DNA of 37,585 nucleotides from Acidimicrobiales bacterium (GTDB taxonomy: Bacteria; Actinomycetota; Acidimicrobiia; Acidimicrobiales; Aldehydirespiratoraceae): the NCBI GenBank assembly GCA_029263175.1, contig JAJCXZ010000011.1, forward strand, positions 1 through 37,585. Direction: 5' to 3'. Of this stretch, positions 1 to 37,585 are shown one piece after another. The notes under the pieces were generated by a model. The model was not told the origin of the DNA, ran no database searches, and worked only from the letters and a program-made list of their open reading frames with translations. A program made the translations under genes and the position numbers. The stretch's first letter is position 1, and every line of letters starts with the position of its first letter.

Positions 1-822
1 TACTACGGCCCGTTGGCCCTGACCCGCTTTCTCTCCACGGTTGACCCCGCCACGATCACGGGCCGGGTCATGGTTGTGCCCTACATGAACTATCCGGCGT
101 TCTCCGCCGGCGCTCGTACCTCACCCATCGATGGTGGAAACCTGAATCGCGTCTTCCCCGGCTCGCCGACAGGCACGGTCACCCAGCGCATCGCCGACTA
201 CATGACCCGCTACCTGTTGCCCCTGGCTGACGCCGTCCTCGACATCCACGACGGCGGCCGCACCCTCGAGTTCATGCCGATGGCGTCGACGCACGTACTG
301 GACAACAAGAAGGACGAGGCGCGAAACCGTGAGGCCGCTGCAGCATTTGGCGCTCCGTTCGTCACCTGTCTGGTCGAGCTCGACCAGATCGGTATGTGGG
401 ACTGCACGGTGGAAGAGTCCGGCACCGCGTTCGTCACCACCGAACTCGGCGGCGGCGGCACGACGCGACCCGAGCTGATGCGGATCGCCAGCGAAGGAGT
501 CGTGAACCTGCTTCGGCACTGGGGTGCCATGACGGGTGAGGCCACACCGCGAGCGTCGGCGGTGCTCGATATCCCCGACGACAGTGCCTACGTCATAAGC
601 AGGGGTGAGGGCCTTCTCGAATGGCTTGTTGACCTCGGCGATGAGATCTCCAGCGGGGAACCCATCGCTCGCGTGTACAGCACCGTTCATCTCGGATCGG
701 CGCCCGAGGAGATTCTGGCCACCCTCGATGGTGTCCTCGCGATGCGGCACTATCCGGGCAAGGTCAAGATGGGTGACGCGATCGCAATGCAGGCGACGCT
801 CAGCCCTGCCCCTAGTCCTTGA
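1..822 (+). CDS. doeB: N-alpha-acetyl-diaminobutyrate deacetylase, DoeB/EutE-like (5' end missing)
   Basis: AstE/AspA-type zinc deacylase (M14 fold). In ectoine degradation DoeB removes the acetyl group from N-acetyl-2,4-diaminobutyrate, the product of DoeA. The frame is open from base 1 and starts mid-domain at YYGPLAL, the family's HGDEYEGP region, so the start codon and the first zinc ligands lie upstream of the window. Visible are MNYPAF, SPIDGGNLNRVFPG, the zinc His of DIHDGG (codons 81-86; the family usually has DLHSGG) and the probable catalytic Glu in TELGGGG. The C-terminal part has the biotinyl-like beta fold of this family (LGDEISSGEPIARV). It converges on doeA and the two genes overlap by 11 bases. 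DoeB rather than another AstE homologue is inferred from the motif pattern plus the neighbouring doeA. Confidence 0.8.
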   Translation, partial: YYGPLALTRFLSTVDPATITGRVMVVPYMNYPAFSAGARTSPIDGGNLNRVFPGSPTGTVTQRIADYMTRYLLPLADAVLDIHDGGRTLEFMPMASTHVLDNKKDEARNREAAAAFGAPFVTCLVELDQIGMWDCTVEESGTAFVTTELGGGGTTRPELMRIASEGVVNLLRHWGAMTGEATPRASAVLDIPDDSAYVISRGEGLLEWLVDLGDEISSGEPIARVYSTVHLGSAPEEILATLDGVLAMRHYPGKVKMGDAIAMQATLSPAPSP

Positions 823-1996
823 CGAAGAGCTTTCGTGGCACATTGGCCAGCAGCTCATGACCGGTCTCGGTCACGAGCACCGATTCGGTGATCTCCAGGC
901 CCCAGTCGTCCTGCCAGAGCGCGGGCATGAAGTGGAACGTCATCCCCGGCTTCATCTCGGTGAGTTCGCCAGGCCTGATGCTGATGTTTCGCTCGCCCCA
1001 GTCAGGCGGATAGCTCAGCCCGATCCCGTATCCGGCGCGGCTCTCCTTGTCGAAGCCGTAGGACCGAAGATCGGTGATGAACGCCCGATGCATGTCCTCG
1101 AACGTGTTCCCTGGCCGTACGGCGCTCAACCCGGCGTCGATCGAGGAAAGAAGCGCCTCTTCCGCAGACAACCACCGGGTCGGGGCCGGGCCGAGGTGGA
1201 TCGTGCGCGACAGTGGCACGTGATAGCGGCGATACACACCGGCGACCTCGAAGAACGAACCCTCGCCGGTCTTGAGTTCCCGGTCATCCCATGTGAGATG
1301 CGCCGCACTCGCGTCCACCCCGGTGGGCATCATCGGCACGATGGCCGGATAGTCGCCGCCATGGTCCGGAGTCCCCCTGATGCCGGTGTGGTAGATCTCC
1401 GCAACGAGGTCGTTCTTGCGAACACCCGGCTCCATCACCTCGAGGATGCGCTCATGCATCCTGGTCACGATCGTGCCTGCGATCCGCATGTAGTCGATCT
1501 CCTGAGGAGATTTCACGAGACGTAGCCAGTTCACCAGGCTCGTGGCATCGATCACGGTGGCGTCGGGTACGTGCTCGACCAGGCGGGCGTGGGCTCGTGC
1601 CGAGTAGTAGTAGTTGTCGAACTCGACACCGATCCGGCCTGTCGCCCAGCCGCGTTCGCTCAGCGTCGTGGTGGCGAGGTGGTCCATGGCGTGTCGCTCG
1701 GTGGACATGACGTAGTTGTCGGGATAACCGACGATGTCGTCGTCACCCAGGTAGGTGGTGCGGCGCGCTCCGTTCGCGTCCATGCCCCGGCCGAACCAGA
1801 CGGGATCCCCGGTGGCGCCGACGACCGCGCACTGTGGTGTGTAGAACGACCAGCCGTCGTAGCCGGTGAGCCATGCCATGTTCGACGGGTCGTGGACGAT
1901 GAGAGTGTCGATCCCTGCGTCGGCCATCGCCGAGCGGGTGACAGTCAGCCGAGCCGCGTATTCATCCCGATCGAAGTGAAGGATGGCATCGCTCAT
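812..1996 (-). CDS. doeA: Ectoine hydrolase DoeA/EutD (creatinase-type M24 fold)
   Basis: 394 residues, the usual DoeA length. DoeA opens the ectoine ring to N-acetyl-2,4-diaminobutyrate in the cytosol. Family marks: SNMAWLTGYDGWSFYTPQ (about residues 38-55), GVEFDNYYYSARAHARL (about 123-139), a pita-bread C-domain with His233 in AAHLTW and Glu250 in FFEVAG, and the C-terminal run YPPDWGERNISI followed by WGLEITESVLVTETG and VPRKLFVKD. The two Asp metal ligands of true M24 peptidases are absent, as in creatinase and DoeA. An in-frame extension upstream has shadow-type sequence. The chosen ATG overlaps the stop of the upstream PLP gene as ATGA, so the two are translationally coupled. A related cyclic-amidine substrate cannot be excluded. 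Confidence 0.87.
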   Translation of the reverse strand: MSDAILHFDRDEYAARLTVTRSAMADAGIDTLIVHDPSNMAWLTGYDGWSFYTPQCAVVGATGDPVWFGRGMDANGARRTTYLGDDDIVGYPDNYVMSTERHAMDHLATTTLSERGWATGRIGVEFDNYYYSARAHARLVEHVPDATVIDATSLVNWLRLVKSPQEIDYMRIAGTIVTRMHERILEVMEPGVRKNDLVAEIYHTGIRGTPDHGGDYPAIVPMMPTGVDASAAHLTWDDRELKTGEGSFFEVAGVYRRYHVPLSRTIHLGPAPTRWLSAEEALLSSIDAGLSAVRPGNTFEDMHRAFITDLRSYGFDKESRAGYGIGLSYPPDWGERNISIRPGELTEMKPGMTFHFMPALWQDDWGLEITESVLVTETGHELLANVPRKLFVKD

Positions 1997-3177
1997 ACGG
2001 CATCCAAGGCCCGAGCGAGATCGGCCAGAAGATCGTCCACGTGCTCGATGCCGGCCGAGTACCGCACGAGACCCTCGGGGATACCGAGAGCCGCGCGTTC
2101 CTCGGGTGAACACTCGACGTGGCTCGTCGTGGCCGGTGGCCCCACGGTCGTCTCCACCGCGCCGAGGTTCGCGGCTCGGTGGGCCAGCTCGAGGTGAGGC
2201 AGGAAGCGCTTCACCGCATCGAGTCCGCCCTCGATGGCAAAGCTCAGCATCCCGCCGAACCCCGTCATCTGCGAGGCAGCGATCTCATGTTGGGGATGGG
2301 AGCAAAGACCGGGATAGTTCACCCTGGTGATCTTGGGATGGGCCTCGAGAAACGTGGCCACCGCCATTGCGTTCTCGGCCTGGCGCTCGACTCGAAGTTG
2401 CAGCGTCTTCATTCCTCGCAGAAGGAGGTAGGCCGCCATGGGATCAAGCGTGGCGCCGTTGATCTCCCGGTATTGGTAGACCTTCTTCACCAGGTCGGCG
2501 CGGCCGACGACCACCCCGCCGAGAGCGTCAGCGTGGCCGCCGAGGAACTTCGTGGCGCTGTGCACGACGAGGTCGGCCCCGAGCGAAAGCGGAAGCTGGT
2601 TCATGGGTGTGGCGAATGTGTTGTCCACCATCACGACTGCGCCGACCGCGTGGCCGGCGGCGATCAGGCGGCGCAGATCCAAGACTTTCAGTGTGGGGTT
2701 GGTGGGTGTCTCCAGATACAGCAGCTCGCAGCCCTCAGCGACGGCGGCCTCAATCGCATCGGTGTCGGTGGTGTCGATGAGATCGCAATTGATGCCGAAC
2801 GACGGCAGGAAGTCCGTGAAGAGCAGGCTTGTGCCTCCGTAGGTGTCCTTGACCGAAACGACCCTGTTGCCCGGCCGCAGCAAGGCATGGAGCGTGTTCG
2901 AGATCGCTGCCATGCCCGTGGAGGCGGATGTGGCCGCAGCGGCGCCCTCCAGCAGACGGATCTTCTCCTCGAAGACGGCGACCGTCGGGTTGGTGTTGCG
3001 CCCATAGATGTGGCCCTCGGCGGCGCCGGAGGCCACGTCGTACCATTCGTCGAAATCGGGGTAGCCGAACGCCACGCTGTGGACAACCGGCACCTGCGTG
3101 GCCCGGTCGAGGAGATAACGCTCTTCACCACCCCATACGGTGAGCGACGCGGCACCAAGTTCACCAGGGTTCGTCAC
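1993..3177 (-). CDS. Trans-sulfuration PLP enzyme (cystathionine gamma-synthase/lyase family)
   Basis: 394 residues, fold-type I PLP enzyme of the Cys/Met metabolism family. YGRNTNPT (58-65) is the phosphate-binding region, DNTFATP (Asp185) holds the PLP pyridine nitrogen, and SATKFLGGHAD carries the Schiff-base Lys210. The family covers cystathionine gamma-synthase, cystathionine lyases and methionine gamma-lyase; sequence alone does not decide among them. The start is GTG at 3177, because the earlier in-frame GTG at 3192 lies inside the strong AGAAGGAG ribosome binding site that serves 3177. The gene is first in a two-gene minus-strand operon with doeA (ATGA overlap). A sulfur-amino-acid enzyme is an unusual partner for an ectoine hydrolase. 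Confidence 0.85.
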   Translation of the reverse strand: MTNPGELGAASLTVWGGEERYLLDRATQVPVVHSVAFGYPDFDEWYDVASGAAEGHIYGRNTNPTVAVFEEKIRLLEGAAAATSASTGMAAISNTLHALLRPGNRVVSVKDTYGGTSLLFTDFLPSFGINCDLIDTTDTDAIEAAVAEGCELLYLETPTNPTLKVLDLRRLIAAGHAVGAVVMVDNTFATPMNQLPLSLGADLVVHSATKFLGGHADALGGVVVGRADLVKKVYQYREINGATLDPMAAYLLLRGMKTLQLRVERQAENAMAVATFLEAHPKITRVNYPGLCSHPQHEIAASQMTGFGGMLSFAIEGGLDAVKRFLPHLELAHRAANLGAVETTVGPPATTSHVECSPEERAALGIPEGLVRYSAGIEHVDDLLADLARALDAV

Positions 3178-3225
3178 GGGACTCCTTCTCACGCTCGAAG
3201 TGCGGCAAAGCTAGCCCCTGGGCCC

Positions 3226-3231
3226 TAGGTT
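3226..3231 (+). promoter_or_regulatory. -10 box of a leaderless promoter
   Basis: TAGGTT ends 7 bases before GTG 3239, and no Shine-Dalgarno is present. No -35 consensus is visible. This spacing fits transcription starting at or next to the start codon. Confidence 0.5.
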
Positions 3232-3238
3232 CGGCTTG

Positions 3239-3925
3239 GTGGAGAGTGGTTGGCTGAACGCCGAGGAACGCGACCGCCTGGCTCGCGAGGCGCTCGCCGG
3301 CTATCTCAGCGGTCCCGACGCGCCGCTCCAGGCGACCACCGCCGCCCTTGTTGCCGCCGCGACAGCCCAGGCAGTGGTACTCGTCGAGGGAATCAGCGAC
3401 CAGATCGCAGTCGAGACGCTCGCCCGATGCCAAGGCTTGGATCTTCACGGGTCCGGTGTGGTGGTTGTACCGATGGGCGGTGCCCATGGCGTCCGGCGAT
3501 TCCTGGACCGGTACGGCCCGGACGGGGCAGGTCTTCGTGTGGTCGGGCTGTACGACGCCGCCGAGGAAGACATCTTCCGGCGGGCCCTCACCGACGCTGA
3601 CTACGGCTCTCCTCGAGATCGAACCGACCTCGAGGCGCTGGGCTTCTTCGTCTGCGACGCCGATCTGGAGGCGGAGCTCATACGAGCGGCCGGCCGAAGT
3701 TCGATCGAAGTGCTGCTCGAATCGCAAGGGGATCTCGGCTCCTTCCAGACCCTGCAGAAGCAGGCCGAATGGCGAGACCGGGAATTCACGGCCCAGGTGC
3801 GGCGCTACCTGGGTGCGGGTGCCCGGCGCAAGAGTCGATACGCGCGCCTGCTCATCGAGTCGCTCGATGTGGCCGATGCCCCTCGCCCTCTCCGCAAGGT
3901 GTTGGAGCGAGTTACCCATCGGTAG
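3239..3925 (+). CDS. Stand-alone OLD-like TOPRIM domain protein
   Basis: 228 residues. It matches the short actinobacterial proteins annotated as OLD-family TOPRIM nucleotidyl transferase/hydrolase. The TOPRIM core is VVLVEGISDQIAVETLA (catalytic Glu), then VVPMGGAHGVRRFL, then the acidic strand VVGLYDAAEEDIFRRAL, and finally CDADLEAELIRA. OLD nucleases normally have an N-terminal ABC ATPase; none is encoded here, which is normal for this short subfamily. A role in DNA cleavage or repair is inferred from the fold only. GTG 3239 is preferred over TTG 3236 because it sits 7 bases after a TAGGTT box. It diverges from the PLP enzyme and precedes the P450 by 42 bases. Confidence 0.75.
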   Translation: MESGWLNAEERDRLAREALAGYLSGPDAPLQATTAALVAAATAQAVVLVEGISDQIAVETLARCQGLDLHGSGVVVVPMGGAHGVRRFLDRYGPDGAGLRVVGLYDAAEEDIFRRALTDADYGSPRDRTDLEALGFFVCDADLEAELIRAAGRSSIEVLLESQGDLGSFQTLQKQAEWRDREFTAQVRRYLGAGARRKSRYARLLIESLDVADAPRPLRKVLERVTHR

Positions 3926-3967
3926 CCGCGACGGGCCAAACTGGTAGGGAACACAGGAGACGACGCG

Positions 3968-5287
3968 ATGGCTGACACAACCGAAACGCAGGACCAGATC
4001 TTCTCGCCTGACATCCGGACCCCTGAGATGGAGATGGCGGAGACAGGCGGAGGGGTCCCCGACGCGGCAGATCTGGATCTCGCAGACATCAACCCTGCCA
4101 ACCCACATCTGTTCAAGGACCATCGCTGGCACGACTACTTCGCCCGCCTGCGCGCCGAAGATCCTGTCCACTTCAATGAGCTCGAGACCTCGGGCCGCTT
4201 CTGGTCGATCACCAAGTATGACGATGTCCGCGCCGTCGACGGCGATTGGAAGACGTTCTCATCGGCGCAGGGGATCACCCTCGGCGTCCGCCGCACGCCC
4301 GAGATCGATGAAATGAACCAGCGAGCCACATCGTTCATCTCCATGGATCCGCCGAAGCACACCGAGCAGCGCAAGACCGTGCGTTCGGTGTCCGCGCCGA
4401 GCAACCTCCGCAACCTCGAGCCCCAGATCCGTGAACGCACGATCGAGGTTCTGGACTCCCTGCCCGAAGGTGAGACCTTCGATTGGGTCGACACGGTCTC
4501 GATAGAGCTCACCACCCTCTTGCTCGCCGCGTTGTTCGATTTCCCGCTCGAGGATCGGCGGAAGCTGACCCGCTGGTCCGACATCGTGTTCGCGGTGCCC
4601 GAACCAGGCGGTGTCGTCGAGACCACCCAGCAAAAGATCGACGAGATGCTCGAGATGGTCGGCTACTTCGAGGGCTTGTGGGCCGAGCGCCGCGAGAACC
4701 CAGGGTTCGACCTGGTCTCCATGCTCGCGAACGGCGAAGCCACCAAAGACATGCCCACGCTGGCTCATCTCGGCAACCTCCTCCTACTGATCGTCGGCGG
4801 CAACGACACCACCCGCAACACCATGTCGGGCAGTGTCTACGGCCTCAACAAGTTCCCGGACCAGTACGACAAGCTGATCGCCGACCCGGGTCTGGTGCCC
4901 CGGATGGTCCCCGAGATCATCCGCTGGCAGACCCCGCTGTCATACATGCGTCGCACCGCCACCATGGACACCCAGATCGGCGACAAGAAGATTCTCGAAG
5001 GCGACCAGATCCTGATGTGGTATCTCTCCGCCAACCGCGACGAAGAGGTCTTCGAGAATGCCGACGTGATCGACATCGATCGCCACAATGCCGATCGCCA
5101 CCTGGCGTTCGGTTACGGCATCCACTTCTGTATGGGCAGCCGCCTGGCCGAACTGCAGCTCCGTGTGCTGTGGGAAGAGGTGCTCGCCCGCTTCAAGCGT
5201 GTGGAGGTCCAGGACGAGCCGGAGCGCACGTTCTCGTCCTTCGTCAACGGCTACGCATCGCTCCCGGTCCAGGTCACCCGCAAGTAG
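3968..5287 (+). CDS. Cytochrome P450, CYP153-type (alkane/fatty-acid terminal hydroxylase)
   Basis: 439 residues, soluble bacterial P450. I helix LLLIVGGNDTTRNTMSG (GGNDTT 277-282), EIIRW with the ExxR pair (316-319), and heme loop FGYGIHFCMGSRLAE with Cys388 as axial ligand. The stretches SIELTTLLLAALFDFP, RRKLTRWSD and SMLANGEATKDM and the end EPERTFSSFVNGYASLPVQV closely follow CYP153. That family hydroxylates the terminal carbon of medium-chain alkanes, fatty acids and related chains. It needs a ferredoxin and a ferredoxin reductase, which are not in the window. ATG follows AGGAG (3955-3959) by 8 bases. The gene converges on a DoeA-like gene across a perfect inverted repeat. Confidence 0.85.
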   Translation: MADTTETQDQIFSPDIRTPEMEMAETGGGVPDAADLDLADINPANPHLFKDHRWHDYFARLRAEDPVHFNELETSGRFWSITKYDDVRAVDGDWKTFSSAQGITLGVRRTPEIDEMNQRATSFISMDPPKHTEQRKTVRSVSAPSNLRNLEPQIRERTIEVLDSLPEGETFDWVDTVSIELTTLLLAALFDFPLEDRRKLTRWSDIVFAVPEPGGVVETTQQKIDEMLEMVGYFEGLWAERRENPGFDLVSMLANGEATKDMPTLAHLGNLLLLIVGGNDTTRNTMSGSVYGLNKFPDQYDKLIADPGLVPRMVPEIIRWQTPLSYMRRTATMDTQIGDKKILEGDQILMWYLSANRDEEVFENADVIDIDRHNADRHLAFGYGIHFCMGSRLAELQLRVLWEEVLARFKRVEVQDEPERTFSSFVNGYASLPVQVTRK

Positions 5288-5288
5288 C

Positions 5289-5314
5289 GAGGTTCACGTG
5301 ACCACGTGAACCTC
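5289..5314. terminator. Bidirectional hairpin terminator at a convergent junction
   Basis: Perfect inverted repeat: arm GAGGTTCACGTG (5289-5300), centre AC, arm CACGTGAACCTC (5303-5314). As RNA it can form a 10-bp stem with a 6-base loop in either direction. No U-tract follows on either strand. The left arm contains the stop codon of the minus-strand gene and the repeat encodes its last residues. Confidence 0.65.
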
Positions 5315-6466
5315 ACGGGGGTGATTGGTCAGGCACTCGACGCCGGTGGATGTGATGAGCGTTGTCTCGCTCATCTCCATGCCCCAGTCGTCGAGCCACA
5401 TGCCCAACATCACGTGAATCGTCATGTTCTCTTCCAGCACGGTGGTTTCTCCGCGACGGAGGCTGACCGTGTGTTCACCCCAGTCCGGGCCGTAGCCGAC
5501 ACCGATGCCGTACCCGATCCGGCTCTCCTTGGTGAGCCCGTAGTGGTCGAGCACGTCCTGCCATGCTCGATGCACATCGTGGGCGATTGCGCCGGGCTTC
5601 ATGGCCTCCAACACCGCCTCGAGGCCTTCGAGGACTGCGCTGGCGGTGTCGAAGAGACGTTGGGGGCCTGAACCAAGTTGCACGGTGCGGGCCAGACCCG
5701 CGTTGTACCGTTTGCGTGTGCCACCCAGTTCGAGCGCGACCGTCTGGCCGGGCTCGAATCTCTCGTCCGTCCACATCGGGTGAGCCGTCGTTGCTGCCTC
5801 CCCCGCCAGGATCAACGGCGACAAGGCGGTGAGGTCTCCGCCGAATTCCTGGGTGCCACCAACCTGCTTGGCCACGATCGCCGCCATGAGGTCGCACTGA
5901 CGCACCCCTGGTGCGATTGTCTCGTAGGCCACCGTCATCGCCCCCTCGACGAGCCGAGCGGCCTGTCGCATCACCTCGATCTCGGCCTCGCTCTTGACGC
6001 TCCGACACCAGTTCACGAGCAGATCAGCGTCCTGCCAACGGGCATTCGGAAGGGCAGCTTGCAGTCGAGCGAAAGCCCTCGGGGTGAAGAAGTAGGTGTC
6101 GCTCTCGTAGCCGATGACATGACCGTCCAACCCCAGCTCCGCCATGGTTCCACCGATGACATCCATCGGATGAGTTCCCTCGCGCTGCACACAATCCTCG
6201 GGGTACGGCCGGACTTGGTCATCGCTCAGGTAGGTCGTGAACCTGGCGGCACCACCGTCCATCCGGCGGCCCATCCAGATCGGCCCGACGTCATGTTGGA
6301 CCAGCACGATCTGCGGTGTGTAGAACGACCAGGCGTCGTAGCCGGTGAGCCAGTTGTGGCTGTTGGGATCGCCGATGACCAACGCGTCGAGTCCACGTTG
6401 AGCCATTTCGGCTCGGACCTTGGCCAGCCGAGCGTTGTACTCGGCCTCGGTGAATGCGGGAGGCAT
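5294..6466 (-). CDS. Second DoeA-like (creatinase-type M24) hydrolase
   Basis: 390 residues, clearly homologous to the DoeA at 812-1996: SHNWLTGYDAWSFYTPQ (about 36-52), GYESDTYFFTPRAFARL, His229 in TAHPMW, Glu246 in ALELGG, YGPDWGEHTVSLRRGE, WGMEMSETTLITSTG. The metal-ligand aspartates of true M24 peptidases are missing, so a non-metal C-N hydrolase is expected. Differences from the first copy are spread along the protein and the C-terminus differs (REVHVVT instead of RKLFVKD), so it may act on another cyclic amidine or amide. The start is fixed by TGATG coupling: the upstream PhyH gene stops with TGA sharing its A with this ATG. An in-frame upstream extension is low-complexity shadow sequence. 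The substrate is unknown; ectoine or hydroxyectoine is the default guess. Confidence 0.8.
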   Translation of the reverse strand: MPPAFTEAEYNARLAKVRAEMAQRGLDALVIGDPNSHNWLTGYDAWSFYTPQIVLVQHDVGPIWMGRRMDGGAARFTTYLSDDQVRPYPEDCVQREGTHPMDVIGGTMAELGLDGHVIGYESDTYFFTPRAFARLQAALPNARWQDADLLVNWCRSVKSEAEIEVMRQAARLVEGAMTVAYETIAPGVRQCDLMAAIVAKQVGGTQEFGGDLTALSPLILAGEAATTAHPMWTDERFEPGQTVALELGGTRKRYNAGLARTVQLGSGPQRLFDTASAVLEGLEAVLEAMKPGAIAHDVHRAWQDVLDHYGLTKESRIGYGIGVGYGPDWGEHTVSLRRGETTVLEENMTIHVMLGMWLDDWGMEMSETTLITSTGVECLTNHPREVHVVT

Positions 6467-7377
6467 CAGTGGATCTCCGGGGTGGATTCTGCAGCGGACA
6501 GTGCGTCTTGGTGGCGGAAGATCGATGTGTATCCATCCGACCAGTCGGGCGGGAGGATCATCGTCATGTCCTCGTGATGGGCGATGCCCGGCTCTTCGCC
6601 CCGCACGATTTGGCCGTAGTGCGAGCTTCGGTAGGGCGGCGCGGTGTACGGGATGGCGTCGGCGGCGCTGTACGTGATGACGAGGGCAGGCCGGTTCCGG
6701 TCGCTGTGGTTCGGCGCCGAGCAGTGCAGCGTCAGCGCGTGGTGCACGCTGACCGACCCGGCCGGCCCCGTGATCTGCACCGCCGATTCGATGGCGGCAT
6801 CGTCGAGTAGCTCGGAGGCGATTGCTCCCACCCACACACCGTCAGCGTCGTAGTGGGAATACATCGGGCCCTTGTGGCTGCCGGGCACCACGGTCAGCGG
6901 GCCCCGTTCAGTCGTGAGATCGTCGAGAGCGACGACGAACTGGATCGTGCCGGTGTTCGTGTGGGGGTAGAACGCGATGTCCTGATGCCAGTCGACGGCC
7001 GCTCCTCCACCTGACCACTTGAGGTTGGCGAACGCGTCACGGAACCGAACATTGGGACCGAGCACATCGGAAGCGATGTCCACCAACACGGAATCTCGAC
7101 AGAAATCCCAGAAGACTTCGTCGATGTCGTCGATCAAGGCAGCACGACGAAGGCGCGGCGCATCTGCGCGGTGACCGGCATCGAGATCCACCAGATGAGT
7201 CGATTCGGACAACGAGCGACTGGCTTCGATGATCGCGCCGAGGGCCGCTTGCAGCGATCCGAGTTGATCCTCGGCCAGCAGGGCCGGGAAGGCGAGGTAT
7301 CCCCGCTCCTCCCACCGTTCGCGGCCGCTGTCATCGATGACGAGCGGCGATGAGGCGCACACCTCTTCCCAACGCAC
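6466..7377 (-). CDS. Phytanoyl-CoA dioxygenase (PhyH) family oxygenase
   Basis: 303 residues, Fe(II)/2-oxoglutarate oxygenase. The facial triad is visible: WHQDIAF (His131, Asp133) and the distal His218 in LHCSAPNHSD, with Arg229 in NRPALVITYS to bind 2-oxoglutarate. PhyH family substrates are diverse (acyl-CoA, ectoine, amino acids, antibiotics). It lacks the ectoine hydroxylase signature as I remember it, so I do not call it EctD. The GTG at 7377 follows AGGAG by about 6 bases. Translation is coupled to the DoeA-like gene downstream (TGATG), so the oxygenase probably hydroxylates the molecule, or a relative of it, that the hydrolase cleaves. Confidence 0.83.
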   Translation of the reverse strand: MRWEEVCASSPLVIDDSGRERWEERGYLAFPALLAEDQLGSLQAALGAIIEASRSLSESTHLVDLDAGHRADAPRLRRAALIDDIDEVFWDFCRDSVLVDIASDVLGPNVRFRDAFANLKWSGGGAAVDWHQDIAFYPHTNTGTIQFVVALDDLTTERGPLTVVPGSHKGPMYSHYDADGVWVGAIASELLDDAAIESAVQITGPAGSVSVHHALTLHCSAPNHSDRNRPALVITYSAADAIPYTAPPYRSSHYGQIVRGEEPGIAHHEDMTMILPPDWSDGYTSIFRHQDALSAAESTPEIH

Positions 7378-7501
7378 GGCTAGCTCCTGCTCCGGAGGCC
7401 GGGGGCGACTTCTCCAGAGGCATCCACGGTGAACGATCGAACCTCCGGCGGCGCCGACATCTGCTTGGCCACGATCACGCCCGGACTGTAGTCGCGGTGG
7501 C

Positions 7502-8524
7502 CTACTCGGCGAGCTCTTGTTGATAGGCGAAGAGGGCCGGCGTGCCACCGGTGTGCACGAAGAGAATCGATCCATCCGTTTCCGCGGCGCGAGCGAGAGC
7601 CGTGGCCATCACTTTGCCGGTGTAAACCGGATCCAGCAGAAGAGCTTCGTGCTGCGCCGCGAGCCCTATTGCTTCTCGAGTCGCGTCGTTGAGGCGGCCA
7701 TAGCCCGGCGCAAGATTCTCATCCGTCAACACGATGTCGTTGGGGGCCACAGGGTTCGGGACTTCGAGGAGTCGGCCGATCTCCTGCGTTCGAGCAAGGA
7801 TTCTCTCTCGCTGCTCGTCCGCTCTCCGGCGCACACAGACGCCGGTCACCGGCACTGTGCAACCCAACCACCGGAGGCCGAAGAGCAACCCGGCGTGGGT
7901 GTGCCCGCTCCCCGATCCAACGACCACCTCATCAATGTCCGGGGCGCTCGGGTCCACTTGGTCCAGAAGCTCCTCGGCAGCCAGCACATACCCGAGCGCA
8001 CCAAGAGGTGCATGGCCCGGCGCCAGGTGGATGACGTAGGGAGTGCGGCCCTGCTCGCTCAACCCGGCCGCGATCGATTCGAGCTGCCGATCCGCTCCCG
8101 CCTCATCCTCACCCTCGGAATAGTGGTGGATCGTCGCGCCCAACAGTCGGTCGAGAAATACATTTCCTGAACTCGCATACAGGTGGTCGTTACGGTCGAC
8201 CCGTTGCTCCAGCTGTACGTGGCTCCGCATCCCGAAACGGTTCCCTGCTGCGATGGCCGAGCGCACGAAGTTGGATTGAACCGCGCCGGTGATCAACAGC
8301 GTGTCCGCCTTGTGCGCCAGCGCATCGCCGAGATAGAACTCGAGCTGGCGGATCTTGTTCCCGCCCATGGCGAGGCCCGTGAGGTCGTCTCGTTTCACCA
8401 ACAGTCTGCCCGCGCCGATGTGCCGACTGAGGTTGGCCAGGAGCTCCAGCGGCGTGGGCAAATGGGCGAGTGGTACTCGCGGCAACTCTGCAAGCTTCGG
8501 TGGCAGAGTCTGCGTCATCGGCAT
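7502..8524 (-). CDS. D-cysteine desulfhydrase / ACC deaminase-family PLP enzyme
   Basis: 340 residues, fold-type II PLP enzyme. KRDDLTGLAMGGNKIRQLEF holds the Schiff-base Lys57; VQSNFVRSAIAAGNRFGM follows, then a Gly-rich phosphate site GSGSGHTHAG and the C-terminal FVHTGGTPALF. The family includes D-cysteine desulfhydrase, ACC deaminase and L-cysteate sulfo-lyase (CuyA), all of which release ammonia from a small amino acid. Desulfhydrase or sulfo-lyase fits better than ACC deaminase, but I cannot separate them. ATG 8524 is chosen because GAAAGG lies 8 bases upstream; ATG 8533 directly abuts it. The gene is upstream of the PhyH/DoeA-like pair on the same strand with a 124-base gap, so it may be a separate unit. 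Confidence 0.8.
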   Translation of the reverse strand: MPMTQTLPPKLAELPRVPLAHLPTPLELLANLSRHIGAGRLLVKRDDLTGLAMGGNKIRQLEFYLGDALAHKADTLLITGAVQSNFVRSAIAAGNRFGMRSHVQLEQRVDRNDHLYASSGNVFLDRLLGATIHHYSEGEDEAGADRQLESIAAGLSEQGRTPYVIHLAPGHAPLGALGYVLAAEELLDQVDPSAPDIDEVVVGSGSGHTHAGLLFGLRWLGCTVPVTGVCVRRRADEQRERILARTQEIGRLLEVPNPVAPNDIVLTDENLAPGYGRLNDATREAIGLAAQHEALLLDPVYTGKVMATALARAAETDGSILFVHTGGTPALFAYQQELAE

Positions 8525-8534
8525 GCTTGGCATC

Positions 8535-8548
8535 CTTTCAGCTGAAAG
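8535..8548. promoter_or_regulatory. 14-bp perfect palindrome over the ribosome binding site
   Basis: CTTTCAGCTGAAAG is a perfect palindrome. Its right arm on the minus strand supplies the GAAAGG Shine-Dalgarno of the desulfhydrase-like gene. It could be a repressor site between the divergent genes at 8524 and 8704, or chance. The rest of the 179-base intergenic region holds ACTGA-TCT-TCAGT at 8631-8643 and no clear -35/-10 pair. Confidence 0.4.
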
Positions 8549-8703
8549 ACCCCAGCGGCGCCCGAGGGGCACCATGTCATGCGCAAGTCCGCAGGTTCCG
8601 CGATCGTTGGCCATGTTTCGGGGCTGACTACTGATCTTCAGTCCTCACTGCCTGACCAACGGGATCGAAATTTTCTGCGAGTAGTTCTGTCAGACTCTCG
8701 ATT

Positions 8704-9573
8704 ATGAGCACCGTCGCACCCCTGACCAAGCAGTACACAACCGTGAACGGCAAGCAGATGGCGTATCACGACGTCGGTACGGGTGACACCGTCCTGTTCC
8801 TACACGGGAATCCGACCTCCTCTTACCTGTGGCGCGACATCGTGCCGCACGTTTCGGGGCAGGCCCGCTGCGTCGTGCCGGATCTGATCGGCCAGGGCGA
8901 CTCCGACAAGCTCGACGACAGCGGGCCCGACTCGTATCGATTCGTCGAACATCGCGAGTATCTCGATGGCCTGCTCGATCAACTCGACCTCGGTGACAAC
9001 ATCACACTCGTCATTCATGATTGGGGATCGGCGCTCGGGTTTGACTGGGCCAACCGTCACCGAGACCGAGTAGCAGGCATTTGTTATATGGAGGCCATCG
9101 TGCGTCCGGTGACATGGGACGAGTGGCCCGATGCCGCAACACCCATCTTCCGGGCGCTGCGCTCAGAGGCCGGTGAGGAGATGATTCTTACGAAGAACAT
9201 CTTCGTCGAACGGATACTCCCCGGCTCCATCATTCGCGATCTCAGCGGTGCGGAGATGGACGAGTACCGACGCGCGTTCGTCCACGAGGGCGAGGATCGA
9301 CGTCCGACACTCACGTGGCCCCGCCAGATCCCCATCAGCGGCGAACCTGCGGACGTGGTCGAGATCGTCCAGTCATACGCCGACTGGTTGGCCACATCCG
9401 ATCTTCCGAAGCTGTTCATCAATGCGGACCCGGGCACGATCCTCACCGGGGCGCAGCGCGAGTTCTGCCGAACCTGGCCCAACCAGACCGAGGTCACGGT
9501 CGCCGGTATCCACTTCATCCAAGAGGACAGCGCTGATGAGATCGGCGCGGCGCTGGCCGGATGGCTACGGTAA
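8704..9573 (+). CDS. Haloalkane dehalogenase, HLD-II (LinB/DhaA) type
   Basis: 289 residues, alpha/beta hydrolase that replaces a carbon-bound halogen by hydroxyl, cytosolic and cofactor-free. All catalytic parts are visible: [11 protein letters not shown] gives halide-binding Asn36; [14 protein letters not shown] gives nucleophile Asp106 and halide-binding Trp107; CYMEAIVRP gives acid Glu130; GIHFIQED gives base His270. These sit two residues before the LinB numbering (Asn38, Asp108, Trp109, Glu132, His272), and placement of the acid after strand 6 marks subfamily II. Four bases separate it from the cupin gene, so they are likely cotranscribed. Halogen substrate range cannot be read from sequence; natural marine or soil haloalkanes are possible. 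Confidence 0.92.
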
Positions 9574-9577
9574 CCCG

Positions 9578-9901
9578 ATGAGCGAAACTCCCGACGGTTG
9601 GGTATTTGCAGACTCCGGAAACATGCCTTGGCAGGTGATGGGCGAAGGTGTCGCGATGAAGGCGATGGCCGCCGCCGATGGCCGGATGATCGCCACCTTC
9701 CAGTTCCAGCCCGGCTACGTGGGCGGAGCCCACGAGCACGCCGACCCCGAGTTCTCCTACATTCTCGAGGGGTCGCTGATCTCCCAGGGGGTATTGATGA
9801 CGGCGGGCCACGCGTACGCCGCTCGGGCCGGCACCACCCACGACGACTTCCGCACCGAAACCGGCTGCACGCTTGTATCGGTCTTCAAGGTTCCGGGCTG
9901 A
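9578..9901 (+). CDS. Single-domain cupin protein
   Basis: 107 residues, one small beta-barrel. GGAHEHADPEFSYILEGSL provides the first cupin motif (two His and Glu as likely metal ligands). GHAYAARAGTTHDDF provides the second, with a His ligand. Many such proteins are dioxygenases, isomerases or sugar sensors, and no specific match is recognised. ATG 9578 is 4 bases after the dehalogenase stop. The longer upstream frame runs over the dehalogenase out of phase and is a shadow. Cotranscription suggests a role linked to the dehalogenation substrate, but this is inference. Confidence 0.75.
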   Translation: MSETPDGWVFADSGNMPWQVMGEGVAMKAMAAADGRMIATFQFQPGYVGGAHEHADPEFSYILEGSLISQGVLMTAGHAYAARAGTTHDDFRTETGCTLVSVFKVPG

Positions 9902-9916
9902 ACGTCTCGAATCGCG

Positions 9917-10480
9917 GTGGCGCAACGTGTAGAGATCCTCTGGCAGAGCGAGGGGCTTCAGAGTTCCGAGCAGTGCAGCATCCGGAGCGAACCAGGACCG
10001 AGAGCCATCGCCGGAGTGGCCACATTGTCGCTTGGGGATGCGCCGCTTCGGATCGAGTACGCCGTCACGACTGACTCTCAGTGGGCAACCCTCGCGGTCG
10101 GCATCACTCTGACCGGCGAGGAATCGGGTCGACGGCTCTCGCTCCAGCGCGGCGGCGACACCTGGACCGTCGATGGCCAGCCTCGACGGGACCTCGACAG
10201 GTGTCGCGATGTCGATCTCGGCTGGACTCCTGCGACCAACGTGCTTCCCCTGCGTCGGCTTCCCATTGCGGACGGAGAGTCGATGACGACCAGGGCGGCA
10301 TGGGTCCGTTTCCCCGAACTCGATGTCGTTGTCAGTGAGCAGACCTACACGCGGCTCGCTCCCGATCGGGTGCGGTATCAGTCGGGCACGTTCGAGGCCG
10401 ACCTCCGCGTGACACCAGATGAAATCGTCACGACCTACGGCGACGAGCTGTGGGTGGCGAAGACGCTCGTCCGGTTCTGA
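9917..10480 (+). CDS. Putative glycolipid-binding family protein (DUF1089-like)
   Basis: 187 residues. The segment CRDVDLGWTPATNVLPLRRL, then WVRFPELDVVVSEQTYTRLA, then VRYQSGTFEADLRV, matches my memory of the putative glycolipid-binding family (PF06475), a LolA-like open beta-barrel. There is no signal peptide or transmembrane segment, so it is probably cytosolic. Biochemical function is unknown in the family. The start is GTG 9917, 15 bases after the cupin stop and on the same strand. It ends against a convergent hydrolase with a short hairpin between them. Confidence 0.65.
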   Translation: MAQRVEILWQSEGLQSSEQCSIRSEPGPRAIAGVATLSLGDAPLRIEYAVTTDSQWATLAVGITLTGEESGRRLSLQRGGDTWTVDGQPRRDLDRCRDVDLGWTPATNVLPLRRLPIADGESMTTRAAWVRFPELDVVVSEQTYTRLAPDRVRYQSGTFEADLRVTPDEIVTTYGDELWVAKTLVRF

Positions 10481-10498
10481 CGGATCAGAGCTGCTCCG
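10481..10498. terminator. Short hairpin between convergent genes
   Basis: CGGATCAGAGCTGCTCCG folds as a 7-bp stem with one mismatch. It overlaps the last codons of the minus-strand hydrolase and follows the stop of the plus-strand gene directly. No U-tract. Confidence 0.35.
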
Positions 10499-11675
10499 AG
10501 AGAAAGCCACCGATCACGCCGATCGCTTCCGCCAAGTGAGCGCGGCCGTCGGGGCCGCTGTAGTAGTGCGAGGCGCCCTGCACCACGTGGAGCTGCTTGC
10601 GATTGTGGGTCACCGCATCGAACAGGCGGGTGGTGTGGCTCGGTAGCGCCGCATCATCAGCGGAGTTCCCGACGACGAGGACGGGCACTGAGATCCGCGC
10701 CCCGGAGGCGATCGCATCGCACCGGGCGTCGTCGTAGCTCCACTGGCTGAGCCAACTCCGCAACGTGCAGAATCGAGCGAGCCCCACTGGTCCATCGTTC
10801 ACCACCTCGGGATCACCGAGGTAGCACGTGCCGGGCACGCGGTCGCTGGGCTCGATCGTCGGATCCAGGAATCGAGGGTCGGCCATCGTGCCGTGCACGG
10901 TGAAACCGAACTCCTGGTTCGGACTGTCGGACCCGCGAATGGCGGCGAGCTTCACCCTGACCCACGCGGTGATCCGCCGATTGCGGGCGACTTGGGCCTC
11001 GCGGAACGTCGCCAGAAACTCTGGAGAGTACGGCGGCTGGTTGGGGTTGGTCGGATCGTAGAGATTGAGCTTCGGATCGCGGACGTCGGGGCGAGCCTCG
11101 TCGTGAATCGAGGGGTCGATCCATTCGGTGAAGATCTGGTGGCGGCTGACGTGTGATGCCAACATCAACAACCCATCAGCGACCGGCATCCGGTCAGCGG
11201 CGACGGGGTACGGATCTCCCGCGGCGGTATCAGCGATGCCTTCCCCTGCCTCGGCCAGCGCCTGGTACCACATCGAGAGCGAACCACCGCCGGACCAGCC
11301 GGCCAGTACGATCCGGGCGTATCCGAGCCGTTGCTTGGCATCCAGGATCGCCTCACCCAGATCAGCGGCAACCTTCTCCATGGTGAGGCCGTAGTCGGCG
11401 CCCCGGTATCGAGAGTTGGCCCACAGAACATGGTGCCCGTCGGCCGCCAGCGCGCGAACCATCGGCAGATACATTCCGCCTCCGACGGGGTGCATGAAGA
11501 TGATCAGCGTGTCGGACGGCGTGTCGACAGGCCGGATCAGATGACAGTCAAGCCCGACCACGGCGCCGCCACCTCCGTAGACGTCGCTGTAGGTGGCATT
11601 CTCCTTGAAGCCCACCACATAGGCGATTCGTTCACAGCCCTCGGGTGTGCCCGGAGTTCTTGATCCATCTGCCAC
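10485..11675 (-). CDS. Alpha/beta hydrolase, unassigned
   Basis: 396 residues, serine-hydrolase fold. Nucleophile elbow AGWSGGGSL with Ser128; a likely oxyanion region at FMHPVGGGMYL; Asp in VVGNSADDAALP and His in GASHYYSG as probable acid and base. The middle (about residues 155-290) is a large insertion or lid between the core strands. The length and lid suggest an esterase or C-C/amide hydrolase acting on a sizeable substrate; the substrate is not identifiable. GTG 11675 follows AGGAG by 6 bases. It lies 16 bases after a PhyH oxygenase gene on the same strand, forming a likely two-gene operon in which oxidation precedes hydrolysis. Confidence 0.75.
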   Translation of the reverse strand: MADGSRTPGTPEGCERIAYVVGFKENATYSDVYGGGGAVVGLDCHLIRPVDTPSDTLIIFMHPVGGGMYLPMVRALAADGHHVLWANSRYRGADYGLTMEKVAADLGEAILDAKQRLGYARIVLAGWSGGGSLSMWYQALAEAGEGIADTAAGDPYPVAADRMPVADGLLMLASHVSRHQIFTEWIDPSIHDEARPDVRDPKLNLYDPTNPNQPPYSPEFLATFREAQVARNRRITAWVRVKLAAIRGSDSPNQEFGFTVHGTMADPRFLDPTIEPSDRVPGTCYLGDPEVVNDGPVGLARFCTLRSWLSQWSYDDARCDAIASGARISVPVLVVGNSADDAALPSHTTRLFDAVTHNRKQLHVVQGASHYYSGPDGRAHLAEAIGVIGGFLSEQL

Positions 11676-11691
11676 TCGCTGCTCCTAGGTT

Positions 11692-12516
11692 CTAGAGGGC
11701 CCGGGTCTGGCCCGCTCCGTCGTAGAGGACCGCCGACAGCGCCAAGTTCGCGGCAGCTCGTACTGCGGCGCCCGCTGGGTCGACGTCGGCCGTGGGCGGG
11801 GGAACCGTGGTGAACGAGGAGTGAGGCTTGTCACCCCGCACCGCGAGGACGTGATAGTCGCCACGAGTCGGCCGGACGTCGGCACCGAGGTAGCTCTGCA
11901 TGGCGATACCCACCCGACGGCGCCCGGAACGGTTCGGCTGCGACCCGTGGACAAGCCAGGGATGATGAAGCGACATCTGGCCGGCCCGAAGTACGAGATC
12001 CACTGCGGCCGCCCCATCGACCCCGGCCACCGTTTGACCACGAGTCAACATGTTGTCCTCGCCGAAGGTGTCGAGATGTCGAAACCGCTTGCCGTGGGAA
12101 CCGGGGATCACCGATACACACCCGCTCGCTCTCGTGGATGGCGTCAGCGCGATCCACGCAGTGACGAAGTTGTCCGGTTCGAGCCCGATGTAGAACGCGT
12201 CCTGATGCCAGCTGACGAACGCCGCCGAGTCGGGTTCTTTGATGAACAACACTGACGACGACAGCGAGATGTCCGGCCCGACGAGGCTCTCCGCCGCATC
12301 GACGACTCGCGCATCCACGGCCAGGTCGGCGAGAAACGGAAACGCCAGATGAGCATTGTTGCGATGCTCGGTGTGTAGCTCTGTGGGGTGATGGGTCTCG
12401 GCCTCTTCCAGAAGCCGGAGCAGTTCGGCTGCCTCGTTCTCAGCCATGACATCGATGGGCGCCACCCAGCCATGTTGTCGATAGTGCGCCACCTGCACGG
12501 CAGAAAGAACAGCCAC
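11692..12516 (-). CDS. Phytanoyl-CoA dioxygenase (PhyH) family oxygenase
   Basis: 274 residues from GTG 12516. The Fe(II) triad is SWHQDAFYIGL (His104, Asp106) and His190 in LVHGSQPNRSGRRRVGIAMQSYLG, with an Arg near 199-201 for 2-oxoglutarate. ELHTEHRNNAHLAFPFLADL near the start is a common feature of the class. The start is chosen because TAGTGT sits 7 bases before GTG 12516; a TTG at 12573 would run into the divergent MFS gene. It is only distantly similar to the PhyH at 6466-7377, so the two are not recent duplicates. It is paired with an alpha/beta hydrolase downstream. Confidence 0.82.
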   Translation of the reverse strand: MAVLSAVQVAHYRQHGWVAPIDVMAENEAAELLRLLEEAETHHPTELHTEHRNNAHLAFPFLADLAVDARVVDAAESLVGPDISLSSSVLFIKEPDSAAFVSWHQDAFYIGLEPDNFVTAWIALTPSTRASGCVSVIPGSHGKRFRHLDTFGEDNMLTRGQTVAGVDGAAAVDLVLRAGQMSLHHPWLVHGSQPNRSGRRRVGIAMQSYLGADVRPTRGDYHVLAVRGDKPHSSFTTVPPPTADVDPAGAAVRAAANLALSAVLYDGAGQTRAL

Positions 12517-12523
12517 GGCAACG

Positions 12524-12529
12524 ACACTA
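12524..12529 (-). promoter_or_regulatory. -10 box of a leaderless promoter
   Basis: TAGTGT on the minus strand, 7 bases before GTG 12516, with no Shine-Dalgarno. It supports the chosen start of the PhyH gene. The divergent MFS gene has a weaker TAGCAA 6 bases before its GTG 12580. Confidence 0.5.
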
Positions 12530-12579
12530 TGCGACGCACCGGATGGGCTCCCACTCCTTCGGTGGTGTAGCAAGCCTTG

Positions 12580-13794
12580 GTGACCTCGCTCTTCCGCCGG
12601 CTCCGCGAAACTCAGGAGCTAGTCATTCTCTGCGGCGCGACATTCCTCGTGATGGCCGGCCAGGGAGTGGTGTCGCCGGTCCTCCCGCTCTACGCCAAGG
12701 AGTTCGGCGTCAGCGCGACCATGGTCGGGCTCACGCTCACCGTCTTCGCTCTCGCCCGGTTGCTCGTCAACGTTCCTGCCGGAATGATCGCCGATCGCTT
12801 CGGCCGGCGGGTTCTCCTTGTTGGGGGACCGGTGATCACCTCGATCGGCATGTTTGGGTCAGGACAGGCCGATGACATCTGGGAGCTGCTCGTCTGGCGT
12901 TTCATCGCCGGTGGTGGATCGGCCTTCTTCATGTCCGGGGCCATGATCTATCTGATCGACATCGCTCCTGCTGCGTCCCGGACTCGGTATGTCGCTACAA
13001 ATCAGTGGGCACTCAGCCTGGGTATCGCGCTCGGGCCCGGCATCGGCGGGATCGTGGGCGAAGCGTACGGCTTGGCTGCTCCCTTCTACGTCGTCGGTGT
13101 GCTCGGGATTCTCACCGCGGTGTATGCCGGAATCCGACTCCCCGAGACTCGGGGAACGATCATCGATGAGACCGACGCTGCACCGGTTCCACCCGTGAGC
13201 GCGCGAACCTTCCTGTTCAGCCGCCAGTTCCTCCTCGTCGCGTTCGTCTCCGCCACGATCTTCATGGCTCGTGCGGGTACCCGGGGCACCTTGATGCCTC
13301 TGCACGCCGATGCGGAGCTCGGATGGGGCCCGTCGGAGATCGGCGTCGTCTTCATGGCGACGGGTCTCCTGACGCTTTTCACCCTGATGCCGTCGGCGTG
13401 GGCGGCCGATGCAATCGGCCGACGCAACGTGATGCTCTTTTCGGCGCTGTTCGCCGGACTCGGAGCACTGGTGGTCGGGAGCTTCACCAGCTCGGTGGGT
13501 TTCGTGGCCGGTGCCGTCATCATGTCGGTGGGCACCGGCACCTCTGGTCCTGCGCCGGCAGCCTACGTGGCCGACATCGCTCCGCCGGAGAAACGTGGTC
13601 TCGCCATCGCCATGTACCGATCTTCCGGCGACGTGGGCTTTCTCGCTGCCCCTCCCTTGCTGGGTCTACTGAGCGAGGCGACCTCGCTGTCGACTGCGCT
13701 CATCGTGAGCGGAGTCATCGTTGCGGGAGCCGGTGTCCTGTTCTTCGTCGGATCAGCGGGAGATCCGGCCGCGGGTCGCCGTCCAGTGCTTTAG
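12580..13794 (+). CDS. MFS transporter, drug-efflux-like
   Basis: 404 residues with about 12 hydrophobic helices in two halves. The first-half loop GMIADRFGRRVLLVGG is MFS motif A, and the second half has the related ADAIGRRNVMLF. VVSPVLPLYAKEFGVSATMVG is typical of the first helix and loop of proton-coupled drug/metabolite antiporters. A cytoplasmic loop rich in Thr, Asp and Pro (RGTIIDETDAAPVPP) joins the halves. GTG 12580 is preferred; TTG 12577 is the alternative. It probably exports a hydrophobic compound across the inner membrane; the substrate is unknown. Its stop codon TAG forms part of the -10 box of the methyltransferase gene 9 bases downstream. Confidence 0.85.
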   Translation: MTSLFRRLRETQELVILCGATFLVMAGQGVVSPVLPLYAKEFGVSATMVGLTLTVFALARLLVNVPAGMIADRFGRRVLLVGGPVITSIGMFGSGQADDIWELLVWRFIAGGGSAFFMSGAMIYLIDIAPAASRTRYVATNQWALSLGIALGPGIGGIVGEAYGLAAPFYVVGVLGILTAVYAGIRLPETRGTIIDETDAAPVPPVSARTFLFSRQFLLVAFVSATIFMARAGTRGTLMPLHADAELGWGPSEIGVVFMATGLLTLFTLMPSAWAADAIGRRNVMLFSALFAGLGALVVGSFTSSVGFVAGAVIMSVGTGTSGPAPAAYVADIAPPEKRGLAIAMYRSSGDVGFLAAPPLLGLLSEATSLSTALIVSGVIVAGAGVLFFVGSAGDPAAGRRPVL

Positions 13795-13797
13795 CCT
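13792..13797 (+). promoter_or_regulatory. -10 box of a leaderless promoter overlapping a stop codon
   Basis: TAGCCT is 6 bases before ATG 13804 and its first three bases are the stop codon of the MFS gene. No Shine-Dalgarno precedes the ATG. Confidence 0.45.
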
Positions 13798-13803
13798 TTC
13801 GGC

Positions 13804-14823
13804 ATGCGTAGTCGGCTGTCCGTGACAGCAACCAGGGCTCTTCGTTCAACGGTTGGTTACGGTGCGGCCAAGCTCGCTTCCAGCGACCGCCTCATGGGCG
13901 CGATCTATGACCTGACGAACGAAACCAACTTCTCCGGACTCTCCGAGCATGAGGAGATGTTGAACGACAGCGTCCGAGTGGACACCTATCACGAGGGCAT
14001 CCGCCGAAACGTCAGACGCGGCGATGTGGTACTCGACCTCGGCACCGGGTCAGGCCTGCTGGCCTTCATGGCCAGCCGCGCCGGCGCCGCCAAGGTCTAC
14101 GCCGTCGAACACTCCGGATTCATCGAGGTGGCGCGAGAGATCGCGGCGCACAACGACATCACCAACATCGAATTCGTGCAGGCCAACAGCCGAGAATTCA
14201 CGCCGCCTGAACCAATCGATGTGGTGCTCCACGAGCAGATGGGCGACGAACTCCTCAACGAGAACATGCTCGAGAATGTGCTCGATCTCCGAGACCGCGT
14301 TCTCCGCCCGGGGGGCCGGATCCTCCCGGCGCGCTTCAAGCTCTTCATTGAACCCGTCACGTTCCACGAGTCGATGCGGGTACGGCGATTCTGGAACACC
14401 GAGTTGCCCGACGGTCTCGACCTCAGCGCCATCGAGCACTCGGTGACCGCCGCTCGTTTCGACACGGGGCGTACCGAGCAACTGTGGGTCCGGCCTGGTT
14501 CGGTGGCCTCCACCTTGGGCACGCCTGCCCCGATCCTCGAGTTCGACCTCCACACACTCGACACGGGGGACTCACTCCAACTCGACCACGTCGTATCGCG
14601 AACGGCGCCGGCCGACACCATCGTCGACGGGTTCTGCGTCTGGTTCGAAGCTGCGTTCGACGATCACTGCGGTCTCTCGACCTCGCCTCTGTCTCCGGTC
14701 ACGAGTTGGGGCAACCGCATGTTCCGGTTCGACGAGGAGATCGCTGCAGGAGAGTCACTGCGCTGCCATGTGCACCTGGGTCAAGCCGTCGAACCTTCGA
14801 CCTGGACGGTCGAACGGCTCTGA
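13804..14823 (+). CDS. Bacterial protein arginine methyltransferase (PRMT) homologue
   Basis: 339 residues with full PRMT architecture. HEEMLNDSVRVDTYHEGI matches the helix that covers the cofactor. VVLDLGTGSGLLAF (motif I, 77-86) and VEHS (Glu102, ribose) bind S-adenosylmethionine. LHEQMGDELLNENML carries both double-E loop glutamates, Glu144 and Glu153, with the nine-residue spacing seen in PRMT1. RVLRPGGRILP follows, then a beta-barrel domain. Near the end GLSTSPLSPVTSW (290-302) aligns with the PRMT GFSTSPxSPYTHW loop, with Ser replacing the THW histidine. PRMTs methylate arginine guanidino groups. Target unknown: a protein or a small guanidino compound. Start ATG 13804 has a leaderless-type promoter. 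Confidence 0.8.
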   Translation: MRSRLSVTATRALRSTVGYGAAKLASSDRLMGAIYDLTNETNFSGLSEHEEMLNDSVRVDTYHEGIRRNVRRGDVVLDLGTGSGLLAFMASRAGAAKVYAVEHSGFIEVAREIAAHNDITNIEFVQANSREFTPPEPIDVVLHEQMGDELLNENMLENVLDLRDRVLRPGGRILPARFKLFIEPVTFHESMRVRRFWNTELPDGLDLSAIEHSVTAARFDTGRTEQLWVRPGSVASTLGTPAPILEFDLHTLDTGDSLQLDHVVSRTAPADTIVDGFCVWFEAAFDDHCGLSTSPLSPVTSWGNRMFRFDEEIAAGESLRCHVHLGQAVEPSTWTVERL

Positions 14824-14855
14824 ACGCTCCGTGCGCAGCGTACGATGCGCAGCCG

Positions 14856-15269
14856 ATGAGTGAACCACGAGACGCAGAAGAGGTCCGAGGCGACGTATTC
14901 GAGACGCTCGGCAACGGACGAGTCCACGAGTCCAACGGAGAGGAAGGGCGCTCGGTTCTCGAGTTCACTTGCAAACCCGAGATGTGCCACTCCGGCGGAG
15001 TTGCGCAGGGCGGGTTCGTCACCGGCTGGATCGACGCGGCGATGGCACATGCTTGCATCGCCCGGTACACCACGGCGTATTGGATTGCCACGCTCGAGCT
15101 GAAGGTGAGCTTCTACCGCCCCGCAAACCCTGGGTTCGTCATTGCCGAAGGCTGGATCGAGCGCGCCGGTAAGCAGACGGTCTTCGCCGAGGGCCACTTG
15201 CTTGATGCCGCTGGTCAGATACTCGCCAAGGCCAGCTCGACGATTCGTCTCGTTCCGAACCGCGTTTGA
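14856..15269 (+). CDS. Hotdog-fold thioesterase (PaaI/4HBT-like)
   Basis: 137 residues, one hotdog domain. CHSGGVAQGGFVTGWIDAAMAHACI is the hotdog helix with the usual Gly-rich entry, followed by ATLELKVSFYRPANPG and a C-terminal beta sheet ending AKASSTIRLVP. Such proteins hydrolyse acyl-CoA thioesters in the cytosol. A catalytic acid in the helix is not obvious beyond Asp of WIDAAM. ATG 14856 is 32 bases after the methyltransferase stop. TACGAT lies 9 bases upstream, so it may have its own leaderless promoter. The acyl group is unknown. Confidence 0.75.
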   Translation: MSEPRDAEEVRGDVFETLGNGRVHESNGEEGRSVLEFTCKPEMCHSGGVAQGGFVTGWIDAAMAHACIARYTTAYWIATLELKVSFYRPANPGFVIAEGWIERAGKQTVFAEGHLLDAAGQILAKASSTIRLVPNRV

Positions 15270-15284
15270 CCACCCGACGGTCAA
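15266..15284. terminator. Hairpin at a convergent junction
   Basis: TTGACC, 7-base loop, GGTCAA: a perfect 6-bp stem overlapping the thioesterase stop. A second pair, GATCGG (15292-15297) and CCGATC (15315-15320), lies between it and the end of the small minus-strand gene. No U-tracts. Confidence 0.4.
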
Positions 15285-15329
15285 GTCGCATGATCGGACG
15301 ACCGCGAAGGCCGCCCGATCGGAGCGAAA

Positions 15330-15446
15330 TCAGGACCCGAGGCTTCCCTTCGATGCCTTCTTTTCCTTCTTGGACTGGCGCTTCTCTTTGGCGGATTTGG
15401 CGGGGGGAGTTTTGGCCGCTCGCCCGCCTTTGTCTTTGCCGGCCAT
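15330..15446 (-). CDS. Small lysine-rich basic protein, 38 residues
   Basis: Reads MAGKDKGGRAAKTPPAKSAK, then a Lys/Arg/Glu-rich helix (EKRQSKKEKKAS) and KGSLGS. About one third of residues are Lys or Arg. ATG 15446 is preceded by AGAGAGGT with about 5 bases spacing, a good Shine-Dalgarno, which with the highly biased composition argues that it is a real gene. The style resembles small basic proteins I recall from actinobacterial genomes, but I cannot name a family. It may bind nucleic acid or ribosomes; this is a guess from charge only. It lies between convergent and divergent neighbours as a single-gene unit. Confidence 0.65.
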   Translation of the reverse strand: MAGKDKGGRAAKTPPAKSAKEKRQSKKEKKASKGSLGS

Positions 15447-15544
15447 GATGACCTCTCTCCGGTCGAGTCGAATCCCGACCAGAGGGCACTATCTCACAGT
15501 CCTGAGGGTTCGCCGTTGCGGTTCCGATATGTGATCATCGGGTC

Positions 15545-16423
15545 ATGACCGCTCAACACTCATCGTTTCTCTCCTCTGCGGATGGGACGAAGATCGCGAC
15601 ATACGCCTGGACGGACGTGATCGGAACCCCGCGAGGTGCCGTTCAGATCGCTCACGGGCTCGGTGAGCATGCCGGTCGCTACTCGCGCTTCGCGACAGCC
15701 CTCAATACAGCCGGCTACCTCGTGTTCGCCACCGATCACCGTGGCCATGGTCGTACGAGCAGCCAATCCCTCGGCGATTTCGGCGCCCCGGGATTCATGG
15801 GGCTGATAGCCGATGTCGCCCAGTACGGAGCCCAGATCGCGGATGGGCATTCGGGGGTCCCCTTGTTCCTCTTCGGTCACTCGATGGGATCGTTTGCCGC
15901 GCAGGCCGTCATCATCGACCACTCCCGGCTCTACGCCGGAGTCGTGCTGTCAGGGTCGTCCGCTCTCGATGTCCTCGCCGCGAGTGTGGCCGATGCCGCC
16001 GGCCCCGGTGGGCTCGAGGCCTTCAACGCCGGTTTCGACCACCGAACCGGCTACGAGTGGCTGTCCCGCGACGAGACCGAAGTTGACATCTACGTGGCCG
16101 ACGAATGGTGCGGTTTCGACCTCGTCCCGGAATCCGCTCCGACCCTGTTCGAGCCCGCCGGCCGTCTGGCTGACCCCGGCCTTCTCGGCTGCATACGCAA
16201 CGATCTACCGATCCTCGTCGCGTCAGGGAGCGCCGACCCGCTCGCGGCCGATGGGCAACTCGTGCAACTCCTCGGGCAGCGCTATCGCGACGCGGGGATC
16301 ACCGACGTCACTGTCACCGTCTACCGCGGGGCCCGCCACGAAATCCTCAACGAGACCAACCGCGACGAAGTCACCGCCCAGATCGTCGGCTGGCTCTCTC
16401 GATCAGCGCTCGCAAACCAATGA
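15545..16423 (+). CDS. Alpha/beta hydrolase, monoacylglycerol-lipase-like
   Basis: 292 residues, serine aminopeptidase S33/monoglyceride lipase type. VQIAHGLGEHAGRYSRFA is the oxyanion and early-motif region of the family, DHRGHGRTS follows, FGHSMGS holds nucleophile Ser113, ASGSADPLA the Asp and GARHEILNE the His. No signal peptide, so cytosolic. The family cleaves monoacylglycerols or other carboxylic esters. Its stop overlaps the creatinase start as ATGA, so the two are translated together. An ester or lysolipid carrying creatine, or simply a shared regulon, could explain the pairing; neither is shown. Confidence 0.85.
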   Translation: MTAQHSSFLSSADGTKIATYAWTDVIGTPRGAVQIAHGLGEHAGRYSRFATALNTAGYLVFATDHRGHGRTSSQSLGDFGAPGFMGLIADVAQYGAQIADGHSGVPLFLFGHSMGSFAAQAVIIDHSRLYAGVVLSGSSALDVLAASVADAAGPGGLEAFNAGFDHRTGYEWLSRDETEVDIYVADEWCGFDLVPESAPTLFEPAGRLADPGLLGCIRNDLPILVASGSADPLAADGQLVQLLGQRYRDAGITDVTVTVYRGARHEILNETNRDEVTAQIVGWLSRSALANQ

Positions 16424-17637
16424 CCGACGACATGATTCGCACCATCGAATGGCACAACGGTGAAAAGGTCTCCGGCCCCTTCTCCGACGCCGAAATGGAC
16501 CGCCGCCAGTCGCTGCTGCGACAGCACATGGGCCTGCACGACCTCGATGTGTGCCTCTTCACATCGATGCAGAACATCGGCTACTTCTCCGGCTTCATCT
16601 ACTGCGCATTCGGCCGCAAGTACGGCTTCGTGGTGGATCAGAACACTGCCACCTCCATCAGCGCCGGGATCGACGGCGGCCAGCCGTACCGCATGACGTA
16701 CGGCACCAACATCACCTATACGGACTGGCGCAAGGACAACTTCTGGTTCGCCGTCCAGAACCTCACCAAGGGCACGAAGCGTCTTGGTGTCGAGTTCGAC
16801 CACCTGACCCTCGACATCAAGTCCCAGCTCGAAAGGGCGCTGCCCGGCGTGCAGTTGGTGGACGTCGCCGTTGACACCATGTGGATGCGCACCATCAAGT
16901 CCGAAGAGGAGATCGCCCACATCACGATCGGGGCCAACGTCGCCGATATCGGTGGTGCTGCGGCCGCAGAGGCCGTAGCCGCCGGAGTCCCGGAGCATGA
17001 AGTGGCGCTCGCTTCCACTCAGGCGATGGTTCGTGAGATCAGCTCGCGGTTCGACTTCGTGGAGCTCATGGACACCTGGACGTGGTTCCAGTCGGGCATC
17101 AACACCGATGGCGCCCACAATCCGGTCACCAACAAGCTGATCGACGCGGGCGACATACTCAGCCTCAATAGCTTCCCGATGATCTTCGGCTACTACACGG
17201 CACTTGAACGCACCATGTTCTGTGAGCATGCCTCGCCCGAGCACCTGCGTTTGTGGCAGATCAACGTCGACGTGCACGAGGCGGGACTGAAGCTGATTCA
17301 GCCCGGTGCTCGATGTATGGACATCGCCACGCAACTCAACGACATCTATCGCCAACACGACCTTCTCCAGTACCGGTCATTCGGCTACGGCCACAGTTTT
17401 GGTGTGCTGAGCCACTACTACGGTCGTGAGGCGGGTGTGGAGTTGCGTGAGGACATCAAGACCGAGTTACAGCCCGGCATGGTTGTTTCCATGGAGCCGA
17501 TGATCATGATCCCGGAAGGTCAACCCGGTGCCGGTGGTTACCGCGAGCACGACATTCTCGTGGTGCACGAAGACGGCGTGACAAACATCACCGGATACCC
17601 CTACGGCCCTGAGCACAACATCATCGAAGCGCGCTGA
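16420..17637 (+). CDS. Creatinase (creatine amidinohydrolase)
   Basis: 405 residues against about 403 for the Pseudomonas enzyme, and collinear with it. Creatinase splits creatine to sarcosine and urea (EC 3.5.3.3). Recognisable blocks: FGRKYGFVVDQNTATSISA, DGGQPYRMTYGTN, ELMDTWTWFQSGINTDGAHN, GYYTALERTMF, QYRSFGYGHSFGVLSHYYGR, VVSMEPMIMIPEG. The residues that match the known active site are His233, Glu263, Arg336 and Glu359, each one position later than in the Pseudomonas numbering; Phe64 and Arg66 are also kept. Coupled by ATGA overlap to the preceding hydrolase. No sarcosine oxidase, urease or creatininase is in the window. Confidence 0.95.
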   Translation: MTDDMIRTIEWHNGEKVSGPFSDAEMDRRQSLLRQHMGLHDLDVCLFTSMQNIGYFSGFIYCAFGRKYGFVVDQNTATSISAGIDGGQPYRMTYGTNITYTDWRKDNFWFAVQNLTKGTKRLGVEFDHLTLDIKSQLERALPGVQLVDVAVDTMWMRTIKSEEEIAHITIGANVADIGGAAAAEAVAAGVPEHEVALASTQAMVREISSRFDFVELMDTWTWFQSGINTDGAHNPVTNKLIDAGDILSLNSFPMIFGYYTALERTMFCEHASPEHLRLWQINVDVHEAGLKLIQPGARCMDIATQLNDIYRQHDLLQYRSFGYGHSFGVLSHYYGREAGVELREDIKTELQPGMVVSMEPMIMIPEGQPGAGGYREHDILVVHEDGVTNITGYPYGPEHNIIEAR

Positions 17638-17649
17638 CGGAAGGCTCGC

Positions 17650-19338
17650 TCAGCTCGAGGCCTGCTCGGTCGTCGGGATGGCGACGCGGGCGGTGCGCTT
17701 GGCGAAGTAGTAGATCCGGCGAAGATTCGCCACGACATCGGTTTCGAAGCGGTACAGCTCTATGCGATTGTCGTCCGGTGCCGCCAACCGCCCGGCGTAA
17801 TGCTCGGCAATGGCCTGGGCCATCTCGTTCATCTCGCTCTTCATGGCCGAAACGGCTCGTGCGTCTTCCGCATTCCCTTCGGCCAGGGCAGCCACGGCCA
17901 GATCGAGCGCCAGGCCTACCTGGCTGTGGAATTCGCCGATCATCTGGCGACTCTCGGGGCCGACCACATAACCGTTGGCCAGCCGATCGCGGCCGAGGGA
18001 GATCAAGTTCGTTTCGATGACGTCGCCGATGGCCTCGAGGTTGTTGGTCGCCTCCATGAGATCCATCAGTTCCTCAGTTGACCCCGGGCTGAGTGAGTGT
18101 TGTCCGACACGACCCAGATACACGATGATCTGTCCGTGGAGGTCATCGACCTCGTCGTCGAGATCCTCAACGGCCTGCAGCGCTTCCTCCGGGCCATCGA
18201 GCACCGCAGGGAGGGCGTCGGTGAGCATGACCTGGACCCGATTCGTCATTCGAAGCAGCTCGAGCCTCGCTCGCTCGAGCGCAAGGGTCGGGGTACGAAG
18301 TAGCGAATCATCGAGGTACTTGAGACGGAGGGGCTGGTCCTCAGGACGGTCGGGCACGAGGCGGACCACCAGGCGTTCCAGTTGCGGCACAAACGCCAGA
18401 AAGACCACGGTGTTCACGACATTGAAGATGGTGTGAGCGTTGGCTATCTGACGAGCCAACGGCCCCCCGATGGAGTCGACCATCGCGGCCAATGCGCCGA
18501 CCAGCGGAAGCCATGCCAGCGCTCCCATGAGGTTGAAAAGCGTATGGACCACGGCGGCCCTCACCGCTTCGGGTGGCTTCCCGAGCGCTGCGAGTTGAGC
18601 CGTCACCGAGGTGCCGACGTTGGCCCCCAGAACGAGGGCGATCCCCGCCTCTGGCGTAATCAGCCCCTCACTGGCGAGGACGATGATGATTCCGGTGGTG
18701 GCCGATGACGACTGCACCAGCGCGGTGAAAACCAACCCGACCAGAAGCGCGAGGATCGGGTTCCGCATCGCCGCCATCAGATCAATGAAGGGTTCATAGG
18801 ACCGCAGGGGCTCCATGGCCGCCCCCATCACCGACATGCCGAAGAAGATCAGCCCGAGGCCCATGATGAGATTGCCCTGAACAGTTCGTCGATTCGTCTT
18901 CCCGAAGAAGGCGATGCCATAACCCAAAGCCACGATCAGGAGGGCATATCGAGATACCGAGAACGCAACGACCTGGGCGGTGATCGTGGTGCCGACATTC
19001 GCACCCAGGATCACGCCGATGCCTTGACTGAGGTTCATGGTCCCCGACGAGATGAAGCCCACCACCAACACCGTCGTGACCGACGAAGACTGAATCACCG
19101 CGGTGACGCCTGCGCCGGATGCCGCTCCGAGGAATCGATTCCTCGTCATTCGTGCCAGTACGTATCGCATGCGGCTACCGGCCGCAACGCGCAGTGACTC
19201 GGTCAGCCGGTCCATCCCGAACAGGAAGACCGCCAACCCACCGAGAAGTCCGGTTGTGACGACGAACCAGTCGATCGCGCCATTGCCGTCAACGGCCGGC
19301 ACGATTGCGGCCTGCAACGATGTGATGAGGCGGGTCAC
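17650..19338 (-). CDS. Na/Pi cotransporter family protein with C-terminal PhoU-like domain
   Basis: 562 residues. The membrane part has the two inverted repeats of the NptA/PNaS family: VIQSSSVTT (QSSS 83-86) with GANVGTT (112-118), and LVQSSSATT (209-212) with GANVGTS (238-244), each followed by hydrophobic helices to about residue 325. Residues 345-555 form an all-helical PhoU-like domain. It imports phosphate with sodium at the inner membrane, or controls phosphate flux. GTG 19338 has TAACGT 8 bases upstream. Single-gene unit converging on creatinase. Confidence 0.9.
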   Translation of the reverse strand: MTRLITSLQAAIVPAVDGNGAIDWFVVTTGLLGGLAVFLFGMDRLTESLRVAAGSRMRYVLARMTRNRFLGAASGAGVTAVIQSSSVTTVLVVGFISSGTMNLSQGIGVILGANVGTTITAQVVAFSVSRYALLIVALGYGIAFFGKTNRRTVQGNLIMGLGLIFFGMSVMGAAMEPLRSYEPFIDLMAAMRNPILALLVGLVFTALVQSSSATTGIIIVLASEGLITPEAGIALVLGANVGTSVTAQLAALGKPPEAVRAAVVHTLFNLMGALAWLPLVGALAAMVDSIGGPLARQIANAHTIFNVVNTVVFLAFVPQLERLVVRLVPDRPEDQPLRLKYLDDSLLRTPTLALERARLELLRMTNRVQVMLTDALPAVLDGPEEALQAVEDLDDEVDDLHGQIIVYLGRVGQHSLSPGSTEELMDLMEATNNLEAIGDVIETNLISLGRDRLANGYVVGPESRQMIGEFHSQVGLALDLAVAALAEGNAEDARAVSAMKSEMNEMAQAIAEHYAGRLAAPDDNRIELYRFETDVVANLRRIYYFAKRTARVAIPTTEQASS

Positions 19339-19346
19339 ACGAGCGG

Positions 19347-19352
19347 ACGTTA
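19347..19352 (-). promoter_or_regulatory. -10 box, probably leaderless
   Basis: TAACGT on the minus strand, 8 bases before GTG 19338 of the Na/Pi transporter. No Shine-Dalgarno. The remaining 175 bases to 19527 hold no clear gene or promoter for the plus-strand gene. Confidence 0.4.
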
Positions 19353-19527
19353 GTCAGAAATCCCCAGCCCGGCCATGGACCTTTTCCTCTTCTTTTTGCC
19401 CGAAACGGGAGTTTCAATTGAGGCAAGGCCATGAAGGGAGCTCAAGATCAACGACGAGTTACACGGAGAGCATCTCGAACCGTCGACGGCGCAGAGTTGC
19501 CCCGCCGACAACGTTTCGCGAGCCGAG

Positions 19528-20181
19528 GTGGTTGTCGATCTCACCACCGAGGTTCGATGGTTCTTCGACGGTCGTCTGCCACCTGACGTGCTGTCGTGGT
19601 TCACCGACGGCATCGTCGGCCTGCTCGAGGAACGATGCGATCGCTACCGCCTCGATGAGCAGGTCGACATCGGCGTGAAGCGCCGCGCCCAAACGAAACT
19701 CGAACTGAAGCTGCGACTCCGGCCGCCCGAGCTTTTCATTCTGGGCCGGTACGTGGAGGGCAGTCTCGAGACGTGGCAGCGCTGGAGTCCGGCCGATGGC
19801 CGGATCTACCTCACCGACAACACGATCTGGGTCGACATCGCCAAGCGTGTGATCAAGCGGAGGTTCGACGTCGATGGCCGTGAAGTTCCCTTGTCCGAGG
19901 CAAATCGGGCGATGACGGGCGACGGGTGCGACATCGAGGTCGCGACCGTGGAAGTCAACGGCCAATCGGCGTGGACGTTCGCGTTCGCCGCATTCGGCCA
20001 TGTCGACAATCATCGTCAGCTACTCGAGACAGCCTGGGATGCGGTTGTCAGTGGGCGTCCTCGACCCGACCGGCTTCGGCTCGACTACGTCAACTCCTGT
20101 GGCTATCCGGAATGGATGACGCGGTTCTACTCGCATCCCCACCCAGCGCTGTCCCACAGCTACCCGGGCGACCTGAGCTGA
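19528..20181 (+). CDS. Hypothetical protein, possibly CYTH-like
   Basis: 217 residues from GTG 19528; the frame is open 93 bases further up but without any ATG, GTG or TTG. EVRWFFDGRLPPDVLSWF opens the protein. A charged beta-rich middle (DIGVKRRAQTKLELKLRLR, then WSPADGRIYLTDNTIWV) and VDGCDIEV-type strands follow, with a Trp- and Tyr-rich end (CGYPEWMTRFYSHP). Alternating basic and acidic strands with paired Lys/Glu recall CYTH/triphosphate tunnel proteins, but the ExExK motif is not evident, so I leave function open. No membrane segment. It converges on the CoA-transferase, whose stop begins 2 bases away. Confidence 0.6.
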   Translation: MVVDLTTEVRWFFDGRLPPDVLSWFTDGIVGLLEERCDRYRLDEQVDIGVKRRAQTKLELKLRLRPPELFILGRYVEGSLETWQRWSPADGRIYLTDNTIWVDIAKRVIKRRFDVDGREVPLSEANRAMTGDGCDIEVATVEVNGQSAWTFAFAAFGHVDNHRQLLETAWDAVVSGRPRPDRLRLDYVNSCGYPEWMTRFYSHPHPALSHSYPGDLS

Positions 20182-20182
20182 T

Positions 20183-21394
20183 TCACCCCGGAGCGGCGCT
20201 CTCGATCGCCGCGCTCAGATTCGCGGCGTTGGTCGCGTCGCGCCGTTCGAGAGCGCTGATGAGAGTGTCGTCAATGCCCACCGACTCGAGGACCTCGCGA
20301 GTGTCGTCACCGATGAAGGGCGCATGTCGGCGCGGAAAGGGAGCATCAACAAATGTGACGGGTGGTCGAGGAAAGCGCATCTTCCCGAGGCTCGGGTGCT
20401 CCGTCTCGATGAGGGAGCCGGCGTGTCGAATCTGCTCGTCCTCATGCAGATCATCGAGGGTGTTCACCCGCGCGACAGGGACACCGAATACGTCGAGCAT
20501 GTCGCAGATCTCAGCCGTCGTGACATCTGCAATCATGGCCTCGATCTCAGCGTTGAACTCCTCAGCGCGGCTGAGTCGAGCCGGTAGTGTCGAATAGCGC
20601 TCATCGAGGTGCAGTTCGCTTCCGCGCCAGATCGAGAGAAGCTCCAGCGAGTCATCCGAGACGAGGACGATAGCGACGTAGCCGTCCTTGGCGCGAAAGA
20701 TCGGGAAGTAGTCGGCCAGCTCACCCTGATGCTGGATGTCGTCGCCCAGGAGAGTGCGAGACCACATCATGTCGGGCCACATGTAGTACAGAGCCGAGTC
20801 GAGCATCGAGACAGGGAGATACCGACCCTCGCCCGTCTTACCCCGTTCGAGTAGGGCTGCGGTGATAGCGTTGGCCGCGGTGAGGGCGGTGACCTTGTCG
20901 TAAACGATCGCTCGCATGTTTTTCGGGACTTCACCACCTTGTTCCGCCGCGGTCCCGGCAGTTGCCTGGATCAGCGGATCGAATACTCGACGGTTCTGAT
21001 ACGGACCGTCCTGTCCGTACCCGGAGATCGACGCAAAGACCAATCGTGGATTGAGCGCTGAAAGGGTCTGGTAGTCGATGCCGAGACTCTGAACGACGCC
21101 TGGCCGATAGTTCTCGATGAGCACGTCGGCGGTCTCGACGAGAGCGAGGAACACGTTCTTCTCGGCCTCGACCTTCAGATCGAGAGCAACCGACCGCTTG
21201 TTGCGGTTGAGCACGGCGAACATGGCGCCCATCCCTCCGCGGATGCTGCCCAGGTAGCGAGCAGTATCCCCGAACACCGGCGGCTCGATCTTGATGACAT
21301 CTGCACCTTGGTCAGCCAGAACCATTGCAGCCATCGGTCCCGAGACTGTCGAGGTCAGTTCAAGCACGCGGTAGCCGCTCAGCGGACCGGTCAT
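20183..21394 (-). CDS. CaiB/BaiF class III CoA-transferase
   Basis: 403 residues. LSGYRVLELTSTVSGPMAAMVLADQGADVIKIEPP is the family N-terminal fold, LNRNKRSVALDLK and LIENYRPGVVQSLGIDYQTL follow, and RVFDPLIQATAGT carries the probable catalytic Asp139. The small lid domain spans about 215-330. These enzymes move CoA between acyl groups (carnitine, oxalate, bile acids, aromatic acids). ATG 21394 follows GGGGAG by 8 bases. It diverges from a CntA/GbcA-like Rieske oxygenase across 92 bases. Carnitine or another quaternary-ammonium acid is a reasonable but unproven substrate. Confidence 0.88.
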   Translation of the reverse strand: MTGPLSGYRVLELTSTVSGPMAAMVLADQGADVIKIEPPVFGDTARYLGSIRGGMGAMFAVLNRNKRSVALDLKVEAEKNVFLALVETADVLIENYRPGVVQSLGIDYQTLSALNPRLVFASISGYGQDGPYQNRRVFDPLIQATAGTAAEQGGEVPKNMRAIVYDKVTALTAANAITAALLERGKTGEGRYLPVSMLDSALYYMWPDMMWSRTLLGDDIQHQGELADYFPIFRAKDGYVAIVLVSDDSLELLSIWRGSELHLDERYSTLPARLSRAEEFNAEIEAMIADVTTAEICDMLDVFGVPVARVNTLDDLHEDEQIRHAGSLIETEHPSLGKMRFPRPPVTFVDAPFPRRHAPFIGDDTREVLESVGIDDTLISALERRDATNAANLSAAIESAAPG

Positions 21395-21425
21395 CAGATG
21401 ATCTCCCCGTGTCGTGTCGTCGTGA

Positions 21426-21448
21426 CACTAGTGATCGCCGACCATCAC
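21426..21448. promoter_or_regulatory. Clustered inverted repeats between divergent genes
   Basis: CACTAGTG (21426-21433) is palindromic. GTGAT (21431-21435) and ATCAC (21444-21448) form a second inverted repeat with an 8-base spacer. They lie midway between the two divergent starts and could be operators. Short enough that chance is possible. Confidence 0.3.
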
Positions 21449-21474
21449 GGCCCAGCGCTGCGCAGTGTGCCACC

Positions 21475-21480
21475 TACGAT
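21475..21480 (+). promoter_or_regulatory. -10 box of a leaderless promoter
   Basis: TACGAT, 6 bases before ATG 21487 of the Rieske gene. No Shine-Dalgarno and no -35 consensus. Confidence 0.5.
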
Positions 21481-21486
21481 CGCGCG

Positions 21487-22611
21487 ATGACGAGCATCCA
21501 TGTACGCCCCGACAGGACGGCCGATCGTTTCGACGCTGACCCGATCAAGTCATTCACCATGCCCGCTTCGCTCTATACCGACCCAGCGGTCGCCGAGCGT
21601 GAGCGTGATGTGTTCTTCGCCGACAGCTGGCAGTGGGTTGGGCACGCATCCGACGTCGCCGATCCGGGCGCCTACTTCACGACCTCCATTGCTGACGAGC
21701 GCATCTTCGTCATCCGCGACACCGCAGGCGAGCTGCGAGCGTTCTACAACGTGTGCCTCCACCGCGGCCACTCCCTGCTGAAGGGCTCCGGGACGCTGAA
21801 CGGCCTGATCACGTGCCCTTACCACGCGTGGGTCTACGAGAGCAGCGGCGACCTGAAGGGTGCCCGACTGTCGGATCGCATGCCCGACTTCGACGTCGAG
21901 GACTATCGCCTGGTGGATCTGGCGGTCGAGGAGTTCTGCGGGTTCGTCTTCGTCCACCTCGGGGCTACGCCCGAACCGATGGACGCCTGCTACCCCGGGC
22001 TACGAGACGCGGTTGCGGTCGCGCATGGCGATCCTGCCTCACTCTCGCTGGCGCGCGAGACGTTCTTCGACATCGCGGGCAACTGGAAGAACGTCGGCGA
22101 CAACCTGCTCGAGTGCTACCACTGCCACCCGAGCCACAAGGATTTCGTCGACCTCATCGACATGTCCGGCTACCGCAACGAGACGTTCGAACGCTGGTCG
22201 ATCCAGACGGGCCCGGGCCGCGCGGACAATGACGTGTACGCGGTCACGTCGGGTGCGCCCGGCTTCACGTCCGCCTTTGTCTGGCCCAACGTCTCGATCG
22301 GTCAGCTACCTGGCCACCGTGGCCTCCTGATCTTCCACTTCATACCCACCGGAGCCGAGACCACGCGCCAGCGGCTCGCCTACTACTCCCCCGACGGCGA
22401 CGTCACCGATGAAGAAGAGGCCGCGTTCGACTACTTCAACAACGTGCTCGGACCCGAAGACGTGGCGCTGGTGGAGGACGTGCAGATCGGGCTCCGGTCG
22501 CGGGGCTACCACCAGGGGAAGTTCATCTGTATCCCGAACCGTCCTGAGATTTCCGAGCACGCGGTCCATCACTTTCACTCCATGGTGCTCGAAGCACTGG
22601 CGACCGACTGA
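21487..22611 (+). CDS. Rieske oxygenase alpha subunit, CntA/GbcA/YeaW-like
   Basis: 374 residues. Rieske cluster: NVCLHRGHSLLKGSG (Cys90, His92) and CPYHAW (Cys110, His113). Mononuclear iron: NWKNVGDNLLECYHCHPSH with His212 and His217, and Glu209 at the bridging position where most ring hydroxylases have Asp. Glu there is the mark of carnitine oxygenase CntA and relatives. The C-terminus (LGPEDVALVEDVQIGLRSRGY, then ISEHAVHHFH) also follows CntA/GbcA. The group oxidises quaternary ammonium compounds such as carnitine, gamma-butyrobetaine and glycine betaine. ATG 21487 is leaderless-type; the longer frame upstream overlaps the CoA-transferase and is rejected. No reductase partner is in the window. 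Confidence 0.87.
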   Translation: MTSIHVRPDRTADRFDADPIKSFTMPASLYTDPAVAERERDVFFADSWQWVGHASDVADPGAYFTTSIADERIFVIRDTAGELRAFYNVCLHRGHSLLKGSGTLNGLITCPYHAWVYESSGDLKGARLSDRMPDFDVEDYRLVDLAVEEFCGFVFVHLGATPEPMDACYPGLRDAVAVAHGDPASLSLARETFFDIAGNWKNVGDNLLECYHCHPSHKDFVDLIDMSGYRNETFERWSIQTGPGRADNDVYAVTSGAPGFTSAFVWPNVSIGQLPGHRGLLIFHFIPTGAETTRQRLAYYSPDGDVTDEEEAAFDYFNNVLGPEDVALVEDVQIGLRSRGYHQGKFICIPNRPEISEHAVHHFHSMVLEALATD

Positions 22612-22649
22612 TCGCACTCGCGGGTCGACGGCAGGCAGCTGTCGGCGAT

Positions 22650-23825
22650 TCAGGATGGGCGGATCGAGCGCATGTAGGCGTTGAGAAAGGTGCCGGCGGG
22701 ATCGATCTCGTCTCGCGTCTTCCACCATCGATCCCAATCCGCGTGCCGTCTCGCCAGTTGCTCGCGATCGAGATAGTTGACCTTCCCCCAGTGCGGGCGT
22801 CCGCCATGGTCGAGGAAGATCTCTTCGCAGGCCCGAAACAGCGGACTCTCGTCATGTTCGATATCACGGTGAACCGAGATGGTCACGGTCTCTCGGCCAT
22901 TGGCCGTGGAGAGCCAGACATCGTCAGACGCAACCGACCGGTACTCGACCGGCATCTCGACCTCGGGAAAGTCCGAGGTGATCAGCTCCTTGATCGCGCT
23001 GAAGCACGCGGGCCCATCCGGCATCGCCACGCTGTACTCCATCTCGGTGTGGAGTTGGGCACGGTGGCTCGGGTACACCTCGAAGCTCCACCCGACCCGC
23101 TTCCCCTCACTCGCGAGGGGGTATTCAGCCGGATCCTCCGTTTCGTTCATCCGTTTCACGAACGCCTGGTCGGTCTGCGGCGACCAGTAGAACTCGAAGC
23201 GGTCATTGTCCGCCATCAGTTCCGCGATCCGCGCCTCGGCCTCGGTGCCGGTCGTGACGAACGCGCTCTCGGCCAGCCGGTAGGACCGGCGAAGCTGGAG
23301 TTCGAGCGCGGTGATGATGCCGATCGATCCGAGATTGAGCCGAGCGACGCTACACAGCGTGGGATTGTTCGTCAGACCACATTCTTCGATCTCGCCGGAG
23401 GCGGTGGCGAAGCGAGCGCCGACCACGGCTGACGACAGATTCGCCGCGCCGCGACCTGTGCCATGGGTACCCGTGGCACAGGCTCCGCCAATCGTCTGCC
23501 GATCGATGTCGCCTTGATTGGGGAGAGCCATGCCGTGCTGGTGCAGACTCGGCCCGAGCGCATAGATCGGTGTGCCCGCACGAACCCATGCCCGCTGGGT
23601 GTCCGGATCGGCAGAGATCACCCCGGACAGGGCGGAGATGTCAGCGATGACCTCATTGTTGGGGACGAGCGGGGCGTGGCTGTGACCACCGCCGGCCACC
23701 CTGATGGTCCGCGTCTGGTCTCGAGCCCGACCGGCAAGTGCTGCGGCATCCTCTTCGGTGCGGATGAAGTGGAGTCGACTCGGTTCAGACTGGTGACGGC
23801 CAGACCAGTTGCTCCAATGCGCCAT
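22650..23825 (-). CDS. FAD-linked oxidase, aldonolactone oxidase (ALO) family
   Basis: 391 residues, VAO-type flavoprotein. RVAGGGHSHAPLVP holds His48, the usual covalent flavin attachment site. LPNQGDIDRQTIGGACATGTHGTG and LGSIGIITALELQL complete the FAD domain. The C-terminal ALO domain ends GGRPHWGKVNYLD, then IDPAGTFLNAYM. Relatives oxidise gulono-, galactono- or arabinono-lactones, alditols or other polyols with oxygen or a dehydrogenase acceptor. ATG 23825 follows AGGGAG by 5 bases. Converges on the Rieske gene with a 38-base gap that holds no clear terminator. Substrate unknown. Confidence 0.85.
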   Translation of the reverse strand: MAHWSNWSGRHQSEPSRLHFIRTEEDAAALAGRARDQTRTIRVAGGGHSHAPLVPNNEVIADISALSGVISADPDTQRAWVRAGTPIYALGPSLHQHGMALPNQGDIDRQTIGGACATGTHGTGRGAANLSSAVVGARFATASGEIEECGLTNNPTLCSVARLNLGSIGIITALELQLRRSYRLAESAFVTTGTEAEARIAELMADNDRFEFYWSPQTDQAFVKRMNETEDPAEYPLASEGKRVGWSFEVYPSHRAQLHTEMEYSVAMPDGPACFSAIKELITSDFPEVEMPVEYRSVASDDVWLSTANGRETVTISVHRDIEHDESPLFRACEEIFLDHGGRPHWGKVNYLDREQLARRHADWDRWWKTRDEIDPAGTFLNAYMRSIRPS

Positions 23826-23900
23826 CTCGACTCCCTGTATCGCTGAACACAGGAGCGTAGAGGCTGCTGCTAGGTCATCGAGCAGGCCTGTGATGAGATC

Positions 23901-24617
23901 TCAGGTCGGGACGAGCTCGAAGGTCACGGCCAATTCGACGCCGAGCATCGGTCCCGCCGAGGCTGCGGCGCCGCGAAGGAAGGCCTCGGGCTCGAATTCA
24001 GGGTCGCCCAGGGCATCGATGTAGGTCCGATGGCATTCAAGAGAAGCGACCCCAGCGGCGAACGTGTCGGTCACATCCACCGCGTGAGTTGGCGCGGTCG
24101 AAGACCCGAAGGCGATCCATTTCACGCCTCCCCACGGTTCACCGACATCGGTGAACAGCCAGCGATTGGCGGCATCGCGAACGGCGTCGGGCAGGGCCGC
24201 GCCGAGCTCACGATGATCAACATGATTCCAGGGACCGTGATCGCCCCACCGTTGCCGATAGTTCGAAGCGATGATCACGTCAGGGCGATGATGCCGAATG
24301 GCTCGCGCGAGGTCGCGTCGGAGTTCGATGCCGTTCACCACCATCCCGTCGGGATGATCGAGGAACTCGACGCTCGACACACCCACCACCGCGGCGCTCG
24401 CTTCCTGCTCCCGGGTGCGCAGCGGACCGGCCTGCTCGGGGGGAATCGAGTCAATGCCGGCTTCGCCTCTGGTGGCCAGCACGTAACGCACATCGCGTCC
24501 TTGCCTCGTCCAGCGGGCGATAGCGGCCGCAGCTCCGTACTCGAGGTCATCAGGATGGGCGACGACAGCGATGGCTCGATGCCAGTCCTCGGGCAGCGGG
24601 TCCAGCGTGGGGTCCAT
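23901..24617 (-). CDS. PIG-L/LmbE family deacetylase
   Basis: 238 residues. VVAHPDDLEYGAAAAI gives zinc ligands His21 and Asp24 plus the general base Asp23, and NHVDHREL gives the third ligand His135. These zinc enzymes remove acetyl groups from N-acetyl-glucosamine conjugates and, in actinobacteria, act in mycothiol synthesis (MshB) and conjugate cleavage (Mca). The protein is shorter than usual MshB and Mca, so it is likely another branch. ATG 24617 has TAGAGT 6 bases upstream. It is divergent from the FMO-like gene. Substrate unknown. Confidence 0.85.
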   Translation of the reverse strand: MDPTLDPLPEDWHRAIAVVAHPDDLEYGAAAAIARWTRQGRDVRYVLATRGEAGIDSIPPEQAGPLRTREQEASAAVVGVSSVEFLDHPDGMVVNGIELRRDLARAIRHHRPDVIIASNYRQRWGDHGPWNHVDHRELGAALPDAVRDAANRWLFTDVGEPWGGVKWIAFGSSTAPTHAVDVTDTFAAGVASLECHRTYIDALGDPEFEPEAFLRGAAASAGPMLGVELAVTFELVPT

Positions 24618-24623
24618 CGCTCG

Positions 24624-24629
24624 ACTCTA
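24624..24629 (-). promoter_or_regulatory. -10 box of a leaderless promoter
   Basis: TAGAGT on the minus strand, 6 bases before ATG 24617. It overlaps the palindrome at 24627-24639. Confidence 0.5.
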
Positions 24630-24639
24630 GCTGTGCTAG
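24627..24639. promoter_or_regulatory. 13-bp palindrome between divergent genes
   Basis: CTAGC-TGT-GCTAG, perfect 5-bp arms. It overlaps the -10 box of the PIG-L gene and lies 34 bases before the FMO-like ATG, a suitable place for a repressor. Unproven. Confidence 0.35.
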
Positions 24640-24673
24640 CCAAGAGGCTTCCGCCGAAGGAGAAGAGGGAATC

Positions 24674-26065
24674 ATGGAGTCAGCTATCGAGGTCGACTAC
24701 CTGATCATCGGCGCAGGTGCGGTCGGCATGGCCTTCGCGGATTCGCTGATCGCGGAGACCGACGCCACGATCGCCATTGTCGATCGCCGAGATCAGCCCG
24801 GCGGCCACTGGAATGACGCTTACACGTTTGTCCGGCTACACCAGCCATCGCTGAACTACGGTCTCAACTCGCGAGAACTCGGCTCAGGAGCCAAGGACAC
24901 CACCGGGCTCAACGAAGGCTTCTACGAGCTTGCGTCAGGCCAAGAAGTAGTGAGCCACTTCGGTTCCGCGATGCATCGTGACTTCCTACCCAGCGGCCGC
25001 GTACGGTTCTTCCCACTCTGCGAGGTGACCGACGATCGGGTCATCACATCGCTTCTCTCGGGACGCCAGTGCAAGGTCGCCGCCATCAAGGTTGTGGACG
25101 CCACGCACTCACAAATGGCCATACCTGCCACCAATCCACCCCAGTTCGAGGTCGGCTCTGGGGTGGATTGCGTCCCGGTGAACGACTTACCCCGCCTGTG
25201 CGCCGACTACTCCAACCACGTGATCGTCGGTGCCGGCAAGACCGGGATGGACGCGGTGGTTTGGCTTCTGGTGAACGGAGCCGATCCGGACGGCATCCGT
25301 TGGATCATGCCTCGCGATTCGTGGCTGCTGGACCGAGCGAACACGCAACTGGCTCCCGAGTTCTTTGCGCGGGTCGCCCAGAGCCTCGCCGATCAGGTGC
25401 AGTGTCTCGCTGAAGCGAGCTCGATGGAAGATCTGTTCCTCCGGCTCGAGGCGGTCGGCGAGATCCGGCGGATCGATCCTGCTGTCACGCCCACGGCGTA
25501 CCACTGCGCGATCGTCGGCGACCGCGAACTCCAGGAGCTCCGGCGAGTCCAGAACATCATCCGCCTCGGGCGGGTCACCCGGCTTGAGCGGGGCACGATC
25601 ACCCTGGAGCACGGCAGCGTCTCGGTCGCCGACGACACGCTGTTCGTCGACTGCTCGGCAGCCGGTATTCCCACACTCCCATCGGTACCGGTATTCGATG
25701 GAACGCGAATCACGCCGCAGTGGGTGCGGCTCTGCCAGCCGACCTTCAGCGCCGCACTCATCGGCCATGTCGAGGCTGACTACGACACCGATGATGAGAA
25801 GAATCGTTTGTGTCGACCCATCGTGGCGCCGTCGGTGCCTCGCCACTGGGTGGAGATGATGCAGACCGAACTGGCGAACCGGCAGGCCTGGTCAACCGAT
25901 CCTGCACTTGCCGCTTGGATGCGCAACGCCCGCCTCGACGGATTCAGCAAGATGATCGGCCAGAGTCTCGGGACGGACGAAGCGGCAACCGCTCATCTGG
26001 GCCGCTACCTCGAGAACGTCGGAGCCGCCGCATTCGCCACGACACGGCTTCTTGCCACTGCCTGA
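24674..26065 (+). CDS. FAD/NAD(P)-binding flavoprotein, monooxygenase-like
   Basis: 463 residues with two Rossmann motifs. VDYLIIGAGAVGMAFADSL (GxGxxG about 12-17) ends at the Asp of IVDRR and binds FAD, followed by PGGHWNDAYTFVRLHQPS, which recalls FMO/Baeyer-Villiger proteins. HVIVGAGKTGMDAVVWLL (about 185) binds a nucleotide. LFVDCSAAGIPTLP is the third FAD contact. The classic Baeyer-Villiger or FMO fingerprint (FxGxxxHxxxW/Y) is not seen, so oxygenase activity is unproven. ATG follows GGAGAAGAGGGA. It converges on the LLM gene with a 6-bp hairpin in the junction. Substrate unknown. Confidence 0.75.
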   Translation: MESAIEVDYLIIGAGAVGMAFADSLIAETDATIAIVDRRDQPGGHWNDAYTFVRLHQPSLNYGLNSRELGSGAKDTTGLNEGFYELASGQEVVSHFGSAMHRDFLPSGRVRFFPLCEVTDDRVITSLLSGRQCKVAAIKVVDATHSQMAIPATNPPQFEVGSGVDCVPVNDLPRLCADYSNHVIVGAGKTGMDAVVWLLVNGADPDGIRWIMPRDSWLLDRANTQLAPEFFARVAQSLADQVQCLAEASSMEDLFLRLEAVGEIRRIDPAVTPTAYHCAIVGDRELQELRRVQNIIRLGRVTRLERGTITLEHGSVSVADDTLFVDCSAAGIPTLPSVPVFDGTRITPQWVRLCQPTFSAALIGHVEADYDTDDEKNRLCRPIVAPSVPRHWVEMMQTELANRQAWSTDPALAAWMRNARLDGFSKMIGQSLGTDEAATAHLGRYLENVGAAAFATTRLLATA

Positions 26066-26079
26066 GTCTCGCCCCGCTC

Positions 26080-27240
26080 CTAGCCGAGCTTCGGCTTGAC
26101 GTCTTCGGCGAAGCGACTGAGCTGTTCCTCGTACTTGTCGTAGGTGTCTCCCAAACAGATCGGGAAGATGGCGAGGTTCTTGGCTCCGAGCACGTCGATG
26201 TCGTGAGCCATCTGCTCGGCTACTTCGTCGGCGGTACCGACAAGGAAGATTCGTTGGTCCATTCCGTCCTCGAGCGTTGGGATCCAGTCCGTCGATGCCG
26301 GCTTCCCGTCGGGCCCTTTGAAGCCGACTTGCCTTCCGTAGGGTCCGAGGAACTTCCAGTGTTCGTCGAAGCATGGTCGGGCGTCGGCCACCGCCTGTTC
26401 GTGCGTGTCGGCAATGCGGACGTTCACCACCTTCATTCGCTGGTCGCCCGCATCGAGCACGGCTCCGTGTTCGTCCTCCCAGACCGAGGCGAACTCCTCC
26501 CACATCCCCTTCATGAAGTCCAGGTGGACATTCCACCAGACACCGCCGTAGCGCCGTCGGGCCACGAGTTCAACGGTCTTCGGCGAAGTGATCGTCTGCC
26601 AGCGTTCGTATGGCAACAGTGGTCGAGGTGTCAACGTGAGTTGCTCGACCGTGCCACCCCGATCAGGTATCCCGGCCGGCGGAAGGTCGTAGTGCTTGCC
26701 GTGGTACGAGAATCGCTCGTTGTCGAGAGCGAGTTCGATGACATCCATCGCCTCGGCGAACTTCGCGCGACTGTCGGTGTCCTGTTGGGCTCTCGTCGCC
26801 GGATCATCAGTGCTGCCGACGATTGCCCCGAGCGGCATCGCCTCGCGAGGCACGGTGCCCCTGCCAACGGCCAGGACGCCGCGACCATGCGAGAAGTTGT
26901 GCATTGTGGAGAAATCCTCGGCAAACCTCAGCGGATGCCATTGAGGGACGACATGACACAACGCGCCGATCTTGATCGATTCGGTCCGCTCGGCCAGTAC
27001 CGCACCAGCCATGAGCGCGTTGGGGATCACTTCGTAGCCCTCGTGCATGAAGTGATGCTCGGTGAAGAAGAAGTAGTCGTAGCCCAAGCGTTCCGCCTCG
27101 ACGCCGGCGTCCAGGATCTGCTGCGTCGTCTCCCAGACCAGTTCGTTCGACGCTCGACGATCGACGGGGCGCGGTGGACCAGCGCCGGCATCAGGCATCG
27201 GCACGGCGCAGAGAAGGAATGCTCCGTATTGCATGGTCAT
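26080..27240 (-). CDS. LLM-class flavin monooxygenase (bacterial luciferase family, FMN type)
   Basis: 386 residues, TIM-barrel luciferase-like. MTMQYGAFLLCAVP opens the barrel. FFTEHHFMHEGYEVIPNALMAGAVLAERTESIKIGALCHVVPQ contains the family His pair and substrate/FMN strand, and DFSTMHNFSHGRGVLAVGRG the phosphate-binding turn. KFAEAMDVIELAL and the last helices are also typical. Relatives use reduced FMN supplied by a separate reductase to oxidise alkanals, sulfonates or aminocarboxylates. ATG 27240 is chosen over a long upstream extension because AGAGG lies about 7 bases before it and homology begins there. Divergent from the PYROXD2-like gene. Confidence 0.85.
   Translation of the reverse strand: MTMQYGAFLLCAVPMPDAGAGPPRPVDRRASNELVWETTQQILDAGVEAERLGYDYFFFTEHHFMHEGYEVIPNALMAGAVLAERTESIKIGALCHVVPQWHPLRFAEDFSTMHNFSHGRGVLAVGRGTVPREAMPLGAIVGSTDDPATRAQQDTDSRAKFAEAMDVIELALDNERFSYHGKHYDLPPAGIPDRGGTVEQLTLTPRPLLPYERWQTITSPKTVELVARRRYGGVWWNVHLDFMKGMWEEFASVWEDEHGAVLDAGDQRMKVVNVRIADTHEQAVADARPCFDEHWKFLGPYGRQVGFKGPDGKPASTDWIPTLEDGMDQRIFLVGTADEVAEQMAHDIDVLGAKNLAIFPICLGDTYDKYEEQLSRFAEDVKPKLG
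26082..26096. terminator. Hairpin at a convergent junction
   Basis: AGCCGA-GCT-TCGGCT, a perfect 6-bp stem. It spans the LLM stop and final codons, 16 bases after the flavoprotein stop. No U-tract. Confidence 0.35.
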
Positions 27241-27318
27241 GCTCGAACCTCTCATTGGGGTCGCTCGGCGTCCAATCCTTAGCGGCACCCCGACAAACCG
27301 TCCAGCGAGTGGGTTCGC

Positions 27319-27324
27319 TAGGGT
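27319..27324 (+). promoter_or_regulatory. -10 box of a leaderless promoter
   Basis: TAGGGT, 6 bases before GTG 27331. No Shine-Dalgarno. It supports GTG as the start of the PYROXD2-like gene. Confidence 0.5.
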
Positions 27325-27330
27325 CGGGCT

Positions 27331-28947
27331 GTGCCAGATGTGATCGTGGTCGGAGCAGGACACAATGGCCTCATATGTGCGGCGTATCTCGCTCGCGCCG
27401 GGATCGAAACCGAGCTGATCGAGGCTCGGTCCGAGGTCGGTGGGTGTGCCTCGACTGTCGCTGACCTCGGCGCCCGCTTCAACATCTGCAACTGCGACCA
27501 CACCCTCATCCGCGGCATGCCGGTGATCGACGAACTCGAGCTGGAGTCGTTCGGACTCCGATACCTGGAACCTGAGGCCAGCGGAATCAACCTCTTCCAC
27601 GATGGGTCCGACCCATGGGTCTTCTTTCACGAGTCGGAACGAACACTCGATTCGTTGGCCATGTCACATCCGGGCCAGGTTGCCGGCTACGAGCGTTACC
27701 TGCGCGATGCCCTGCCCGTGGCCCAACTGGTGCTCGACATGGCGCGGACGGCACCCGGTGCTCTCAGGATGGTCTCCCAGGCGTTGTCTCGTCGGGCAAA
27801 GGGTGCAGCCCGACTCCTCGATTGGAGCCGACGGAGCGTCAACGATGTGTTTTCGGACTACTTCGACGACTGGCACCTCACCATGCCCGCCATATCCACC
27901 GGGCCGACGGTCTGGGGGATGCCCCCGTCCGCACCCGGCACTGGTCTCGCCGCGGTTACCTACGCCAGCCGTCACCTCATCAGGAGCGGCCGTCCGGAAG
28001 GCGGCAGCGGGGCACTCACTGATGCGACTCGAGATTCCTTCGAGGCAGCTGGAGGTCGAGTCCGGTGCGGGGCCCGTGTCGATCGGCTCATGCTGCGCGA
28101 CGGTCGAGCGGTCGGAGTTCGCCTCGATGATGGCACTGAGCTCACGGCCCGGGCCGTCGTGGCGGCGTGCGACCCCCATCGAGTCTTCGTGGACTGGCTC
28201 GACGAAGTCCCGCCGCCGGCCCGACGTTTCGTAGAGAGATGGCAGGCACGGTCGGTGAAGGATGGCTACGAGTCGAAGCTCGACGGGGTGATCGCCGCGC
28301 TTCCGCGCTATCGCGCCCGTGGCCAACTGAGCGAACGTTTCCCCGGACTCGACATTCTGGAACCCACCGTCACCGTGTCGCCCAGCCCGGACGCACTGGC
28401 TGCCGCGCACGCAGATCGTAAGCTGGGGAAGGTCTCGACCGAACCGACGATGCTCGTCAACGTGCCCTCGGTGCTCGATTCGACGATGCTCACCGCCGAA
28501 GGCAACCACATTCTGAGCCTGGAGGTGCTCTACACGCCCTATGCGCTAGCGGGCGGCTGGCCGAACTCCTCGGAGCCCGAGCGATGGCTCGAGATCTGGT
28601 CGCAATTCCTCGAGCCGGGCATCATCGACGCCATCGTCGCGCAGCGGGCGATGACTCCCGATCGCTACGAGGCAGAGTTCTCGATGCACCGAGGCCACAC
28701 ACCCTCCTACGGCGGCTCCCCGCTTGCAGCCCTCCTGGGAAACCAGCGAGCGCTCACGCGATATCGCTCACCCATCGCGGGTCTCTACCTCTCGGGGGCA
28801 GGGACATTCCCGGGCGCAGGGGTCTTCGGCGCGGCGGGTCGCAACACCGCCGACGTGGTGCGCCGCGACTTCCAGAGTCGACTTGGCCACCGTTTCACAT
28901 CGCTCCAGCACCGAGCCGCAGGCGTTGCGATGGGGGTTCCGACGTGA
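27331..28947 (+). CDS. Phytoene-dehydrogenase-like (PYROXD2-type) FAD oxidoreductase
   Basis: 538 residues. N-terminal dinucleotide site VIVVGAGHNGLICAAYLARAGIETELIEAR (GxGxxG, Glu at strand end), then VGGCASTV, then a long substrate domain. The C-terminal FAD contact is GLYLSGAGTFPGAGVFGAAGRNTADVV. It belongs to the CrtI-related flavoproteins. Many bacterial members are not carotenoid enzymes, and no other carotenoid gene is near, so phytoene is not the expected substrate. The start GTG 27331 is leaderless-type. Its stop overlaps the GTG of the F420-type LLM gene (GTGA), so the two are coupled and probably act on one pathway. Confidence 0.8.
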   Translation: MPDVIVVGAGHNGLICAAYLARAGIETELIEARSEVGGCASTVADLGARFNICNCDHTLIRGMPVIDELELESFGLRYLEPEASGINLFHDGSDPWVFFHESERTLDSLAMSHPGQVAGYERYLRDALPVAQLVLDMARTAPGALRMVSQALSRRAKGAARLLDWSRRSVNDVFSDYFDDWHLTMPAISTGPTVWGMPPSAPGTGLAAVTYASRHLIRSGRPEGGSGALTDATRDSFEAAGGRVRCGARVDRLMLRDGRAVGVRLDDGTELTARAVVAACDPHRVFVDWLDEVPPPARRFVERWQARSVKDGYESKLDGVIAALPRYRARGQLSERFPGLDILEPTVTVSPSPDALAAAHADRKLGKVSTEPTMLVNVPSVLDSTMLTAEGNHILSLEVLYTPYALAGGWPNSSEPERWLEIWSQFLEPGIIDAIVAQRAMTPDRYEAEFSMHRGHTPSYGGSPLAALLGNQRALTRYRSPIAGLYLSGAGTFPGAGVFGAAGRNTADVVRRDFQSRLGHRFTSLQHRAAGVAMGVPT

Positions 28948-29909
28948 CGCTCCCCCTTTCCGTCGCCCTCATGCCAGGGGCACCCATCCCTGACATCGTC
29001 GACCTCGCCGTGTTGGCCGAAGATCTGGGAATGGCGCGCTGCTGGGTCTACGACGAGGGACTGGTCACCCGCGACGTCTACGTCACCCTCACTGCGATCG
29101 CCGCTCGGACCACGCGGATACCGCTCGGTCCTGGCATCACCAACCCGTTCGTGCGTCACCCTGGTGCAACCGCCGCCGCAATCGCCTCACTCGACGAGTT
29201 CAGCGGAGGCCGCGCCTTCGTCGGGCTGGGTGCCGGAGGGGGTCTCACCCTCGACCCGCTGGCGATCAAACGAGCCCGTCCGGTCACGGCCGTGGCGGAC
29301 ATGATCGAGTGCCTTCGGCACTTGTTCGCCGGCGACCGCGTCGACCACGACGGGCACACCTTCTCGTTTCAAAACGCGAAGCTCGAGTACGCCAGACCCG
29401 ATATCGACATCATCGTGGCCGGGCGCGGACCGAAAATGACGGCACTGGGAGGCCAACGGGCCGACGGGTTCAATCTGAGCTACATCCACAAGGATCTCCT
29501 GGGCACCCACGCTCGTTCTCTTCGGCAGGCCAGCGGCGACCGCCCGTTTCGGATCACCTACTCGACAATGATCGCCATCACCGACGCTGAGCAGGAGGCC
29601 GCCCGCGCCCAACTCACCTTTCGTCTCGTCGACTCGCCTCCGGAGGTGAAGGACATGATCGCTATGACGCCGTCCGATGTGGCGAATATCCGCTCCGCTC
29701 TTGCCGAGGGAGGCCCACGGGCCGCAGCGCGTCATGTCAACCCTGATTGGGTCTCCGCGTTCATCATCTCGGGTACGGCCGAGGATTGTGCTGCTGAACT
29801 GACCACCCTCATGGCCGCCAACGACATCGACGAGTTCCAACTGCCGGTGCTCGACACCGAAGGAGCGGCCGCATTCATCGAACGCGCGGCGGAGATGTTT
29901 TCGCCCTAG
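28944..29909 (+). CDS. LLM-class oxidoreductase, F420-dependent reductase-like
   Basis: 321 residues, TIM-barrel. LPLSVALMPGAPIPDIVDLAVLAEDLGMARCWVYDEGLVTRDVYVTLTAIA opens the barrel, PLGPGITNPFVRHPGATAAAIASLDEFSGGRAFVGLGAGG is the methylene-tetrahydromethanopterin-reductase-like core, and IIVAGRGPKMTALGGQRADGFNL binds the deazaflavin phosphate region. F420 rather than FMN is inferred from similarity to that group. GTG 28944 overlaps the preceding stop (GTGA). A long upstream extension in the same frame overlaps the previous gene and is rejected. A hydride-transfer step after the PYROXD2-like oxidation is likely. Confidence 0.82.
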   Translation: MTLPLSVALMPGAPIPDIVDLAVLAEDLGMARCWVYDEGLVTRDVYVTLTAIAARTTRIPLGPGITNPFVRHPGATAAAIASLDEFSGGRAFVGLGAGGGLTLDPLAIKRARPVTAVADMIECLRHLFAGDRVDHDGHTFSFQNAKLEYARPDIDIIVAGRGPKMTALGGQRADGFNLSYIHKDLLGTHARSLRQASGDRPFRITYSTMIAITDAEQEAARAQLTFRLVDSPPEVKDMIAMTPSDVANIRSALAEGGPRAAARHVNPDWVSAFIISGTAEDCAAELTTLMAANDIDEFQLPVLDTEGAAAFIERAAEMFSP

Positions 29910-29913
29910 GAGT

Positions 29914-30477
29914 TCAGCCCCCATGCCAGCGGTCGAGACCATCGACCTCGACCCCGAGGTGCTCGAGGGCGCGCCCAACGGAATGGCTCACAACATCATC
30001 GAGCGTTTCCGGCTTGTTGTAGAAGGCCGGGACCGGTGGGAACATCACCGCTCCGATCTCCACAGCCTGCTGCATCAACCGGAGATGACCCAGATGAAAC
30101 GGTGTCTCACGAACCATCAGCACCAAAGGCCGGCGCTCCTTGAGCGTGACATCAGCGGTACGACTGATCAGATCCGCCGACAGTGAGTTCGCAATGGCTG
30201 ACAACGACTTGATCGAACAGGGTGCGACCAGCATGCCCGCGGTGCGAAATGAGCCACTGCTCGTCGGGGCGGCGATGTCACGCGAACTGTGGACGTGGTC
30301 GGCCAGCGCCTCGACGTCTGCCACCGACCTGTCGGTCTCCACCGTGAGCGTGGTTTTTGCGGGGCCGGACATGATCAGATGCGTCTCGACATCGGTGAAG
30401 GAGGCCAGAAGCTCCAGCGCACGAATGCCGTAGACAGAGCCGCTGGCCCCAGTGATGGCGACGACGATGCGACGCAT
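29914..30477 (-). CDS. ubiX: UbiX flavin prenyltransferase
   Basis: 187 residues. It makes prenylated FMN, the cofactor of UbiD decarboxylases. VVAITGASGSVYGIRALELL binds FMN phosphate. SSGSFRTAGMLVAPCSIKSLSAIANSLSADLISRTADVTLKERRPLVLMVRETPFHLGHLRLM is the diagnostic block. PPVPAFYNKPETLDDVVSH closes it. The start is set by TGATG coupling with ubiD, and the pairing with ubiD fits the shared cofactor. Length is typical. An in-frame upstream extension lies wholly inside ubiD and is rejected. Confidence 0.93.
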   Translation of the reverse strand: MRRIVVAITGASGSVYGIRALELLASFTDVETHLIMSGPAKTTLTVETDRSVADVEALADHVHSSRDIAAPTSSGSFRTAGMLVAPCSIKSLSAIANSLSADLISRTADVTLKERRPLVLMVRETPFHLGHLRLMQQAVEIGAVMFPPVPAFYNKPETLDDVVSHSVGRALEHLGVEVDGLDRWHGG

Positions 30478-31820
30478 CAGTGAAGGTACGGCGCGAGATC
30501 GACCGGCGGATAGGACACTCGATCGCCGTATTCGCGTCTCTCGCGCTTGTAGGTCGCGTCGATTCCGACCTTCGTACTGATGCCGCGCTGATCCGCGGTG
30601 GGATCCATCTCGTGGCCCTGGGCATGAGTAGCGACGAACACGTCGTCGGTCCAGTGCACGCGGTTGGTGAGGGCCCACTGGATCTCAGACGGTTCATACA
30701 TGTCGACATCTCGGTCGATCACGATCACGTTGCGGATGTTGATGTGGGCCGCCATCGCGGCCATCGCGAGGTTCTTCGGGGTACCGGGATTGTCGCGATC
30801 GATCTGGATGATCGCCATGAAACCATTTCCGTAGGGCGGGATGTGGACGTCGGCCGTGCTGTCGAGATGGCGAACGAACCGTCGCAACAGTGGCTCGCGG
30901 GGCAAGACGTTGCCGATGTAGATGTGTTCGTACCAACCGGGAATGATCGTCTGGTATATCGGATCGTTGCGCCACGAGATACAGGTGACTTCGAAAGTCG
31001 GGCTGTTCCACTCCTCGCCGTGATAGCCGTGAAACTCCGCCAGCGGACCCTCCAGTGCCCGTACCGTCGGGTGGAGCAGTCCCTCGACGACGATCTCGGC
31101 CGCCGCCGGAATATCGACATCGATCGTCCGGCCCCTGCAAACCTCGATTCCCTTGCCCCGGATGGCGCCGGCGATGAAGAGTTCGTCGACCGGAGTCTTC
31201 ACCCCGCCGGCGATCATGAGCGCCGGGTCGAGTCCGATCGCCAACGCGACCGGAAACGGGGCGTCGGGTTCCTCGCGTGACTTCCAGAAGGTGCCCACAT
31301 CGCGCCATTCATTCACGTTGAAGCCGAATCGATTTGGCCCCATCCGCAACATCCGGTTGTAGCCCAGGTTGCCTCGGCCCGTGATCGGATCCTTCGCCAC
31401 CGTGAGTGCGCCGGTGATGAACGCCCCGCCGTCGCCACGACTGTGAGTCGGGATCGGCAGCATCGCAGTGTCGAGTTGATCGCCTTCCACATGATTGTCG
31501 TGCCAGGCTGCGCCCTCCACTCGCACCGGTGCCACGCCATTGGCCGGGTCGAGGACACGTTCCATGACGTCGATGATTTCGTGGCTCTCGCAGCCGAGAG
31601 CCACCGCGGCCCGTCGATGGGACGTGACACTGCCGCAGAAGATGGGCCATGGACTGTCGACGACATTCTCGAACATGCCGGCCCCGACATCATTGCGAGC
31701 CAACGACGCCGCGACATCAGCCAACTCGTGGACGAGTGACACCGGTTGAGCCACTCGAGCGAGTTGGCCGGCAGCCTCGAGTGCGGTGATGTAGCTCCGC
31801 AGATCATGGATCTCGGTCAT
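30477..31820 (-). CDS. ubiD: UbiD-family prenyl-FMN decarboxylase
   Basis: 447 residues. These enzymes reversibly remove carboxyl groups from aromatic, heteroaromatic or alpha,beta-unsaturated acids using prenylated FMN. The catalytic triad is visible: Arg156 in NLGYNRMLRM, Glu257 and Glu262 in ALEGPLAEFHGYHGEEW, with the same five-residue spacing as in Fdc1. IPTHSRGDGGAFITGALTVAKDPITG is the metal/phosphate site. FGNV-type C-terminal helices end IDATYKRERREYGDRV. Substrate unknown. No menaquinone or ubiquinone gene is adjacent, so a catabolic role is more likely. ATG 31820 has GGAG 9 bases upstream and TAGACT 30 bases upstream. Confidence 0.92.
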   Translation of the reverse strand: MTEIHDLRSYITALEAAGQLARVAQPVSLVHELADVAASLARNDVGAGMFENVVDSPWPIFCGSVTSHRRAAVALGCESHEIIDVMERVLDPANGVAPVRVEGAAWHDNHVEGDQLDTAMLPIPTHSRGDGGAFITGALTVAKDPITGRGNLGYNRMLRMGPNRFGFNVNEWRDVGTFWKSREEPDAPFPVALAIGLDPALMIAGGVKTPVDELFIAGAIRGKGIEVCRGRTIDVDIPAAAEIVVEGLLHPTVRALEGPLAEFHGYHGEEWNSPTFEVTCISWRNDPIYQTIIPGWYEHIYIGNVLPREPLLRRFVRHLDSTADVHIPPYGNGFMAIIQIDRDNPGTPKNLAMAAMAAHINIRNVIVIDRDVDMYEPSEIQWALTNRVHWTDDVFVATHAQGHEMDPTADQRGISTKVGIDATYKRERREYGDRVSYPPVDLAPYLH

Positions 31821-31850
31821 GTCGTGCTTCTCCGGAACGGGATGGCAGAA

Positions 31851-31856
31851 AGTCTA
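31851..31856 (-). promoter_or_regulatory. -10 box for ubiD-ubiX
   Basis: TAGACT on the minus strand, 30 bases before the ubiD ATG, leaving room for a 5' leader with GGAG at 31830-31833. No -35 consensus. Confidence 0.4.
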
Positions 31857-31862
31857 GATCGC

Positions 31863-31875
31863 CATGCAGAGCATG
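31863..31875. promoter_or_regulatory. 13-bp palindrome between divergent operons
   Basis: CATGC-AGA-GCATG, perfect arms. It sits between the -10 box of ubiD (31851-31856) and the candidate -10 box of the plus-strand operon (31890-31895), so one regulator could control both. Confidence 0.45.
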
Positions 31876-31889
31876 ACGCGGGGTACTGG

Positions 31890-31895
31890 TACTGT
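31890..31895 (+). promoter_or_regulatory. -10 box of the oxygenase/amidohydrolase operon
   Basis: TACTGT, 6 bases before ATG 31902. Directly repeated GGTACT units (31882-31893) overlap it. A transcript from here would begin at or near the three-codon ORF. Confidence 0.4.
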
Positions 31896-31901
31896 GGTCC
31901 C

Positions 31902-31913
31902 ATGGCACGGTAG
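31902..31913 (+). other. Possible three-codon leaderless upstream ORF
   Basis: ATG GCA CGG TAG (M-A-R-stop), 6 bases after TACTGT. If transcription starts here the ribosome would engage at once and stop before the hairpins. May be chance. Confidence 0.25.
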
Positions 31914-32004
31914 GTGACTCTCGGACCCGAGTTCTGAGTCTGTCGCCACTACGAGCTCGAGCACCGTCTCCAACGGGTTCGCAAGTACTTGTCCCGGAGT
32001 AGTC
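31914..32004 (+). promoter_or_regulatory. Structured leader that may hide the ribosome binding site
   Basis: GACTC (31916-31920) pairs with GAGTC (31936-31940) around CTCGG-AC-CCGAG. Further on, CTC (31968-31970) and CGGG (31974-31977) can pair with GAG (31997-31999) and CCCG (31993-31996). That second hairpin would cover the GGAG (31996-31999) that serves ATG 32005. Its loop contains the palindrome CAAGTACTTG. It fits no riboswitch class I recognise. Pairing is read by eye, without energy calculation. Confidence 0.35.
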
Positions 32005-32952
32005 ATGGGCCGTCTGATCACCACGCCACCGATAATCGACATATCGCCGCTACAGGTCGATCCTCACAGTCCGAGGTCGGCCGGCGCGGTTGCGGCCATG
32101 CACGCGGCATGTCTCGACACCGGTTTCTTCGTGATCATCAACCACGGACTGGACGCCGAGATCACATCATTGTTCGACGCGGCGCGAGGCTTTTTCGCTC
32201 TCCCGGCCGAATCCAAGGAACGCACGCCCCGAGTCGACCGCTACGGCTATGTCCCTCACCGAGATACTGCCATCGACCAAAGCCGTGCGAGTGACAACGT
32301 CGAGTATCTCGATCTCGGGCTCGGAGACGAGGTGAAACTCCCTGCCCTGGCCGGGTTCGAATCGGCTGTTCGTGCGTATCAGCCCGCTGCCATCGTCGTG
32401 GCAGCGACCATTCTGAGCGCCCTCGCCACCGCCCTCGACGCTCCACCCGCCTACTTCGCGAGCCGGATGACGAATCCTCAGTGTCGACTCCGGCTGCTGC
32501 ACTACCCCGAGGTCGAGCCGGATGCCGGCGGATCACTCCCTGTGCCCAATAGGCCTCATACCGACTACGGATTGATCACCCTTCTCGCCACCGATGGTGT
32601 CCCCGGTCTGGAGGTCAAGGCGATCGGTGCCGGCTGGACTCCCATCACAGCCCCCAACGGCAGCCTGATCGTCAACCTCGGGGACATGCTTGCTCGATGG
32701 ACCAACGATCTCTATCGGTCGACCCCCCACCGGGTGGTGGGCCCCGCCACCGGTGACCGGGTGTCGATCCCGTTCTTCATCAATCCGAGTCCCCTCACGG
32801 TCGTCGACTGTCTCCCATCCTGTGTCGGTGACGAGGATCGCCCGCGATACGAACCGACGACGGCCGCAGAATTCCTCGCCTCGCGGATCGACAGCACCAC
32901 CGAGCCCTACATCGACCCCGATGAGGGGCCCAGTCGCAGAAGGATCTCATGA
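32005..32952 (+). CDS. Isopenicillin-N-synthase-family Fe(II)/2-oxoglutarate oxygenase
   Basis: 315 residues. PPIIDISPL is the typical opening, FFVIINHGLD the DIOX_N domain. RPHTDYGLITLLATDGVPGLEV gives His185 and Asp187, STPHRVVG gives His242, and DRVSIPFFINPSP gives Arg252 to hold 2-oxoglutarate. The family includes gibberellin and flavonoid oxygenases, ethylene-forming enzyme, and thymine-7-hydroxylase-like nucleobase oxidases. GGAG lies 5 bases before ATG. First gene of a four-gene operon with ATGA overlaps throughout; the following CodA-like genes make a nucleobase-like or other N-heterocyclic substrate attractive, by inference only. Confidence 0.88.
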   Translation: MGRLITTPPIIDISPLQVDPHSPRSAGAVAAMHAACLDTGFFVIINHGLDAEITSLFDAARGFFALPAESKERTPRVDRYGYVPHRDTAIDQSRASDNVEYLDLGLGDEVKLPALAGFESAVRAYQPAAIVVAATILSALATALDAPPAYFASRMTNPQCRLRLLHYPEVEPDAGGSLPVPNRPHTDYGLITLLATDGVPGLEVKAIGAGWTPITAPNGSLIVNLGDMLARWTNDLYRSTPHRVVGPATGDRVSIPFFINPSPLTVVDCLPSCVGDEDRPRYEPTTAAEFLASRIDSTTEPYIDPDEGPSRRRIS

Positions 32953-34181
32953 CGCGCACCTGGATCACTGGTGGTCGACTGCCCACGGGACGAATCGTCG
33001 ATATCGCGGCCGTCGGCGGAGTCATCGAGTCGGTGGACGACCATGACCCGGCGCGCGAGGAGGGTGATGACCTCCATGAGTGGTTGCTCCTCCCCCCGAT
33101 GACCGAACCGCACGCCCATCTCGACAAGGTGCTCACCGCCGAGGCGGTGCAGAACCCGACCGGTGACCTGGAGGGGGCCGTCGACGCCTGGAGCGCCGCT
33201 GCCGCGGCCGGTCGATTCACCGCGGAGGACGTGATCGAGCGAGCCACCACTGCGATCGAACTCCTGCTGGCCAGCGGTGTGACTGCCGTTCGTACCCACG
33301 TGAACACCACACCGGAAGTGGGAGCCACCAACGTCCGCGCACTGCAGAAGGTGAGGGAAGCCTTCGTCGGTCTGGTGGACCTGCAGATCGTGGCCCTAAC
33401 CCGTGGCCCGATGGTGGGGCCCGGATCCGCCCCCGACCAGAAGGCTCTCGCCGCGGCCGTCGCGGCCGGCGCCGATGTGGTCGGGGGATGCCCGCATCTC
33501 GCGGAGAGAGCCACCGAGTCGGTCACCTATGCCTTCGAGGTCGCAGCCGAAGCGGGGCTCGCCATCGACCTGCACACCGACGAGACCCTCGACCCATCCG
33601 TGCTCACAATCCTCGACATGGTCGAGCAGGTTCACACAACCGGGTTCAGTGGTCTGGTGAGCGCCAGCCATTGTGTGAGCCTCGGAGCGCAGAGTCTCGA
33701 TGCCCAACAACGAATCGCCGAGAGAATCGCGACGGCGGGAATCGCCATTCTTCCTCAACCCCAGACCAATCTCTATCTCCAGGGCCGGGATCACCGTACG
33801 GCGACCCCGAGGGGGCTCACGGCCATACGTTCGCTCGTCGAGGCTGGTGTCCTTGTCGCGGCCGGCGCCGACAATGTCCAGGACCCGTACAACCTCGTGG
33901 GCCGATCCGACCCTTTGGAAACAGCAGCCCTACTGGTGATGGCGGGCCATGTGCTGCCCGACGATGCGTATGCGATGGTGAGCAACAACGGTCGCAAGGC
34001 GCTCGGACTCGCTCCTGTCAACTTCCGCGCCGGGGATCCGGCCGACTTCGTCGCGGTCGATGCTCCGTCCATTCGCGGCGCGATCGCCGACGCCCCGCGA
34101 TCGCGTCGTGTCTACCGGGCCGGCCGACTCGTGGCCTCCTCGGATCAGCAGATGTCCGTTCATCGGAGGGCAGACACATGA
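32949..34181 (+). CDS. CodA-like amidohydrolase, copy 1
   Basis: 410 residues, cytosine-deaminase branch of the amidohydrolase superfamily. Metal and catalytic residues match E. coli CodA in spacing: EPHAHLDK (His55, His57), DLHTDE (His209, Glu212), SASHC (His241), AGADNVQDPYN (Asp308). The intervals 32 and 67 between His209, His241 and Asp308 equal those between CodA His214, His246 and Asp313. Substrate contacts differ: the FPQEG loop with Gln156 becomes LTRGP, DDVFDPW becomes DNVQDPY. So a hydrolase or deaminase of a ring or amide nitrogen is expected, but probably not of cytosine. Related AtzC-type enzymes act on triazines. ATGA overlaps on both sides. Confidence 0.87.
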   Translation: MTRTWITGGRLPTGRIVDIAAVGGVIESVDDHDPAREEGDDLHEWLLLPPMTEPHAHLDKVLTAEAVQNPTGDLEGAVDAWSAAAAAGRFTAEDVIERATTAIELLLASGVTAVRTHVNTTPEVGATNVRALQKVREAFVGLVDLQIVALTRGPMVGPGSAPDQKALAAAVAAGADVVGGCPHLAERATESVTYAFEVAAEAGLAIDLHTDETLDPSVLTILDMVEQVHTTGFSGLVSASHCVSLGAQSLDAQQRIAERIATAGIAILPQPQTNLYLQGRDHRTATPRGLTAIRSLVEAGVLVAAGADNVQDPYNLVGRSDPLETAALLVMAGHVLPDDAYAMVSNNGRKALGLAPVNFRAGDPADFVAVDAPSIRGAIADAPRSRRVYRAGRLVASSDQQMSVHRRADT

Positions 34182-35422
34182 CCAGGTTCCTGCGCAACGC
34201 CCGACTTGTCGACGGGCGCACGGTCGACGTTCGAATCGAAGACGGGATGATCACCAGCGTGGGACCAGGCCTGGTCCACGAGACCGAGGGTGCCGACATC
34301 GAGGATCTTCGAGGCTGGCTACTGCTCCCGGCCATGGCCGAACCCCACGCTCACCTCGACAAGGCTCTGACCGCTGAGGACGTTCCCAATCCTCAGGGGG
34401 ATCTCCGCGGCGCCATCGAGGCGTGGATCGCCGCGGCCGAGGCCGGGATGTTCACCCACGAGAACACGGTCGAACGGGCCGCCTCAGCCATGGAGTTGCT
34501 GTTGGTCCATGGCGTCACCGCGGTGCGAACCCACGTCAACGTCCTGGCCAGCAACGGAACGAAGAGTCTCCGCGCCGTCAAGGAGGCAGCCACACGTTTC
34601 GGCGGCCTGCTCGACGTGCAGACAGTGGCTCTCACCAGCAGCCCGATGACCGGGCCGGACGGTGCTGCAAACCGAGCCGCGCTCGACGCTGCCGTGGAAG
34701 AGGGCATCGACCTCGTCGGTGGTTGCCCCCATCTCGACCCCGATGGGTCAGGCCTCATTCGCCACGCGCTCTCGGTGGCAACCGATGCCGGCATCGGCGT
34801 CGACTTGCATGTCGACGAGATGCTCGACCCCGATGTGCTCACCCTCCGCGACCTCGCCCGCCAGGTCATCGACACCGGTTTCAGTGGTTCGGTGGCGGCC
34901 GGCCACTGCGTGACCCTCGGGATGCAATCCCGATCCGTGCAACTCGAGGTGGCCTCGCTCGTCGCGGAGGCAGGCATTGCCGTCTTCCCCCTCCCCCAAA
35001 CAAATCTGTTTCTGCAAGGCCGCCATCACCCGACCGCCACACCGCGAGGACTCACCGCCATCGCCGCCCTGCAGGAGAGCGGTGCGCTGGTGGCGGCAGG
35101 CGCCGACAACGTGCAAGATCCCTTCAATCTGGTGGGACGATCCGATCCACTGGAGACGGCCGCGCTGATGGTGATGGCCGGCCACCAACTCCCGGAGGTC
35201 GCGTTCGACATGGTGAGCAACAATGTGCGAAGGGCGATCGGACTGCCCGAGGTTCGGATAGAACCCGGCGACCCGGCCGACCTCGTCGCCATCGATGCTC
35301 CATCGATCAGGGGGGCGATAGCCGATGCACCGATGTCTCGTCGCGTCTTTCGAGGCGGCGTACTCGTCGCATCCGCTGACCAACAATCCGCAATCCACCG
35401 CACCGGGGAACACGAATCATGA
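34178..35422 (+). CDS. CodA-like amidohydrolase, copy 2
   Basis: 414 residues, a tandem paralogue of the preceding gene, with long shared stretches such as LTAIxxLxExGxLVAAGADN, NLVGRSDPLETAAL and DAPSIRGAIADAP. Metal/catalytic set: EPHAHLDK (His57, His59), DLHVDE (His211, Glu214), AAGHC (His243), AGADNVQDPF (Asp310). The substrate loop reads LTSSP instead of LTRGP, so the two copies may form a mixed oligomer or take successive or different substrates. GGAGGG sits 7 bases before ATG 34178, which overlaps the previous stop. The end overlaps the QueD-like gene (ATGA). Confidence 0.87.
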   Translation: MTRFLRNARLVDGRTVDVRIEDGMITSVGPGLVHETEGADIEDLRGWLLLPAMAEPHAHLDKALTAEDVPNPQGDLRGAIEAWIAAAEAGMFTHENTVERAASAMELLLVHGVTAVRTHVNVLASNGTKSLRAVKEAATRFGGLLDVQTVALTSSPMTGPDGAANRAALDAAVEEGIDLVGGCPHLDPDGSGLIRHALSVATDAGIGVDLHVDEMLDPDVLTLRDLARQVIDTGFSGSVAAGHCVTLGMQSRSVQLEVASLVAEAGIAVFPLPQTNLFLQGRHHPTATPRGLTAIAALQESGALVAAGADNVQDPFNLVGRSDPLETAALMVMAGHQLPEVAFDMVSNNVRRAIGLPEVRIEPGDPADLVAIDAPSIRGAIADAPMSRRVFRGGVLVASADQQSAIHRTGEHES

Positions 35423-35793
35423 AACTGACCATCACAGCCGCCATCCACGCCCGGTGGGGTCACCGAGTGGACGGCCTCATTCACACCCACGCCTGGACAG
35501 TGGAGGCGACGCTCACCGGTCCGGCTGACTGCGACAAGGTCTTCCCTGCCGACGATCTGGAGCGGATCCTGCTCGAAGTCGTCGAACCGTGGCACGGCCA
35601 CTACCTCACCAATGAGGATGTGGGCGAGTGGAAGAGCTACAAGCCCCTCGTCTGGGATCGTGAGCCGACGGTCGAGGAGATCGTCCGACGGCTATGGGAC
35701 CAGTTGCACAGCCGTGTGCCGCAACTCACCGAGGTCGCCCTCGTGGAAGCCACCGAGTTCGATCGCTGCCGCACGGTTCGCCTCGCCGCCTGA
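35419..35793 (+). CDS. QueD/6-pyruvoyltetrahydropterin-synthase-like protein lacking the catalytic Cys
   Basis: 124 residues, T-fold. HARWGHRVDGLIHTHAWTVEATLTG supplies zinc-type histidines (His10 or His15, His22, His24). WHGHYLTNE corresponds to the family's catalytic His region, and PTVEEIVRRLWDQL to the substrate-anchoring Glu. Authentic QueD and PTPS have a catalytic Cys a few residues before the HGH; here the stretch reads GHRVDGLIHTH and has no Cys. It therefore should not be annotated as queuosine or biopterin synthesis. No QueC, QueE or FolE lies nearby. Last gene of the operon, coupled by ATGA. It may act on or bind a pterin-like ring. Confidence 0.78.
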   Translation: MKLTITAAIHARWGHRVDGLIHTHAWTVEATLTGPADCDKVFPADDLERILLEVVEPWHGHYLTNEDVGEWKSYKPLVWDREPTVEEIVRRLWDQLHSRVPQLTEVALVEATEFDRCRTVRLAA

Positions 35794-35801
35794 ATGCGTC
35801 G

Positions 35802-36167
35802 CTACTGCGGGACAACGACCTCGAACAAGGTGATCGTCCAGCCGTCGGGGCCGTCGACGACGAAACTCTTGTGTCCCCATGGTTTCATCGTCGGCTCGCC
35901 GTGGGCGGTGCCGCCGCGGGCGCAGATGCGGGCGTGTTCCGCGTCGGCATCGCCGACTTCCCATGCAAGGGCCGCACCGGTCACTCCCGGCAGGCTGGCA
36001 CTGGTTTCCGCCGCGAAGACCTCGATCTGGCCGTCGGCCGCGAGAAGGATGGTTCCCTTGCCTCCGTCCTCGAACGACCGCAGGACCTCGAGGCCCATGG
36101 TTTCCACGAAGAAGGCAACGGTGCCGTCGTAGTCGGCGGCGGTGAAGACCACCCGGAACTCACCCAT
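35802..36167 (-). CDS. VOC (glyoxalase/bleomycin-resistance fold) protein
   Basis: 121 residues, two beta-alpha-beta-beta-beta modules. MGEFRVVFTAADYDGTVAFFVETMGLEVLRSFEDGGKGTILLAADGQIEVFAAE is module one; VGDADAEHARICARGG and KSFVVDGPDGWTITLFE module two. The usual first metal His is absent (FRVVF), so it may not bind a metal in the standard way. ATG 36167 is chosen because GGAG lies 9 bases before it. It overlaps the Rieske gene upstream by 8 bases, so they are coupled. It could shield or bind a small product of the oxygenase. Confidence 0.75.
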   Translation of the reverse strand: MGEFRVVFTAADYDGTVAFFVETMGLEVLRSFEDGGKGTILLAADGQIEVFAAETSASLPGVTGAALAWEVGDADAEHARICARGGTAHGEPTMKPWGHKSFVVDGPDGWTITLFEVVVPQ

Positions 36168-37407
36168 TCGAATCATCTCCAGTCGTCGCGAGGGTGGCAC
36201 CCATCGGCAGCCGGCTGACGTCGGTCTCGGCGCCGACGATGTAGTTGCCGGCCACGACGCTGACAAGGGCCTTGTCCTCGTCGAACTCGACACCCACCGG
36301 ATCGCCGCCCGCAGCCACGATCTGCACCTGCTCTTTGAATTGGCGGCGCACCATCGACACACCGCGATCGGTCGACGACAGCCTCTCTTCGGTGTGGCGG
36401 GTGATCGCACCCTGGCCGACCTGTGCCTCGTAGTCACCCGGGAAGCGTTGATGCTCCTCGGCGGTCAGTTCGAACCAGGTCTTGTCGCCTCCGTACACCG
36501 GGAGGCCCTGAGGTTCGCGATCCCGCGGCTTGCGCACCATTGCGAACACTCGGGTGTGGGTGTCGTCGATCGGCTGGGTCCACGACATGTTGTTGGTCTT
36601 GCCCAGGACAGTGAGTGTAGGGGTGGCGATCACCCGCACTGTCGGCATCCTCACCTCGGTGATGCGGTGAAGCGTGGTGCCGTCGGGCAGCTGTCGATCT
36701 TGCGAGGACGTGACGCCCCACGGATGGACCTGCCAGTCGATGGCCGGCCAAATCTCCAGGTTGGAGTTGAACTGCACGCCACTGTGCGTCGTGTGGAGAA
36801 TGAACACGTGATAGGGGTCCATCGCATTCTCGTGAGTCTGGAACCAGTTGCACGGAGCTTCCGTCGGCCCACCGAACGCGAAGTGGTCGATGATGACGAT
36901 CTCTTCTTCGTCCTCGTCGAGGTCCTCGAAGATGTCGTAGCGAGGGAACACAGGCTGCCTCTCGGCGGGCCCGAGGTAGGCAAAGATCATGCCGTTGTAC
37001 TCCACGACGGGGTACCAGGGCTGTCGATAGCGCTCCTTGTTACGACCGCGATCGGGCTCGCACGGCTGATCGAGGCAGGTGCCGTCGGCTCCGAAGAGCC
37101 AGCCGTGGTACGGGCAGCGGATCCCGTCATCCTCGACGCCGCCGAAGAACAAGGTGGTACCTCGATGACAGCATCGCGGTTCGAGCAACCCTGGTGTGCC
37201 CGACATGTCGCGGTAGAGGATCAGATCCTCACCCAGCAGGCGCACCTCACGGGGAAGGCTCGTGGCCTCCTCGGAGCGACCCACCGGATGCCAATACCGG
37301 CGAAGCAACTCGCCTGACGGGGTACCCGCCCCGACCTCGACCAGTTCAGGATCCCACGTACCGGCAACCCTGCCGTACGCCCGTCCGTCGCCTTCCACTA
37401 CTGCCAT
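36160..37407 (-). CDS. Rieske non-heme iron oxygenase, alpha subunit (phthalate/vanillate-type)
   Basis: 415 residues. RYWHPVGRSEE and VRLLGEDLILYRDMSG open the Rieske domain; CCHRGTTLFFGG (Cys79, His81) and CPYHGWLF (Cys98, His101) bind the cluster. NAMDPYHVFILH (Asp197, His200, His205) is the mononuclear iron site, here with the usual Asp bridge, unlike the Glu of the oxygenase at 21487. It fits the ring-hydroxylating/demethylating group of phthalate dioxygenase and vanillate O-demethylase. The strong GAGGAGG sits 7 bases before ATG 37407. No ferredoxin reductase in view. A terminator separates it from the gene upstream. Substrate unknown. Confidence 0.87.
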   Translation of the reverse strand: MAVVEGDGRAYGRVAGTWDPELVEVGAGTPSGELLRRYWHPVGRSEEATSLPREVRLLGEDLILYRDMSGTPGLLEPRCCHRGTTLFFGGVEDDGIRCPYHGWLFGADGTCLDQPCEPDRGRNKERYRQPWYPVVEYNGMIFAYLGPAERQPVFPRYDIFEDLDEDEEEIVIIDHFAFGGPTEAPCNWFQTHENAMDPYHVFILHTTHSGVQFNSNLEIWPAIDWQVHPWGVTSSQDRQLPDGTTLHRITEVRMPTVRVIATPTLTVLGKTNNMSWTQPIDDTHTRVFAMVRKPRDREPQGLPVYGGDKTWFELTAEEHQRFPGDYEAQVGQGAITRHTEERLSSTDRGVSMVRRQFKEQVQIVAAGGDPVGVEFDEDKALVSVVAGNYIVGAETDVSRLPMGATLATTGDDSNG

Positions 37408-37429
37408 TGCTGTGCCTCCTCAAAAGGTC

Positions 37430-37458
37430 GAGGGCCGGCGCACTGGGCGCCGGCCCTC
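37430..37458 (-). terminator. Strong intrinsic-type terminator
   Basis: Perfect 12-bp stem (37430-37441 with 37447-37458, GAGGGCCGGCGC) and a 5-base loop. On the minus strand it is followed by GACCTTTT. It follows the solute-binding-like gene and precedes the Rieske gene. A CATT repeat (37458-37469) flanks it. Confidence 0.75.
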
Positions 37459-37483
37459 ATTCATTCATTCACGTTCCGTCGGC

Positions 37484-37585
37484 TCAGAAGCCGATGGAGT
37501 CGTCGATGTATTCGTTGGTGAAGATGTCGGCCGGAGTGATTCCCTCTGGGAACTCCATCTCCGCGGCAGCCAACTGATCGATGAC
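37484..37585 (-). CDS. C-terminal fragment, possible ABC solute-binding protein
   Basis: Only the last 33 residues are in the window (VIDQLAAAEMEFPEGITPAD, then IFTNEYIDDSIGF and the stop). The short helix followed by a P-x-G-x-x-P loop and a TNEYIDDSI tail looks like the end of an NMT1/THI5- or SsuA-type periplasmic binding protein, but too little is visible to be sure. It lies upstream of the Rieske gene on the same strand, behind a strong terminator. If correct, it would capture a substrate for the oxygenase genes. Confidence 0.35.
   Translation of the reverse strand, partial: VIDQLAAAEMEFPEGITPADIFTNEYIDDSIGF

Follow-up and report, generated by a model that had tools for sequence, protein, structure and literature searches.

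The window, that is, the whole 37,585-nt stretch of DNA analysed, contains four overlapping genes on the plus strand at 32005–35793, as identified from the ORF listing and Pfam searches. They lie in the following gene context.

26080–27630, minus strand: LLM-class protein of the LLM4 family, a recurrent partner; start uncertain, overlapping the FAD gene as called
27331–28947, plus strand: FAD-dependent amine-oxidase/CrtO-like protein (FADox family); Pfam Amino_oxidase, 52.6 bits
28944–29909, plus strand: LLM12, an F420-type oxidoreductase of the LLM class; highest curated score, under the cut-off, to methylene-H4MPT reductase
29914–30525, minus strand: UbiX flavin prenyltransferase, start codon uncertain; NF004685, 250.4 bits (cut-off 188)
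30477–31820, minus strand: UbiD-family (prFMN-type) decarboxylase; TIGR00148, 268.5 bits (cut-off 244.85)
32005–32952, plus strand: 2OG-Fe(II) oxygenase (OXY) with a thymine-7-hydroxylase-like pocket; Pfam PF03171/PF14226
32949–34181, plus strand: CodA-like amidohydrolase (AHA); Pfam Amidohydro_3/_1
34178–35422, plus strand: second CodA-like amidohydrolase (AHB); Pfam Amidohydro_3/_1, 60% identity to AHA
35419–35793, plus strand: PTPS/QueD-fold protein without the catalytic Cys; Pfam PTPS, 38.4 bits
35802–36179, minus strand: VOC/glyoxalase-like protein; Pfam Glyoxalase, 43 bits
36160–37407, minus strand: Rieske oxygenase; Pfam Rieske
37484–37585, minus strand: ThiY-like ABC substrate-binding protein, C-terminal end, truncated where the contig stops (37585); read from the translation

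ORFs were called at 32005–32952, 32949–34181, and 35419–35793, and AHB (34178–35422) is nested in a longer ORF starting at 33488. The ATGA overlap that a preliminary description had reported for every junction was found at 32949, 34178, and 35419 (3/3); the four overlapping genes are thereby confirmed as real, and their products are probably made together, judging from the overlaps. In locus L069 (MAG BH8), the gene order was identical, with 4-base overlaps at 3/3 junctions (GTGA, ATGA, and ATGA), and L070 had the order of the window, with less tight junctions and one additional LLM gene ahead of the PTPS-like gene. Because L069 and, more loosely, L070 repeat the order, the arrangement is more than chance, and adjacency of the four genes extends beyond a single genome. 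The exact order was found again in only 1 of the 24 fetched loci (L069, with L070 carrying the insertion); elsewhere the parts were arranged differently. The preliminary description had taken the four genes as the coupled unit, which did not hold, since neighbouring genes belong with them and parts of the set recur in other combinations. The conserved unit is a larger modular set, of which the four-gene operon is one rare arrangement, and the FAD oxidase, the LLM oxidoreductase, UbiD/UbiX, the Rieske oxygenase, and the ThiY-like ABC binding protein belong with the four.

The order LLM-UbiX-UbiD-OXY-AHA-AHB-PTPS-Rieske was intact in L069 and was the same in L070 with inserted genes, UbiX being at the equivalent place in both. 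In L070, an Fe-dependent alcohol dehydrogenase and a class-III aminotransferase are located between UbiX and UbiD, and these would fit oxidation of a CH2OH or CH2NH2 group. The FAD gene, which was absent from the first gene calls so that an antisense ORF entered the neighbour scan instead, forms a GTGA overlap with LLM12 and shares 79% identity with its counterpart at the equivalent place in L069. LLM12 adjoins UbiD or UbiX also in L032, L033, L041, L069, and L070. Relatives of the Rieske oxygenase (69–89%) were observed just 3′ of PTPS in L069, L070, L075, L083, L088, and L090, and a Rieske gene adjoins OXY and an amidohydrolase in L036 and L037. The VOC/glyoxalase-like protein had a 75% partial match at the equivalent place in L069 and a 36% match in L039. 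Contig C34 of the window's genome begins with the same stretch of ThiY-like protein with which the window ends.

Linkage was also observed in genome searches not selected for neighbourhood, in which the counts for OXY, PTPS, and UbiD include the window's own genome. Orthologues of OXY (55–59% identity) were present in 5 of 390 class genomes, all five within about 3 kb of an amidohydrolase. The PTPS-like gene was detected in 5 of 395 genomes, each belonging to the amidohydrolase-positive set (40 genomes at E ≤ 1e-70); 3 of these 5 had it within 8 kb, and in G366 and G157 it was 50 kb and approximately 300 kb from the amidohydrolase, respectively. Of 355 genomes, 4 had a UbiD orthologue, which was within 10 kb of an amidohydrolase in 3; that of G239 was on a contig different from that of its amidohydrolase. 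Partners of the amidohydrolase loci included an ABC ATPase (17/21), a binding protein (14/21), FADox (14/21), and LLM4 (14/21), and PTPS was directly 3′ of ABC genes in L082, L084, and L086, the last of these being a locus of Desertimonas flava SYSU D60003 in which ABC, PTPS, and OXY genes are consecutive; the partner counts over 21 loci are biased because the loci had been fetched for the amidohydrolase or PTPS. The amidohydrolase tally includes L038 and L048, the places of L078 and L092, whereas L038, L048, L057, and L061 were omitted from the neighbour-family set as repeats of other loci. Gene calling was empty for L073, L076, L077, and L080 (43–44% G+C), and these were scanned by tblastn.

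The PTPS-like protein scored above the Pfam PTPS cut-off of 22.4 bits, and its AlphaFold2 model (pLDDT 90.2) was aligned by VIA-align to PTPS 2dj6 with Z 14.2 (rmsd 1.9 over 107) and to QueD 4ntm with Z 13.6. The alignment used for residue counts comprised 24 sequences, namely 22 of 24 loci (L074 and L077 left out), the window, and L054; as a profile against PDB sequences it gave no match. The stretch bearing the QueD catalytic Cys, which we take to be Cys27, is missing, and no Cys is found at the aligned positions. The name "Cys-less" in the preliminary description is thus right for the catalytic residue and wrong for the protein, which has C38 and C117, neither of them conserved. At the positions of the Asp-His dyad, presumably catalytic in QueD, the window has H-G and its relatives vary, while the residue aligned to QueD Glu110 was kept in 24/24; this Glu and three conserved His are presumed to form a metal site. 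The protein therefore shares with QueD/PTPS T-fold enzymes the fold, Glu110, and two His of the HxH motif, but differs in the absent catalytic Cys, the unconserved dyad, and a score of 22.6 bits against the curated QueD equivalog TIGR03367, far under the cut-off of 89.25. A QueD role was rejected on the basis of the residues and the curated score. In 5/5 genomes tested, PF01242 had one match per genome, the PTPS-like gene itself, and therefore no normal QueD accompanies it in these five. In a scan with two short peptide patterns built from five sequences, which may miss distant relatives, every record containing the clade without the catalytic Cys was either from Acidimicrobiia or loosely labelled as Actinomycetota. 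A mobile origin was also rejected, as relatives of the PTPS-like protein were absent from the viral contigs and plasmids searched, and AHB relatives on plasmids were all below 60% identity (approximately 34% in the five listed).

OXY matched Pfam 2OG-FeII_Oxy (72.6 bits) and DIOX_N, and thymine dioxygenase 5c3p was its fourth-best match in the PDB (E 4.2e-27). The Fe triad and the residues corresponding to Arg190, Tyr217, and Phe292 of the thymine-7-hydroxylase (T7H) pocket, with roles as given in PMC4787775, were present in 8/8 OXY sequences. Asn294 was likewise retained in 8/8, although this adds little because activity of the T7H N294A variant is reported in PMC4787775 to be unaffected, and Glu122 was replaced by Asp in 8/8. 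The position of Asn87, which contacts O2 of thymine, was N in 1/8 (L042), D in 4/8 including the window, G in 2/8, and Q in 1/8. OXY thus keeps most substrate-pocket residues of T7H.

The metal site and catalytic Glu of the CodA type (HxH, H, E, H, D) were present in all 36 aligned amidohydrolases, counted after proteins outside 330–480 aa had been dropped. AHB has Ser at the position of CodA Gln156 in its alignment to 1k6w, and this position, which we take to be a substrate residue (the numbering of Gln156 and Asp314 being likewise our assumption), varied across the family. The best score against curated cytosine deaminase families was 220.1 bits for AHB (NF005759, cut-off 403). The designation "CodA-like" can accordingly be kept for the fold and metal site but not for Gln156 or the curated cytosine-deaminase level. 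Compared with E. coli CodA and AtzC, the fold family and the CodA metal-site HxH, His, Glu, and Asp are shared, but Gln156 and Asp314 are replaced, scores stay below the curated cut-offs, and the pair is drawn from two lineages. In the tree, AHA grouped with the amidohydrolases of L036 and L037, which adjoin OXY and a Rieske gene (support 0.907), and AHB with those of L032 and L033, both beside UbiD, and of L034, a locus without UbiD (support 0.911). With each placed among different neighbours, a recent tandem duplication was rejected. Comparison of AHB, the PTPS-like protein, and OXY with the PDB gave remote homology, and close characterised homologues, which would have tied the genes to other pathways, were not among the matches.

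UbiD and UbiX resemble known decarboxylase pairs in that both exceed their curated family cut-offs (TIGR00148 and NF004685), but UbiD was below all substrate-specific cut-offs listed in the profile search. For the linked ABC binding protein, the strongest structural alignments of the model (pLDDT 87.6) were those to 4nmy with thiamin bound (Z 27.7) and to the formylaminopyrimidine binder 3ix1 (Z 27.3), followed by Thi5 (Z 23.9) and 3qsl, whose ligand was not named (Z 22.6); bicarbonate-, nitrate-, sulfonate-, and taurine-binding proteins gave Z ≤ 20.3. Its sequence had no Pfam match at E 0.001 and no PDB match at E 1, alignment profile included. The fold is thus closest to ThiY-type formylaminopyrimidine and thiamin ABC binding proteins, but the ligand is no more than suggested because identity in the structural match is approximately 15%, and here the gene is linked to breakdown genes.

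From the observed gene content, linkage, folds, and conserved residues, we infer the reactions, their order, and the substrate as follows. In the reading that we favour, with confidence slightly short of even, the genes belong to a modular island that imports and degrades a small pyrimidine-ring compound with an oxidisable one-carbon side group. The ThiY-like ABC transporter would take up the compound; OXY would oxidise its side group, whether methyl, hydroxymethyl, or formyl, as far as the carboxylate in the manner of thymine-7-hydroxylase; and UbiD, with prenylated FMN from UbiX, would release the carboxylate as CO2, as a counterpart of the iso-orotate decarboxylase of the thymine pathway of fungi. 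A ring C–N bond may be hydrolysed by AHA and AHB, either in a deamination or by opening of a cyclic amide. The conserved Glu and three His of the PTPS-fold protein may bind the ring, and the protein may carry out a reaction independent of the QueD Cys, perhaps a ring isomerisation, and the Rieske, LLM, and FAD proteins may add oxygen en route to ring opening. The pyrimidine-type class is proposed because of the binding-protein fold, the OXY pocket, and the metal and Glu residues of the amidohydrolases, and the earlier suggestion that a pyrimidine-, pterin-, or deazapurine-like ring open to oxidation is salvaged or degraded still describes the best class in view of that fold and pocket. Thiamin-type pyrimidine would rank first as substrate and pterin second; a thiamin-type aminopyrimidine, the best single guess, is itself rather unlikely to be right.

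Fungal thymidine salvage (thymine-7-hydroxylase and iso-orotate decarboxylase) is similar in its 2OG oxygenase with a mostly matching pocket and in the ring-carboxylate decarboxylation that the model places next. It differs from the present set, which has a UbiD-type decarboxylase, additional amidohydrolases, a T-fold protein, a Rieske oxygenase, and a transporter, and has mostly lost Asn87. No description of this gene set was found in the open literature as judged by titles and the beginnings of abstracts, a sample lying mostly outside subscription papers. The set may represent an undescribed bacterial route in which the one-carbon side group is removed from a vitamin-type ring (thiamin pyrimidine or pterin) by 2OG oxidation and prFMN decarboxylation, with the PTPS-fold protein, devoid of the catalytic Cys, performing chemistry novel to its fold, for example contraction of a pteridine ring; this is possible, though doubtful. 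If true, it would unite a 2OG oxygenase and a prFMN decarboxylase in one side-chain-removal route, assign a function to the PTPS-fold clade lacking the catalytic cysteine of the family, and show recycling of vitamin- or nucleobase-like rings by the largely uncultured Acidimicrobiia. The model yields a short list of substrates that is directly testable.

Pterin- or guanine-like rings are the usual ligands of a Glu-anchored T-fold, which counts against the favoured reading, as does the retention of Asn87 in a single OXY. Tetrahydroxypteridine cycloisomerase is an old activity that contracts the ring to xanthine-8-carboxylate. The genes might thus break down a pteridine (pterin or folate fragment): deaminases would convert pterin to lumazine, a molybdenum hydroxylase would oxidise it, the PTPS-fold protein would contract the ring to xanthine-8-carboxylate, and UbiD would yield xanthine to be salvaged or oxidised. 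The PTPS fold with its invariant Glu110 equivalent agrees with this scheme, as do a PucD-type xanthine dehydrogenase above its curated cut-off (family in 4/21 PTPS loci), an XPRT-like family in 5/21 PTPS loci, and nearby deaminases of the 8-oxoguanine/5′-deoxyadenosine deaminase group; two neighbouring deaminase-type amidohydrolases matched a mixture of deaminases, chlorohydrolases, and unnamed amidohydrolases in the PDB. However, the best PucD-type match in the window's genome, at 40%, is not a close one, the XPRT-like score is under its cut-off, and UbiD and PucD-type xanthine dehydrogenase were together in none of the scanned loci, the two being about 25 kb apart on the same contig in G372. 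A literature search on the terms of this scheme gave nothing relevant. We consider the scheme unlikely.

Conversion of 5-methylcytosine to thymine by CodA-like deamination, of thymine to iso-orotate by OXY, and of iso-orotate to uracil by UbiD would account for the T7H-like pocket and the CodA-like amidohydrolases. It is improbable, given the loss of Asn87 in seven of eight sequences and the variable Gln156 position, and it leaves PTPS, the Rieske oxygenase, creatininase-family partners, and the two amidohydrolase lineages unexplained.

Gene combinations differed by locus, as would be expected if unrelated catabolic genes merely lay together in gene-rich metabolic islands. Among loci fetched for the amidohydrolase or PTPS, OXY and UbiD were together in the window, L069, L070, and L042, but UbiD was without OXY in L032, L033, and L041, and OXY without UbiD in L036, L037, L078, and L086. 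Of the 21 PTPS loci measuring 10 kb or more, 7 had no partner family and an eighth had an M20 hydrolase alone; L059, outside this tally, was also without a partner. The frequent separation of OXY from UbiD and these partnerless loci weigh against the pyrimidine-degradation reading. A loose neighbourhood is nevertheless improbable to the same degree as the 5-methylcytosine route, since the linkage was seen in searches unselected for neighbourhood, and seven comparison stretches (136,790 bases), not random because several flank amidohydrolase or MCH (methenyl-H4MPT cyclohydrolase) loci, gave one partner match, the binding protein for which L096 had itself been fetched.

Breakdown of a 7-deazapurine (preQ1, queuine, or carboxydeazaguanine), in which UbiD would take a pyrrole-type carboxylate as its substrate, would suit a protein nearest PTPS and QueD in fold, and UbiD enzymes acting on pyrrole-2- and indole-3-carboxylate have been described. 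It is very unlikely, as the binding protein resembles aminopyrimidine binders and a non-dedicated search of annotated neighbour families showed no further queuosine-type gene. An ordinary purine (urate) pathway with substituted enzymes, for which the PucD-type family and a family-18 hydrolase above the curated allantoate-amidohydrolase and carbamoylase cut-offs could speak, is the least probable, because its three marker families were sought in partner genomes and not found (uricase 0/10, OHCU decarboxylase 0/15, and allantoinase above cut-off 0/15) and OXY and UbiD would have no role.

MCH, a gene for which is present on contig C34, was considered as a pterin C1 link. Of 395 genomes, 5 had it above the cut-off; it was on contigs other than those of the amidohydrolase in G324, G380, and G388 and near an amidohydrolase fragment in G317, and the link was set aside.

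The preliminary description placed four coupled genes in the window, and these were found at the positions listed below, with ATGA at 32949, 34178, and 35419 forming all three junctions. The set and its surroundings comprise the following features.

UbiD (prFMN decarboxylase) and UbiX (flavin prenyltransferase), divergent from the four-gene set
27331-28947, + strand, FAD oxidase, beyond UbiD/UbiX
28944-29909, + strand, LLM-class oxidoreductase, GTGA overlap with the FAD oxidase gene
32005-32952, + strand, OXY, 2OG-Fe(II) oxygenase
32949-34181, + strand, AHA, CodA-like amidohydrolase
34178-35422, + strand, AHB, CodA-like amidohydrolase
35419-35793, + strand, PTPS-like protein
VOC protein and Rieske oxygenase, convergent to the four-gene set
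C-terminus of an ABC substrate-binding protein, cut by the contig end at 37585

Codon-position G+C was gene-like for OXY, AHA, and the PTPS-like gene, by a filter that also lets antisense ORFs through, and all four genes were called by a codon-usage caller trained partly on these genes, which set the OXY start later than the start backed by relatives. Conserved co-occurrence in this order held for locus L069 (MAG BH8), with a 4-base overlap at each of the three junctions, and for L070, where the junctions are looser and an extra LLM gene sits 5′ of the PTPS gene. The arrangement is therefore real, yet exact copies are few, since only these two, one with an insertion, occurred among 24 fetched loci.

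The four genes lie in a larger unit. The FAD-LLM pair of L069 likewise overlaps by 4 bases (ATGA). The binding-protein stretch that ends the window also starts contig C34 of the same genome, where permease and ATPase genes, one ABM gene, and two LLM genes come next. L070 provides a single-contig example of such an order: LLM, UbiX, Fe-ADH, aminotransferase, UbiD, OXY, AHA, and AHB, and then LLM, PTPS, Rieske, binding protein, permease, ATPase, ABM, and LLM4. At the C34 start (L093:2-1441), the binding-protein ORF reads through from a C-terminus into a fresh N-terminal portion without a frame change, which suggests that assembly collapsed tandem copies at the break between C34 and the window's contig, C11.

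Partner families were tallied at 21 amidohydrolase loci (ABC ATPase 17, permease 16, creatininase family 15, and FAD oxidase, LLM4, and binding protein 14 each) and at 21 PTPS loci ≥10 kb long, the window among them (ATPase 10, binding protein 9, amidohydrolase, Rieske, LLM4, and FAD oxidase 7 each, OXY and XPRT-like 5 each, PucD-type xanthine dehydrogenase 4, and UbiD 3). These families were absent at 7 of the 21 PTPS loci (L072, L073, L076, L079, L080, L081, and L087) and at L059, which was excluded from the tally; the M20 family was the sole partner at L085. Seven comparison stretches (136,790 bases) gave a single partner match, a binding protein in L096, which was the very protein that L096 had been fetched for. 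ATPase, permease, and binding protein directly precede the PTPS gene in L082, L084, and L086 (Desertimonas flava SYSU D60003). In L064/L092 (one contig), L075, L078, and L091, PucD-type xanthine dehydrogenase subunits, an XPRT-like gene, and an M50-peptidase-like gene are clustered, followed by FAD oxidase and PTPS genes. A second molybdenum-hydroxylase module lies near the same island at L066:2595-9222, with a Fer2-fused hydroxylase, an XdhC-like gene, a YqeB-type maturation gene, and an SsnA-like amidohydrolase.

Linkage was counted in samples of class Acidimicrobiia, with the window's own genome included. The amidohydrolase (E ≤ 1e-70) occurred in 40 of 395 genomes and the PTPS-like gene in 5, every one within those 40; the two lay <8 kb apart in three genomes and ~50 and ~300 kb apart in the others. 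By hand calculation, the chance of this 5/5 overlap is ~1e-5, assuming independent genomes, which these are not. OXY at ≥55% was present in 5/390 genomes, all with an amidohydrolase within ~3 kb; in the next tier (38–44%, 8 genomes), G043 adjoins an amidohydrolase relative and 7 do not. UbiD at ≥70% was found in 4/355 genomes, within 10 kb of an amidohydrolase in G000 (the window's genome), G336, and G324, and on a different contig from it in G239.

Compared with thymine-7-hydroxylase (numbered as in its paper, PDB chain minus two, and anchored here on the HTD motif), all eight OXY sequences keep Arg190, Tyr217, Phe292, and Asn294 and have Asp for Glu122, whereas Asn87 is kept in one. The paper on that enzyme describes Phe292 and Tyr217 as critical and N294A as being without effect (PMC4787775). 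AHA and AHB share the metal residues and Glu of CodA (36/36 in the family) but not Gln156, and carry Asn right after the metal Asp. AHA groups with amidohydrolases adjoining OXY and Rieske genes (L036, L037), and AHB with L032 and L033, where UbiD adjoins, and L034, without UbiD; the two proteins come from separate lineages. The PTPS-like protein was modeled as a T-fold (pLDDT 90.2, Z 14.2 to PTPS structure 2dj6), with Glu110, His15, His22, and His24 in 24/24 aligned sequences and a tight hairpin replacing the QueD cysteine site. The binding-protein fold best matched thiamin-binding (Z 27.7) and formylaminopyrimidine-binding (27.3) proteins, followed by Thi5 (23.9), 3qsl (22.6), and anion and sulfonate binders (≤20.3).

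In the proposed pathway, a pyrimidine-ring compound would be taken up, OXY would oxidise its one-carbon side group, and UbiD would then decarboxylate the oxidised group. AHA and AHB would perform hydrolytic deamination or ring opening, a ring reaction may occur on the PTPS-fold protein, and the Rieske, LLM, and FAD proteins would carry out oxygenation. A thiamin-type aminopyrimidine fits as the substrate, being compatible with the binding protein, OXY, UbiD, and the L070 alcohol dehydrogenase and aminotransferase. A pterin also fits, in keeping with the T-fold and with neighbours of the xanthine dehydrogenase and XPRT-like types. Any single-pathway reading is weakened because OXY and UbiD were often found one without the other at the fetched loci and because no close PucD-type xanthine dehydrogenase occurs in the genome of the window. 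No description of this gene set was found in the accessible part of the open literature. Every family involved is already known; what we claim as new is therefore the combination, in which the PTPS-fold protein is the one unusual member, rather than a system of a novel type.

Other genes were noted as well. Methenyl-tetrahydromethanopterin cyclohydrolase (MCH), possibly a recruited C1 enzyme, was over the cut-off in 5/395 class genomes: on C34 (L093:10594-11550, 344 bits), among E1 and lipoyl-domain dehydrogenase genes, and in L104, L105, L106, and L107, at most two genes from an LLM12-like gene. At window positions 1-2113, an AstE/AspA-type deacylase adjoins an M24 creatinase-type gene, a pair presumably resembling DoeB/DoeA of ectoine degradation; additional M24 genes lie at 5294-6835 and 16420-17637. 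At 20183-22611, a CoA-transferase family III gene (− strand) stands beside a second Rieske ring-hydroxylating oxygenase gene (+ strand).
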